A stretch of 48,848 bases of DNA from a virus. How positions within the stretch are numbered: the stretch's first letter is position 1; each line of letters begins with the position of its first letter. The translations under genes were made by a program, and so were the position numbers. The stretch is taken from IMG/VR virus record IMGVR_UViG_3300009093_000017, positions 1-48,848 of that record. One strand, 5' to 3'. This document shows, piece by piece, positions 1 through 48,848 of the stretch. The notes under the pieces are model-generated. The model did no database searches. It was not told the DNA's origin and was given only the letters and a program-made list of their open reading frames with translations.

Positions 1-957
1 CACTGGGATACGAAAACAGGTATTTGCCTCCATTTTGACGGACTTAAGTCTCCTAACGTAAAGGCAGGTAAGGAGATATATCCAAAACTATTCTCCCAGT
101 TAAACGTCGATACTATCAGACACAACCACGGAGAAAACTCTCTGGAGTGGTGGAGCTACGTACGGGGTTTCTGGGCACCCAGCGGCACAAGGAACACCGT
201 TTTAGATGCTGCCATGATTTTTGACTCCCAGGCAGATCAGAAAGCTATCTGGGAAGGTTCTGGAAAGACTCAGAAGGCGTCTCTTGATCCTGCTTTTACG
301 ACCAGAGGAGACAGATGTATCCTGAGATTCGCTTATGTGGGAAACTTTGTGGATGGATCCGCAGGGCTTGAGTTTACGGATATCGTGAATATCCGGCTGG
401 AAGAAAGAAAGGATTACCCGTTAAACTATCAGATTGCGGACCGCGTAATCGAAGAGTGCACTTCAAGGGGAATACCTCCCAGAGACTTTATCATGGATGC
501 TACCAGCGCTTCAGGTCTGGCAGATATTATCTCTCAGAGATGGTCACCTGAGATCGTGAAGATCCAGTTTGGAGGTCTGGCCACCTCTGAACCTGTAAGC
601 ATGGATGACACAAGGGAGGCAAACAAAGTTTACAAGAATCGGGTAACTCAGCTCTGGTTCAACGTGAACAAGATGGTAATGTCAGGTAGAATACGGGGAC
701 TGGACGAAGAAACATCCAAGGAATTCTGCACAAGGCAGTACGAGTTAAAAAACGAGAAGACGATTCTTGAGCCAAAGGACCAGATGAAGATAAGGACGGC
801 AGGAACAAGCCCTGACCTGGCAGACGCAGCAGCACTTCTTTGTTGCTTGTTCCTTCAACAGAACGGATTTCAAAACTCTTCCGCAGGCTATCAAAACCAG
901 CAGGCGGAATGGGAAAAGCTTGTGAACAAGTACGCTCTCGAATCAACCTACTCCTAA
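1..957 (+). CDS. terL: Terminase large subunit, C-terminal part (nuclease domain; gene crosses the contig join)
   Basis: This is the 3' part of the packaging motor gene whose 5' part lies at 47976-48725; the joined product is about 568 residues. This part carries the RNase H-fold nuclease that cuts concatemeric DNA. The family acidic motifs are visible: DPAFTTRGD around joined residue 346, FIMDATSASG around residue 412 and PDLADAAALL near the C-terminus. Frame 1 is open from base 1 to the TAA at 955-957, which overlaps the next ATG as TAATG. An ATG at 214 is internal and is not the start. Confidence 0.95.
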   Translation, partial: HWDTKTGICLHFDGLKSPNVKAGKEIYPKLFSQLNVDTIRHNHGENSLEWWSYVRGFWAPSGTRNTVLDAAMIFDSQADQKAIWEGSGKTQKASLDPAFTTRGDRCILRFAYVGNFVDGSAGLEFTDIVNIRLEERKDYPLNYQIADRVIEECTSRGIPPRDFIMDATSASGLADIISQRWSPEIVKIQFGGLATSEPVSMDDTREANKVYKNRVTQLWFNVNKMVMSGRIRGLDEETSKEFCTRQYELKNEKTILEPKDQMKIRTAGTSPDLADAAALLCCLFLQQNGFQNSSAGYQNQQAEWEKLVNKYALESTYS

Positions 958-1610
958 TGCAAAAACTTCTTCAACGACCGGAAGTGCCTCCGAACAGGTT
1001 TAACTTTACCTGTCCTGAAACAGGATGGAAGACAGAGGAATTATCGTTATCTGAGCTTTTCAGGAAAGTAGAGAAACATTACAAAGAAAACAATTTATCG
1101 TTACCCGATAATTGGAAAGATATAGTAGAGAACAGGATATGCGAGGGACTTCCTCCTGGATGGTGTGAATTTACAGATGGATCCCCTAGCTCAGGCCATC
1201 TTTGTGCTGTAACCGGAGAGATGATTATTCACGGGGTACAGAGCCTGGCAAAGCTGGTATGGGAATCTTTCAAAGGGAAAGAGGTATTTGTACCTCAGGA
1301 AGAGTCTGAGAAAAGGGCCGAGATTTGCTCAAAATGCCACCTGAATGTGGATACAAACGTCTGTATGGGATGCGGAGCAATGGCCGAAATGCTCGACAAG
1401 ACGAGCAATATACGAAAGAACCGTACTACTAAATGGGACCACATGCTCAAGAACTGCTGTATCTGCGGTTGCAGGAACGACACGATTGTTCATATCCGAA
1501 ATGATATTTTGCAAACCGGAGAATCTTCTGATATTACAAGCAGATATCCTTCCTGGTGCTGGAAGGTTAATAACGATCTCAACGATTCCTTTTCCAAACT
1601 AAAACTATAA
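957..1610 (+). CDS. Zinc-ribbon protein of unknown function, next to terminase
   Basis: Product of 217 residues. The start overlaps the terL stop (TAATG), the coupling used elsewhere in this genome. A cysteine cluster at about 124-139 (CSKC...CMGC) and CCICGC at 167-172 suggests one or two bound zinc ions. The N-terminal part is helical and charged. I do not recognise a named family. Its position between terL and portal suggests a packaging or head-assembly role, but that rests only on context. Two elements of the genome-wide palindrome family fall inside it: a left half-site at 1041 and a 17-bp variant at 1095. Confidence 0.75.
   Translation: MQKLLQRPEVPPNRFNFTCPETGWKTEELSLSELFRKVEKHYKENNLSLPDNWKDIVENRICEGLPPGWCEFTDGSPSSGHLCAVTGEMIIHGVQSLAKLVWESFKGKEVFVPQEESEKRAEICSKCHLNVDTNVCMGCGAMAEMLDKTSNIRKNRTTKWDHMLKNCCICGCRNDTIVHIRNDILQTGESSDITSRYPSWCWKVNNDLNDSFSKLKL
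1095..1111. promoter_or_regulatory. Dispersed palindrome, 17-bp variant
   Basis: TTATCG-TTACC-CGATAA: both 6-base arms are perfect but the centre is 5 instead of 4 bases. It lies inside the zinc-ribbon gene. A left half TTATCGTTATCTG lies 54 bp upstream at 1041. Confidence 0.45.
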
Positions 1611-1611
1611 A

Positions 1612-3843
1612 ATGGCTGCCTTGGTAGATGGATATAGTACACTGGAAAACCTGTCTAATTCAGGTAATCCTCCCAAGACACGCGTAAAAGATGCAGCATC
1701 CGCCAGAACTATTCTGTATACCCTGATTGAAGACGATCAAATCAGCAGCTACAGAAGGGCGCAGATTCAGGGAATCATTGACGGAAACGCTCCTTATAAC
1801 GAGCAGGTATTAAGGGAGCAGGGCCAGTCCGAAAGAATCAATATCAACTGGGGCCACGCAGAGGGAAAGGTAGAGAACGCATGTCTTCCCTACTTCGACA
1901 TGCTTACTGCTGTGCCCACCTATGCAGTCGTCAAAACTGCATACGGTAAACCTGAAAAAAGAGAAGACTGGAGCGGTATTATTTCCGAAGAGTTTCACCG
2001 ACTTCTTGCAAACGACCCAAGCTTTCTAAAGCAGCATCAGGTAGCTCAGAAACAGATGGTAATCCACGGTCCGGCATGCATGTATTTCCCGGATGCAAGA
2101 GACTGGAGGGCAAGATCAATCGACGTGTGGAATCTCGTGGTACCGAGAGGAGCAAAGGTAAACTGGAACGAATGGGAGTTCTGCTTTGTTCTGGACGAAT
2201 ACTACTGCGAACAGCTCTACAAATATATCCGGGATCCTGAAGCTGCAAAAAGGAACGGATGGAATGTAGAGAACACCAAAGAATCCATCATGGAGGCTCA
2301 GGTGGATGTGCAGGACCAGCGCAGACCCTGGGAGTGGTATCAGCGAGAACTCAAGAACAACGGCCTGTATTACAGCTATGCCAAGAGCAAGGTAGTCAAA
2401 CTTGCACACATGTACGTAAAGGAGTTTGACGGAAGGTACTCTCACTACATTTTCGATAGACTTCAACCTACGGAATGGCTCTGCAAGAAGATCGGACGAT
2501 ACAAGACACTTAGTCAGGCATTTACCATCTTCACAAACGGAATAGGAAACGGGTACTACCATGGAATCCGAGGGCTTGGGCAGAAGGTTTACAAGTACGG
2601 AGAAGGACTAAACCGGGTAAACAACTCTCTTCTGGAAGGGGTAATCCTTGGATCCTCGCTGATGCTTCAGCCTGCAACAGCGAACGATGTATCCAAGATT
2701 CAGGCTATCACAATCGGACCCTACAGAGTACTTCCCCCAGGATTAAACTTTACGCAGGTAAATACCTCTTCAAATCTGGGAGCTGCCATGCAGGTTGCTT
2801 CCTACTTTCAGGGACAGGAAGCGGACCAGATCAGCTCATTTATACCGACCCTGGACAATTCAGGAAAGAAAAAGTCTCCCAAAGAGACAGAGGTGGAACT
2901 GGGAGAGAAAGCCAAACTCACAAACACCAGAGCATCCGTATATCTCGCCGATCTGGATACTCACTACACGGAAGTTTACCGTAGAGCAGCAAATCCTAAC
3001 CTTCTGGATGAAGATCCGGGCGGAAGGGATGCTCTTGAATTCCAGGCTCGATGTATCAGAAGGGGTGTCCCCAAGGCAGCTCTTATGCATATCGAATCTG
3101 TACGGGCTTACAGGAGTGTAGGGCAGGGCAGCAGCGCGGCCAGAATGCTCGCAATGAAGCAGGTATCCGAGTTCCTTCCCATGCTTCCTGAAAGCAGCCG
3201 TATTAAGGTAATTAACAGTACGATTGCCTCTATCGTTGGGCAAAGCGGACTGGAACTCTACGGTATCAAGGAAGACGAGAAGCCTACCGGAATGGATGCT
3301 TCTGTTGCCTCTCTGGAAAACAACGCATTTATGTCGGGAGGACAGGTTATTCTGGATCCAAACCAGAACCATTACATTCACGCTTCCATCCATATCCAGT
3401 TTGCAGGAGAGATCGTGCGAGCGGTCCAGAAGGGAAAGATGGATCCAAGGAAGGCTATTCAGATCCTTCAGTCTCTTGGACCTCACCTCCTCATGCATCT
3501 CAAGTTCCTGAGCGAGGATCCTACAAGGAAGCAGCAGTACGAGCAGCTTAAAAAAGAAGCGGCAGAACTGATGAAGATCGCTGACCAGATCGCCAAGATG
3601 GCCGAAAGACTTAACGAGCAGGATCAGGAACAACAGCAGCAGCAACAGCCCGAACAGACCCCTGAATGGGCAGTAGCTCAGAACAAGATCCAGATTGACC
3701 GTGAAAAGTTCCAGAATGATGCCCAGATCAAGACTGCCAAGGCTGTACACCAGATGCGATTAAAGGACCGTACTACCGCCCAGAACCTTCAGATCAAGAA
3801 GATCAATGCCCAGCAGAAGCAACTTTCAGCCTTTTCTGAGTGA
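1612..3843 (+). CDS. Portal protein
   Basis: Product of 743 residues, similar in length to P22-type portals. It would form the dodecameric ring through which DNA is packaged and ejected. The call rests on length, position right after terminase, the mixed alpha/beta body and the C-terminal helical part: charged helices from about residue 620, a glutamine run near 670-680, then a basic coiled-coil tail. The start ATG lies 1 base after the previous stop; the TGA overlaps the next GTG start (GTGA). No single diagnostic motif is visible, so the family is inferred from context. Confidence 0.8.
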   Translation: MAALVDGYSTLENLSNSGNPPKTRVKDAASARTILYTLIEDDQISSYRRAQIQGIIDGNAPYNEQVLREQGQSERININWGHAEGKVENACLPYFDMLTAVPTYAVVKTAYGKPEKREDWSGIISEEFHRLLANDPSFLKQHQVAQKQMVIHGPACMYFPDARDWRARSIDVWNLVVPRGAKVNWNEWEFCFVLDEYYCEQLYKYIRDPEAAKRNGWNVENTKESIMEAQVDVQDQRRPWEWYQRELKNNGLYYSYAKSKVVKLAHMYVKEFDGRYSHYIFDRLQPTEWLCKKIGRYKTLSQAFTIFTNGIGNGYYHGIRGLGQKVYKYGEGLNRVNNSLLEGVILGSSLMLQPATANDVSKIQAITIGPYRVLPPGLNFTQVNTSSNLGAAMQVASYFQGQEADQISSFIPTLDNSGKKKSPKETEVELGEKAKLTNTRASVYLADLDTHYTEVYRRAANPNLLDEDPGGRDALEFQARCIRRGVPKAALMHIESVRAYRSVGQGSSAARMLAMKQVSEFLPMLPESSRIKVINSTIASIVGQSGLELYGIKEDEKPTGMDASVASLENNAFMSGGQVILDPNQNHYIHASIHIQFAGEIVRAVQKGKMDPRKAIQILQSLGPHLLMHLKFLSEDPTRKQQYEQLKKEAAELMKIADQIAKMAERLNEQDQEQQQQQQPEQTPEWAVAQNKIQIDREKFQNDAQIKTAKAVHQMRLKDRTTAQNLQIKKINAQQKQLSAFSE

Positions 3844-5120
3844 AGAAGCTCCTCTTCTACGATCACGGACTCTTTCTCTCCTTCGCTAGAAAACTGTCGA
3901 AGTACTTTCAGGTTTTTTACTACACCCCCGCTCTAAGTCAGGCTTTCCCAAATCCGAATAACGCAATTATCGGAGATGGATACGAGGAAGTTACCAGAGT
4001 AAAGGACTTCTGGAGAACTATGCCTGACATGGATATATTCCTGTTCGCGGATATCTACGACGGAGGGCTTCAGGAACACCTCCGATCCATGGGAAAACTG
4101 GTATTCGGAGCGGGTAGAGGTGAAGACTTCGAGATTCTTCGCTGGAAGATGAAAGATCTGATGCGTCAGGTAAAACTACCGGTAGGAAAATGCGACAGAG
4201 TTATCGGTATGCATGCTCTTCGGGAGTACCTGAAAGAACATGAGGATGTATATGTGAAGGTAAGCGGGTACCGAGGAGTTGCTGAAACCTTTAATTCGAA
4301 GAGTTACGACCTGATTGAACCTCGTCTGGATGAAATCGAGAACGAACTTGGGGGTTTGAAGTACTGCCTGCCCTTTATCATCGAACACCGCATTGAGTCT
4401 GTAATCGAGGTAGGAAGTGACGGATATACGATTGATGGAGAGTTTCCAAAAAAGACCCTTTTCGGGGTGGAAATCAAGGATTGCGGGTATATCGGGAGCT
4501 TTTTAAATACCGAAGACCTTCCAAAACAGGTCAATATCGTTAACGATAGGCTTTCGAAACTGTTCAAAGAAGTGCAGTATCGCATGTTCTTTTCGACAGA
4601 AATCAGGGTTGCAGAAGATGGTACACCCTACCTGATTGACATGACCTGCCGATTTCCCAGCCCTCCCAATGAACTTTATCAAGAGATGTACGGTAATCTT
4701 GATGAAATCATCTGGGAGGGTGCTCAGGGGAAAATGGTAAGTCCCAAGCCAATCGCGAAGTACGGAGTAGAGGCGATTATCTATTCAAGCTTTGCAGAAG
4801 ATCACTGGAATACGGTGTATTTCCCGGATGAAGTGAGCCAGTGGGTCAAGCTCCACAACAACTGCAAATTGAACGGCGTGGACCATATCATCCCTACAAC
4901 GATTCGAATGGGAGAGATAGGAGCTGTAGTCGGTATAGGGGATACAATCTTGGAAGCAATCCAGCATTGCAGAGAAAATGCTTCACAAATAAGCGGATTT
5001 GATGTAAAAGTTAAAACCGAATCGCTTGTAGAAGGGCTTGAAGAAATAAAGAAGGCCGAGGATTTCGGGATTAAATTCACAGACAAAAAGCTTCCAACGG
5101 TAGAAGAGATTCTTGCATGA
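3840..5120 (+). CDS. ATP-grasp fold ligase-like enzyme
   Basis: Product of 426 residues, GTG start overlapping the portal stop by 4 bases. ATP-grasp features can be followed in order: an N-terminal Rossmann-like part (1-95), the nucleotide-binding lobe with VKVSGYRG at 139-146, an acidic IIEHRIE at 180-186, and the metal-binding strand EIRVAEDGTPYLIDMTCR at 254-271, followed by a PSPPNE loop. This layout resembles GAR synthetase, carbamoyl-phosphate synthetase and peptide-ligase ATP-grasp enzymes, which activate a carboxylate as an acyl-phosphate and join it to an amine. The substrate is unknown. Its place between portal and scaffold is unusual. A strong palindrome site (4534-4549) lies within it. 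Confidence 0.75.
   Translation: MKKLLFYDHGLFLSFARKLSKYFQVFYYTPALSQAFPNPNNAIIGDGYEEVTRVKDFWRTMPDMDIFLFADIYDGGLQEHLRSMGKLVFGAGRGEDFEILRWKMKDLMRQVKLPVGKCDRVIGMHALREYLKEHEDVYVKVSGYRGVAETFNSKSYDLIEPRLDEIENELGGLKYCLPFIIEHRIESVIEVGSDGYTIDGEFPKKTLFGVEIKDCGYIGSFLNTEDLPKQVNIVNDRLSKLFKEVQYRMFFSTEIRVAEDGTPYLIDMTCRFPSPPNELYQEMYGNLDEIIWEGAQGKMVSPKPIAKYGVEAIIYSSFAEDHWNTVYFPDEVSQWVKLHNNCKLNGVDHIIPTTIRMGEIGAVVGIGDTILEAIQHCRENASQISGFDVKVKTESLVEGLEEIKKAEDFGIKFTDKKLPTVEEILA
4534..4549. promoter_or_regulatory. Dispersed palindrome (14/16)
   Basis: ATATCGTTAACGATAG; the inner 14 bases TATCGTTAACGATA are a perfect palindrome. It lies inside the ATP-grasp gene and reads as peptide IVND. Confidence 0.75.
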
Positions 5121-5497
5121 CTATCACAATAAAAACCGTTTCTCACAGTAATCAAAGGTACTGTACGGTCGGTGATTGGTCGTTCGATAAAAAGGGTAAT
5201 CTGACGATCAAAGTCTCAGATATGAAAAACAAATGGTATTTCTGTCTTGTAGCTATTCATGAACTTATAGAGGCAATTCTGTGCGAAAAAAGGGGTATTA
5301 CAGACGCTTCGGTTACGAAGTTTGACGAGAAATTCGAGAAGATCAGAACGTATCGAAACTACATGGACGAACCTGGCGACGAGCCTGATGCACCTTACGA
5401 GAACGAACACTGCATCGCTACAGGAATAGAGCGCACTTTTTGCTCTGCTTTAGGCATAAAATGGAAGCTTTACGAACGCGCTGTTAACGCTCTATGA
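5117..5497 (+). CDS. Hypothetical protein with HELIE motif
   Basis: Product of 126 residues, ATGA overlap with the preceding stop. It contains AIHELIEAILC around residue 50 and NEHCIATGIER near residue 97. The His/Glu pairs could bind metal, but no HExxH is present, so a peptidase call is not justified. Proteins of this look are common in phage head modules without known function. Confidence 0.7.
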   Translation: MTITIKTVSHSNQRYCTVGDWSFDKKGNLTIKVSDMKNKWYFCLVAIHELIEAILCEKRGITDASVTKFDEKFEKIRTYRNYMDEPGDEPDAPYENEHCIATGIERTFCSALGIKWKLYERAVNAL

Positions 5498-5841
5498 CCC
5501 TTCAGGAATGGCAATCCAACCCCAAGCTTTCCGAAGAACTTGCAAAGGTTCTAAAGCTCCCGGTATTGACCACTGCTATTGAGATAATTACAGGAATGAC
5601 TATGGCGAATACATTGAGCAGGAATCAGTTGCTTAATGTGGCCCAGAACGGACAGACGCTTTTTGGATACGACGTGGGAAGAGGAGACTTCCTCAAGGAT
5701 CTTCAGGCATTATCGGTACCGATAGAAGAGGTGGAACAACCAGAACCAGACTATATCGGAGAACAGACCTTCAAAAAAGAGTCAAAAGATGATATCGTAA
5801 GGATGCATCCTAAAGTTAAAAAGATCAAGAAAACTGTATGA
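5494..5841 (+). CDS. Hypothetical protein in head module
   Basis: Product of 115 residues, start overlapping the previous stop by 4 bases and stop overlapping the next gene. The N-terminal half is helical and the C-terminus is lysine-rich (KVKKIKKTV). No family recognised. It is translationally coupled between the HELIE protein and the scaffold-like protein. A 15/16 palindrome copy lies at 5710-5725. Confidence 0.65.
   Translation: MTLQEWQSNPKLSEELAKVLKLPVLTTAIEIITGMTMANTLSRNQLLNVAQNGQTLFGYDVGRGDFLKDLQALSVPIEEVEQPEPDYIGEQTFKKESKDDIVRMHPKVKKIKKTV
5710..5725. promoter_or_regulatory. Dispersed palindrome (15/16)
   Basis: TTATCGGTACCGATAG, with a KpnI-type centre. Inside the 5494-5841 gene. Confidence 0.8.
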
Positions 5842-7040
5842 GCGAACTCACCACAACAGCGCCAGCCGAACCTTTGGTTTCGGGAAGTCACGTAGCAGGA
5901 GCAGCAGGAACTGATTCCTACAAGGAACAGATCAAGCGCCAAACAGGAGGAGTAAAAGACAAGCAGATCAAGAGCTTTGCCGATCTGAATATCAAAAACC
6001 TTCCTGAAATGGATGAGAACCAACTAGCTGAAAAACCGGAAGATTTACTGGCTCTACAGAAGAAAAAGAGTGCGTCGGAAGTTTTAAGAAAACAAGAAAA
6101 ACAGCAGAATGTCCAGACCTCTGAGAAAAACGAAGCCCCTGAGAAAGAAGAAAATATCCTGGGAGAAATTGAAGACCTCACTTCTGGCAAAGCTGACAAG
6201 CCGGGCGCATCTGCAACTAAGAGCAAAGAGCTTAACTTCAAGGAACTTCGACAGAAAGCCGAAGCCGCAGAAGCCAGAGCCAGAGAGCTAGAAGAGAAAG
6301 AATCCTCTTATCAGGCCAAGCTCAAGGAAATGGAGGATACTCTGGAGAAGACTAACTTCGAAAGAAGCCCAAAGTTTCAGGAGAAGTATCGTGCTCCAAA
6401 GGAAGAATCAGAATCAGCTTTCAAGCAGTTCTCGAAGGATATTGCCGAGGACGAGAGCTTGGCGGATCGCGCTTTATCGTTACCGATAAAAGAGCGTATT
6501 GCCTTTATCGACGAGCATTTCGGAGGAGGAGCAGCCTCAGCAGAGGCACTGAGACTTGCAAACGATGTAGAGGCCAAACGAGGAGCTTACAACAAGGCTC
6601 TGGAAAAGGCACGCGAGACAGCTCTGGATCTGAAAGTCGAAGAGCAAAAGCAGGTAAAGAAATCGCAGGAAGACTTGCAGAGCAACTTCGACTCTGTATC
6701 CAGTCGTATTTCCGAAAGATTGTCCCTTTTCCGAAAGGGAAAAGACGACGATCACAATGCTCTTGTAGACAAGCGTATTTCACATGCTAGGGCTATTATC
6801 ATGGGGGATGCGCCTGAAGAGGATATTATGGTAGCTCCCTTCCTTGCGGTCATCGCCAAGGACGTGATTCAGGAGAACAACAACCTGAAGGCCGAGATCA
6901 AGAAATACAAAGATCGCGTTAAACAGGAAAACTCCTACGAACCTTCCATTAACGGAGGAGATACGGGAGAAAATGAACCTGTTGGCAAGCCTGTAGGTGC
7001 TATGGAAAGCATCAAAAGACAGCTTAAAGGCGTACGGTAA
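5838..7040 (+). CDS. Scaffold-like, coiled-coil protein
   Basis: Product of 400 residues, extremely rich in Lys, Glu, Ala and Gln, with a long predicted coiled coil around residues 120-175 and charged helices throughout. It has no recognisable enzymatic motif. Its position directly before the major capsid gene and its composition match capsid scaffolding proteins, which chaperone procapsid assembly and are then removed. The call is by context and composition. A strong terminator follows at 7057. A perfect palindrome site sits at 6474-6489. Confidence 0.7.
   Translation: MSELTTTAPAEPLVSGSHVAGAAGTDSYKEQIKRQTGGVKDKQIKSFADLNIKNLPEMDENQLAEKPEDLLALQKKKSASEVLRKQEKQQNVQTSEKNEAPEKEENILGEIEDLTSGKADKPGASATKSKELNFKELRQKAEAAEARARELEEKESSYQAKLKEMEDTLEKTNFERSPKFQEKYRAPKEESESAFKQFSKDIAEDESLADRALSLPIKERIAFIDEHFGGGAASAEALRLANDVEAKRGAYNKALEKARETALDLKVEEQKQVKKSQEDLQSNFDSVSSRISERLSLFRKGKDDDHNALVDKRISHARAIIMGDAPEEDIMVAPFLAVIAKDVIQENNNLKAEIKKYKDRVKQENSYEPSINGGDTGENEPVGKPVGAMESIKRQLKGVR
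6474..6489. promoter_or_regulatory. Dispersed palindrome (16/16)
   Basis: TTATCGTTACCGATAA, perfect match to the degenerate consensus, inside the scaffold-like gene where it reads as LSLPIK. Confidence 0.85.
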
Positions 7041-7056
7041 TTTCATTGCATAGAAT

Positions 7057-7103
7057 CCCGGAGGTGCGAGTTCGTTGTTTCTCGCAATACCTCCGGGGTT
7101 TTT
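7057..7103 (+). terminator. Rho-independent terminator after scaffold gene
   Basis: Arms CCCGGAGGTGCGAG (7057-7070) and CTCGCAATACCTCCGGG (7081-7097) pair with a small bulge, followed by a T run at 7099-7103. It isolates the terL-scaffold transcript from the capsid gene. Confidence 0.9.
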
Positions 7104-7106
7104 GTT

Positions 7107-7135
7107 TTGACAAACAACTTATTTTCTGAGATTAG
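7107..7135 (+). promoter_or_regulatory. Candidate promoter of the major capsid gene
   Basis: Perfect -35 TTGACA at 7107-7112, a 17-base spacer, and a weak -10 GATTAG at 7130-7135. It starts 4 bases after the terminator T run, as expected for an independent strong late promoter. The -10 is poor, so the exact start is uncertain. Confidence 0.5.
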
Positions 7136-7299
7136 TTACCTCGATGTAAGGCGAAGTCATCACGCCATAGAAAAGCGTAAGCAGAGATCGCGTCCTGCAA
7201 AACGAAGGTGTAACCGCTCGCTCACCTGGCGGAAACAGAGTCCTCGCTGTTGCAAGTGCAACGGGTTTTCGGGGATCAACTTTCAGTATTTAACTTTCT
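7136..7299 (+). other. Structured, non-coding leader of the major capsid mRNA
   Basis: Five short hairpins occur in a row: TTAC/GTAA (7136-7149), GGCG/CGCC (7150-7166), GCAG/CTGC (7181-7198), AGGTG/CACCT (7206-7227) and GTTGC/GCAAC (7249-7262, AAGT loop). The capsid ATG at 7300 has no Shine-Dalgarno sequence; an AT-rich stretch precedes it. The leader may set ribosome access or mRNA stability. It could be a known RNA class that I do not recognise. Confidence 0.45.
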
Positions 7300-8493
7300 A
7301 TGGCTATTGCATGTTCAACAGTTAATGATCTTTTCGAGAGAGAAACCGGACGTTTCTCAATCGATATCTGGGAAAGATATACCCAGGACGGCCCGTGGGG
7401 CCGACTAGTTCGGGTTGGAAAGTTCCCTCAGCAAATGGGAACGACCCTCACCGAAGAAACCATCGAGCGAATCCTTTCAGGAAACTTTGAAGATTCGTGG
7501 CCCTCTGTAGGTGTCTCGAACGGAGCTTCCTCAAACGGATGCCTTCCTGTCCCTATCAACCTTAACTTCGGCCAGACTCTTCGGACCTGGAATCTGCAAA
7601 CTCAGAGTTATCAGACTCCTTGCATCTGTCTGGATGACCTTAAAACTTCCTTCCAGATCGCAAGTCAGGTTGGAAAGACGGTAAACCAGCTCACCATGCT
7701 GACAAAGACGGTTCTCGATAACCACCGCAGGGCGGCTTATCTGAGCCTGGTCAATGTCGTTAGTGTGGGTAATGGAGTATTTGGAACAGAGTTTCCTTCA
7801 TCCTCGATTGCAGGAAACACGCTTCCGCCTCCTTCTGCTCAGCTCAGTCAGAGCCTTCTGGATCAGTATCGTATTCTGATGCTGAATAACGGAGCGGGTC
7901 AGGATGCTCTTGGTATGGAAAACGGCGCTCCGGTTCTCGGACTGATTATCGGTGCCGAGACTTCCTATCAACTGCTTATCAACAACGCAGATATGCGTCA
8001 GGACATCCGGTTTGCTACACCCAGCGAACTTGTTGCTCCCCTTGGAGTGGAAAGATCCTATCGTGGTTACTACCACATTTGGGATCCTGAAATTCCCCGG
8101 TATGACTATATCGGCGGGGTATGGATCCGGCGTTATCCGTTTGTTCAGGAATCAACCTCAAATGGATTTGCATGGAATCCTAATCCTGCATATTTCGCGG
8201 CACAATTCGAGCTGGGATATATCTTCCACCCGAATGTGTACGAGGAAGCAGTACAGCAGGTCGGACCTGATATTCCTGGAGCGCCATTCGACGACTATCC
8301 GTACTACTACAGCGGCCAGTTCTTCTGGCTTAACATCATTGATCCGGTCAATAACCCTCTGGGCAAGATCGGTCGCTGGATGGCTGTCTTCCAGAACGGA
8401 ACTCGTCCTATTGCACCTTACCTCGGTAAGTGCTTTATGTATCGCAGATGCCCTAACGATCTGCAATATGTGGGCTGCCAGTACTACGATTGA
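7300..8493 (+). CDS. Major capsid protein
   Basis: Product of 397 residues, preceded by the scaffold-like gene and expressed from its own terminator/promoter/leader unit. Composition is typical of a capsid shell protein: balanced, with many aromatic residues in the C-terminal half (YFAAQFELGYIFHPNVYEE and a YPYYYSGQFFW stretch) and no catalytic motif. HK97-fold membership is presumed from position and size, not shown by a motif. The start is the first in-frame ATG; it lacks a ribosome binding site. A weak palindrome copy (13/16) lies at 7946-7961. Confidence 0.75.
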   Translation: MAIACSTVNDLFERETGRFSIDIWERYTQDGPWGRLVRVGKFPQQMGTTLTEETIERILSGNFEDSWPSVGVSNGASSNGCLPVPINLNFGQTLRTWNLQTQSYQTPCICLDDLKTSFQIASQVGKTVNQLTMLTKTVLDNHRRAAYLSLVNVVSVGNGVFGTEFPSSSIAGNTLPPPSAQLSQSLLDQYRILMLNNGAGQDALGMENGAPVLGLIIGAETSYQLLINNADMRQDIRFATPSELVAPLGVERSYRGYYHIWDPEIPRYDYIGGVWIRRYPFVQESTSNGFAWNPNPAYFAAQFELGYIFHPNVYEEAVQQVGPDIPGAPFDDYPYYYSGQFFWLNIIDPVNNPLGKIGRWMAVFQNGTRPIAPYLGKCFMYRRCPNDLQYVGCQYYD

Positions 8494-8499
8494 TAATTA

Positions 8500-8554
8500 G
8501 CGGTGTAATGTGAAAACCCCTGCGGGTCGGGAAACTGATCCGCAGGGACACCGC
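8500..8554 (+). other. Two-tier RNA hairpin between capsid and next gene
   Basis: Outer arms GCGGTGT (8500-8506) and ACACCGC (8548-8554) enclose inner arms CCCTGCGG (8518-8525) and CCGCAGGG (8540-8547). No T run follows; instead the AGGAGGG ribosome binding site of the next gene starts a few bases later. It is more likely an mRNA stabiliser or processing site than a full terminator. Confidence 0.65.
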
Positions 8555-8572
8555 ATAAAAAGGAGGGATTGA

Positions 8573-8818
8573 ATGAAGTTTGAGATTCCCAAAGACTATC
8601 AGGCACCTGATGGCGTAAAAGAAGGAGAACCGTTTCAGGAGATGGCAACATTCTCGTTTGACGGCAAGCACATGACCCTTATCTCTATCGGAGAAGATGA
8701 AGCTCCAGTAGGGGAAGACGACGAAAAGAAGGAGATGAAAGAGTCCAAGAAGCCCAAGGGTGGAATTCAGGCAATCCGTGAACAGTTGAACGCAGGAGAC
8801 TCCGAAGGGGAGATGTAA
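8573..8818 (+). CDS. Small acidic/lysine-rich protein after capsid
   Basis: Product of 81 residues with a good AGGAGGG ribosome binding site. The N-terminal half looks like a small beta domain; residues 45-65 are a Glu/Asp/Lys-rich disordered stretch. No family recognised. It lies directly downstream of the capsid gene on the same transcript and may be a head accessory protein. Confidence 0.7.
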   Translation: MKFEIPKDYQAPDGVKEGEPFQEMATFSFDGKHMTLISIGEDEAPVGEDDEKKEMKESKKPKGGIQAIREQLNAGDSEGEM

Positions 8819-8824
8819 ACCCCG

Positions 8825-9520
8825 ATGCCTGCCAATGATTTCAAGATCTATATTAATCTCGACACCCTGACAGCAATTCAGGGAGTAGGGGTTTTAACGC
8901 CTGTAGACAGGCTATTCTTCGTCCGAGGTACTCAGCCTACCTTGGATATCGTTTTTCTTAACGGTGGAGTTACGCCGGTCCAGCTTCCAAATAACGGCAC
9001 TCTGGACATGCGGCTGGCAATCAAGCCACTTACAGGATTTGATTCGCAACCTTACGTTTATACGGAGGCATTTACTCAGCCTACGGGCATGGATACGGAT
9101 TATTTCGTTTCCCCTATTTTCGATTCTCCGCAGCTTTCTACGGATCTGGGTATCAATACGAACAACGTTTACGACAAGCAGTATGTGGATGGATGGCTTC
9201 AAATGTGGTGGGGAGTATTGGACGCTTATCCGAATAAAAACGTCTCTATCCTTGTTCGAATATTTAACGATGCAGTGCGGGGTACCGAGACAATACCTCC
9301 TCCAATCCCTCAGTACCCTCCGGCTGCGGATGTAGTCGCTGTAATTCAACAGGCTCTGCGGTGGGTTACTGCACCTGCAAACAGTTCGGATTTCAGCATG
9401 TTTCCCGGATCTGTGCATCCTACTCAGTACGAATGGGCAGCGATGGACAATCAGTACTTTTACAGCTTTAACTCGGCGACAGACACACAGTGGAGACGTT
9501 CTTGGAGGGCTATATTCTAA
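8825..9520 (+). CDS. Hypothetical virion protein
   Basis: Product of 231 residues, rich in Pro, Asn, Asp and aromatic residues, with the look of a beta-rich structural protein. It follows the capsid gene and precedes the tail fibre. The C-terminal sequence (QYFYSFNSATDTQWRRSW) is conserved-looking but unassigned. Confidence 0.65.
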   Translation: MPANDFKIYINLDTLTAIQGVGVLTPVDRLFFVRGTQPTLDIVFLNGGVTPVQLPNNGTLDMRLAIKPLTGFDSQPYVYTEAFTQPTGMDTDYFVSPIFDSPQLSTDLGINTNNVYDKQYVDGWLQMWWGVLDAYPNKNVSILVRIFNDAVRGTETIPPPIPQYPPAADVVAVIQQALRWVTAPANSSDFSMFPGSVHPTQYEWAAMDNQYFYSFNSATDTQWRRSWRAIF

Positions 9521-9534
9521 TCTAAGGACTTATT

Positions 9535-11547
9535 ATGGCAAACGGAGACATTCCATTTCTACAGGAAGAAAGCAGTGAATTCAGCGAGCTGAGGCTGCCT
9601 GCTGATGCGGCTACGTTTCGTGCAGCTCTTGGTGCTGGAACGGGATCTGTAACGAGCGTTGCTCTTACAATGCCTACAGGATTCAGTGTGGGAGGATCGC
9701 CAATTACCACGTCCGGAACCTTGGCTGTTACTACGGCTCTAAGTGGAATCATCAAGGGAACAGGATCAGGATTAACAACGGCTGTTTCAGGTACTGATTA
9801 TCTTCCAATTACCGGTGGAACTTCAGTTACAACTCTAGGAACCATTTCCGCTGGTACATGGCAGGGAACTCCTATTGCAACTACGTATGCAGGTCTGCCT
9901 ACAGGAGGAACATCAGGCCAGATCCTCAAGAAATCTTCGGCAACCAACTACGATACGGCATGGGTTGACCCCAGTACCGAGGCGCTGACCAGCGTAGGGC
10001 TGACTATGCCTACTGGATTCACAGTAACCGGATCACCTCTTACTTCCAACGGAACGCTTGCTGTTACGACTGCATTGAGCGGAATTATCACTGCAAATGG
10101 ATCCGCATTCAGTGCTATTACGCCCGGAACCGGAGTAACTTCAGCTCTTGCTCAGAACGTGACAGGATCAGGAGGAATTGTTCTTGGAACCTCTCCTACA
10201 ATTGTAACTCCAACAATTGCTGCCATTTCAAATCTGACAACGAACGGATTTGTAAAAACAAGTGCTGGAACTGGTACTCTGGTCATTGACACCAATACCT
10301 ACATTACAGGAAATCAGACGATTACTCTGAGCGGAGATGTTACGGGAAGCGGTGCAACAGCTATCTCTACAACTGTAGGAAAGATCAACGGAACTTCTCT
10401 TGCAGGGCTGGCAACAGGCATTCTAAAGAACACTACAGGAACCGGAGTTCCCTCTATTGCGGTTTCTGGAACTGACTATTTACCTATTACGGGTGGAACC
10501 AGTATTACGACGCTGGGAACCATTACAACCGGAACATGGAATGGAACGGTCATAGGATCTTCGTACGGAGGTGCTGGATCGGTATCCGGTGCACTTAAAG
10601 CCAATGGTTCAGGTGTCGTGTCTCAGGCTGCATCGACCGATCTTAGCAACAGCTCAAACATCCCTCTCCTGAACGCGAATAATGCATTCACCGGAAATAA
10701 TACAGTTACATCTTCATCAGGCGTTCCCCTAACACTTGTTAACACAGGAAGCGCGGCACTTGAGACATATTCAGACAATCAGCCGTTTGTTGCCAATTAT
10801 ACCGGGTTGGGAAGCTTTACGGGGGGAACCACTGTGACAGCCTGGTGGGCTAGTACGTCCGCTTCCCCAGGTTCTTATTCAGAGGTGTTCGATGTTATGA
10901 TCTCCCGGGGAGCGGGGGCTATTTCAGATGTTTATCTCTACTGTCGCAGCGGGGTGAATAATCTTTGGCTGACTCCCGGAGGAGGATCCCCGTCTGCCGG
11001 GTACATGCTCTCACAGTCACTTTTTGTTATTCCGTCTTCTGTGACTCTTTTTCTTGAAAGCGGTAATCTTAATTCCGACAGTGCCGCAATTAATATCCAA
11101 ACCGCTTCTTTCAACCTGACGGGCAAGACAACGAAGTATAATAACATTTCCACGGCCGGATGGGGAAGTCCTGCAATTTATGGTTATGGACGTTCATCGG
11201 CTCAGTCTGCTGCTGTTGCCAGCGTTGCTTCTTATACTGTAGGAGGTTCTGATGGAACATTCCTTGTGTCCGCAAACATTCTAGTTACCGCATCGGTTAC
11301 GAACAGTTTTACCTGTACCTGCACATATACGGATGAAGCAGGAAACTCCAGAACATTGACTCTTACCTTTTCAAACATTGGCGGAACACTTCTAAATACG
11401 ATCACGAATGTGACTGGAACCGGAGCATACGAAGGTGTTCCTCTTCATATTCGTGCCAAGGCTTCGACTTCTATTACTATTGCAACTACAGGCACGTTTA
11501 CTTCTGTCACTTATAATGTCGAGGGTGCAATTACTCAGATTGCATAA
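9535..11547 (+). CDS. Tail fibre/receptor-binding protein with Gly/Thr/Ser repeats
   Basis: Product of 670 residues. Residues 1-400 are low-complexity Thr/Gly/Ser beta repeats: LTMPTGF recurs at 44-50 and 156-162, TTALSGII follows each copy, and YLPITGGTS recurs at about 89 and 317. Such repeats build trimeric beta-helical phage fibres. The C-terminal 250 residues are non-repetitive and probably carry the receptor-binding or trimerising domain. An N-terminal 20-residue segment probably docks to the virion. Repeated segments make recombination or copy-number change likely. Confidence 0.8.
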   Translation: MANGDIPFLQEESSEFSELRLPADAATFRAALGAGTGSVTSVALTMPTGFSVGGSPITTSGTLAVTTALSGIIKGTGSGLTTAVSGTDYLPITGGTSVTTLGTISAGTWQGTPIATTYAGLPTGGTSGQILKKSSATNYDTAWVDPSTEALTSVGLTMPTGFTVTGSPLTSNGTLAVTTALSGIITANGSAFSAITPGTGVTSALAQNVTGSGGIVLGTSPTIVTPTIAAISNLTTNGFVKTSAGTGTLVIDTNTYITGNQTITLSGDVTGSGATAISTTVGKINGTSLAGLATGILKNTTGTGVPSIAVSGTDYLPITGGTSITTLGTITTGTWNGTVIGSSYGGAGSVSGALKANGSGVVSQAASTDLSNSSNIPLLNANNAFTGNNTVTSSSGVPLTLVNTGSAALETYSDNQPFVANYTGLGSFTGGTTVTAWWASTSASPGSYSEVFDVMISRGAGAISDVYLYCRSGVNNLWLTPGGGSPSAGYMLSQSLFVIPSSVTLFLESGNLNSDSAAINIQTASFNLTGKTTKYNNISTAGWGSPAIYGYGRSSAQSAAVASVASYTVGGSDGTFLVSANILVTASVTNSFTCTCTYTDEAGNSRTLTLTFSNIGGTLLNTITNVTGTGAYEGVPLHIRAKASTSITIATTGTFTSVTYNVEGAITQIA

Positions 11548-11548
11548 T

Positions 11549-11821
11549 ATGACTCATCCTTCAAAAATATCGGTAATTACAAGACAGACTTTAATTCCGA
11601 TAGGACTTCTTGGAATTATTGCATCCGGAATATGGGTAACTGCGTGGTCATATTTCGATATCAGTAACAGACTTCATAATGTGGAGGTTCAGATATCATC
11701 AAATAGATGGACCTATTACGAAATGTCGGATGCGTGGGAGGAAGTTCATACAAAAAATCCGGGATTTATTATTCCTGATTACGATAAAATACACAGAAAG
11801 TATCATCCCGGAAGTCCTTAA
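11549..11821 (+). CDS. Small single-pass membrane protein (lysis cassette)
   Basis: Product of 90 residues; the ATG at 11549 follows the tail fibre stop by 1 base. One hydrophobic segment lies at about 14-34, followed by a charged C-terminal domain. It could be an inner-membrane lysis accessory protein or a virion-linked membrane protein. No family recognised. Confidence 0.65.
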   Translation: MTHPSKISVITRQTLIPIGLLGIIASGIWVTAWSYFDISNRLHNVEVQISSNRWTYYEMSDAWEEVHTKNPGFIIPDYDKIHRKYHPGSP

Positions 11822-11860
11822 ATTCTGGACTGTAAATTAATTCCCTGATAAAACACCTGA

Positions 11861-12052
11861 ATGAATCCACAAGACGCACTTAATGTAATCTACGAAGCAT
11901 CCAAACGGGCAGCGCTGAATTTTCAGGATCATGTTGTCTGCTCTCAGGCATTCGAATATCTCAAGAAAGTTATTTCGGGAGATACTACTTGTCAGCCATG
12001 TTCTCTTGAATCTCCCAAGAAACGCGGACGCAAGCCCAAGGTAAAGATTTAA
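11861..12052 (+). CDS. Small hypothetical protein with basic tail
   Basis: Product of 63 residues, ending in KKRGRKPKVKI (an AT-hook-like GRKP element). It has CQPC at 44-47. No function assigned. It lies between two membrane-protein genes. Confidence 0.6.
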   Translation: MNPQDALNVIYEASKRAALNFQDHVVCSQAFEYLKKVISGDTTCQPCSLESPKKRGRKPKVKI

Positions 12053-12055
12053 TCG

Positions 12056-12394
12056 ATGCAACTCCCTCCGAATATCAAACAGGCGCTTGATCTGATATTT
12101 CAGATCGCTGTTGTGATAATCGGAATAGGGTTTACGGTTTTCTGGCTGTTCTCGGATCGGCACAATGACGACAGGTATGTACGTATTGTGGAATATCACC
12201 AGTATCAGCTCGATACCAACCAGAAGATTGAAGAGCTGAAGTCCGGGCTTGAAAAGAATGCAACGAGGGTAGAGGAAAAGCTGGAGAAGATTCAAGGGTA
12301 TATTCTGGATATTCTCTGGCGTATAGGAGGAGACAAGAATGAGAATCGCAATCACAGCAGTATTACTGCTCAGCGGGTGCCATCATATTGTTAA
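12056..12394 (+). CDS. Inner-membrane spanin candidate (Rz-like)
   Basis: Product of 112 residues: one N-terminal transmembrane segment (about 13-33), then a periplasmic amphipathic/coiled-coil region (about 36-90). This is the topology of i-spanins, which span the periplasm and, with an outer-membrane lipoprotein, fuse the membranes in the last step of Gram-negative lysis. A lipoprotein gene starts inside it in another frame (12339), the classical Rz/Rz1 arrangement. Sequence similarity to Rz is not evident; the call rests on topology and nesting. Confidence 0.65.
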   Translation: MQLPPNIKQALDLIFQIAVVIIGIGFTVFWLFSDRHNDDRYVRIVEYHQYQLDTNQKIEELKSGLEKNATRVEEKLEKIQGYILDILWRIGGDKNENRNHSSITAQRVPSYC

Positions 12395-12506
12395 CGATAA
12401 ATCTCCTACTGTATCTACCGCTCAGGTAGGTCAGGATCTCACGCATATCCGAAGCGAGGCCCAGTATATCGACTACAAGGCTACGCTGCTGAAGGAGGGA
12501 AGGTAA
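12339..12506 (+). CDS. Outer-membrane lipoprotein, o-spanin candidate (Rz1-like), overlapping
   Basis: Product of 55 residues in a different frame from the i-spanin candidate, overlapping its last 56 bases. The N-terminus MRIAITAVLLLSGC is a signal peptide with a lipobox (LSG|C, Cys14); the mature part is about 42 residues. A GGAGG ribosome binding site (12326-12330) precedes the ATG. The stop overlaps the next ATG (TAATG). A palindrome site at 12385-12400 falls inside it and reads IVND. Confidence 0.75.
   Translation: MRIAITAVLLLSGCHHIVNDKSPTVSTAQVGQDLTHIRSEAQYIDYKATLLKEGR
12385..12400. promoter_or_regulatory. Dispersed palindrome (14/16)
   Basis: ATATTGTTAACGATAA; mismatches at positions 1 and 5 only. 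It lies in the overlap between the spanin genes. Confidence 0.7.
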
Positions 12507-12967
12507 TGAAGACTCTAGGTATTCTTTTACTCGTGATGGGAACAGCGAGTGCCTCGCTTACTCCCAGACAGGCTCAGGAAATTGAGAATATCCGAAAGCA
12601 TGCTGCAATCCTTCAAGACCAGGTTACCCAAGCAGAGACGCATGTTGCAGAGGTCCAGAAGCAGGCAGACGATCTCAAGACTTGGGGACTTGCTCAGTAC
12701 GATCAGGTTCAAAAAGATCAGGTAAAAATTGTGAAAATCACGGCCATTGCCAAGAAGAACGGTCAGGAAAGAGATGTTTTTGTTGTGCTTTTTGCTCTTA
12801 TTGGAGCTGCATTTACCGTGGTAGCCCTAGTTCCTACGATGAACAAGCTCCTTAATCTTCAGTTCCCGTGGACCGCAGTGGCTCCAATTGGGCTATTTAT
12901 AGCGCTGTTTGGAGCTTATTTCGGAGTGGTCCGACTCATTCTCTCAAAGATTGTAGCCGTGTTATGA
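12506..12967 (+). CDS. Membrane protein with signal peptide, coiled coil and two membrane segments
   Basis: Product of 153 residues. Signal-peptide-like start (cleavage probably near residue 17, ASAS), a charged coiled coil at about 20-85, and two hydrophobic segments at about 90-112 and 120-150. Position between spanins and lysozyme makes a holin or holin regulator plausible. No named family is visible. Confidence 0.65.
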   Translation: MKTLGILLLVMGTASASLTPRQAQEIENIRKHAAILQDQVTQAETHVAEVQKQADDLKTWGLAQYDQVQKDQVKIVKITAIAKKNGQERDVFVVLFALIGAAFTVVALVPTMNKLLNLQFPWTAVAPIGLFIALFGAYFGVVRLILSKIVAVL

Positions 12968-13284
12968 AGAAGTTTCTTGAGCACCTTCTGTACTGGAAAG
13001 AGAGCTATGTGCTTCCTTTTATCGTTTTATGTGTACTCATCCTGTCTATCCACTTCGTAGGATACCTGACGGGAAGGCCGGTCGTGGAGGATCCGAATGC
13101 AATCGTAGGTTTCCTTCTGAACTGTGTAGGTATGGTAATAGCTATCTCGCTGACAGGATTCGCGCAGAACGCTCTATTCGGGTATAGAAGCAACGGAAAG
13201 GCACCGAAGATATGGGACGACGTTTACGACGCTGTAGTTACCTTCTTGCTGCTCTTTCTCTTTACGTACCGTCTGTTTCACTAG
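12964..13284 (+). CDS. Holin-like membrane protein
   Basis: Product of 106 residues with three hydrophobic segments (about 15-36, 48-68 and 88-105), a size and topology compatible with a class I holin. The start ATG overlaps the preceding stop (ATGA). Its last 73 bases overlap the start of the lysozyme gene. The 12506 protein is an equally possible holin. Confidence 0.6.
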   Translation: MKKFLEHLLYWKESYVLPFIVLCVLILSIHFVGYLTGRPVVEDPNAIVGFLLNCVGMVIAISLTGFAQNALFGYRSNGKAPKIWDDVYDAVVTFLLLFLFTYRLFH

Positions 13285-13910
13285 GACAGCTCGTTCGGGT
13301 AATCAGGGAACCTCCTTTCTCGCAGAAGGGGTTTAACCTGATTGTAGATTCAGAGACAGGAGGAAAGTCAGATTACGATACTCACCCTGAATGGCCAGGA
13401 GGACAGAGCGGTACAACGATCGCGATAGGATACGACTGCGGGTATACAGCGAAGAGTGTCATTCTCTCAGACTGGGAGAAGCTTTCGAATAACTGGAACG
13501 TACCCCTTTCGAATACGTCAGGAATAACTGGACAGAGAGCACAACCCCTCGCAAGGAGTCTGAGGTATATCGGTGTACCTTGGGAGTACGCGCAGGAGGT
13601 CTTCTACAGCGTCGACATTCCCCGCTATTACGCTCTTATGTGCCGAACCTATCCCGGAGCAGACAAGCTATGTACAAACGCACAGTGGGCAATCCTGAGC
13701 GTTATTTACAACAGAGGTTCAAACCTCATCGGACCAAGCCGTACCGAGATGCAGGCTATAGGTACTCTTGTTCTGAAGAAGGACTATGCCGGGATAGCCC
13801 ATCAGATACGGAGTATGAAGAGACTTTGGGTCGGGAAAAGGTTAGACGGCCTGATTTCTCGTCGGGAAGAAGAAGCCTTACTGGTGGAGAGCTGCAAGGA
13901 GAATCAATAG
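13212..13910 (+). CDS. Secreted lysozyme-type endolysin (GH24-like)
   Basis: Product of 232 residues. An N-terminal basic/hydrophobic segment (MGRRLRRCSYLLAALSLYV...) acts as signal peptide or signal-arrest-release anchor and is encoded in the overlap with the holin-like gene. The catalytic region contains FNLIVDSETGG (Glu48), a nearby Asp, and TTIAIGYDCGY, the E-D-T pattern of T4-type lysozymes, plus QWAILSVIYNRG. It would cleave peptidoglycan after export or membrane release. Family assignment is by motif pattern. Confidence 0.8.
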   Translation: MGRRLRRCSYLLAALSLYVPSVSLGQLVRVIREPPFSQKGFNLIVDSETGGKSDYDTHPEWPGGQSGTTIAIGYDCGYTAKSVILSDWEKLSNNWNVPLSNTSGITGQRAQPLARSLRYIGVPWEYAQEVFYSVDIPRYYALMCRTYPGADKLCTNAQWAILSVIYNRGSNLIGPSRTEMQAIGTLVLKKDYAGIAHQIRSMKRLWVGKRLDGLISRREEEALLVESCKENQ

Positions 13911-13953
13911 GGTTAAGAATGCTTACGCTTTCAAAATCTACGTAGATGTCCAT

Positions 13954-14301
13954 CTAATCGAAGATAAAGAGGTTTCTTGGATCCGTAACAACAATCTCAG
14001 GCTTTCCGAGGTACATTTCAACAATCCCGACAACAACGACGTGCTTGTCTTGAAAGGCTGACAGGTTATCCCATTTCTTGACGTCCCGAGGCAGAATAGC
14101 AGCGGTAAACTCCTGACGAGGGTACTTGCCTCCGAAGTTCAGGTAAACTGCATGTCGTGTAGAATCTACAACCTCTACGCATGTACCCTCTACTCGTACC
14201 GTATTCCCCAGATTCATCCCTGCCTGTTCCGGTGTAATCTTAGGCATCTGTCCGTACAGAGCGGTTAAGGAGAGAAAAAGAAACAAGAGTGCTTTCTTCA
14301 T
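13954..14301 (-). CDS. Secreted OB-fold protein
   Basis: Product of 115 residues. A clear signal peptide (MKKALLFLFLSLTALYGQ) is followed by an OB-fold-like domain: TVRVEGTCVEV, YLNFGGKYP, FTAAILP, KHVVVVGIVEMYLGKPEIVV. Such domains occur in secreted bacterial proteins (YhcR-type OB folds) that bind nucleic acid or oligosaccharide. It converges with the lysozyme gene. An exported protein at this place may act on the envelope, for example in superinfection exclusion; that is inference. Its own promoter is not obvious in the upstream bases. Confidence 0.7.
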   Translation of the reverse strand: MKKALLFLFLSLTALYGQMPKITPEQAGMNLGNTVRVEGTCVEVVDSTRHAVYLNFGGKYPRQEFTAAILPRDVKKWDNLSAFQDKHVVVVGIVEMYLGKPEIVVTDPRNLFIFD

Positions 14302-14339
14302 GCTTAAATCGTAATTGTTCCGTACCGTACTTTCAAGGA

Positions 14340-14368
14340 TTGACTTTTATCGTTAACGGTAATATCCT
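14340..14368 (+). promoter_or_regulatory. Sigma-70-like promoter with embedded operator
   Basis: -35 TTGACT (14340-14345), 17-base spacer, -10 TATCCT (14363-14368). The spacer contains exactly one palindrome copy, TTATCGTTAACGGTAA (14347-14362). A protein bound there would block RNA polymerase. It reads into the non-coding locus on the + strand, with a start expected near 14375. Confidence 0.75.
14347..14362. promoter_or_regulatory. Dispersed palindrome (15/16), operator position
   Basis: TTATCGTTAACGGTAA, the only copy that sits in a recognisable promoter spacer. Confidence 0.85.
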
Positions 14369-14374
14369 ACACTT

Positions 14375-14479
14375 GAATTCAAGAGAACTGTGTAACCTTT
14401 CGCTGCGGGGTACCTTTTCGAACCCTCTCTTTTAACCGAAGGTTCTTTAACCGTACGTTAGAGGAGAGGGTAACTTTTT
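14375..14479 (+). ncRNA. Candidate small RNA with terminator
   Basis: From the start predicted by the promoter to a T run at 14475-14479 is about 105 nt. The 3' part has an outer stem ACCCTCTC (14422-14429) / GAGAGGGT (14464-14471) enclosing two small hairpins (AACC-GAA-GGTT and TAAC...GTTA), a three-way-junction shape, then TTTTT. No coding frame is visible. It may be a regulatory RNA or an attenuator for longer transcripts. Confidence 0.4.
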
Positions 14480-14891
14480 GTACTCAGTTATATCCATTTA
14501 TATCTCATTTAGAGTATATTTCGTTATACAACTAAAGCCAAAAGAATAAACCAAAGAGGGAAAGCAAAGAACCCCCCTCTACCACCGAAAAAAAGCGTAA
14601 AAAAGAAAGAAAAAGAAAACTTCAGCTCTGAGTTCAAGCCGTTGTGCGCTACTACAACTAAAGCGGGATTTCACACACTTTCGTGTATTAAGCAGCCGTT
14701 CCATTTAAGGAGGGGCTATTCATCCTGCGGTGGCTGTCCCTACTGCTCTGCTTTCTCAGTCATCGCCTGAATTCAGAACTGCGTGTTTTCCTTTTCTGAC
14801 CAGAGGGGGTACCAGCACTGTCTCGCCGCCCCTGCTATTGCCTGCGATCCCGACACAATCTCGATCTATCCGGCTCAGTTCGCAGGCAAAG
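14480..14891 (+). other. Non-coding region, possibly a longer structured RNA
   Basis: No convincing gene. It holds an AT-rich stretch (about 14490-14530), a purine-rich stretch (14540-14630), AGAGGG/CCCTCT arms (14555-14560, 14575-14580) that could compete with the upstream terminator arms, a 12-base direct repeat TACAACTAAAGC (14527-14538 and 14653-14664), and a perfect 10-bp stem TTGCCTGCGA/TCGCAGGCAA (14838-14847, 14880-14889). The G+C-richer 14640-14890 part differs from neighbouring genes. Confidence 0.35.
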
Positions 14892-14927
14892 AAAAACCCG
14901 CCTATGCGTCGACACAAGCGGGCTTTT
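14892..14927. terminator. Bidirectional terminator
   Basis: Arms CCCGC (14897-14901) and GCGGG (14918-14922), flanked by an A run on the left and TTTT on the right, so it can end transcripts from both sides: the + strand RNA locus and the - strand tRNA/resolvase operon. Confidence 0.7.
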
Positions 14928-15023
14928 CGATTTTATTTGGACGGAAAGCTTACTTCGTAAATGTCGACGCAATTACGAACAAGTGTGAGAATATCAAAAT
15001 TTGAACTTCCGTCAAATAAAAAG

Positions 15024-15097
15024 AGCCTCGGGTGAGATTTGAACTCACGGCCTGTAGATTACAAATCCACCGCTCTGCCAACTGAGCTACCGAAGGC
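15024..15097 (-). tRNA. tRNA-Thr (TGT)
   Basis: A complete cloverleaf can be drawn: acceptor GCCTTCG/CCGAGGC with one C-C mismatch, D arm GCTC...GAGC, anticodon stem GTGGA/TCTAC with loop TTTGTAA, T arm GTGAG-TTCAAAT-CTCAC. CCA is not encoded. It lies 6 bases from the tRNA-Gly gene in the same direction. Confidence 0.9.
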
Positions 15098-15103
15098 AAA
15101 AGG

Positions 15104-15174
15104 TACGGGTAGAGAGAATCGAACTCCCAAGAGATGTTTGGAAGACACCCATTTTACCGTTAAATTATACCCGC
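15104..15174 (-). tRNA. tRNA-Gly (TCC)
   Basis: Acceptor GCGGGTA/TACCCGT, anticodon stem GGTGT/ACATC with loop CTTCCAA, T arm GGGAG-TTCGATT-CTCTC. CCA is not encoded. The 5' end overlaps the last 15 bases of the resolvase gene, so both come from one - strand transcript that must be processed. Confidence 0.9.
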
Positions 15175-15678
15175 ATGAGATGAAAGTTTATCTGATTTAT
15201 TACTAGAATCCAGATTTAAAGTGTCTTCTGTATATAGGGCAACTGCCAGAGCCGCCCATCCGTGTGATTTAATGCAGTAAAGGGGTCCAGGGGCGTTTTT
15301 AAGCCCTTTGGCGACACCTTTACCCCCAAAACGGTCCAGGATAGCCTGACGGATGTTTGTATCCTTTGCCCTAGGGGTATTGCAGAAGTGCAGCTTTACG
15401 TCCTTTCGATAGACCAGCTCAGGCCTATTGTCGTGAGCATACATGCTCCACTGAAAGAATCTTCCTGCCCAGAAACAGGTTTCGAAGACTTCTCGGCCTA
15501 CCGCCATACCGTATGAAGCGATCATCTCGATGGCCAGAATATCGTAGGTAGTGCAATGCACCCTATCCAAGACATCCTCGTTAGTCTCGATCACACATTT
15601 ACGAACTCCTCCGTTGTCCTTATCCCATACGATAAAAGCGGACTGGGTGGTTCCGGGGTCAATAGCAGCGATTCTCAC
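15160..15678 (-). CDS. RuvC-like Holliday junction resolvase
   Basis: Product of 172 residues, GTG start overlapping the previous stop. RNase H-like motifs: MRIAAIDPGTTQSAFIVWD at the N-terminus (Asp7), DILAIEMIASYG near residue 50 (Glu), and a C-terminal SHGWAALAVALY where canonical RuvC has an acidic motif. It would resolve branched DNA before packaging. The last 15 bases overlap the tRNA-Gly gene. A 14/16 palindrome copy is at 15620-15635. Confidence 0.75.
   Translation of the reverse strand: MRIAAIDPGTTQSAFIVWDKDNGGVRKCVIETNEDVLDRVHCTTYDILAIEMIASYGMAVGREVFETCFWAGRFFQWSMYAHDNRPELVYRKDVKLHFCNTPRAKDTNIRQAILDRFGGKGVAKGLKNAPGPLYCIKSHGWAALAVALYTEDTLNLDSSNKSDKLSSHAGII
15620..15635. promoter_or_regulatory. 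Dispersed palindrome (14/16)
   Basis: TTATCCCATACGATAA, mismatched at the two bases left of centre. Inside the resolvase gene, 161 bp from the perfect copy at 15796. Confidence 0.5.
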
Positions 15679-16169
15679 GACTTTAATCCCTTTCTGAATC
15701 CAGCCAGAGCATCGGCTATTTCCTCGCGAGAGAGCTGATTTGCTGGCTGTAGATTGGGATCTTCTTCCACGCGGAGGGAAGTATCTCCCACCTTTTTATC
15801 GGAAACGATAATCGGCTTTCTTTCCCGTATGACCTTCCTTGCCATAGCCAGCTCTTCCTCGAACTTGTCCAGATCTTCCGGGTTTATCAGGTTGCTTAAC
15901 CGGAGAGCACCTGAATTTCTTTTACCGTCTGCAATGCCCTTTTTGAGATAGCGGATTACGAGAGACAAGTCTTCCTGATTAAATCGCATGCTCCATCGCT
16001 GCCAGGCAAGGATGCGCATGGGAGTAAGAGCGAGATCAAATTCTGAGAGTTTGCAGTAAGCTTCATGGAGTCGTTTGACTTTCTCGTCAGGATTCATGTG
16101 ACCATGGAACCATGATAAATACAACATGTCAAGACCGTGTTGACGATTTTTCAAAAAAGGTCTTGCCAT
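15675..16169 (-). CDS. Hypothetical protein, partner of resolvase
   Basis: Product of 164 residues from the ATG at 16169 (an upstream in-frame GTG at 16190 is possible). It is helical and charged, with HMNPDEKVKRLHEAY near the N-terminus and a C-terminal EEIADALAGFRKGLKS. No family recognised; its stop overlaps the resolvase start, so a recombination or replication role is plausible. The start region is covered by the inverted repeat 16137-16190. A perfect palindrome lies at 15796-15811. Confidence 0.65.
   Translation of the reverse strand: MARPFLKNRQHGLDMLYLSWFHGHMNPDEKVKRLHEAYCKLSEFDLALTPMRILAWQRWSMRFNQEDLSLVIRYLKKGIADGKRNSGALRLSNLINPEDLDKFEEELAMARKVIRERKPIIVSDKKVGDTSLRVEEDPNLQPANQLSREEIADALAGFRKGLKS
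15796..15811. promoter_or_regulatory. Dispersed palindrome (16/16)
   Basis: TTATCGGAAACGATAA, perfect. Inside the 15675-16169 gene. Confidence 0.85.
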
Positions 16170-16190
16170 AATTTGAATTTTCGTCAACAC
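16137..16190. repeat. Long inverted repeat in divergent gene boundary
   Basis: Arms GTGTTGACGA (16137-16146) and TCGTCAACAC (16181-16190) are perfect; after three mismatches the pairing continues with TTCAAA/TTTGAA, leaving a 16-base centre that contains the ATG of the - strand gene. Each arm carries a TTGACG -35-like box pointing inward. It is probably a regulator-binding site or hairpin controlling the divergent pair; no good -10 is seen. Confidence 0.55.
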
Positions 16191-16198
16191 TCCCGGAA

Positions 16199-16378
16199 AT
16201 GAACCTACGCAATCTCTCGCGCGACAAGGTAAAGGTGGTGGAGCGATTTATTTTCCACTGGAACCGGATGAAGGACGCAAAGACGTACGAGAAGAAGGAA
16301 CTCAGGAATGATATTGCGAACGAGGTGTGCGATATCATGTCCACCCTTCTCAAACCCAAGCGAGTACGCAGCAAATGA
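16199..16378 (+). CDS. Small hypothetical protein heading the + strand early operon
   Basis: Product of 59 residues, basic and helical (MNLRNLSRDKVKVVERF... to KPKRVRSK). CCCGGA just upstream is a weak ribosome binding site. The stop overlaps the next ATG (ATGA), so the frame is supported by coupling. No family recognised. Confidence 0.6.
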   Translation: MNLRNLSRDKVKVVERFIFHWNRMKDAKTYEKKELRNDIANEVCDIMSTLLKPKRVRSK

Positions 16379-17055
16379 AGACACTGGCCAAGAGAGCACT
16401 AAGGCGATCCAGCATTATCTCGGTAAATGAGAGGATAACCCTTCAGATACGAAGGGAAAGGGCCGCTCTATCCAATCTGATTCTGCATCCTTCTCTATTT
16501 CCTGCCAGCAAGTGCGATGTAAATACCCGACTCGTAAAGCTTCTAGGTAACCGTCTCTTCGCTGTCTATGACGGGAATGGCATCTGGTATCTCGTGAAGT
16601 GCTGCGGGAACATGGATATCTACCTCAGAAACGATTACGAGGGTACCGAATGGGATGCCTACCTCGTATATCCCCACTCACGATTTGAGAGCATCGTTGT
16701 GCATTACAGGAACAAATTCCTGATGACGGATATGGAGTGGACGCTGACAGATATGGGACTGGAAGCTCAGGCATTTCAGGAAACAGTAAAGAATTGGAAA
16801 AGTATCAAGCTTGAGGACGAAACTGTTCTATCCATTTTATCGGAAACGATAAAAATGAATCTGAAATGGAATCCTATGCTTAAAAACATAGAGAAAGAAT
16901 TCCAAACGCCTTCCTTCGTATTTTCGGAGAATCGACACTCAGCTTACGAACTTCTCGTAAAGCTGTGCTGCAAGATCACCCGAAAGATCAACCGTCAGGC
17001 TATAACCCACCGCAAAATCATCAAACTCATAAACTCCCATGTCGAAACTAAGTAA
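16375..17055 (+). CDS. Hypothetical protein
   Basis: Product of 226 residues; the ATG at 16375 (coupled to the previous stop) is preferred over an in-frame ATG at 16327. Mixed composition; residues 55-120 look like a beta-rich domain (LFAVYDGNGIWYLVKCCGN), the C-terminal part is basic and helical. No family recognised. A perfect palindrome at 16837-16852 reads LSETIK. Confidence 0.6.
   Translation: MKTLAKRALRRSSIISVNERITLQIRRERAALSNLILHPSLFPASKCDVNTRLVKLLGNRLFAVYDGNGIWYLVKCCGNMDIYLRNDYEGTEWDAYLVYPHSRFESIVVHYRNKFLMTDMEWTLTDMGLEAQAFQETVKNWKSIKLEDETVLSILSETIKMNLKWNPMLKNIEKEFQTPSFVFSENRHSAYELLVKLCCKITRKINRQAITHRKIIKLINSHVETK
16837..16852. promoter_or_regulatory. Dispersed palindrome (16/16)
   Basis: TTATCGGAAACGATAA, perfect; inside the 16375-17055 gene. 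Confidence 0.85.
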
Positions 17056-17461
17056 GATTTTGGAAAACATTCGACATATAAAATATGTGGCAATGCATAA
17101 CCCATCGTGTTTAGAGAGATATAGGGCTGGAATCAGGAGGTCTGGAATTTCAACTGGAATAGAATTCAAGAGGATTTCTCATAAGGAAGTGGACATTATG
17201 GAATATAAAATGAGTCAAGTGGTTACTTCATTTTATAATGTTGATAGGACAAGAGTTTTGGGATCTATAACTCGGCAAAGAAACTTTATCAAAAAAAGAA
17301 CTGTTTTCTTTCTAAGAAACACAGGGCTTACTTTCGATAAAATATCTCAGGAATTGAATAAAATTTTAGGTTGTAAAGTTTATGACCGTGAAAGGATTCG
17401 TCAGATATATCTTTCCGCAAAAAGAGACAAATCAATCGCAAAATTACTAAACAATGAATGA
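17039..17461 (+). CDS. HTH protein resembling sigma-70 region 4
   Basis: Product of 140 residues. The C-terminal segment LTFDKISQELNKIL...YDRERIRQIYLSAKRD (about 95-130) matches the pattern of sigma region 4.2 (TLEEIG...RERVRQI), the part that contacts the -35 element. No region 2 is present, so it is not a complete sigma factor; it could be an RNA-polymerase-binding or DNA-binding regulator. The gene is clearly more AT-rich than its neighbours, suggesting separate acquisition. It overlaps the preceding gene by 17 bases. Confidence 0.55.
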   Translation: MSKLSKILENIRHIKYVAMHNPSCLERYRAGIRRSGISTGIEFKRISHKEVDIMEYKMSQVVTSFYNVDRTRVLGSITRQRNFIKKRTVFFLRNTGLTFDKISQELNKILGCKVYDRERIRQIYLSAKRDKSIAKLLNNE

Positions 17462-17829
17462 AATCCAGCTACCTCAAACGCAAAGCAGCCTTAAAGCAAA
17501 AGTTCGCCATATCTGTCGTAGAAACGAAAAAGGCCAGTGGGTCTATACCTCGGAAAGGATTGAAGAGATCACGTCTTCGCCCTGTATCTCAGAAGCGCCA
17601 GAAAGAAGGGAAGATATACCGAGAGAAGGCAATATCATTTCTTTCTTCCAACCCCTTATGCAAGGTCTGCTCTTGTTCCCCGGCTACACAAGTGCATCAT
17701 ATCAAAAGGAGGGGTAAGTACTATCTCGATGAAACTACTTGGATGGCTGTTTGCCAGGAATGTCACAGACGAATCGAAACCGAAGTCAGATGGTCAAGAG
17801 ATAACGGATACATCATATATGGAAACTGA
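17458..17829 (+). CDS. HNH endonuclease
   Basis: Product of 123 residues with a C-terminal HNH domain: CKVC (about 68-71), ATQVHHIKRRGKYYLDE, then VCQECHRRIE, giving the two zinc-binding CxxC pairs and the catalytic HH. The N-terminal 60 residues are very basic and probably bind DNA. Phage HNH proteins cut DNA during packaging or act as homing enzymes; here it sits among early genes. Confidence 0.8.
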   Translation: MKSSYLKRKAALKQKFAISVVETKKASGSIPRKGLKRSRLRPVSQKRQKEGKIYREKAISFLSSNPLCKVCSCSPATQVHHIKRRGKYYLDETTWMAVCQECHRRIETEVRWSRDNGYIIYGN

Positions 17830-18115
17830 AAAAATAGAAGGATTAGAGCCTGAGATTCTTGAGGTAGAGCAAGTGGAAAAGGATCATATGGAGAAGATTT
17901 CATTTCTATGTAAACAGATGGATGAAAGACTGAATCTTCCAGAGTGCTTCAATCTTACCAATTACCACAACAAAAACATCCCGGTTGTTTCAAAGGGCGT
18001 AATTGTACGCGACTGGAAAGAGGGATGGCAGCACAATATTGACTACGCCATAAAGAAGAGGGAAGCGTTGGCCAAGTTGACTGACGAAGAAAAAACAATA
18101 CTAGGACTAGCATGA
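17819..18115 (+). CDS. Hypothetical acidic protein
   Basis: Product of 98 residues from the ATG at 17819, which overlaps the HNH gene end by 11 bases; a longer frame from 17729 would overlap 101 bases and is less likely. Rich in Glu and Lys. No family recognised. Confidence 0.5.
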   Translation: METEKIEGLEPEILEVEQVEKDHMEKISFLCKQMDERLNLPECFNLTNYHNKNIPVVSKGVIVRDWKEGWQHNIDYAIKKREALAKLTDEEKTILGLA

Positions 18116-18573
18116 ATACAAAGCTTAAATACCTGTTTATCGGAGGAATCGTTGACGGAGAGATCAAGCAAACGGACGGAAGGAACGTCCATATCGAACA
18201 CGCTCACGATCACGAAGGAGCAGTCATCGGAAGCTGGACCTACGTAAAGAGACACGTAGCCGGTCATGCCGTGTATGTAGAGGAGAGTATGGATGAACTT
18301 GATGCTCAGAAGAAGCTTATCCTTGGATACAAGGCCAAGTACGAGGCTAGAGATCAGACTCTGGGAGAGTTTTTCCGGTCTTGCTACGTGGTAATCGTCA
18401 AATGTCCGATTAATGGAGGGATGCTTTCATTCCGATATGGAAAAGGAAAACAGTGCGAGATTACACGCTCTGGAGAAATCGAATTCCAAAATGGAGAGAC
18501 ATATCGAATGTCTACGCCTTTTCAGATTCAACCTCTTCCTCCGGTATTTAACAAAATAGATCAAGCCGCGTAA
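18112..18573 (+). CDS. Hypothetical protein
   Basis: Product of 153 residues, coupled to the previous gene (ATGA). Contains a histidine-rich segment NVHIEHAHDHEG (25-36). No family recognised; it precedes the exonuclease gene. Confidence 0.6.
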   Translation: MNTKLKYLFIGGIVDGEIKQTDGRNVHIEHAHDHEGAVIGSWTYVKRHVAGHAVYVEESMDELDAQKKLILGYKAKYEARDQTLGEFFRSCYVVIVKCPINGGMLSFRYGKGKQCEITRSGEIEFQNGETYRMSTPFQIQPLPPVFNKIDQAA

Positions 18574-18574
18574 T

Positions 18575-19345
18575 ATGCCTATCATCGTCATACCGGAATC
18601 AAATTCGCACTGGTATCGCAGAGATGGGAGTTCCATTCATACGACTATCGGAAAGAACGGCCTTCCCCGTCCCACTAACCTGAAGGATGCCAGAGAGCAC
18701 GGCTACCTTCCTTCAGTAACCTCTATCCTGAAGGTAAAATCCAAGCCACAGCTAGAAGCATGGAAGCAGGAGCAGGCTATTATGGCAGCCCTGACACTTC
18801 CTCGCTCGCATGATGAACCAGAGGATATGTTCGCTAAGCGAGTCGTTCAGGATATGGACAGGCAGGGAAAGGAAGCTGCCGAGTTTGGTACCAGAATTCA
18901 CAATTATATTGAAAGAACACATCTTAACATTCCTCATCAAGGAGAATTTGATTTACTAGAGTATTGTAGGTCGTATTCAACGTGGTTTGGAGAAAACATT
19001 ACCGAAGTAATCCACGCCGAGAAGGTGCTTGTTAACGATAGAGAGAATTACGCAGGAACGGTCGATCTTGTAGCCATTCACAAGGAATGGGGAAGGATCG
19101 TTCTGGACGTAAAGACGCAGAAGGTGAAGGACAAGCCAAACTTTTATTTCGAGTGGGCACTTCAGCTCGCGGCTTACGGAAATTGTATAGAGGAACCTGT
19201 AAAACTCGTAAGCTGCATTATCGACAGCGGTAAGCCTGCTGAACCTGTATTCAAGGTATGGGAAGATTACGATGGAGCATTAAAGGCATTCCAGTGCTGT
19301 CATTATCTTTGGAGATACGAAAGAAACATGTTGACTGATTCGTAA
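18575..19345 (+). CDS. PD-(D/E)XK exonuclease, RecB/Cas4-like
   Basis: Product of 256 residues. RecB-family nuclease motifs in order: GTRIHNYIE (His109), Glu149, AGTVDLVA (Asp164), IVLDVKTQK (Asp178-x-Lys180) and WALQLAAYGN (Gln197). Such phage enzymes degrade DNA ends to make 3' single strands for annealing-based recombination or to degrade host DNA. The SSB-like gene downstream (22083) is a possible partner. It contains a 12/16 palindrome copy at 19026-19041, read as LVNDRE. Confidence 0.85.
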   Translation: MPIIVIPESNSHWYRRDGSSIHTTIGKNGLPRPTNLKDAREHGYLPSVTSILKVKSKPQLEAWKQEQAIMAALTLPRSHDEPEDMFAKRVVQDMDRQGKEAAEFGTRIHNYIERTHLNIPHQGEFDLLEYCRSYSTWFGENITEVIHAEKVLVNDRENYAGTVDLVAIHKEWGRIVLDVKTQKVKDKPNFYFEWALQLAAYGNCIEEPVKLVSCIIDSGKPAEPVFKVWEDYDGALKAFQCCHYLWRYERNMLTDS

Positions 19346-19368
19346 AAAACGATAACATCCCATTTGCA

Positions 19369-20142
19369 ATGAAAAAAGAACTACTTTCGTTTCACAACGA
19401 TCCAAAAATCAAAGAAAAATATCTAGCAAGAGTGCGAGAGCACCGAGCTTGCGATGAGATTGTAAAAGGCACCTACTGGGAAGACGGAAAAGGATGTGCT
19501 GTAGGCTGCACAATTCATTCCGGAAGACATGAAGATTACGAGACTGAACTTGGAATTCCGAGTCAACTAGCTCGAATCGAAGATGGGATCTTTGAATCAC
19601 TTCCAAACGAACTTGCTCTAGAATGGCCCGAAAAGTTTCTGCAATCAATTCCTGTAGGAGTCAATCTTATGGCTGTATACTGGAAGTTCATGGAATGGCT
19701 TCTGATTGATGAAAAAGAAGGTGTAATTCGATTTGCAAAGACTGATGTTCAGAAATTGATAATCCGTGATTCTGGAAATATCTTCACTCGCCTTCTTAGG
19801 GGAGAATCACCTTCTTACGACGAGTGCACAGAAGTGAGAAAGCATGCTGCTGCTGCTGCTTATGCTGCTGCTGCTGCTGCTTATGCTGCTGCTGCTGCTG
19901 CTTATGCTGCTGCTGATGCTGCTGCTGCTTATGCTGCTGCTGCTGCTGCTTATGCTGCTGCTGATGCTGCTGATGCTGATGCTGCTGCTGCTGCTTATGC
20001 TGATGCTGCTGCTGCTGCTGCTTATGCTGCTGCTGATGCTGCTGATGCTGCTGCTGCTGCTTATGCTGATGCTGATGCTCGTTTAAAAACTCGCATCAGG
20101 CAGAGTGAGAAACTATTGGAACTTTTCAGGGAATCAAAATGA
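19369..20142 (+). CDS. Protein with conserved N-domain and Ala/Tyr/Asp triplet-repeat tail
   Basis: Product of 257 residues. Residues 1-160 form a normal globular domain with RVREHRACDEIVKGTYWEDGK and CAVGCTIHSG; residues about 160-238 consist almost only of Ala with regularly placed Tyr and Asp, ending in a basic helix (RLKTRIRQSEKLLELF). Tails of this type are seen in phage and metagenomic proteins of unknown function. A possible promoter (TTGACT at 19331, 16 bases, TAACAT) with a CGATAA half-site lies just upstream. Confidence 0.7.
   Translation: MKKELLSFHNDPKIKEKYLARVREHRACDEIVKGTYWEDGKGCAVGCTIHSGRHEDYETELGIPSQLARIEDGIFESLPNELALEWPEKFLQSIPVGVNLMAVYWKFMEWLLIDEKEGVIRFAKTDVQKLIIRDSGNIFTRLLRGESPSYDECTEVRKHAAAAAYAAAAAAYAAAAAAYAAADAAAAYAAAAAAYAAADAADADAAAAAYADAAAAAAYAAADAADAAAAAYADADARLKTRIRQSEKLLELFRESK
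19848..20081 (+). repeat. GCT-based triplet repeat tract
   Basis: Near-uninterrupted GCT codons broken by TAT and GAT, over about 230 bases. Only three codons are used, a pure microsatellite rather than mixed Ala codons, so slippage and length variation are expected. Confidence 0.9.
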
Positions 20143-20741
20143 CTATTACCGAAGCAAAAGCATTAACGGACGAAGAGCTTCGCATCAAGGTTGCGGAGAA
20201 GAAACGATTCTATGCTAAAATAGATACGACTGGAACATGTTGGGAATGGCATGGAAGTATGGCTCCCAATGGATACGGCCAGTTCTATCGCGAAAAAGGT
20301 AAAAGTCGGCAGGCGCATAGAATAGCTTGGGAATACGAAAATGGAGAAATTCCTCAAGGACTATATGTATGTCATAAATGCGATAATCGTAAGTGTTGCC
20401 GCCCAGATCATTTATTCCTAGGGACTCATTCCGATAATATGAGAGATATGGTGTCCAAAAATAGACACAATACAGTTCCCGGATGTTTTGCGATGCTGAA
20501 AGTCCGTAATTGTTCCGGTTCTAGAAACCCACAAGCAAAACTTTCAGAAGAAGATGCTGAGCTGATTAAATCGATTCCAAAAGTATATGGCCGCGGAGCA
20601 AAGGTAGCCCGTCATTTTGGAGTTCATGAAGAAATTGTAAGCGGTATTTGGAGAGGAAAGCGATGGAAACACATTAAGCCTTCTCAGGATTCAATACAGA
20701 AAGCCAAAGCCTTTTTGCTTACGATGGAGGGGGAGAAGTGA
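20139..20741 (+). CDS. HNH homing-type endonuclease
   Basis: Product of 200 residues. The HNH core is CWEWHGSMAPNGYGQF, QAHRIAWEYENG, LYVCHKCDNRKCCRPDHLFLGTHSDNMRDM, the usual order in free-standing phage HNH_3 homing endonucleases, with a C-terminal HTH-like DNA-binding segment (GAKVARHFGVHEEIVSGIWRGKRW). Overlaps the previous stop by 4 bases. It probably propagates its own locus between phages. Confidence 0.85.
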   Translation: MTITEAKALTDEELRIKVAEKKRFYAKIDTTGTCWEWHGSMAPNGYGQFYREKGKSRQAHRIAWEYENGEIPQGLYVCHKCDNRKCCRPDHLFLGTHSDNMRDMVSKNRHNTVPGCFAMLKVRNCSGSRNPQAKLSEEDAELIKSIPKVYGRGAKVARHFGVHEEIVSGIWRGKRWKHIKPSQDSIQKAKAFLLTMEGEK

Positions 20742-21286
20742 GTGATCCATTCGTATTCCCAGAGGTTCCCAGTAATCTTCCTCTGGCTGAAGGACCATGG
20801 GCAAAAATGACGTGTGAAGAAGTTTTAAATGAATTGGCGAAACGATCTAAATATATGAAAGAACCCGACTACACCGATATAAACTACCGCATAAAGGTAA
20901 TGCAGCACTTTGCGGAGGGTGGGGAAGTTCAATATAGATGTCTTTCCATTAATTCACCTTATTGGCTTGATCCTACCCCTATCACAACACCAACTTGGAA
21001 TTGGGAGATTTTCAATTACCGCATAAAGCCCCAAGATAAGCCTGTAGAATACGTCCCGATGGAGAAGTCGGACTTCGACGGGATGCCGGTGATTTGGGCA
21101 CGAAGAGAAAATCACTGTTCATTCCAAGGAGTAGATTATCTTGTTTCAACCCTCTTTGAGGCAGGAGTAACTATTATACTTCTTGGAAGAGTAGATGGAT
21201 TTACATACGCAGATCTGTTTCATGATGGATGGGAATACTCCACTGACCGCATCCACTGGAAGCCTTTCAGGAAGGAGAAGAGATGA
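20738..21286 (+). CDS. Hypothetical protein, paralogue of 24755 gene
   Basis: Product of 182 residues, GTG start overlapping the preceding TGA. The C-terminal half carries the pattern EYVPM-x4-DFDGMPVIWAR ... WEYSTDRIHWKPFRK, shared with the 24755-25153 product (EYVPM...DYPVVWVR...WSPDRKNWRPFRK). The function of this family is unknown to me. Confidence 0.65.
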   Translation: MSDPFVFPEVPSNLPLAEGPWAKMTCEEVLNELAKRSKYMKEPDYTDINYRIKVMQHFAEGGEVQYRCLSINSPYWLDPTPITTPTWNWEIFNYRIKPQDKPVEYVPMEKSDFDGMPVIWARRENHCSFQGVDYLVSTLFEAGVTIILLGRVDGFTYADLFHDGWEYSTDRIHWKPFRKEKR

Positions 21287-21831
21287 AGAAAATAATCAGT
21301 CTGTTTCAGAGAAGCTACGACGGGGATCGCATGGTTCGAGATGAAGTCGTTCCGGGGGCAGAATGGGTGCTTGCCAACGAGGGAAATGCCACGCGAAAAT
21401 TTGATGGAACGTGCTGCATGGTGCGTGCCGGTAAACTTTACCGCAGATACGAAGTCAAAGACCCGCGCCAGAAAATTCCTGACAACTTCGAGCCGGCGAA
21501 TGACGTTGACACGGTAACCGGAAAACAGCAGGGGTGGATTCCCGTGGGTGACGGCGCCCAAGATGTTTACTATCGGGAGGCTTGGGATAATCAGGAGGGA
21601 TGGTATCTCCATGATGGAACTTACGAACTGTGCGGGCCCAAGATTCAGGGAAATCCTGAAAATATGGAAACTCACGTCCTGATACGTCACGGAGAAGAAA
21701 TGCTGGGAGGATTCAAGCTCACTTTCGACGGCATCAAGGAATATCTCCGCACCGCCGGCATTGAGGGAATTGTCTGGCATCACCCGGATGGCCGAATGGT
21801 GAAGATCAAGCGCAAGGACTTCTTTAAATGA
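21283..21831 (+). CDS. RNA/DNA ligase-like nucleotidyltransferase
   Basis: Product of 182 residues with the covalent nucleotidyltransferase motifs: RKFDGT (Lys39, motif I, site of AMP attachment), YELCGPK (114-120, motif III), EGIVW (161-165, motif IV) and MVKIKRKDF (172-180, motif V). It is a minimal ligase core without extra domains. It may seal nicked RNA, for example tRNA cut by host anticodon nucleases. Its codons are visibly more G+C-rich than flanking genes. Confidence 0.8.
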   Translation: MKKIISLFQRSYDGDRMVRDEVVPGAEWVLANEGNATRKFDGTCCMVRAGKLYRRYEVKDPRQKIPDNFEPANDVDTVTGKQQGWIPVGDGAQDVYYREAWDNQEGWYLHDGTYELCGPKIQGNPENMETHVLIRHGEEMLGGFKLTFDGIKEYLRTAGIEGIVWHHPDGRMVKIKRKDFFK

Positions 21832-22076
21832 CAATCCCCGCAATTGAATATACCGGAAACAGGCCGTGCATCCCTGCTGCCGCAATGGCGGAACTCAGGA
21901 GAAGGTGCTACGAGAACAATGTAGCTCGTCCTTTTGGAATATATCCTGAAGATATTAAAATTATTCGACCATACACAGAAGAAGAACTTAGGAAACCACT
22001 TCCTGAATATCGAAGATTTCTTCACGAACCAATTCCATTTCCAGAGCCTTACAAAAAACTTCTCGGAAAACGATAA
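21828..22076 (+). CDS. Hypothetical protein
   Basis: Product of 82 residues, coupled to the ligase gene. Pro/Glu/Arg-rich. No family recognised. Its last codons lie in a partial palindrome (TTCTCG-GAAAA-CGATAA, 22060-22076) whose CGATAA contains the stop codon. Confidence 0.55.
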   Translation: MTIPAIEYTGNRPCIPAAAMAELRRRCYENNVARPFGIYPEDIKIIRPYTEEELRKPLPEYRRFLHEPIPFPEPYKKLLGKR

Positions 22077-22082
22077 AACAAT

Positions 22083-22727
22083 ATGCCCTACGAAATAACA
22101 CAAAACAAACAGAGAGTATTACCACCAGCCGGGAATCATGTCGCGAGACTGGTCTGGTTCATTGACCTTGGAAATCAGGATATCGAGTGGAAGGGAGAGG
22201 TTAAGAACCTTCACAAGGTAAGGATGAGCTGGGAGCTTCCTACAGAGGTGCATGTTTTTGACGAGCACAAGGGAGCTGAGCCTTTCATGGTGCATAAGGA
22301 ATACACCCTCTCGTTTAACGATAAGGCCACCCTGCGAAAGGATCTGGAATCTTGGAGAGGTAAAGCCTTTACCGAAGAAGAGTTGAAGGTATTCGACGAA
22401 ACGAAGCTTATGGGTAAACCATGCATGGTGAACGTGGTCCACACTACCAAGGGCGAGAAGACCTATGCCAACGTTACGGGTATCACCAATATTCCTAAAG
22501 GGATGCAGGATTACCCGCAGTACAACGACAGCATGATCTATAACGCCTTTAATGGTGAGGATGAGATCTTCAAGGGACTTCCCGAATGGTTGCAGGAGAA
22601 GATCGCCAAGAGCCCACAGTTCAAAGCAGGAGTCCAGAAACAGCAAAAGGAAAAGGTGGAGGAAAGCTGGAAGGATACAGAAGAGAAATCTCCAGTTCCA
22701 TCTGAAGACGATGAAATTCCGTTTTAA
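22083..22727 (+). CDS. Single-stranded DNA-binding-like protein with SSB-type acidic tip
   Basis: Product of 214 residues. Residues 1-140 resemble an OB-containing phage SSB-like domain (VARLVWFIDLG..., CMVNVVHTTKGEKTYANVTGI), followed by a charged linker and the C-terminus SEDDEIPF, almost identical to the DDDIPF tip by which bacterial SSB recruits partners. It probably protects single-stranded DNA made by the PD-(D/E)XK exonuclease and docks host repair proteins. The assignment is by tail and fold pattern. Confidence 0.7.
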   Translation: MPYEITQNKQRVLPPAGNHVARLVWFIDLGNQDIEWKGEVKNLHKVRMSWELPTEVHVFDEHKGAEPFMVHKEYTLSFNDKATLRKDLESWRGKAFTEEELKVFDETKLMGKPCMVNVVHTTKGEKTYANVTGITNIPKGMQDYPQYNDSMIYNAFNGEDEIFKGLPEWLQEKIAKSPQFKAGVQKQQKEKVEESWKDTEEKSPVPSEDDEIPF

Positions 22728-22933
22728 TGAGTAAAGAAATAACAACCGTCCTTAAGATACTGGACAAGAGAGGGATTCAGAAAGCTGTATTCGCCTGTCA
22801 GATCGCAAGATTTATGAAGGTGGAGTGCAGCAGGTCGTGGAAGGTGCAGGTGTACCGATGGCTTGCTGGGGATATTAGGCCCAGAGAAGAAGTGCTCGTA
22901 TCAATCAGGAAGTGGATAAAGGCAGTATCGTAA
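22727..22933 (+). CDS. Small HTH-like DNA-binding protein
   Basis: Product of 68 residues, TAATG-coupled. The central part FACQIARFMKVECSRSWKVQ followed by VYRWLAGDIRPREEVL looks like a Cro/XRE-type HTH (WLAGxxRP is the usual end of the recognition region). The gene ends inside the palindrome site 22925-22940, an arrangement expected for a regulator with its own site. Confidence 0.55.
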   Translation: MSKEITTVLKILDKRGIQKAVFACQIARFMKVECSRSWKVQVYRWLAGDIRPREEVLVSIRKWIKAVS

Positions 22934-22940
22934 ACGGTAA
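22925..22940. promoter_or_regulatory. Dispersed palindrome (14/16), intergenic
   Basis: GTATCGTAAACGGTAA spans the stop of the HTH-like gene and ends 4 bases before the next ATG (22945). Confidence 0.65.
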
Positions 22941-22944
22941 AACA

Positions 22945-23097
22945 ATGAAAACAACTCATCAGATTGCTGAAGAACTTCTACAACTTCCAGATGTGCAATT
23001 GCATATCGAAGGATGGTGCCTATTGGATAATCAAGAAATATGCGCTGTAATGTCTGAATATGATCCGGAAGGAACTGCATTTCTAATTCCTCAATAA
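22945..23097 (+). CDS. Small hypothetical protein
   Basis: Product of 50 residues (MKTTHQIAEELLQLPDVQ...), start just after the palindrome site. No clear ribosome binding site. No family recognised. Confidence 0.5.
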   Translation: MKTTHQIAEELLQLPDVQLHIEGWCLLDNQEICAVMSEYDPEGTAFLIPQ

Positions 23098-23102
23098 AAG
23101 AT

Positions 23103-23354
23103 ATGAACGCGATCACCGAAAAGCACAAAGCAGCCGCAATCTGCTGTTTGATGAAAGAATGGGATTTAGAAACACTCTCTGATTACTTGTCTCACACGTT
23201 CCCGGATCCGACGGAGGAAGTAAAATATACTGATGAACAAATAGCTTTGTGGGGATCGAGACACGAAATACCATTTTGTTTAACAGATTTACGTTGTGCA
23301 TTTGAAGATGCCGCAACTTTGAATCACTACACCGCGAAGGGGGAAGAGTCGTGA
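23103..23354 (+). CDS. Hypothetical protein
   Basis: Product of 83 residues, mostly helical and acidic; overlaps the next start by 4 bases. No family recognised. Confidence 0.5.
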   Translation: MNAITEKHKAAAICCLMKEWDLETLSDYLSHTFPDPTEEVKYTDEQIALWGSRHEIPFCLTDLRCAFEDAATLNHYTAKGEES

Positions 23355-23542
23355 AGTGGAAACCGATAGAAACAGCTCCGAAGGATCGCACTGCATTTTT
23401 GGTATACGATAAAAAATTCGGAATACAGGCGGCATTTTATTCTGAACCATTAGGAGTAATTTTAACGCGCAGCGGTGCTTATCCATTAAAAAATATAACC
23501 CACTGGATGCCTCTTCCCGAACCACCCAAAGGAGACGAATGA
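23351..23542 (+). CDS. DUF551-like small protein
   Basis: Product of 63 residues, GTG start. The ends KWKPIETAPKDRTAFLVYD and ITHWMPLPEPP match the pattern of the DUF551 family, common small phage proteins without known function. Confidence 0.65.
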   Translation: MKWKPIETAPKDRTAFLVYDKKFGIQAAFYSEPLGVILTRSGAYPLKNITHWMPLPEPPKGDE

Positions 23543-23832
23543 TGACAAATAAGGAATTGGAGCACATGGCGCAAATTCACGATGTTGATCTTGCACCGAT
23601 CCAGAGCGTAACCAATGAGGTGATTGCTTCTCTCATTAAGGCAAAATCAAAACACGCTGCCATGCGTGGACCTCATGAAGGATATGCCGTGCTGCTGGAA
23701 GAAGTTGATGAACTTTGGTCAGACGTAAAGCGTGACGATCTTACCGCCGCCAGAAAAGAAGCATTGCACGTTACCGCAATGGGGTTGCGTTTTTTACTGG
23801 ATGTCTGCAAGGAGAACAGCCGGAATGAGTGA
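23539..23832 (+). CDS. MazG-like NTP pyrophosphohydrolase-related protein
   Basis: Product of 97 residues. HEGYAVLLEEVDELWSDVK followed by AARKEALHVTAMGLRFLLDV matches the EExxE...E/D helical pattern of MazG-like enzymes that hydrolyse nucleoside triphosphates. Phage MazG proteins may tune nucleotide pools or alarmone levels. Family call by motif only. Confidence 0.65.
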   Translation: MMTNKELEHMAQIHDVDLAPIQSVTNEVIASLIKAKSKHAAMRGPHEGYAVLLEEVDELWSDVKRDDLTAARKEALHVTAMGLRFLLDVCKENSRNE

Positions 23833-23983
23833 GAAAATAAAGTGTGATATTTGCGGTCGATTTATTTCCATTAAAGATCTTCTTAAGAATAAGGCCAAAA
23901 GAGTCTGTATTTCAGTAGATTCTGATTATTCCATAGAAGAATACGAAACCTTTTGTAAAAAGTGCAATAAATCCCATGACTGA
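23825..23983 (+). CDS. Small zinc-ribbon protein
   Basis: Product of 52 residues from the ATG at 23825. Two CxxC pairs (CDIC near residue 8 and CKKC near residue 46) suggest a single zinc ribbon. Overlaps both neighbours, as is typical of this operon. Confidence 0.55.
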   Translation: MSEKIKCDICGRFISIKDLLKNKAKRVCISVDSDYSIEEYETFCKKCNKSHD

Positions 23984-24758
23984 CACCATCGCAGACAAGA
24001 GTGACCTGCTTCCATGCCCATTTTGCGGTCAACAGCCCGAATGGAGACCTCAAATAGAAGATCCGGGGCGTAGTTCTTGGTGGCCTGAACATGTTCAGTG
24101 CAAAAGATGCAGAATTATTTTTAGAAAAGGAGAATACGGATGCGAAGACCCAATTAAACAGTGGAACAAACGCACAGAACCACGAAAGGAAGCGGAGACA
24201 CAAACAAATTGCTTCAAATGTAATTCGTCTGAGAATCTTTGTGAAGAACATACTGTTCCATCCGAAGGCAGCCGGGAATCAATAAAAGCTGCCAATATGC
24301 TTTTAAAGCATAAAGGAGAAACTGAAATTTTCTCTCAATCTGTAAATGAACCCACGCAGGAGCATCGGGAGTTTGCTGTTTGGGTTCAGGGTTCACCCTT
24401 GGGATCAGATTACACAGATTATATCGCTCGTGCATGTGCTAGGCGTTTCGTGCCGAGGAGTGAGTTTGAGAAGAATTTTAAGAATTGTCAGGAAATGCGT
24501 AGAGACATTCTTTCTCTCACTTCTGAAAGAAATCGTCTGAAACAGATATTTCTGCATGAGAATAAAGAACTCACCCGCTACCGGGAGTCACTGGAAGAAG
24601 TAAGCGATTATCTACATGATGGAATTGATGAAGAATCGCAAAAGCTTGCAAAGATCGTCCGCGAAGCCATTCAGCACACCGAGGAGAAGGAGAAATGCTC
24701 TTGTGCTCTTAGTGGTACTGAGAATTGCTCAATTCATGGAAAGGACAATATAGAATGA
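23976..24758 (+). CDS. Lar-like zinc-finger protein with coiled-coil extension
   Basis: Product of 260 residues. The N-terminus LLPCPFCGQQPEW...VQCKRC...WNKR has the pattern of the Lar (restriction alleviation) family. A second CFKC...C cluster and a coiled coil at about 165-215 follow, with a C-terminal CSC...C element. Lar proteins moderate host type I restriction, but the family signature here is only the zinc finger, so that function is tentative. Confidence 0.6.
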   Translation: MTDTIADKSDLLPCPFCGQQPEWRPQIEDPGRSSWWPEHVQCKRCRIIFRKGEYGCEDPIKQWNKRTEPRKEAETQTNCFKCNSSENLCEEHTVPSEGSRESIKAANMLLKHKGETEIFSQSVNEPTQEHREFAVWVQGSPLGSDYTDYIARACARRFVPRSEFEKNFKNCQEMRRDILSLTSERNRLKQIFLHENKELTRYRESLEEVSDYLHDGIDEESQKLAKIVREAIQHTEEKEKCSCALSGTENCSIHGKDNIE

Positions 24759-25153
24759 ACAAAACAACAATAGACCACCAGATCGAGGTGCTGACGGCGT
24801 TCAGGGACGGTAAAACTGTTAAGTATGTACGTGCCGGTTTCATGGGAGTTCCTCATGCTGTTTTAATGGACAAGGATCATCTTTTCGATTTCACCACTTA
24901 TATTTACGAAGTGGGGAAAGAACCCGAATACGTCCCGATGTGCATGGAGGACTTCGAAGATTATCCGGTGGTGTGGGTGAGAAGTAAAGGAGGGGGCCAT
25001 CCTTATCTTATTTCAGGATTATCTGATGGAGGCATAATGTTTTACGGATCTGGAGAATGGCAGGTTTATCAATGGGATCAGCCTCTATTTCATCTAGAAT
25101 GGTCACCGGACCGAAAGAACTGGCGTCCGTTTAGAAAGGTGAAGGGGGAATGA
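24755..25153 (+). CDS. Hypothetical protein, paralogue of 20738 gene
   Basis: Product of 132 residues from the ATG at 24755. Shares EYVPM-x4-DFEDYPVVWVR and WSPDRKNWRPFRK with the 20738-21286 product but lacks its N-terminal 75 residues. Function unknown. Confidence 0.6.
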   Translation: MNKTTIDHQIEVLTAFRDGKTVKYVRAGFMGVPHAVLMDKDHLFDFTTYIYEVGKEPEYVPMCMEDFEDYPVVWVRSKGGGHPYLISGLSDGGIMFYGSGEWQVYQWDQPLFHLEWSPDRKNWRPFRKVKGE

Positions 25154-25154
25154 T

Positions 25155-25349
25155 ATGAAAGAATGTTATCGAAAAATCGTTAAATCATGGGAAGAAGCTT
25201 CGGGATATGAAGCCATGGGAAAGGAAAATATCCGTGACAGAAAAACACTCCTTTCATGCCTTCGTACAAATCAGAAATGGCTTGAAGAACACTTTTTCAC
25301 GATCAGCCGATCAGCAGAATCTATTTACCTTACAGAAGCTTGGAAATGA
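25155..25349 (+). CDS. Small hypothetical protein
   Basis: Product of 64 residues, basic and helical. No family recognised. Its stop overlaps the next ATG. Confidence 0.45.
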   Translation: MKECYRKIVKSWEEASGYEAMGKENIRDRKTLLSCLRTNQKWLEEHFFTISRSAESIYLTEAWK

Positions 25350-25558
25350 AACTCTTCCTCTGGAAATGCTTGTTAACGATAACAGGCGGAAGGCCGATGA
25401 TAATGATCGAGGAAACAAATATGCGACCCATTGATGGGAAGAAAGTTTATGTGTCCGTGGATATGTTCGGACGGGAATGGTTCACTTTTTCGCCGTGGAG
25501 TAAAGCGCGAATAGAAGTTCATTACGCCGACGCAATGCTCAAACAACGAGAGAAATGA
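25346..25558 (+). CDS. Small hypothetical protein
   Basis: Product of 70 residues from the ATG at 25346. Hydrophobic start (MKLFLWKCLLTITGG) then a soluble domain with MRPIDGKKVYVSVD. It overlaps the following gene by 4 bases. A 13/16 palindrome copy (TGCTTGTTAACGATAA, 25367-25382) lies inside. Confidence 0.45.
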   Translation: MKLFLWKCLLTITGGRPMIMIEETNMRPIDGKKVYVSVDMFGREWFTFSPWSKARIEVHYADAMLKQREK

Positions 25559-25749
25559 AAACAAAACAACGAAAACCGCAGTATGCCTACGCTTTAGTTC
25601 ATTCAGGGGAGATAATGGTCTTTTCTATCTCCAGTAGTAAAGTCGTCACCAAAGCAGAAACTCTAAGACATTGGTGGTGCGAGACGTGGAAGCATCTTCA
25701 AGAAACAGGATATACCATTGAGAAAATCAAAATGGAGGTATGCGAATGA
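25555..25749 (+). CDS. Small hypothetical protein
   Basis: Product of 64 residues; coupled at both ends by ATGA overlaps. Contains HWWCETWKHLQETGYTIEKI. No family recognised. Confidence 0.45.
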   Translation: MKTKQRKPQYAYALVHSGEIMVFSISSSKVVTKAETLRHWWCETWKHLQETGYTIEKIKMEVCE

Positions 25750-25907
25750 CAAAAGAAGAATGGACTGAAGAAGTCTATCAGCTGCTTTGTAAATCTGGAT
25801 TGCTTGCGTCTAGGTCGTATGCTGAAGCAATCGCGGAAGACGGATCGTATGAAGAAGGACTATCTCCCTTTGAAGCTCTTTCCGAAGAAATGAGCAGAGG
25901 ATTATGA
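25746..25907 (+). CDS. Small acidic hypothetical protein
   Basis: Product of 53 residues (MTKEEWTEEVYQLLCKSG...), coupled by ATGA overlaps to both neighbours, which supports it despite its short length. No family recognised. Confidence 0.5.
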   Translation: MTKEEWTEEVYQLLCKSGLLASRSYAEAIAEDGSYEEGLSPFEALSEEMSRGL

Positions 25908-26167
25908 CAACCAAACCGATGACACCGGCTGAGAGGCTAAAGGAGATTCGAGAACATTTTCCTTACTCGGAAAATTATACAGAACATTACAAATCCCAAT
26001 TATTTGTGGATGTTCATTGGCTCATCTCCCGCGTGGAGAAGCTGGAGAAGCTTGTTCTTGAATCTTACAGGGAAGGATACGAGCAGGCGCAAGAGGACTT
26101 TCTAAATGAGCATAATCCTTCTGGATTTCAACGCTCACAATCCAAGCAAGCACTGGAGGAAGAATGA
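25904..26167 (+). CDS. Hypothetical coiled-coil protein
   Basis: Product of 87 residues with a central helix VHWLISRVEKLEKLVLESYREG. Pattern common in small phage early proteins. Coupled by overlaps to both neighbours. Confidence 0.5.
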   Translation: MTTKPMTPAERLKEIREHFPYSENYTEHYKSQLFVDVHWLISRVEKLEKLVLESYREGYEQAQEDFLNEHNPSGFQRSQSKQALEEE

Positions 26168-26379
26168 ACAAAGCAGTCTTCAAAGGAAAATACTGCTCAC
26201 AGGAATGTCCCTATATTGAGCAACACAGCAATTATCACCCCAATGACTGGAAGTGTATTGCCTTTGAAGATGAGATGGGAATTTGGATGAGAACAGTAGG
26301 GAGTGTATTTGATGGATCTTTGAGAATTCAGAGATTTGATGATTGTATAAAGCAATTCGGCATGGAGGAAGACAACTGA
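26164..26379 (+). CDS. Small hypothetical protein
   Basis: Product of 71 residues with Cys pairs (YCSQECPY) and several Trp. No family recognised. Confidence 0.45.
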   Translation: MNKAVFKGKYCSQECPYIEQHSNYHPNDWKCIAFEDEMGIWMRTVGSVFDGSLRIQRFDDCIKQFGMEEDN

Positions 26380-26382
26380 GAT

Positions 26383-26577
26383 ATGAGTGGAGAAGAAGCA
26401 TTATCATTTGTCGTAAATTTGGCTCTGATCGGGGTTGCCGGATATGGGATCGGACGGGGTATTTCTGAACATCAAGCAATCAAGGCCCACGTCGCCCGAT
26501 ACGTCTTAGTTAACGATAAAACAGGAGAAACAAGGTTTGAGTATATCAAGCCCGTAGAGTGTCTGGAGGTAAAATGA
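26383..26577 (+). CDS. Small membrane protein
   Basis: Product of 64 residues with one N-terminal membrane segment (about 5-27). The cytoplasmic part contains YVLVNDKTGE, encoded by a 13/16 palindrome copy (26504-26519). Function unknown. Confidence 0.5.
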   Translation: MSGEEALSFVVNLALIGVAGYGIGRGISEHQAIKAHVARYVLVNDKTGETRFEYIKPVECLEVK

Positions 26578-26765
26578 GTGAAGCTCAAACAGCTTTTAAT
26601 GAGTATTGGGAACAATTTAAAGAAGATGAAGGATATCTTTCTCAAGTTGAAAGTCTTATAAAACAGGGTCTTTCGGTTTTAAATGCAGAAGCGTTGTTAG
26701 AAAACTGGGGATATCACTTCTTTTTAAAGGGATATTACACCAAAGAAGGGGAAATTTCATTATGA
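26574..26765 (+). CDS. Small hypothetical protein
   Basis: Product of 63 residues from the ATG at 26574, coupled to both neighbours. Helical and acidic. No family recognised. Confidence 0.45.
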   Translation: MSEAQTAFNEYWEQFKEDEGYLSQVESLIKQGLSVLNAEALLENWGYHFFLKGYYTKEGEISL

Positions 26766-27442
26766 CTAAACTGGCAGTAAAAGAGAGCGTAGGGTTGCAC
26801 AATTACATGACCCTGAAGGACAAGTTCGATTTCGGAGACGGATTCGATCAGTTCAAGCCGAAAGAAGGAGCCGCTATCTCTGTCCAAGAGGTAGAGCTAG
26901 GCATGAAAATGGGCTGCTACATGCTCCAAAAAGGAGCTTGGATCCAGGCAGACGCGATAGAACTCCTCTTTAGCATGGACAAGATCGAGTCTGTTGCTGA
27001 CATCGCCGAGCAGTGGGGATTGTCCTATTCCACCGTTTCGGCTCGTCACCGTACCGGGAAGAACACGCCTGTCGAGTACCGCAGCAAGCTCCCGTATACC
27101 GTCTGTGCCGAGATCGCTACAGCCAAGTTCTCCGAAGATAAGGAAGAGAACTTTAGAATAGTCCAAGAAACGCTGCAAAAGGCCGCAGAACAGCGCATGA
27201 GTAGCCAAGAGGTGCGAGGATATATTCAACGATTAAAAGGCGTAACAGAGTCCGTACAGGAAGAAACAGAGGCATCCTATCTCTGGATCGTAATAGACTG
27301 CGACGATATAAAGGCTGTGATGAAGACGTACGAGCCCAAGAACGAGAGTTGGAACTTCTGCATAGATCTCAAGAACAAGAAGTGGAAGAGCAAGTTCAGT
27401 AACTGGGCGAAGATCGAAAAGGAAAGGCCGGAAGAGAAATAA
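26762..27442 (+). CDS. HTH DNA-binding protein, ParB-like features
   Basis: Product of 226 residues. Residues about 75-105 (VADIAEQWGLSYSTVSARHRTG) form a helix-turn-helix; the following SKLPYTVCAEIA and a later MSSQEVRGYIQRLKG match the order seen in ParB/KorB DNA-binding domains, though the N-terminal CTPase-type motifs of ParB are not visible. The C-terminal 70 residues form a separate alpha/beta domain. Last gene of the + strand early operon; a candidate binder of the dispersed palindrome. Confidence 0.6.
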   Translation: MTKLAVKESVGLHNYMTLKDKFDFGDGFDQFKPKEGAAISVQEVELGMKMGCYMLQKGAWIQADAIELLFSMDKIESVADIAEQWGLSYSTVSARHRTGKNTPVEYRSKLPYTVCAEIATAKFSEDKEENFRIVQETLQKAAEQRMSSQEVRGYIQRLKGVTESVQEETEASYLWIVIDCDDIKAVMKTYEPKNESWNFCIDLKNKKWKSKFSNWAKIEKERPEEK

Positions 27443-27479
27443 ATCCCTCCCGGCCAGTCCGATCCCCGCCAAATTATCG

Positions 27480-27662
27480 TTAACGAGTTTCTTTAACTAC
27501 TCCCCATCCCGCGATGGTAAGGAAGAGTCCGATCATTACAAGAACTCCCCCATTAGCTCCCTTCGGTACAATCAGCTCGGCAACCTTCACGAGCCCCATT
27601 ATCTGAAGGAAGAAGATCCAAGCCCAGATCAACTGTCTGATTATCTTGTCTTTCCTGTTCAT
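27480..27662 (-). CDS. Small membrane protein with two membrane segments
   Basis: Product of 60 residues: hydrophobic segments at about 9-28 and 38-55, short loop between. Its TAA lies within the 13/16 palindrome copy TTATCGTTAACGAGTT (27474-27489). Function unknown; overlaps the methyltransferase stop by 4 bases. Confidence 0.5.
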   Translation of the reverse strand: MNRKDKIIRQLIWAWIFFLQIMGLVKVAELIVPKGANGGVLVMIGLFLTIAGWGVVKETR

Positions 27663-28315
27663 TTTTTAACCCCCGTTACAAGAAACTGCTTTCCCAGTAC
27701 TTCCCATGCCAGAGGCAGGTGAAGATAGAGCGCTACCAGAAGCAGGTTGGGCTTTTTTCCGTCTGCCATCGTATAGGGAAGGAACTTCGGAATAGAGGAT
27801 TCAATCTCGAATCCGGAAATCCGCATTCCCTCACAGAGACTGCGATGACTGAGAGGGAGATAATGATCGTAGAAGTCCCAGTACTCATGCCCGACGTAGA
27901 GGATATTCGGACCCATAGCGATCAGCTTGCCTCCCGGTTTCAAGCATCGAAACGCCTGTTCCAGAGTGGAAGTCAGAGCTTCCTTCGTAAACAGGTGTTC
28001 GAAGAAGTTGCTCGTAAAAACGACATCCAGACTATTGTCGGGAAGTTCCCATGTCTTGGAGCAGTCCTGTTCCAGCATTGTAACCTCGGAACGGAGATGA
28101 CTCTTGGAGTCAGGATTCAGGTCCATTCCGTACTTCTGCTTGCAGGGAAGGTTATTGATAAACTCTCCCCATCCGCATCCCAGATCCAGTACGACCGAAT
28201 CCGGAGAGATATAGTGCCGGAAGTACTGATCAATCAGCACCCTCCATACATCGTTTCTGTATTGCTGAATCTTTTCAAATCTCAGACTGTATTCTTTTGA
28301 TAGTTGTTCTTTCAT
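27659..28315 (-). CDS. Class I SAM-dependent methyltransferase
   Basis: Product of 218 residues from the ATG at 28315; a TTG at 28357 would add 14 residues. Motif I VVLDLGCGWGEF, acidic MDLNPDS after strand 2, and LDVVFTSNFFEHL with the later CLKPGGKLIAMGPN are typical. The family (Methyltransf_11/25-like) methylates small molecules or glycans; it could serve the glycosylation island. Confidence 0.8.
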   Translation of the reverse strand: MKEQLSKEYSLRFEKIQQYRNDVWRVLIDQYFRHYISPDSVVLDLGCGWGEFINNLPCKQKYGMDLNPDSKSHLRSEVTMLEQDCSKTWELPDNSLDVVFTSNFFEHLFTKEALTSTLEQAFRCLKPGGKLIAMGPNILYVGHEYWDFYDHYLPLSHRSLCEGMRISGFEIESSIPKFLPYTMADGKKPNLLLVALYLHLPLAWEVLGKQFLVTGVKK

Positions 28316-28357
28316 TGCATTGGTTTTTGGTTGTTTTATTGCTCTGGGGAGAGACAA

Positions 28358-28630
28358 TCATGCGGCCATATACTCGTTAAAGACTTCCTGCTCTAGTTCG
28401 ATCTCTTCCTCGTCAGTCAGGATAACAGCAGATCCTTCCTCGTAAAACTGATCGTCTTCATCCCCGAAGAAACTCTTTCGCACTCTAGCATCTCCGAACT
28501 GACAATAGCTCTCGTCATCCCCGTAATAGAGATCCCGAGTGCGAGCCAGATGAAAGCGATCAATCTCGACCTCTACGGGAATAGTGCCGATTCCTTCTCT
28601 ATACAGTGTTGTACTGAAGTAGTTTTTCAT
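28358..28630 (-). CDS. Acidic hypothetical protein
   Basis: Product of 90 residues; the C-terminal 35 residues are strongly acidic (TDEEEIELEQEVFNEY). No family recognised. Confidence 0.5.
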   Translation of the reverse strand: MKNYFSTTLYREGIGTIPVEVEIDRFHLARTRDLYYGDDESYCQFGDARVRKSFFGDEDDQFYEEGSAVILTDEEEIELEQEVFNEYMAA

Positions 28631-28633
28631 TTT

Positions 28634-28771
28634 TTATTCTGTTTTATCGGGTGAATTTTCTAAAATAATTTCTAGTTCGCGTAGACGCTGGTATGCCGCA
28701 TAAATATCGCGATTTGCGTTGGCCAATGATTCCCGTATCAACTGTATTTGAAGTTCAATGTTCTTTTTCAT
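28634..28771 (-). CDS. Small coiled-coil protein
   Basis: Product of 45 residues from the ATG at 28771, preceded by a GGGAGAAAGGG ribosome binding site. A single amphipathic helix (IRESLANANRDIYAAYQRL). The longer frame from 28864 overlaps the upstream gene and is rejected. Confidence 0.5.
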   Translation of the reverse strand: MKKNIELQIQLIRESLANANRDIYAAYQRLRELEIILENSPDKTE

Positions 28772-29070
28772 TCCCTTTCTCCCGTTGCTTTGGAAATGGC
28801 TGATTCGGCCAATTCGATAGTTCTTATCAGCCCACAAACACAGATTCCTACGGAATGATCGCATTCGGGGTCGGCGTTGAGAAATTCTTTGAGTTCTGGG
28901 AGGGATCGCTTGAGAGCTTCCACCAACTCAGAGTTGATTTCTTTTAGCTGGTTGTATTCTTGGCGCAGATCGGCGACCGAATCGCATCCACGATCAGGAT
29001 TTTCGCACAAGTCCCAAAATGTTGGCTCTTTAACGGGAGTCTCCGCAGCGGTGTTGGATTGGTTTTTCAT
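28768..29070 (-). CDS. Hypothetical coiled-coil protein
   Basis: Product of 100 residues: a helix around 38-60 (QEYNQLKEINSELVEALKR) and a C-terminal CDHSVGICVCG cysteine cluster. Coupled with both neighbours. Confidence 0.5.
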   Translation of the reverse strand: MKNQSNTAAETPVKEPTFWDLCENPDRGCDSVADLRQEYNQLKEINSELVEALKRSLPELKEFLNADPECDHSVGICVCGLIRTIELAESAISKATGERE

Positions 29071-29321
29071 AGGTTATAAGGGAAACGGGCTCCGACTGTT
29101 TTTGTAAGATGGTCAACAGTAATATCACTTTCAGCATACGCTGTGGCGTATGACATGGCTTTTTCAAGAGTTACTGAGCGATCCCAGCATGGACCGCCAT
29201 ACGCCCAATTTTGAACCGTCCAAGGCTTTTCATCATACATTTTCAGTTTTAGTCCCGAAATGGTTGACCGATAGGATTCGTTTTCGATATTTACCTGATA
29301 TTTACTGGTTGTGTTGTTCAT
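29067..29321 (-). CDS. Small hypothetical protein
   Basis: Product of 84 residues, mixed alpha/beta, no family recognised. Overlaps the next gene by 4 bases. Confidence 0.5.
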   Translation of the reverse strand: MNNTTSKYQVNIENESYRSTISGLKLKMYDEKPWTVQNWAYGGPCWDRSVTLEKAMSYATAYAESDITVDHLTKTVGARFPYNL

Positions 29322-29324
29322 AGT

Positions 29325-29627
29325 TTATCCAATTCCGTGGAATTTTCCTCCACATTGGCATTCGCAGTTGTGACCTTTGGCATGACGGCAACGGGCATCA
29401 CATTTATGCTTACTTCCATTCATTTTGTAATATATCCTGCGTGTGACTGGAAGTTGTGGAGATTTCGGGTTGTTGGGGTCATACCCAGCAAGAACTGAAA
29501 ACGAATCTACACATATTAAATGCAATTTCGGATAATCTCGCTTTACAATTTCCTTATCTAATAATGTCCCGTTGCTCTTGAGTTCCAATTCTCCATGAAA
29601 GATACGAGTTTCTATTCTGTTGTTCAT
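29325..29627 (-). CDS. Hypothetical protein with His/Cys-rich tail
   Basis: Product of 100 residues. The C-terminus HKCDARCRHAKGHNCECQCGGKFHG has a dense His/Cys pattern expected of a small zinc-binding knuckle. First gene of the - strand cluster, directly downstream of the promoter at 29637-29665. Confidence 0.55.
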   Translation of the reverse strand: MNNRIETRIFHGELELKSNGTLLDKEIVKRDYPKLHLICVDSFSVLAGYDPNNPKSPQLPVTRRIYYKMNGSKHKCDARCRHAKGHNCECQCGGKFHGIG

Positions 29628-29636
29628 TGCGAGAGC

Positions 29637-29665
29637 AGTAAACCATTGTCTTATAAATATGTCAA
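29637..29665 (-). promoter_or_regulatory. Candidate promoter of the - strand cluster
   Basis: On the - strand: TTGACA (29665-29660), 17 bases, TTTACT (29642-29637). It stands immediately upstream of the first ATG, so the leader would be very short. Confidence 0.5.
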
Positions 29666-29723
29666 CAGATTATTTTATCTATTTTTATATTGATTGTTCC
29701 CACGGTTTGTATACAGTTTGAGA

Positions 29724-29891
29724 ATGTTGATGACTTATGACCAAAAAGAACAGTTTGAAGCACAGGTCCGGGCAATACGCCACTTACTCGGTCCCGGAGG
29801 AAATTTCCAAACTGCTGAAATCATGATGCTGGAAGCCTTGGAAATGATCTGTAAGGCAATTGAAGTTTCAGACAGACCGGTTTACGATTAA
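29724..29891 (+). CDS. Small hypothetical protein
   Basis: Product of 55 residues from the ATG at 29724 (29730 is also possible). Helical (MTYDQKEQFEAQVRAIRHLL). TAATG-coupled to the next gene. Confidence 0.5.
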   Translation: MLMTYDQKEQFEAQVRAIRHLLGPGGNFQTAEIMMLEALEMICKAIEVSDRPVYD

Positions 29892-30124
29892 TGAACACTG
29901 AAGCAACCATACGCCCAATACCGAAGAAGGGTTGCGGAAGGCCAAGCAAGTACTACCTCGATATCCTGAATATTGGCGAGTGCAAGAGCTTCCCTATCCA
30001 TCTCGCCCAATTAATCCGGATGTCGGCCTCCAGAACAGGCCTAAGAAACTACAAGAAGTTCGAGTGCCGTCAAGAAACAACAGAATCCGGCGAGAAGGTC
30101 ATCACCGTATGGCGAACAGCGTAA
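29891..30124 (+). CDS. Hypothetical DNA-binding-like protein
   Basis: Product of 77 residues, basic, with KKGCGRPSKYYLDILNIGE and a C-terminal beta pair (KVITVWRTA). No family named. Confidence 0.5.
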   Translation: MNTEATIRPIPKKGCGRPSKYYLDILNIGECKSFPIHLAQLIRMSASRTGLRNYKKFECRQETTESGEKVITVWRTA

Positions 30125-30315
30125 AAACCGTTAACGATAAAAAGAAGAAAGAGGCTGAATTTGAAGAGCATTTCATTCAAGTTTACGAACGCTTTTTAAA
30201 GCGTAATAGATTGACTCGATATTCAATTAAAAAGGAACGCTTTATAGAAATTTATAAAGATTTCCTCCGAAGCGTGTACTGCGAAGCATCCAAGCTCTCA
30301 AATAACGATAAATAA
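30109..30315 (+). CDS. Small basic hypothetical protein
   Basis: Product of 68 residues, very Lys/Arg-rich. The ATG at 30109 is chosen because a longer frame would be wholly nested in the previous gene. The start codes VKTVNDKKKK, where VNDK comes from a 13/16 palindrome copy (30125-30140); its last codons lie in another right half-site. Confidence 0.5.
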   Translation: MANSVKTVNDKKKKEAEFEEHFIQVYERFLKRNRLTRYSIKKERFIEIYKDFLRSVYCEASKLSNNDK

Positions 30316-30350
30316 TTTACTCGTTACCGTTACCGATAATCGTTAAATAC
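30296..30350. promoter_or_regulatory. Cluster of palindrome copies and half-sites before the terminase small subunit gene
   Basis: Within 55 bp: a right half AATAACGATAA (30301-30311), a near-perfect copy TTACCGTTACCGATAA (30324-30339, 15/16) and an overlapping half ATCGTTAA. The gap of 40 bp before the ATG at 30356 makes this the densest intergenic cluster. No clear promoter boxes were found. Confidence 0.7.
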
Positions 30351-30355
30351 AGAGC

Positions 30356-30877
30356 ATGCCAGCTGCTCAGTCCCACGACTGGTCCGAAGTAAGAGCAACA
30401 GCAATCGCTCTAGGATCAATCGCCAAGGCCGCAAGACACCACAACGTCACCTATAACGCCGCCAAACTCCGCGCAAGCAGAGAACAGTGGCCTGTCGGCT
30501 TCCGACCAAAGAAGCTCGCTCAGAAGGCTACAGAGGCTCTAAAACAGCATACTCAGAGAGCTAATCCCAATGCTGACACCGTTGACACCGGCTCTGCTTT
30601 AGAGTCAGAACTCAAAGAAGGCAAATCTCTGTACCTACAGAGAATGAACAGTGTCGTCCTCAAAGCTTCAAAAGCTGCTGAAGAGCTTCAACCAGATCAA
30701 GCGTTGAAGATGACAAGGAACATCAAGGAGCTGATGGATTCAGGACACAAGCTTCACCAGATAGGAGAGAGTCAGAACGGTGGAGCAGTCATTAACCTGA
30801 ACATCCTTTCTATGGGTGCAGAGAGCTTTGTAGATGCACAGGTAATATCTCCGGGTATGGAGATAGCCAACGACTAA
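30356..30877 (+). CDS. Terminase small subunit candidate
   Basis: Product of 173 residues. An N-terminal HTH-like region (WSEVRATAIALGSIAKAARHHNVTYNAAKLRASR) followed by a basic stretch, then a helical middle and C-terminal VISPGMEIAND. This is the design of small terminases: DNA recognition, oligomerisation, contact to TerL. It lies far from terL, so the call is tentative; a general HTH regulator is the alternative. Confidence 0.5.
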   Translation: MPAAQSHDWSEVRATAIALGSIAKAARHHNVTYNAAKLRASREQWPVGFRPKKLAQKATEALKQHTQRANPNADTVDTGSALESELKEGKSLYLQRMNSVVLKASKAAEELQPDQALKMTRNIKELMDSGHKLHQIGESQNGGAVINLNILSMGAESFVDAQVISPGMEIAND

Positions 30878-30943
30878 TCAAAACGCGATACAGGGCATCC
30901 TCGTGCGTCTGTTTATTGCATAACATCATACAATAACCTGATA

Positions 30944-31180
30944 TTGGCCTTTATGGACGATATAGAGCAGATAATGCCTGATTACGACGTAGGTCAGGAA
31001 GAGCCTGTAGAGCTTGCTGCGCATACTACTAACATGCGTCCTCACTCTGGTAAGTGCTCCAAAGAGGCCAAGAGAAAGCAGGTAGCTCGCTGGAGATCCC
31101 GCAATAAGGGACGCTACAGAGCCTACATGCGCGAGTACATGCGTAACCGCAGAGCTATGGCATCAGCATGCCAAGGATAG
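30944..31180 (+). CDS. Small basic hypothetical protein
   Basis: Product of 78 residues; acidic N-terminus and a very basic helix CSKEAKRKQVARWRSRNKG...YMREYMRNRR, resembling bZIP-like basic regions seen in small phage proteins. It probably binds nucleic acid. Confidence 0.55.
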   Translation: MAFMDDIEQIMPDYDVGQEEPVELAAHTTNMRPHSGKCSKEAKRKQVARWRSRNKGRYRAYMREYMRNRRAMASACQG

Positions 31181-31482
31181 CCTGCGTGGAACAATAGCCA
31201 TCCTACAGAGTAATCTCAATAGCACGACTGTTCATCACCTGTAGTTATTGAGACCAACAGAGTAAACCCACTATTCATTAGCGTTGTTGTATGATGTTAT
31301 AGGATTCACTAAGCATTCTAAATTTCTATAGCACAGAGACGGGCACCGGGGGCTCTCCCTTCCTCCTTACGGGTCGCAATCCCGTAAAAGGTGTCTCACA
31401 ATTTCCTGGTAAAAATCGGATTATCGTTATCTGTATTAAACAATACTTCTCAGATATTGTTGATTCTGATATTCTCTATCCA
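31181..31482. other. Non-coding interval with hairpins and a half-site
   Basis: No gene. It holds TCTCAATA/TATTGAGA arms (around 31213-31252), a perfect TTACGGG/CCCGTAA hairpin (31367-31387), flanking GAGAC...GTCTC complementarity, and the half-site TTATCGTTATCTG (31421-31433), identical to that at 1041. No T run follows the hairpins, so none is a clear terminator. Confidence 0.4.
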
Positions 31483-31677
31483 ATGAAGACGATACTTGGG
31501 ATGAAGGACGGTACGGATAAGTTGCCTTTTAAGCTTAAGGCTGCACGGTACTTGGACGGGGTATGGAAAACGAAGGTGTATCGGAGTGCGAAGAGTTTGT
31601 ATCGGGCGCAGCACGATGCTTTGTCTCCTTCTGTACTACGCTCTGGTACTTCTGGGATGAGTGTTAAGGAGAAGTGA
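31483..31677 (+). CDS. Small basic hypothetical protein
   Basis: Product of 64 residues, basic (MKTILGMKDGTDKLPFKLKAARYLDG...). Converges with and overlaps the GT9-like gene by 14 bases. No family recognised. Confidence 0.45.
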   Translation: MKTILGMKDGTDKLPFKLKAARYLDGVWKTKVYRSAKSLYRAQHDALSPSVLRSGTSGMSVKEK

Positions 31678-32350
31678 GGTCGGAGTACTTCAGGATGTAT
31701 TTGGAGTTTTCTTTTTCGAAGATGCAGTCGGGGTTGTCGGGGTAGGACTCCTGTATTCTGTTGGTCTTTACCGCTTCTGCTATGCTGTAGGGGAAGGACT
31801 GGTTTCCTATGAATATAGGGGCGCTTGCTATCAGTACTGCGAGCTGTAGGGCGTTTTCAACCTTCTCGTGATGTATTGGTCCGTACCTGCTGACGAAGTC
31901 CTGGTGTTCTTCTTCTAACCCTACGAATACGGCGTTCTTTCTATTGGCTAGCATCAGGGGCCATATTTCATCCCATATCGGGTTTCTGTATCGCATGGAC
32001 CTATTGATGATACTGAGGCCCAGATTGGAGGGAACGGTGAGCCACGGGCGTTTTACGTCGATTCTGGACCCTATGTAGTCTGCCTGCCACTCTGCGAGGT
32101 TCCTTCCCTTCTTCGACTTCCTGAATTCGGTGAAGTCGTACTTTATCGTTTCCGATAAATGTATCTGTACTTTCCGTATGTAGGGCTGGTTTTCGAGCAG
32201 AGGGCGCAGGAATTCGAGCGTTTCTTTGCTCATGGGTGTCCGGGTATCGGACCTGGTTGTTAGGTACAGATCTCCGCCTCCCAGCGCTTCAATACTCGCA
32301 AGGGCATAAATCAGATCTCCCATATCACCTGAGTGCAGGAAGCTCGACAT
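31664..32350 (-). CDS. GT9-like (heptosyltransferase-type) glycosyltransferase
   Basis: Product of 228 residues, shorter than typical GT9 enzymes (about 340). HSGDMGDLIYALASIEAL is the N-terminal glycine-rich loop, and IASAPIFIGNQSFPYSIAEA matches the C-terminal nucleotide-sugar site of the ADP-heptose transferase family. Last gene of the glycosylation island. A perfect palindrome (32143-32158) reads LSETIK. Confidence 0.65.
   Translation of the reverse strand: MSSFLHSGDMGDLIYALASIEALGGGDLYLTTRSDTRTPMSKETLEFLRPLLENQPYIRKVQIHLSETIKYDFTEFRKSKKGRNLAEWQADYIGSRIDVKRPWLTVPSNLGLSIINRSMRYRNPIWDEIWPLMLANRKNAVFVGLEEEHQDFVSRYGPIHHEKVENALQLAVLIASAPIFIGNQSFPYSIAEAVKTNRIQESYPDNPDCIFEKENSKYILKYSDLTSP
32143..32158. 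promoter_or_regulatory. Dispersed palindrome (16/16)
   Basis: TTATCGTTTCCGATAA, the reverse complement of the 15796/16837 copies; inside the GT9-like gene. Confidence 0.85.
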
Positions 32351-32352
32351 GT

Positions 32353-33120
32353 TTACGCTACTTCGTAACCTCTTTCGTTAAGCCAGCGGATAACCTTTTC
32401 AGGGTAGTATCCGTGGTAGGGGACCAGCTTGTCGTTGTACTCGCACTCGGATTCGTGTACTTTCTTTCCGTCTCTCTCTGCGAATTCAAGACGCTGGTCG
32501 TAGCGGTGAAAGAAAGCGGGGAGAACAACTTTTGCCTTGGCGTAGAAGGCTTCTGTCTTACGAAGGAATCCGAGGTGGAATATCTTTAACCGGGAGTCTC
32601 GGATAGCATGGTCAATGATTGGAAGTTCTCCTGCATGATGAGGCTCGTCACTAGGCATGTGGTACTCGGACGGACCCATTCGTGTAACCCACTTGCCGCA
32701 GCAGTAACCATCCGGGATAAGGGAATGAGGATCCCTCCAGAAATTGAGGCGATCGAAGGTGAGGGACATACCTGCATCCAGTCCCTGAGAGACTGCCTGA
32801 TGACAGTTCTCGTCGTCTGAGAGTACTTCGTCTGCATCCAGACAGATCTGCATTTCGTGTTTTAGATGCCTGCGAGCGAAGTTAAGCCATGTAACCCACC
32901 AGTTTGAATCTCCCTTGGGGTCAGGCCAGGGATAGTTGATTACTCGGATTTTGGGTTCGTAAGCGGCCCAGTATTCTGCTCTCTGTTTAGTACCATCTGT
33001 ACTGTCGCTGTCGCAGATTACTACCTCGTCACAAACCGGGAGAAGGGAAGATACAGCGAGTTCCCAGCAGTAATCCAGGGAATCCCCGTTACGAACACAT
33101 ACATATCCAGAGAGTTTCAT
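32353..33120 (-). CDS. Family 2 glycosyltransferase
   Basis: Product of 255 residues from the ATG at 33120, coupled to the preceding TGA. GT-A motifs: VVICDSDSTDGTKQRAEYW, EMQICLDADEVLSDDE (DxD for metal and nucleotide sugar). Cytoplasmic glycosyltransferase of the WaaE/KdtX-like kind. Substrate unknown. Confidence 0.8.
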   Translation of the reverse strand: MKLSGYVCVRNGDSLDYCWELAVSSLLPVCDEVVICDSDSTDGTKQRAEYWAAYEPKIRVINYPWPDPKGDSNWWVTWLNFARRHLKHEMQICLDADEVLSDDENCHQAVSQGLDAGMSLTFDRLNFWRDPHSLIPDGYCCGKWVTRMGPSEYHMPSDEPHHAGELPIIDHAIRDSRLKIFHLGFLRKTEAFYAKAKVVLPAFFHRYDQRLEFAERDGKKVHESECEYNDKLVPYHGYYPEKVIRWLNERGYEVA

Positions 33121-33389
33121 TCCACGGGAACCCAAGGACCGTCTTCATGCTGCTGTTCTTTAAGAAGTAATACCATTACCCCTGAAACATATCCTAGATC
33201 TTGATGCTCAAAAATTCCATCACAGAAATCAGATTTTGGATCCATACGGTCAATACGAGCCTCATAATTACTTATAAAGTCCCAAACATACGTTGGATCG
33301 AAATGAAGATTATCAGGATAGAAAATCTTCCTCCCCTTTTGAATCCTGTACTTCCCGTTATGAGTTACAATTCGGTACATATTACTCAT
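33117..33389 (-). CDS. Hypothetical protein
   Basis: Product of 90 residues, aromatic-rich, no family recognised. Overlaps both neighbours, so it belongs to the glycosylation operon. Confidence 0.5.
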   Translation of the reverse strand: MSNMYRIVTHNGKYRIQKGRKIFYPDNLHFDPTYVWDFISNYEARIDRMDPKSDFCDGIFEHQDLGYVSGVMVLLLKEQQHEDGPWVPVE

Positions 33390-33732
33390 TCATCTTGTTA
33401 TGATACTGTGCGCAGAGTTTTCCTGCTGCATCCATGGTTTCGTGAATAGCTCTGTCAATATCCTGAATCCTTACTGTCTTGGATCGGATGGATACAGTCT
33501 TCTCATCCGAAGTAAGGATCTGTGCCCATACAAAGAACAGTTGATTGTTTTCGAAAGTAACTCCAAATTCTGTATAAACAGGCTCAAGATCAATCATTTC
33601 GATTTCAAGTTCCTTGCCGTTCTTGTCGTAACAGCTTCCTGCCTGCTGGGTAAAAAGATCCACTACATAAGCAGCGATGCTGAAGTTAAAGAGTTTTTTG
33701 TCTTCGGGTTGATGGATGGATAGGATGTTCAT
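33382..33732 (-). CDS. Hypothetical protein
   Basis: Product of 116 residues, mixed alpha/beta (FGVTFENNQLFFVWAQIL), no family recognised. Encoded within the glycosylation operon. Confidence 0.5.
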   Translation of the reverse strand: MNILSIHQPEDKKLFNFSIAAYVVDLFTQQAGSCYDKNGKELEIEMIDLEPVYTEFGVTFENNQLFFVWAQILTSDEKTVSIRSKTVRIQDIDRAIHETMDAAGKLCAQYHNKMNE

Positions 33733-33733
33733 A

Positions 33734-34312
33734 TTAGATGTTTTTATAGGCCCAGATGCTGTCGATTACGAGATGGTATTCAGGATTTACTTCCTGAAGT
33801 GCCTGGTCAATTCCATTGTCAGGTTCTCCGGGATAACAGTCATGCCCGCAGATCCACCCTCCTTTTTTAACTAGAGGAGTCCAGATCTGAATATCTCGAA
33901 GTACGTCATGTTTCTCATGGGATCCATCAATGAATACTGCATCAAGAGGAAGTTTTGAAGGATGGAATGTAGCAATACGTCTTGCCCCTTCTTCTGATTC
34001 ACAAGGAAGTAATTCCACTTGTCCTCTGTCAATTTCTGCTGCGAGATTTTTTCTAAAATCCTGTTCGGTATTATCCTGAAATCTATCTATGCAATAGACT
34101 ACATGATTTTTCCTTGGAACCCACGATATAGCCTTTGCAGACTTTCCCTTATAGCTTCCTACCTCAGCAATAGAATTGACTCTTGTCGATAGTTCAGAAA
34201 GCCATGCAATCTCGGAATCAGTAGTCCACTGGCTGATTCCAGAACAATCCTGAATCATAAGACTCCATTTTTCGAGAAGTTGTTTTCTATTAGGATGTAG
34301 TAAGTCGATCAT
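33734..34312 (-). CDS. Class I methyltransferase (Methyltransf_24-like)
   Basis: Product of 192 residues. IAEVGSYKGKSAKAISW (motif I), VYCIDRFQDN, LDAVFIDGSHEKHDVLRDI and KKGGWICGHDCYPG follow the order of small-molecule/glycan O-methyltransferases of this group. Overlaps the epimerase gene, consistent with joint synthesis of a modified sugar. Confidence 0.75.
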   Translation of the reverse strand: MIDLLHPNRKQLLEKWSLMIQDCSGISQWTTDSEIAWLSELSTRVNSIAEVGSYKGKSAKAISWVPRKNHVVYCIDRFQDNTEQDFRKNLAAEIDRGQVELLPCESEEGARRIATFHPSKLPLDAVFIDGSHEKHDVLRDIQIWTPLVKKGGWICGHDCYPGEPDNGIDQALQEVNPEYHLVIDSIWAYKNI

Positions 34313-35313
34313 ACAATTTCACTCCATGATGGGGGTAGTTTCTTTGTTATGTCCAAGGGTGAGAATTTCTGTCCTTGTTTGGGTTCCTGAGTCTTTGCCC
34401 ATTCAGCCATTCTTTTCAATCCTGCAAGAAGAGGAATTCCTTTAATCATTGTTCCGAAATACTTCCTGACATTGTAGTGGTCGCAGTAAGCGTGTTGAAC
34501 TTCATTTCTTGCAGGAAGGTATTTGATAGGATGTGACGAGTCTCCCATGATTCCGCAGATCAGGATTGCCAGTTCATTTACCGAGCAAGGAACAGATCCT
34601 CCGATATTGAATGTTTGATTCCAGCATTCAGGAACATCAATACTCTCCGCGATAACAGGAGCAACGTCATCAATGTAAGAGAAGGCACGGGTCTGAGTAC
34701 CGTCTCCAAAGATGTTCAAAGGCTTTCCAAGCATGTGATTGTTCATGAATAGACCGATGACATTTCGATAAGGATCCGAAAGATTCTGGCGTTCTCCGTA
34801 AACATTGTGAGGACGGAAGATAACATACGGAAGTCCCCACATTTCATTTGCAGCCTTGAGGTCCATTTCGACTGAATACTTTGCGATACCGTAAGGATCG
34901 CAAGGATCAGGCTTCATATCCTCGTTAAATGGAGGCTTTCCGTGACCGTAAACAGCAATACTGGACAGGAATACAAAGCACTTTACGTCGGAGTTTACAG
35001 CACAATTAATCAGGTTGGTACTTCCAATCAGATTGTTGTTGTAGTTGTAGTTTCGAATGAAGTGACTCAGTCCTTCTGCGGCGTAGGCCGCTGCATGGAT
35101 GATGTAATCAATCTGGTATCGCTCAAAGAATTCGTTCAGTTTATGTTTGTCGCAGATATCCATCAGGATAAACATCGCTTCTTTGGGAACATTGTTTTCA
35201 TTCCCTCCGCTCAGATCATCCATTGCAAAGACAGTATGACTCTTTTTAACAAGAGATTCACAGATGTGACTTCCGATAAATCCTGCACCGCCTGTAACTA
35301 GAACTGTGCTCAT
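34309..35313 (-). CDS. NAD-dependent nucleotide-sugar epimerase/dehydratase
   Basis: Product of 334 residues, extended SDR. VLVTGGAGFIGSHICE (NAD loop, 5-20), FLSSIAVYG (catalytic Ser), PYGIAKYSVE (YxxxK) and a C-terminal sugar-binding region. Related to UDP-glucose 4-epimerases and GDP-mannose dehydratases. It supplies an activated sugar for the neighbouring glycosyltransferases. Overlaps both neighbours by 4-5 bases. Confidence 0.9.
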   Translation of the reverse strand: MSTVLVTGGAGFIGSHICESLVKKSHTVFAMDDLSGGNENNVPKEAMFILMDICDKHKLNEFFERYQIDYIIHAAAYAAEGLSHFIRNYNYNNNLIGSTNLINCAVNSDVKCFVFLSSIAVYGHGKPPFNEDMKPDPCDPYGIAKYSVEMDLKAANEMWGLPYVIFRPHNVYGERQNLSDPYRNVIGLFMNNHMLGKPLNIFGDGTQTRAFSYIDDVAPVIAESIDVPECWNQTFNIGGSVPCSVNELAILICGIMGDSSHPIKYLPARNEVQHAYCDHYNVRKYFGTMIKGIPLLAGLKRMAEWAKTQEPKQGQKFSPLDITKKLPPSWSEIV

Positions 35314-36866
35314 AAAACCCCCAGATTTTCTACTGCATCCTGAACTTTATCCACCGAAATTGAGTTAATGCAGTCCGGAGAGCAGTTCACAAACGTCTTG
35401 CCTTCCTCTCTGTGCCTTTTTCCAGAGCATTCAATAGAAGGATCCGCATCAATTCCAACGTGCTTGTCACTGTCTGTCATGATGTATTTCGCGTTTGTAA
35501 CCCCAAAAAGACCGATTGTAGGGCAGTTCATGGCCTGAGCAGCGTGCATCGGAAAGCTGTCCACTCCGATAAACAGGTTTGCCACCTTCATGATGGAACA
35601 GAGCTGATGTAGGGTTGTTTTCCCGGTCCAGTTGTATACTGACATGGGAATCTGTGGGTTCTTGGTGCCTACTGCTGCCACCTTAAACCCTCGAATAATC
35701 AACCAATTTGCCAGTTCTGCGAACTTTTCGTGAGGCCAGTTCTTTCCCGGCCAGTCTCCGTGATCCATATGCAGTACGCAGAGCTTGTCTTGAGGGGAGC
35801 AGATGGTTTCTTTGATCTTTCGGGCGAATATATCGTCCTGTTCACTGGGGAAGATATCCAGTTTCATCTTAACTTCCCCAAGTCCTGGGAGATATTCACG
35901 GGTTTGTTCCTCGTAAGCCTTGATAATATGGGTAAGAGGACGAGATTCGTAGGCTCCGTTCAAATCTATCGTTAACGAGTTTACGAGTTGGAACTGACCC
36001 CCTGCCTGACGGATGTTTTTGTTCCCGTTAAAGATCTGAGGGGTGTTCGTTTCCACATAAATATCGGAAAGAGGGTTGGATTCCTTGATTGCACGAACAA
36101 TAGGGGTAGTAAGAAGAACATCTCCGATGGCGTAATTCCTTCGTACAATGATCGGAAATCGGAAGTTACGAACTTTCAGATAGTGGGCCCATCTTTTCTT
36201 CAAAACCTCGTGATTTCGAGCCTGAGCAGCCTCACAGCGTACCTTTACTTCAGGCTGGGTCTGTACCGTCTCACCTCTTTTATGAGGCATGGTGAAGGAA
36301 ACACGTTGAATCTGGTATCCCTTCTCCTGCATACGAAGGGAAAGGTCTGAATCATCCCCGTAAATGAAGTCAAGATAGTCACTAAACAGAGGAGCGTATT
36401 GTTTAACGATAGAAACCTTCACGCATAGACAAGATCCCTCGACATATTCGTACCGAGGTCCGTCAAATCCATGCATGTTTTCGTGTAGAGAACAGCATGT
36501 TCCCGCAGGTCCGGTAAGCGCTACATTCTGATTCCCCTCCATTGGGGAGATGAGCATGTCAAGCCATCTACAGGTAGGAATAGTATCGTTGTTAAGTGCT
36601 ATGAAGTAAGTACTTACGTTATCAATAGCGAGTTGGAAAGCTTTGTTGTTTGGAGGGATAAATCCTTCGTTGGTTTCGTTATGAATGACTGTAACATTGT
36701 CATGCTGGCAACTAATCTGGTCAAAATACTCCTTGGTTCCATCCGTTGATCCGTTGTTTGTGAGGATAAGATGGAAGTCATGGCTGTTCTCGAAGATCGC
36801 ATCAATGCAACAGCGAGTGGATTCCAGTCGATTGAGTCCGATAACGGAGATTGTGAACTTACTCAT
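35310..36866 (-). CDS. Two-domain glycosyltransferase: GT2 fused to GT9
   Basis: Product of 518 residues. Residues 1-225 are a GT2 domain (ILTNNGSTDGTKEYF, ALNNDTIPTCRWLDML, FIYGDDSDLSLRMQEKGYQI); residues 230-518 are a GT9 domain (VRRNYAIGDVLLTTPIVRAI, HMDHGDWPGKNWPHEKFAEL, FIGVDSFPMHAAQAMNCPTIGLFG). The fusion would add two sugars in sequence. First enzyme gene of the island, overlapping the XRE regulator stop by 8 bases. A partial palindrome lies at 35966-35981. Confidence 0.85.
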   Translation of the reverse strand: MSKFTISVIGLNRLESTRCCIDAIFENSHDFHLILTNNGSTDGTKEYFDQISCQHDNVTVIHNETNEGFIPPNNKAFQLAIDNVSTYFIALNNDTIPTCRWLDMLISPMEGNQNVALTGPAGTCCSLHENMHGFDGPRYEYVEGSCLCVKVSIVKQYAPLFSDYLDFIYGDDSDLSLRMQEKGYQIQRVSFTMPHKRGETVQTQPEVKVRCEAAQARNHEVLKKRWAHYLKVRNFRFPIIVRRNYAIGDVLLTTPIVRAIKESNPLSDIYVETNTPQIFNGNKNIRQAGGQFQLVNSLTIDLNGAYESRPLTHIIKAYEEQTREYLPGLGEVKMKLDIFPSEQDDIFARKIKETICSPQDKLCVLHMDHGDWPGKNWPHEKFAELANWLIIRGFKVAAVGTKNPQIPMSVYNWTGKTTLHQLCSIMKVANLFIGVDSFPMHAAQAMNCPTIGLFGVTNAKYIMTDSDKHVGIDADPSIECSGKRHREEGKTFVNCSPDCINSISVDKVQDAVENLGVL

Positions 36867-37053
36867 AGGGTACGTAGCTGATAACTTTCTTGAATTTCAT
36901 TGCACGAAGCAGCTTGTCTCCTGGATCTCGTTTTCCATGGAGTATATCACTCAGGTAAGGCTCCGAGATATTGAGATATTCTGCTGCCATTTTCTGGGAT
37001 CCTGATTTCTTTACCAGAAGTTCAAGGCTTGTTATAAACGCTGATATGTTCAT
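36859..37053 (-). CDS. XRE/Cro-like transcriptional regulator
   Basis: Product of 64 residues from the ATG at 37053 (a TTG at 37068 is less likely). HTH: SQKMAAEYLNISEPYLSDILHGKRDPGDKLLRAM, the full HTH_3 pattern. First gene of the - strand glycosylation operon. A 16-bp palindrome CTGATTAGTCAATCAG (37057-37072) lies just before its ATG, suggesting autoregulation. Confidence 0.8.
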   Translation of the reverse strand: MNISAFITSLELLVKKSGSQKMAAEYLNISEPYLSDILHGKRDPGDKLLRAMKFKKVISYVPYE

Positions 37054-37056
37054 TAG

Positions 37057-37072
37057 CTGATTAGTCAATCAG
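37057..37072. promoter_or_regulatory. Candidate operator of the XRE regulator
   Basis: CTGATT-AGTC-AATCAG: 6-bp perfect arms around a 4-base centre, placed 3 bases upstream of the regulator ATG. TTGACT boxes flank it on the - strand. It is different in sequence from the genome-wide palindrome. Confidence 0.5.
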
Positions 37073-37140
37073 ATATAGGAATATGAGTCAATTAAAATTC
37101 CTGCTTGTGAGAAAAAATTTACAGAGTAGAATGCCAGATA

Positions 37141-38106
37141 ATGTCACGGCTGACCTTCAGTACTGCTCGTACTTTACTCGCGCCCCTTATTACACCGGGT
37201 AATTCCAATGACATTAGCGTGTATAATGCACTGAATTATGTAACGGAGAGACTAATCAAGAGCGGTCGATGGAAGGGAACCCACTTCACTCAGTACTTTA
37301 CCGTTTACAATAACGAGATCACCTGCCCCGAAGATATCGAAACGGTGGACAAGGTTATCATGATTGACCAGAACACCCCGAATCAGGCGTGTTCTCAGGG
37401 CGTAAGTATTCAGCCCATGTGGTATCAGTTTAGCGAGAATGGAATGGGACTCTTCCCGACCAATTACGTAGGCGACACTCAGGCTATACGTCTTGGAGAT
37501 GGATACTGCACCTATCAAGACCCTCAAACTCCCAGCACATTCACCGTAAATGTAGAAGCAACAGGTGAGACGGGTCAGATTGTTTTCAAATGTTTGGATG
37601 CTAACGGAAATCCAATTTACAACAACGGAGTAGAGGGAATCAGTATCAACCTTCAGACTCAAATTCCGTACACAAGTGGAGATGCAATCACCAGTATTTA
37701 CGAAGTTGTTAAGCCACAAACAAAAGGCCGTATCTTTGTTGGATTGACCAATCCTACAGAACAAATAGCTGTATACAGTCAGGCCGAACTTTGTCCAAAC
37801 TATCAGAGATACAGGATTGTAGGTCAGTTTCCCGAGACAAGACTGGTATATGCTCTATGCAAGAGAGCTTTTGTTCCACTTCTGAATGACAACGACGAGG
37901 TATTTCCGTTCAATTTAAATGCCCTTCGGTATGCAGTACAAGCCTACGCATACGATCAGGCAAACGATTTGGAAAGATCCGAAGTTTACTGGAACCAGGC
38001 GTTTAAGATGCTGAATGAGGAGCTTGCCGATTTTGAGGGAGACTTCACTCGAAATCAGATTGAAGTTCAGAACAGAACCTACACCCATATCATGAATCTC
38101 ATCTGA
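37141..38106 (+). CDS. Virion protein, tail or connector candidate
   Basis: Product of 321 residues starting the second structural module. Resembles podoviral connector/tail proteins in composition: helical N-terminus (YNALNYVTERLIKSGRW), a beta-rich insert at 130-215, and a helical C-terminus with RYAVQAYAYDQANDLERSE. No definite family. Confidence 0.6.
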   Translation: MSRLTFSTARTLLAPLITPGNSNDISVYNALNYVTERLIKSGRWKGTHFTQYFTVYNNEITCPEDIETVDKVIMIDQNTPNQACSQGVSIQPMWYQFSENGMGLFPTNYVGDTQAIRLGDGYCTYQDPQTPSTFTVNVEATGETGQIVFKCLDANGNPIYNNGVEGISINLQTQIPYTSGDAITSIYEVVKPQTKGRIFVGLTNPTEQIAVYSQAELCPNYQRYRIVGQFPETRLVYALCKRAFVPLLNDNDEVFPFNLNALRYAVQAYAYDQANDLERSEVYWNQAFKMLNEELADFEGDFTRNQIEVQNRTYTHIMNLI

Positions 38107-38107
38107 A

Positions 38108-38722
38108 ATGGCTGACGCATTCAAAACAGATATCTTCAAGAAGTACTTCGATAACTCCAATCTGAAGTCTCTACAGATGTCGAATATCGGAGATACGCCT
38201 ACGTACTCCCTTTTGAGCGAAGGTTTGGGAGACGGACCCCAGGATGATTCTCTTCTTAACATCGCTATCGGTAACGATAATCCAGTTAATGAGGTAGCTC
38301 CTGCTGAAAACAACGCTCAATCATGGGAAAGAAACGCGACTTCTCTTCAAGGAGAGAATGATTCCTATCTCAATCCCAAACCAGAACAATCTTCTTCAGG
38401 TTTCTTGCATCTGCACAATATGCTTCTTGGAGAAGACGGACAAGGATCGAGTCGATTGAAAGGTGGATTTGATGTTGTGCACAATGTCGGAAATACTGAA
38501 TTAAACTACGATTCTTCCTTCGACCCACTTTCAAGACGTCAGGCTGATATACACGCACAAGGATTAAGAGACAGAGGGTTTAGAGTTATTGATGCTCATG
38601 CCAATCCTGATCCTACAGCAAGTTCAAATTCTCAGGCGTTTCACGACAAGTTTGGTCCCGCAACAGCACAAAATTCACCGGAGTTTCGTCTGCATCAGAA
38701 CGATGTGATGCACGCAATTTGA
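38108..38722 (+). CDS. Hypothetical virion-module protein
   Basis: Product of 204 residues, Ser/Asn/Asp-rich and probably partly disordered; ends in HQNDVMHAI. Palindrome copy (15/16) at 38265-38280. Confidence 0.55.
   Translation: MADAFKTDIFKKYFDNSNLKSLQMSNIGDTPTYSLLSEGLGDGPQDDSLLNIAIGNDNPVNEVAPAENNAQSWERNATSLQGENDSYLNPKPEQSSSGFLHLHNMLLGEDGQGSSRLKGGFDVVHNVGNTELNYDSSFDPLSRRQADIHAQGLRDRGFRVIDAHANPDPTASSNSQAFHDKFGPATAQNSPEFRLHQNDVMHAI
38265..38280. promoter_or_regulatory. Dispersed palindrome (15/16)
   Basis: CTATCGGTAACGATAA; only position 1 deviates. Inside the 38108-38722 gene. Confidence 0.8.
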
Positions 38723-38723
38723 T

Positions 38724-39818
38724 ATGCCAGGACTAGACAAATTTCCAATCAGAAATACGGGTGGTGGCAATGTTTACAGCAATGCCATGCGACTTGCAGA
38801 AGCACGTAGACAGTTTCAGGAAAGACAGGATCTTCAAGAGCGAGAACAACAGCTTCGAGAAGCAAGATTTGAACAGTCTTCAAGCATCGAAGAAAGAAAA
38901 TCCATGCTTGATTCAGCCAAATTCTCTGAGGAAGCAAGGAAGAATTCCGTTCAGGAACAGCAGAGAGATCAGATTATCAAGCTTGCTCAGGAAAGAGACA
39001 AGACTCTCAATGCTCAGAGGCAGCTTCAGATTCAGGCAGAAGAGAATCAGAATAAGATTTCGCAGACTCAGGCTTCTCAGGTTACCGATGCATTAAAGGA
39101 TCTTGGAAAACTAGATCCTTCTGATGTCAATTACCGTTCAAAGGTTTTGGATATCCAGGCAAAGTATCCGTATCTGGGGATGGAATCCAAGAATGGATTT
39201 GAGAAGATCTGGCAGAATCAGGTGGACAAAGGACTTGAAGCGAATGCTTCTCATATCAAGTCAGTCGATGAATTTGCGAAGGCTCACGGAGTAAATCCGA
39301 TTTACAACAACGATACAGGACGAGCTGATTTTGAAGCCATGCAGAAGGTTGCGGATGACAGAGCAATGGCCGTTAAAGAACAATCCAGACAGGATCTTAC
39401 TTCCAAAGGACTCAATATAACTGGCGCTCAGGAAACCGAAAAGGGAACGGAATTGAAATTCGGTCAGGCTCCAAATCCTGACAAGGACTTCAAGTCCAAG
39501 TATCAGATTTCTCGTGCAGAGGCTTTCGCTCCCGATACAAAGATTGAGGCAGGAAACTTCAAGGACAATCAGTTTGTCAACGACGATAGCGGAACTCACT
39601 ATAAGGTTACTGCAAAAACTCCTACAGGTGTGCCTGTTACAGCCTTTGTTCCTAAAGACGAATACAATCAGTACAAAGCATCGTTTAATCAAACTGCTTC
39701 ACCTCAAGCATCTTCGTCTGAACAAGTTCCAGTTGATTCAGAATCTCCTGTTCAAGCTCAACAGCCTCAAGCTGCATCTCAAAAACCTGCCTTGGGAGAT
39801 ATTTTTGGAGGTAGCTAA
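38724..39818 (+). CDS. Coiled-coil internal virion/ejection protein candidate
   Basis: Product of 364 residues. Long coiled coil at about 20-130, rich in Gln, Glu, Arg and Ser; C-terminal 70 residues low in complexity (Gln/Ser/Pro/Ala). This composition and the position before the 1277-residue protein resemble ejection proteins of podoviruses. TAATG coupling to the next gene. Confidence 0.6.
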   Translation: MPGLDKFPIRNTGGGNVYSNAMRLAEARRQFQERQDLQEREQQLREARFEQSSSIEERKSMLDSAKFSEEARKNSVQEQQRDQIIKLAQERDKTLNAQRQLQIQAEENQNKISQTQASQVTDALKDLGKLDPSDVNYRSKVLDIQAKYPYLGMESKNGFEKIWQNQVDKGLEANASHIKSVDEFAKAHGVNPIYNNDTGRADFEAMQKVADDRAMAVKEQSRQDLTSKGLNITGAQETEKGTELKFGQAPNPDKDFKSKYQISRAEAFAPDTKIEAGNFKDNQFVNDDSGTHYKVTAKTPTGVPVTAFVPKDEYNQYKASFNQTASPQASSSEQVPVDSESPVQAQQPQAASQKPALGDIFGGS

Positions 39819-42800
39819 TGCCTTTCAATTACGATACTCTTGCCGCTGCAAGACAGGCGGGGTATAGCGACGAGGATATTTACTCTCATCTGTCGCAATC
39901 AGATACTCGATTTAAAACTGCTCAGGAATCGGGATATACTCTGGATCAGGTAGCAGATCATTTTACTCCAAAAACAGAGGATACTCAGAAAGATATTCCT
40001 CAAATCAAAGCCACGCCTGAAGAAGGAATGCTTTCCCATGCAGCGAGGGCAGTACGAGAATATCTTTCTCCCATTCTAGGACCAACAGAAGAGCAGAAGT
40101 TCCGAGAAGCTGTACCTGTACAAACAGACAAAGGAACCGAATACCAGTACAAGCCCTACGCAAACGATCTTGTCAGAGAGGGATTGCTATCTTCAGAAGG
40201 AGGAATTCTAGGAGGAAAAGCAGTAGGTGCATTGCCAAGAATTCCCCAGCAAAAGGGGACAGCAGCTCAAATCGGAGCAGGTATCGTCAATTCTTTGGAA
40301 GGAATACCTGAATTTATGGGATCTAGAATGGGTGCTGCAATGGCTGTTATGGCTCCATTTAAGGCATTACAGCGTGTTGCATCTGCCGGGTTTGGTGCAG
40401 ACATGCTCAGCTCGGTTCCTCAGCAGTACAAGGCTTTCAAAGACGCAAAAACCGTACAAGATAAAACTACCTCTCTTTTGAACTTAGGAAGTGCTATACT
40501 GTTTGGAAGTACAGCCGCAGCGCATGCTTCAGGAGTAGAACTTCCCAAGCTTGGAGACCAAACAGCCAAGCAAATCATCGAAAATACTCCTACGGATACA
40601 TTGCAAATCGCGGCAAATGATCCTGAATTCAGGAAAACATGGCAGTATAATCCCAAACTTATGGATCAGGAGCTTCAAAAAAGAGAAGGCTCCGATTTAT
40701 CTCAACAAGCAAAGGCGAATGATTTACCTTTAACCGCAGAACAGATACCTAAAGGAGGTGAACAGAATGAACAACTGGGCAAGTCAGAAACCGGCGATGA
40801 TCGCCAGAGGGGACGAGTATCCGACGAACAAAACGGATTACGAACTCAAGAAACGGATTCCGGTACCCGAACACAACGCACAACCGAAGATCGCGGAAGT
40901 GGGGGGAAAGAAGAAAATGCTGGGGAACTGCTAGTTCCTCCAACACCTGAAGGAGGTGAAACACGTGAAGAAGATGAAAAAAACCAAGCTGACCAAAGTA
41001 TCCAAGCCGAACAACGCGGTAGTGTACAAGAAGCCGGGCAGCAAGCCGGGCCGGGGCAAGTAACCCAGCAGCCTCCCGCCGTTCAACCCGAAGGGGGGAC
41101 TGCCTTATCGTTAACGATAAACGAAGGAGAACAAAATGCCACTCAAGAAGGGCAAAAGCAAGAAGGCGTTCAGCAGCAACGTGCGAGCGGAAGTGAAAGC
41201 GGGCAAGCCGCAGAAGCAGGCGGTAGCGATCGCGTACTCAATGCAGCGCAAGGCCAAGAAGCGCCGAAAGTAGTAGCCGCCACTTATACCGATCCGAATA
41301 CAGGTCAAGTATTCGAGGGAAAGAACCATATCGAAGCCGCCTCAAAGGCGGGGGTAACTGCACCTGAAGAACGTACTGCAAGGGAAACTCCTGAGTACGG
41401 ATTCAAGACAAGCGACGGAAACTACATTTCCAGAGAACAGGCTGCTAAAGTTGCGATACAGGCAGATCAGATAAAGGAACAACCGGAAAGAGGACAGCTT
41501 CATTCCGATCAGTTAACCTTTGGATTCGACGAATCCAAGTCTCCTACAAGCCTTAGAAACAAGGTTGTCGATCAAGAAAGAATCGAACGAGGACTTCCAG
41601 CTGCCTTTACAGAAGGAAAGAGAGACTTCGGTCAGGTATGGGAAGATGCCACTAAAGCGATAGATCAGAATCCTGCGTATCCTCATGAGTTGGTTAAAAG
41701 CCTGAAAGAGAAGCCACGAGAGATTTCCGACAAGGAAAACGCAGTACTTCTCCATCATCAGATTGACCTTCAAAACGAGTACGACAAGGCTATTAATGCC
41801 TCTGTAAAAGCGTACTCAGAAGGAAATGAAGGACTGGCAGAAGAGAATCGGATCCGTTCTTCTTACCTCAGCGACCAGCTTCTTGACCTGTACAACGTAG
41901 GAAAGAAAGTAGGAACAGAGACAGCCAGAGGTTTGAATGCAAGAAAGATGCTCGCAAACGAAGACTTCTCCCTTGCAAGGATGATGACAGAGAGAAGAGC
42001 TGCTTTGGGCGGTGAAAAGCTTACTCCTGAACAGGAAGAAGAAGTCAAAAAGTTACATGACAAGATTCAGGAAACTCAGAAGAATTTCGACGATTACACC
42101 AAGAAAAAGACTCCTTCTCAGGAATCTCTCCTTAAAGGATATAAAACAAGATTAAAAAGACGTACTGCCGAGCTGGAATCAAAGCTTGAAACAGGCGATT
42201 TATCGGTACCAGAAAGAAGAAAGCTTGCTTTGGATGATGAGGCTCTTCGTCTAAAAGCAGAAAACGAGAGAGCAAAAGAATCATTTGCGAGAGCCCTGTA
42301 CAAGGACCGTCAGAAACAACGTACACCTTTGGAGAAAGTTCAGGATACTCTGGTGAAATGGAGGCGTGCTTTCATTCTTTCCAGCCCTGTTACTCTGGCA
42401 AAACTAACATCCGCAGCAGGAGAGAGGATGATGTTTACCCCTGCTGAAGAGCTTGTGGGTGCAGGAATATCAAAGCTTATCCCTGAAGTAGCAAAGAGAG
42501 CACCCAGAGAAGGCGGTCTAAATGCAAGATCCGAGGCGAAGGCTATTACCGAGGGTTTCACCAAAGGTATGAAGGATGCATGGAAGGTGCTTACTACTGG
42601 TAAAAGCGATCTGGACGCCCTTTACGGAAAGAAAAACGTCGTTCCTAACGAAGCAGTGGACTTCATGGGAAACATCCACGGAGCGCTTAAGACTGTAGCA
42701 AAGAGGAATGAATTTTCTAGGTCATTCGAGAAAAGAATGAGCCATGCCATCGCAAACGGAGTGGATGTATCAGACCCCTTGGTCCAGACTAGTATAGCAA

Positions 42801-43651
42801 CCTCAGCATACAAGGATGCTCAGAGGTCTATTTTCATGCAGGATAACAGGGTTGTAGGGATGTATAAACGTGCATTGTCCGCGCTCGACCAGCCCGACAA
42901 GGAAACAGGAAGAATACCTGTATCAAGCAAGGTAGGAGGTACGGCATTAAGAGTGCTTCTTCCTATCGTTAAAGTTCCTACAAATATCGTTGCCGAGACT
43001 CTTCAGTATGCAACAGGACTTGTTACAGGATCAGCTCGTCTGGCATTCGCAATGCGAAGAGGAATAGAAAATCTCAAGCCCGGAGAGGCTGATCTTATCA
43101 TGCGGGATTTGAAGAAGGGAAGTCTTGGAGCTGCGGCACTTACTCTTGGGTATCTTAATCCGAATACATTTGGGGGATATTACCAGCCAGGACAAAAGAG
43201 AAAAGAAGGAGACGCCAAAGTAGGGGCTGTAAAACTCTACGGTCACAATATCCCAAGTTATCTGGTTCACAACCCTCTTCTGGAAGCGTTGCAGATTGGA
43301 GCTACTATTCGTCGTGTATCAGACTCAAAACTCAGACGAACCGACACTGAAAAACAGGGGCTTGGAATGGGAATACTTGCAGCATCTATCGGACTTGCTG
43401 AAGAGGTTCCGTTTGTAAATCAGATGGATCAGGTTGCAAAAGTGTTTACTCCACAACAGAGATCAGAATACTTTGGAGAACTTGGAAAATCTCTGTTTGT
43501 TCCTTCTCTTGTTCAGTTTGCAGCTCAGCAACAAGACAAAAATACCAAGGGAGAAGTCAATAAACGATATCCAAAAACTATATTACAGGGTATTGAAACT
43601 GGAATACCTGTCTTAAGAAAGAAAGTACCTCTTTCAAGAAACGCACGATAA
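39818..43651 (+). CDS. Large (1277-residue) internal virion/ejection protein with overprinted linker
   Basis: Residues 1-310: a globular/helical N-part starting with MPFNYDTLAAARQAGYSD. Residues about 312-486: a highly polar Glu/Gln/Gly/Ser/Thr/Pro linker, read from DNA that also encodes three small genes in another frame. Residues 490-1277: a long helical part with a coiled coil at 690-780 and a C-terminal region of hydrophobic helices (VLLPIVKVPTNIVAETLQYATGL) resembling large polyvalent phage proteins that are ejected into the host. No enzymatic motif was identified. Confidence 0.7.
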   Translation: MPFNYDTLAAARQAGYSDEDIYSHLSQSDTRFKTAQESGYTLDQVADHFTPKTEDTQKDIPQIKATPEEGMLSHAARAVREYLSPILGPTEEQKFREAVPVQTDKGTEYQYKPYANDLVREGLLSSEGGILGGKAVGALPRIPQQKGTAAQIGAGIVNSLEGIPEFMGSRMGAAMAVMAPFKALQRVASAGFGADMLSSVPQQYKAFKDAKTVQDKTTSLLNLGSAILFGSTAAAHASGVELPKLGDQTAKQIIENTPTDTLQIAANDPEFRKTWQYNPKLMDQELQKREGSDLSQQAKANDLPLTAEQIPKGGEQNEQLGKSETGDDRQRGRVSDEQNGLRTQETDSGTRTQRTTEDRGSGGKEENAGELLVPPTPEGGETREEDEKNQADQSIQAEQRGSVQEAGQQAGPGQVTQQPPAVQPEGGTALSLTINEGEQNATQEGQKQEGVQQQRASGSESGQAAEAGGSDRVLNAAQGQEAPKVVAATYTDPNTGQVFEGKNHIEAASKAGVTAPEERTARETPEYGFKTSDGNYISREQAAKVAIQADQIKEQPERGQLHSDQLTFGFDESKSPTSLRNKVVDQERIERGLPAAFTEGKRDFGQVWEDATKAIDQNPAYPHELVKSLKEKPREISDKENAVLLHHQIDLQNEYDKAINASVKAYSEGNEGLAEENRIRSSYLSDQLLDLYNVGKKVGTETARGLNARKMLANEDFSLARMMTERRAALGGEKLTPEQEEEVKKLHDKIQETQKNFDDYTKKKTPSQESLLKGYKTRLKRRTAELESKLETGDLSVPERRKLALDDEALRLKAENERAKESFARALYKDRQKQRTPLEKVQDTLVKWRRAFILSSPVTLAKLTSAAGERMMFTPAEELVGAGISKLIPEVAKRAPREGGLNARSEAKAITEGFTKGMKDAWKVLTTGKSDLDALYGKKNVVPNEAVDFMGNIHGALKTVAKRNEFSRSFEKRMSHAIANGVDVSDPLVQTSIATSAYKDAQRSIFMQDNRVVGMYKRALSALDQPDKETGRIPVSSKVGGTALRVLLPIVKVPTNIVAETLQYATGLVTGSARLAFAMRRGIENLKPGEADLIMRDLKKGSLGAAALTLGYLNPNTFGGYYQPGQKRKEGDAKVGAVKLYGHNIPSYLVHNPLLEALQIGATIRRVSDSKLRRTDTEKQGLGMGILAASIGLAEEVPFVNQMDQVAKVFTPQQRSEYFGELGKSLFVPSLVQFAAQQQDKNTKGEVNKRYPKTILQGIETGIPVLRKKVPLSRNAR
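40767..40934 (+). CDS. Overprinted small gene A
   Basis: Product of 55 residues (MNNWASQKPAMIARGDEYP...KKKMLGNC) in a frame different from the surrounding 1277-residue gene. It has a near-ideal AAAGGAGGTGA ribosome binding site (40751-40761) 6 bases upstream of the ATG. Composition is normal for a small basic protein, while the host frame is disordered here. Function unknown. Confidence 0.65.
   Translation: MNNWASQKPAMIARGDEYPTNKTDYELKKRIPVPEHNAQPKIAEVGGKKKMLGNC
40965..41063 (+). CDS. Overprinted small gene B
   Basis: Product of 32 residues, extremely basic (MKKMKKTKLTKVSKPNNAV then VYKKPGSKPGRGK), same alternative frame as gene A. GTG start with GAAGGAGGTGA upstream; an ATG at 40974 is the alternative. 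Probably nucleic-acid-binding. Confidence 0.6.
   Translation: MKKMKKTKLTKVSKPNNAVVYKKPGSKPGRGK
41105..41120. promoter_or_regulatory. Dispersed palindrome (16/16)
   Basis: TTATCGTTAACGATAA, the fully symmetric copy. It lies in the gap between overprinted genes B and C, 15 bases before the ATG of C. Confidence 0.9.
41136..41273 (+). CDS. Overprinted small gene C, conserved-type basic phage protein
   Basis: Product of 45 residues starting MPLKKGKSKKAFSSN, then VRAEVKAGKPQKQAVAIAY and a basic tail KAKKRRK. The MPLKKGKS...HAGKPQKQAVAIA pattern is one I recognise from independent small genes in many phages. Same alternative frame as A and B; AAGGAG (41124-41129) precedes the ATG. This is the best evidence that the block is truly coding in this frame. 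Confidence 0.8.
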   Translation: MPLKKGKSKKAFSSNVRAEVKAGKPQKQAVAIAYSMQRKAKKRRK

Positions 43652-45039
43652 TGCCTAAAGAAGAAAAAGATCCGAGATTTCCTCAGCCGCCAGCGAATGT
43701 CGGAGTTCCCCAGTACCCTACTCCTGACGTACCGGACTTCATTACGAAGATAGGGCACATTGTCCTTGTAGAGAAACACTCTACAGAAGGAGGAGGATAC
43801 ACTCCTTTGCCTTTGGACGGATCAGTAACCTACAAAGAGGCTGATGCAAACAAGTGGCCCAGTCCACTTTATCTTGTCTCCGAACGAGTAAGTCAGGATG
43901 GAAAATGGGTTATCAGATTCTGGGCAAACGACCGATCTGCGCGGTCTCAGGACGTATGGAACTATGCTCTTCAGTTCAGTGGAGAAGCAACTTCGTTTCC
44001 GATATATATCAGGGAGTACATTCTTCCAAGAGTAGGATATCAGAGACTTCCTGAACTCACTCCTGACAGCGCAAACGCAAATGCACTACTTGTTAAAGAA
44101 GACATGCGGGAGCTTCCTGACGAGGATCCTCTCAGGTCCAGATACGTCAAAGTGGTGCGAGTATTTGAAACACTCCCCGGTCCATTCTTGACCAGCACAA
44201 GGATTGATTTTGACGGAATGGTAGTGACTGAACAAAGGAGAAAGAACGTCCTTGCAAATATTGCAGTAGGAGAAACCTTGACTGGATCCGCTCCGAATCA
44301 GACATGGATGCAGATTACTTCCGAGCCGGTTACAGACCTTGTAGGATGGGAGGTTAGAATCTCAAGGACTCTCGTAGGAAATGTGGTTGAAGATTTCGAA
44401 GAAGATCGAGAAACCTTCGCTGTAATCACCATCCAGAAACAGCTTGTTACAAATACTTACACTCCAAATACAAGTGCGGGAGTTGAAGATTACGTAAAGT
44501 CCATTACAAAACTGAAGTCTCTTCGTATCACAAGAATCATTAATGGAGGCACCCCTCCTTCTGCGTGGGACTCTCACGAACTGATTCAGTACGATTTTCC
44601 CTGTCTTGTATTCGGTGCCAGTGCAGCATTTATTTCCACTCTGGATGGGAACGAGTTTGGAAACATCAACCTTATCCGAAACGCCGTACGAAGGAAATAT
44701 GCACAATCTCGCATTCATGTGCAATATGCAGCATCTCCCCCTACTCCTACTTCATGGACGATTGTCAATCCTCAGGATTTGATTTATCAGGGTATTTTCT
44801 TCAATCTGTCCGAGAGATATTGTCTTACCGATTCTTTCAATATAACCTTCAATACAGCCAGTAATAACCCGATCTGGGGATTTGTTTCAGAGAGTGTTGC
44901 TATTGCAGCAAGCACTCCTTCAGCGACAACATACCAAGGCTGGGTAAATGCAGGCACTGAGATTGTAATCGGATCCAAGGTGGAAAGGTGGGGATTTAAT
45001 CTATGGCGGATGACAACAACGTACGTGGTAGCACAATAG
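43651..45039 (+). CDS. Hypothetical virion protein
   Basis: Product of 462 residues, TAATG-coupled to the large protein. Beta-rich, with Pro-rich N-terminus. No family recognised; probably a tail or head-tail protein by position. Confidence 0.6.
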   Translation: MPKEEKDPRFPQPPANVGVPQYPTPDVPDFITKIGHIVLVEKHSTEGGGYTPLPLDGSVTYKEADANKWPSPLYLVSERVSQDGKWVIRFWANDRSARSQDVWNYALQFSGEATSFPIYIREYILPRVGYQRLPELTPDSANANALLVKEDMRELPDEDPLRSRYVKVVRVFETLPGPFLTSTRIDFDGMVVTEQRRKNVLANIAVGETLTGSAPNQTWMQITSEPVTDLVGWEVRISRTLVGNVVEDFEEDRETFAVITIQKQLVTNTYTPNTSAGVEDYVKSITKLKSLRITRIINGGTPPSAWDSHELIQYDFPCLVFGASAAFISTLDGNEFGNINLIRNAVRRKYAQSRIHVQYAASPPTPTSWTIVNPQDLIYQGIFFNLSERYCLTDSFNITFNTASNNPIWGFVSESVAIAASTPSATTYQGWVNAGTEIVIGSKVERWGFNLWRMTTTYVVAQ

Positions 45040-45719
45040 ATCCTGCTATCGAGAGAGCGTTTCAGGAGGAAAGGGATAACTTTCTCCGTAATCGTCCTGC
45101 AATGCCACTGGCTACAGGATTATCTCAGCTTGGAATCACACAGGAAAGCCCGGTCCATATCCCTATTTCCATCACTCAAAGTCCTGTTCAGGATCAAAAC
45201 TACAGGAGACAGAAGTGGCAGTTTAATGGAACTGTAGAGCAGCAGGAATTTCTCAATGTACCGTCTGGCGTTGCTGAAGGATCAACCAGCAGTGTGGCTT
45301 TCCCGGCAGTGTATGTAAATTCGTTTACGCAGATATGGAATCCCGGTCTGAGTTTTTCAACAGGACTTATATCGATAACCGGATTGAATACGGATATTAC
45401 CGTAACGGCAGGGGATTATATTTATGTTAACGCTGTTGTTTCTTCGTTATCCATAACCAGTGCTTCTATTGTAAGATCTGCCACCAAACCGGCCACAGTG
45501 GTTTTGGACAGTTCTACTCCTCCGAATCAGACGGATTTAAACATCATTCTTGCAAAGATTGTTAACGATTCATCCTCAGAGTTTGGAATCGAAATAGCAG
45601 GAGGCCTGAAGATTGTTCAGCATCAGATTGGAAACATGCTTTGCTACAATACAACAGCTGTCATATCCGGAACTGTGATACCTGTAATCTTTCCTCAGGA
45701 TTTTTGCGGAGCTGACTGA
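45003..45719 (+). CDS. Hypothetical virion protein
   Basis: Product of 238 residues, beta-rich, overlapping the previous gene by 37 bases. Ser/Thr/Val-rich C-terminal part suggests an exposed tail or fibre-associated protein. Confidence 0.55.
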   Translation: MADDNNVRGSTIDPAIERAFQEERDNFLRNRPAMPLATGLSQLGITQESPVHIPISITQSPVQDQNYRRQKWQFNGTVEQQEFLNVPSGVAEGSTSSVAFPAVYVNSFTQIWNPGLSFSTGLISITGLNTDITVTAGDYIYVNAVVSSLSITSASIVRSATKPATVVLDSSTPPNQTDLNIILAKIVNDSSSEFGIEIAGGLKIVQHQIGNMLCYNTTAVISGTVIPVIFPQDFCGAD

Positions 45720-46513
45720 TGGCGGATATACAATTTCTCTTCAAGGACAGTTTCGGATTCTTTCCCTATATTCCCAATCAGGGAACTGTTCCTACCGGAC
45801 CCACTTCAAATTATCCTCTGAGTTTTCCTTTGCAGCAGGTAATGAATTATTACTGGGCAGTCAGGGAGTGGACAATGGATATTGATATGGCATTCAGCGG
45901 TCCTACTCCTGATCTTGGAGGAGGACCAGGAACTCAAAGCGGAACCATTACAGGCAGTGTAGTATGGCAGCAAACTTCATCTTACACAGTGACAGATCCT
46001 ACAAGATATCCCGATGCAATGGGATGGACTGTTCAAAATAATAAATGGCCTTTACAGACTATCGTATCCTCTTGGGATGTGACATGGCTTGGAAGCGGAG
46101 ACGGTCATGCGTTTGATAATATGGGAAACCCCGTACATGTTCTTTACGATATCAACGGTACCTTTTCTGGACCTCCATCCAATTCTCCATGGATTTTGTA
46201 TTTCATGTCTTCCAATCCTCCATTTGGTGTAGGTCCGGACAAATCCTATATGAATGGAACTGATCATTATCCTCTTTTGTTTCTTGAATTCGACGGAATT
46301 GGAATTATTACCCCGTCTAATCCATCAGGATATGCTTCTCTGGTAACCTCTATAAGCCATCAATCGATGAGTAATGAGTTTAATTACCCAACAGATTTTG
46401 AACAGGGAGCACTATCTCAGCATATCTGCGATATGTCAGATATTTGTGATCCTTTTCTTTCTCCAACTGGTACGTGGACACTATACCCCAGCAAGACTAT
46501 TTTTGACTTTTGA
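45719..46513 (+). CDS. Hypothetical virion protein
   Basis: Product of 264 residues, Trp/Tyr/Pro/Gly-rich, with a design suggesting a beta-sandwich surface protein. Converges with the glycosyltransferase gene, overlapping 33 bases. Confidence 0.55.
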   Translation: MADIQFLFKDSFGFFPYIPNQGTVPTGPTSNYPLSFPLQQVMNYYWAVREWTMDIDMAFSGPTPDLGGGPGTQSGTITGSVVWQQTSSYTVTDPTRYPDAMGWTVQNNKWPLQTIVSSWDVTWLGSGDGHAFDNMGNPVHVLYDINGTFSGPPSNSPWILYFMSSNPPFGVGPDKSYMNGTDHYPLLFLEFDGIGIITPSNPSGYASLVTSISHQSMSNEFNYPTDFEQGALSQHICDMSDICDPFLSPTGTWTLYPSKTIFDF

Positions 46514-47932
46514 AGTCTTGCGAGGAACAGGTTCAAAGTTACGAATTACTCTGATTTTGCTGCTTCTTGGGAAAGATACTTTTCCGTGCGTGAAGTGAGT
46601 AAGAGGATACTTGCTCCAAAGCTCTTCGTCAGGGTAAAGGCTGCAAAACTTGATTCCTGTCCATAACTTAGGATTTGCATCAAGGATGTTCTGGTCATGA
46701 ACATTCTGCTTTAAATGGGGTGTTTTGGGGTCTGCGAGGTCGTTGTACGCGTCGAAAGCCTCTATGAGCTTCATGTACGCGGATGAAGTCCCAAACGTAG
46801 CACACGGGGTAGCATCACCGCTTAAATGCACAATCCTGTCTGAAGGAAGATTATTCCTTAAATCCTCGTACATTTTCGGAGTAAATCCGTAGTTGAAAAC
46901 ATCGAAATCTACCATCACCCCACCCGTGTAAGCCAAGGGAATCCACCTGGTGTAACAGCGGAAAACATAGTCTCTCTTGCACTTTCCTTCGTAAAGGTTT
47001 TGAGAAGACTTGTATTTCTCGAATCTGTTCCCATCCCAGGACTGAGCATCTTTCAGAGTAAGAACGACTGGTTCCCAACCGTAAGCACGCCAGTTCTGCT
47101 GCCACATACGCATCAATTTCTCGTCCTGAAGCTCGGGCAGAGGGTCGTAGAAGGTGTAGACTGTATTTGAGGCAATAGTCTCAGGCACTTCTTTTATCGT
47201 TTCCGATAATGTAACCTCTACGGACTTCTGAACCAACTCCTTGAGATTAGAAGGCTTGTTCGTCTTGGATTCTCGAAGATATTTAATCAGGCTTCCGTCC
47301 TTGTTCTGGTGGAAGATAACCGCTTCTTCGCGAAGTCGGCAAAGGCTTCCAACGTCTTTAAAGGACTGTGCCTTCCAAGTATGCTGAATGAGCTTGGTAT
47401 CGTAAAACTTCGGAAGTATTTCCAATGCTCCTACAATATCCCAAGCAACAGTGATATTATTCAAAACCGAAGGAGCTTCCGCAATTACGTTGTGGGGATA
47501 TACAGCCACCCCAGACATGTGGTTTATACCGTCTTTGTAGGTATCAGTAATGTTTACGTACTGACCCATAAAGGGCTTTCCGCATTGATTATATTCTTCC
47601 TCAATTTTATCCAGCCAGTTTGATTTAAGAGGAATTGCATCTGGCTCAATCCAAAGAAAAGGTTTTTTTACAAGCTCTGAGATATATCGGCAGGTGTAAT
47701 CAAACATCCTATTTGGACCAGCAGGCCACGAATCGGCGGCATCGTACGGAACAATCGTGGTAACCGATTTAAAAGACTTGGAAAGGGTATCAAGAATTCC
47801 GTCTGTATTTGTTCTCTTGTCGTGACAGAGAATACAGTCGTGCTTGCTTACTCCTCCCAGTTCAAGGATCCATTCGGATAGTTCAACGGCCTGTTTCTTG
47901 TCTCCTGAGTAGAATGGTAAAATAACAAGCAT
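46481..47932 (-). CDS. Large glycosyltransferase with DxD motif
   Basis: Product of 483 residues. N-terminal half: KKPFLWIEPDAIPLKSNWLDKI, a GT-A-like element. C-terminal half: WIPLAYTGGVMVDFDVFNYGF, the DxD sugar-binding pattern of Gly_transf_sug proteins, and a HDQNILDANPK motif. Possibly two transferase domains. It stands alone between virion genes and terL with its own strong promoter. A perfect palindrome (47194-47209) reads LSETIK. Confidence 0.75.
   Translation of the reverse strand: MLVILPFYSGDKKQAVELSEWILELGGVSKHDCILCHDKRTNTDGILDTLSKSFKSVTTIVPYDAADSWPAGPNRMFDYTCRYISELVKKPFLWIEPDAIPLKSNWLDKIEEEYNQCGKPFMGQYVNITDTYKDGINHMSGVAVYPHNVIAEAPSVLNNITVAWDIVGALEILPKFYDTKLIQHTWKAQSFKDVGSLCRLREEAVIFHQNKDGSLIKYLRESKTNKPSNLKELVQKSVEVTLSETIKEVPETIASNTVYTFYDPLPELQDEKLMRMWQQNWRAYGWEPVVLTLKDAQSWDGNRFEKYKSSQNLYEGKCKRDYVFRCYTRWIPLAYTGGVMVDFDVFNYGFTPKMYEDLRNNLPSDRIVHLSGDATPCATFGTSSAYMKLIEAFDAYNDLADPKTPHLKQNVHDQNILDANPKLWTGIKFCSLYPDEELWSKYPLTHFTHGKVSFPRSSKIRVIRNFEPVPRKTSKVKNSLAGV
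47194..47209. promoter_or_regulatory. Dispersed palindrome (16/16)
   Basis: TTATCGTTTCCGATAA, inside the 46481-47932 glycosyltransferase gene. Confidence 0.85.
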
Positions 47933-47953
47933 CTTGTAATTTTGGGATTACAC

Positions 47954-47982
47954 ATTAAAATCTGTCAACAAGCTGATGTCAA
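47954..47982 (-). promoter_or_regulatory. Promoter of the large glycosyltransferase gene
   Basis: On the - strand: TTGACA (47982-47977), 17-base spacer, TTTAAT (47959-47954). A second TTGACA lies within the spacer. The -35 overlaps the terL start codon on the other strand, so divergent expression would compete. Confidence 0.65.
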
Positions 47983-48848
47983 CCAAGATCCAGTATTACG
48001 GGTTAAGTCCAAAACAATTACCCCCGAATATCGGACAATTTGAAATTGAGCTTCTTCATATCGGAGTTGCAGACTCTGAATCGATAGGAGGATTACACCG
48101 GTCCGAGCATATCAAGCATGTAATTCAGATGCTTTATCCGTGGGTCTGGAAGAATTGGCACGAGTGGAATGAATTAATGCTTTGGGCATGGTGCAAATAT
48201 AAAGAAATAGGAATGACAGGGTGTTCCGGTGCTCACAAAACTTTCTCTTTTACCCTTTTTGCTTTTATTGAATTTCTGGCAAAGCCAATGGCAACCTCGG
48301 TCGTACTTACTTCAACGACCGTACCTTCTCTTAGGGCACGAGTATGGAGTGAATTGATGTCGTTCTATTCAAAAGGAAGAACCAATTTCACAACTCTCTT
48401 CGGATTTAACCCGATTGATTCAAAAACGATGGTCCAGTCCAAGAAGGGGGATGACAAGTACGCGATCAGGGCAATTGCTGTAGATTCAGGAGATATCGAA
48501 CAGGCAGTTGGAAAGATTCAGGGGGTTCACCCCGATCGAATGATTATGATGGTTGACGAAGCAGCTCAGACTCAGCCCGCCATCTTTACTGCGAGGGCCA
48601 ACCTTCAGGTAGGAACCAAGTTTTTCCGGTTTGTAGCCATTGCAAACGCAGTGGACCAGTTTGATGCACATGGAAAGTTCTGCGAACCCAAGAACGGATG
48701 GTCCACGATTACCGTTAACGATACTCACTGGGATACGAAAACAGGTATTTGCCTCCATTTTGACGGACTTAAGTCTCCTAACGTAAAGGCAGGTAAGGAG
48801 ATATATCCAAAACTATTCTCCCAGTTAAACGTCGATACTATCAGACAC
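47976..48848 (+). CDS. terL: Terminase large subunit, N-terminal part (ATPase domain)
   Basis: The ATG at 47976 opens a frame that runs off the end and continues at base 124. The ATPase motifs are visible: a Walker A-like GCSGAHKT at residues 82-89 and a Walker B MIMMVDEAA around residue 190. This half drives DNA translocation into the procapsid. No ribosome binding site is obvious. A palindrome copy TTACCGTTAACGATAC lies at 48709-48724. Confidence 0.95.
   Translation, partial: MSTKIQYYGLSPKQLPPNIGQFEIELLHIGVADSESIGGLHRSEHIKHVIQMLYPWVWKNWHEWNELMLWAWCKYKEIGMTGCSGAHKTFSFTLFAFIEFLAKPMATSVVLTSTTVPSLRARVWSELMSFYSKGRTNFTTLFGFNPIDSKTMVQSKKGDDKYAIRAIAVDSGDIEQAVGKIQGVHPDRMIMMVDEAAQTQPAIFTARANLQVGTKFFRFVAIANAVDQFDAHGKFCEPKNGWSTITVNDTHWDTKTGICLHFDGLKSPNVKAGKEIYPKLFSQLNVDTIRH
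48709..48724. promoter_or_regulatory. Dispersed palindrome (14/16)
   Basis: TTACCGTTAACGATAC inside terL, reading TVND; it ends 1 base before the redundant segment starts. Confidence 0.7.
48726..48848 (+). repeat. Terminal 123-bp redundancy (copy of bases 1-123)
   Basis: Bases 48726-48848 are identical to 1-123. Located inside terL, it most likely reflects assembly of a circular or circularly permuted molecule rather than physical phage ends. Confidence 0.9.

Follow-up and report, generated by a model that had tools for sequence, protein, structure and literature searches.

Evidence for recurrent reuse of a disordered linker in a large phage gene family as a site of small genes nested in the +1 frame

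Background

To our knowledge, same-strand nested genes in double-stranded DNA phages are known mostly as single pairs, Rz/Rz1 being an example. The small gene Rz1 of phage lambda is embedded in the +1 frame of Rz, and embedded spanins in general, which lie in the +1 or -1 frame and form one functionally linked pair, are often left out by gene callers (PMC6139136). A literature search covering few subscription journals found no host gene family that serves again and again as the site of unrelated small genes in a single frame, and no earlier report of nesting within polyvalent or internal virion proteins.

The locus described here comes from an uncultivated phage, the IMG/VR virus record IMGVR_UViG_3300009093_000017, which has 48,848 bases (hereafter the window). 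Three small genes, A, B and C, lie within one of its large ORFs (the host gene) and are read in another frame.

Methods

Direct searches of viral contigs and phages with the host protein and with A were without result. The family was opened by a DNA pattern for the motif GGYYxxGQKR of the C-terminal domain (C-domain) of the host protein, which yielded nine relatives, and an alignment-based scan then yielded 80 host-gene loci, with 30-58% C-domain identity to the window. Together with the window they make up 81 loci; clustering at 80% identity gave 65 lineages. The host gene turned up in no isolate phage, an alignment scan of bacterial genomes gave no relative, and a pattern scan of genomes gave 47 stretches. 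The ATP-grasp-like gene at position 3840 was also tried as a route to kin, and reached only distant phages.

The +1 ORFs of different host lineages were compared all against all, and eight groups came out in which conservation is higher for the nested protein than for the host residues encoded by the same DNA. A profile of C was searched within 10 kb of the 80 relatives, and matches with E < 1e-5 were considered convincing. Substitutions were compared by codon position in the pairs L210/L212, L213/L216 and L184/L206, all of them relatives, the window having no close one. The probability of an open host frame was computed from each nested protein and the phage's own or local codon usage.

Results

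The locus and its host protein

The features of the window are listed in Table 1. The host protein consists of a hydrophobic N-domain (aa 1 to about 290) with an N-terminal motif, a disordered linker (about aa 290-575) rich in Glu, Gln, Gly, Ser and Thr, and a helical C-domain (about aa 575-1277), over which relatives are 34-56% identical. The conserved N-terminal motif, which starts with MPFN in the window and in L213 and goes on with AR-GY-D--IY-HL-QSD-RF, precedes the nested genes, nested A of L213 included, so that they are truly inside the gene. The short domain that follows C in the host frame matches phrog_839 with E 3.2e-6 at host aa 509-567.

Table 1. Positions of the host gene, the nested genes and other features of the window
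Feature	Position	Strand	Remarks
Host ORF	39818-43651	+	1277 codons, open throughout, no internal stop
Shine-Dalgarno of A	40751-40761	+	AAAGGAGGTGA; 9-nt match, spacing 6
Gene A	40767-40934	+	55 aa; host frame +1
Shine-Dalgarno of B	40949-40959	+	GAAGGAGGTGA
Gene B	40965-41063	+	32-35 aa; GTG 40965 or in-frame ATG 40974; host frame +1
Shine-Dalgarno of C			CGAAGGAGA; well spaced
Gene C	41136-41273	+	45 aa; phrog_2423; host frame +1
phrog_839-like short domain	41275-41520	+	host frame, directly 3' of C; host aa about 486-567
Gene following the host ORF	43651-45039		
Adjacent gene pair	3840-5497		426 aa (ATP-grasp-like by eye) and 126 aa
260-aa protein	23976-24758		starts with a Lar-like restriction alleviation domain
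518-aa protein	35310-36866	-	GT2 glycosyltransferase N-terminus and GT9 (heptosyltransferase) C-terminus in one polypeptide

No Pfam family, curated LPD and enzymatic domains included, scored above cut-off in the window protein or in five relatives, and fold searches in the PDB returned nothing meaningful for either C or the host C-domain. An AF2 model of host aa 738-1277 is all helical (pLDDT 85) and has 34 matches with E <= 0.001 in BFVD (best E 6.5e-11), among them LPP-associated proteins, PolyVal ADP-ribosyltransferase proteins and, from cyanophages and a Pelagibacter phage, 'internal virion proteins'. On the strength of these model matches we would call the host gene product a large polyvalent/internal-virion-type protein, 'type' and not 'member' because it carries no Pfam LPD or enzymatic domain. 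It is presumably a virion or ejection protein, and the late-type operon position of its gene is suggestive, at most, of packaging in the virion.

The next gene downstream has a conserved counterpart in the distant relative L214 (11653-12843), with PRFPxPPxxxGVPQYPTPxVPDF in common, so that the neighbourhood is kept. The large gene of L214 is itself split into two overlapping ORFs in different frames (5392-9447 and 9419-11653), by a sequencing error, a real split or a programmed frameshift. Further away in the window, the pair encoding the 426-aa and 126-aa proteins is conserved in L025 and L103, the L025 relative of the 126-aa protein having a HELWE zincin-like motif, and the ATP-grasp-like gene adjoins the large gene in L108 and L110.

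The nested genes A, B and C

A preliminary description of this DNA had placed three small genes in one alternative frame of the 1277-residue ORF, each behind a strong Shine-Dalgarno, and this was confirmed; the spacing is good upstream of all three. Other points of that description held as well. The nested stretch is more G+C-rich than its flanks (0.53-0.57 vs 0.44-0.47), the host frame reads there as a disordered, permissive linker, with 10% order-promoting residues (aa 318-486) vs 24-27% in the flanking domains, and C resembles a gene that stands alone in other phages. Read from their sequences, all three products are basic, B very much so, and none has a lipoprotein signal.

The phrog_2423 profile matches C with E 9e-21 over residues 1-44 of 45. 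C agrees with that family in sequence, in length and in the start motif MPLKKGKSKK...KQAVAIAY, and the N-terminal MPL, N15 and the GKPxxQAxAIA core, which are invariant or nearly invariant columns in two alignments, are all present. In an AF2 model (pLDDT 85) C is predicted to form a two-helix hairpin with basic ends (helices 9-21 and 26-43).

An HMM of nested A from L210, L212, L213 and L216 has window A as its top match among all window ORFs (E 5e-4; E-values for proteins this short are modest), and all-against-all BLAST groups window A with the nested A of other lineages. Window B was not found by an HMM of the B-like genes from relatives L210-L216, nor was any homologue of it detected; it is counted as a gene because of its Shine-Dalgarno, its position in the cassette and the kept-open host frame. 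Judged from their sequences, A, B and C are probably all translated in this phage.

Stand-alone relatives of C

The C family was found in 383 phage records, and in the records examined C stands alone near terminase, portal, MuF or head-protease genes. At no stand-alone locus does C lie inside a comparably long ORF, the longest alternative frame across it being <=190 codons. In Pbunavirus it has a MuF-type head gene on one side and the head maturation protease on the other, and carries the annotation 'virion protein'; PHROGs lists phrog_2423 as of unknown function, with 'virion protein' solely as an annotation in phage Ab28. The head maturation protease of Obolenskvirus-type Acinetobacter phages itself starts with a C-like segment (L095 3001-4338, L096 3001-4353), a possible hint of a head-targeting role. 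C may thus be a small head-associated basic protein, and we tentatively propose for it a role in head assembly or as a packaged protein.

Nesting recurs across the host gene family

Nested small genes were found in 29 of the 65 host lineages and belong to at least eight families, all of them in the +1 frame, whereas the +2 frame gave no conserved nested group among the 65 lineages. The preliminary description, right in taking the nested genes to be real, had missed this recurrence in the same frame.

Convincing C matches are present at 16 of the 81 loci, window included; all lie inside the host ORF in the +1 frame, the host frame is open at every one of them, and none was found outside the host ORF within 10 kb of the 80 relatives. 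Nested C is the most widespread nested family (10 host lineages). The first case beyond the window, G003, came from a whole-record search; its C, preceded by AGGAGGT, sits in the linker of a host that is only about 43% identical. A is nested in L210, L212/L215, L213, L214 and L216, and B-like genes come after it in several of these. Further families occupy linkers elsewhere, namely DUF6496 (Pfam E 7e-10), a phrog_16759-like family (best E 1.3e-6) and a phrog_32268-like gene. The arrangement varies too, A/B and C lying in separate linkers in L210-L213 and in one shared linker in the window, and A and B preceding the N-domain in L213 and coming after it in the window.

An 87-aa +1 ORF with AGGAGG in the large gene of L171 (2191-2454) looks folded, has weak PHROG matches and is possibly a further nested gene. 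The Lys/Ala-rich +1 ORF at 1248-1379 of L025, in the low-complexity linker of a distant large gene, is without a Shine-Dalgarno; it could be due to chance and was not counted.

Origin of the nest

Nested C is scattered over a tree of the 81 C-domains, whose supported branches force at least 4 changes, and the window's nearest relatives, L139, L141 and L148, have no recognisable nest. Repeated entry and loss of nested genes is the history that we favour, and the order of events would have run from stand-alone to nested. A single ancient nested C followed by many losses would leave double coding unchanged, and it would account for the same frame and linker position everywhere as well as for the wide spread of C. 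We nevertheless consider it rather unlikely: nested C is scattered on the host tree, the nearest relatives are without a recognisable nest, unrelated families occupy the linker in other lineages and C stands alone in L025 and L092, although losses could explain this pattern.

As to how the nest arose, the preliminary description had offered two possibilities. Insertion into a permissive linker fits. The other, in which a block of small genes with its spacers became the linker that fused two neighbouring virion genes, is very improbable, even though C stands just downstream of the large gene in the distant L025 and L092. N-domain, linker and C-domain already form a single ORF in relatives without a recognised nest (L146, 1099 aa; L139, 1258 aa; L138, 1840 aa), so the halves were not joined by small genes, and the separate linkers of A/B and C in L210-L213 also speak against such a fusion.

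Within the history of repeated entry and loss, we lean towards the linker being an exchange site, at which unrelated ready-made genes are inserted, swapped and lost in one fixed frame while the host stays intact. If this is true, acquired genes turn the host frame into new disordered sequence, the reverse of classical overprinting.

Both frames are maintained

In 148 of 211 homologous +1 pairs the nested frame shows the greater similarity of the two frames; the same is true of 1 of 32 pairs in +2. Shadow homology was considered as a source of the conserved nested ORFs and was ruled out by this two-frame identity comparison with its +2 control.

Substitutions between L210 and L212 fall at host positions 1/2/3 in the numbers 35/18/6 in A+B+C and 140/85/649 elsewhere (p 2e-24). 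Since the nested third position is the host first position, change in this pair follows the nested frame. Only the segments covering A and B show the nested-type pattern, C alone having five differences (3/1/1). The nested-frame pattern is also seen, more weakly, between L213 and L216 (p 7e-7), and C of L184 and L206 differs by just four changes, too few for the comparison (p 0.4). Host-frame stops, looked for at the nested C loci, were not found, and the small frames looked for in relatives are conserved, which favours the dual coding proposed in the earlier reading.

Given the nested protein and the codon usage, an open host frame has a probability of 0.0003 for A, 0.0047 for B and 0.020 for C. 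T makes up 0-0.07 of the nested third positions in these three genes vs 0.20-0.27 expected, and is absent from those of B; the open-frame probability is low for nearly all nested genes, and T at their third positions (T3) is strongly depleted. The same gene family standing alone provides a matched control: in 75 stand-alone C genes T3 is 0.191 vs 0.207 expected, and 5 are open in the host-equivalent frame vs 3.0 expected. A foreign, GC-rich codon usage was judged an unlikely cause of the T3 depletion, as the stand-alone C genes do not have it.

These figures also bear on the possibility that the small genes alone are real, with a host frame open by chance and two halves that are separate proteins or a decayed gene. 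GC-rich, T3-poor genes do leave the host frame open more easily, and 5 of the 75 stand-alone C genes are open in it. This reading is nonetheless highly improbable: besides the low open-frame probabilities, there is no stop from 39818 to 43651, so that a ribosome initiating at the conserved N-terminus has to read through, every convincing nested C locus has an open host frame, and relatives without recognised nests have one continuous ORF.

Of the 31 conserved nested starts, 19 have a Shine-Dalgarno and 12 are without one; among the 1414 remaining +1 ATGs of these genes, 99 have one (p 3e-14). A nested MP(L/F)xSKxQ family in L159, L164, L163, L172 and L198 lacks Shine-Dalgarnos, unlike most nested genes, and these five loci are perhaps from phages of hosts that do not rely on them.

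It is scarcely credible that the host protein alone is real and that the three small frames are shadow ORFs of its low-complexity linker, for although such linkers yield long open alternative frames and the set holds 1137 +1 ORFs of 25 aa or more, C matches phrog_2423 closely, conserved families are more identical in the nested than in the host frame where shadow pairs show the opposite, substitutions track the nested frame and Shine-Dalgarnos are enriched at nested starts.

Discussion

As far as sequence comparison can establish it, this locus family displays double coding, upkeep of the host frame and recurrence, together with selection on the nested frame in the relatives. The host linker is very probably a recurrently reused site for genes nested in the +1 frame, with both frames maintained.

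In the mechanism that we propose, a single late mRNA would be read in two ways. Ribosomes starting at 39818 would read frame 0 throughout and make the 1277-aa protein with its disordered linker, while others would begin at the Shine-Dalgarnos inside the gene and produce A, B and C. Selection on its own amino acids would keep the nested frame, and the host frame would be kept there mainly open and disordered, the linker tolerating almost any open polar sequence. Avoidance of T at synonymous nested third positions would remove every TAA, TAG and TGA from the host frame, because host stops start with T and nested position 3 is host position 1. With a +2 arrangement, host stops would hinge on constrained nested positions, hence the use of +1 in every conserved case. 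There has probably been turnover of small genes on several occasions, some entering the linker, some disappearing from it and some giving way to others.

Gene callers disfavour overlaps, so nested genes of this kind are likely to be missed in standard annotation. Here a single host gene family accommodates numerous unrelated nested genes, the frame is constant and selection can be seen in either frame. This makes it testable whether long overlaps form by acquisition of whole genes or by de novo birth, what accounts for the use of one frame and how a disordered linker can tolerate nesting.

Three kinds of known systems invite comparison. The host protein is like the polyvalent and LPP-associated proteins (Iyer et al. 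2017, PMC5512222) in being large and multidomain, in lying near virion genes and in having a variable middle, and the structural matches of its C-domain join it to LPP-associated and internal virion proteins. Unlike polyvalent proteins, the window host has no Pfam LPD or enzymatic domain; a word search of the main text of that study (Iyer et al. 2017, PMC5512222) did not find 'overlapping'. The nested C of the window also departs from the 75 stand-alone phrog_2423 loci and the annotated records, where the family is a separate gene, with short end overlaps at most, or an N-terminal domain.

The closest likeness in arrangement is with Rz/Rz1. The window genes, too, lie wholly inside a larger phage gene, in its +1 frame, with starts of their own and dual coding, and purifying selection on the nested frame, as for an embedded gene of the lambda Rz1 type, is found in the relatives L210/L212 and L213/L216. 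Unlike Rz/Rz1, the products in the window are small basic proteins and not lipoproteins, the part of the host that they overlap is the disordered linker of a virion-type protein, and at least eight families of small genes share one host gene family and one frame.
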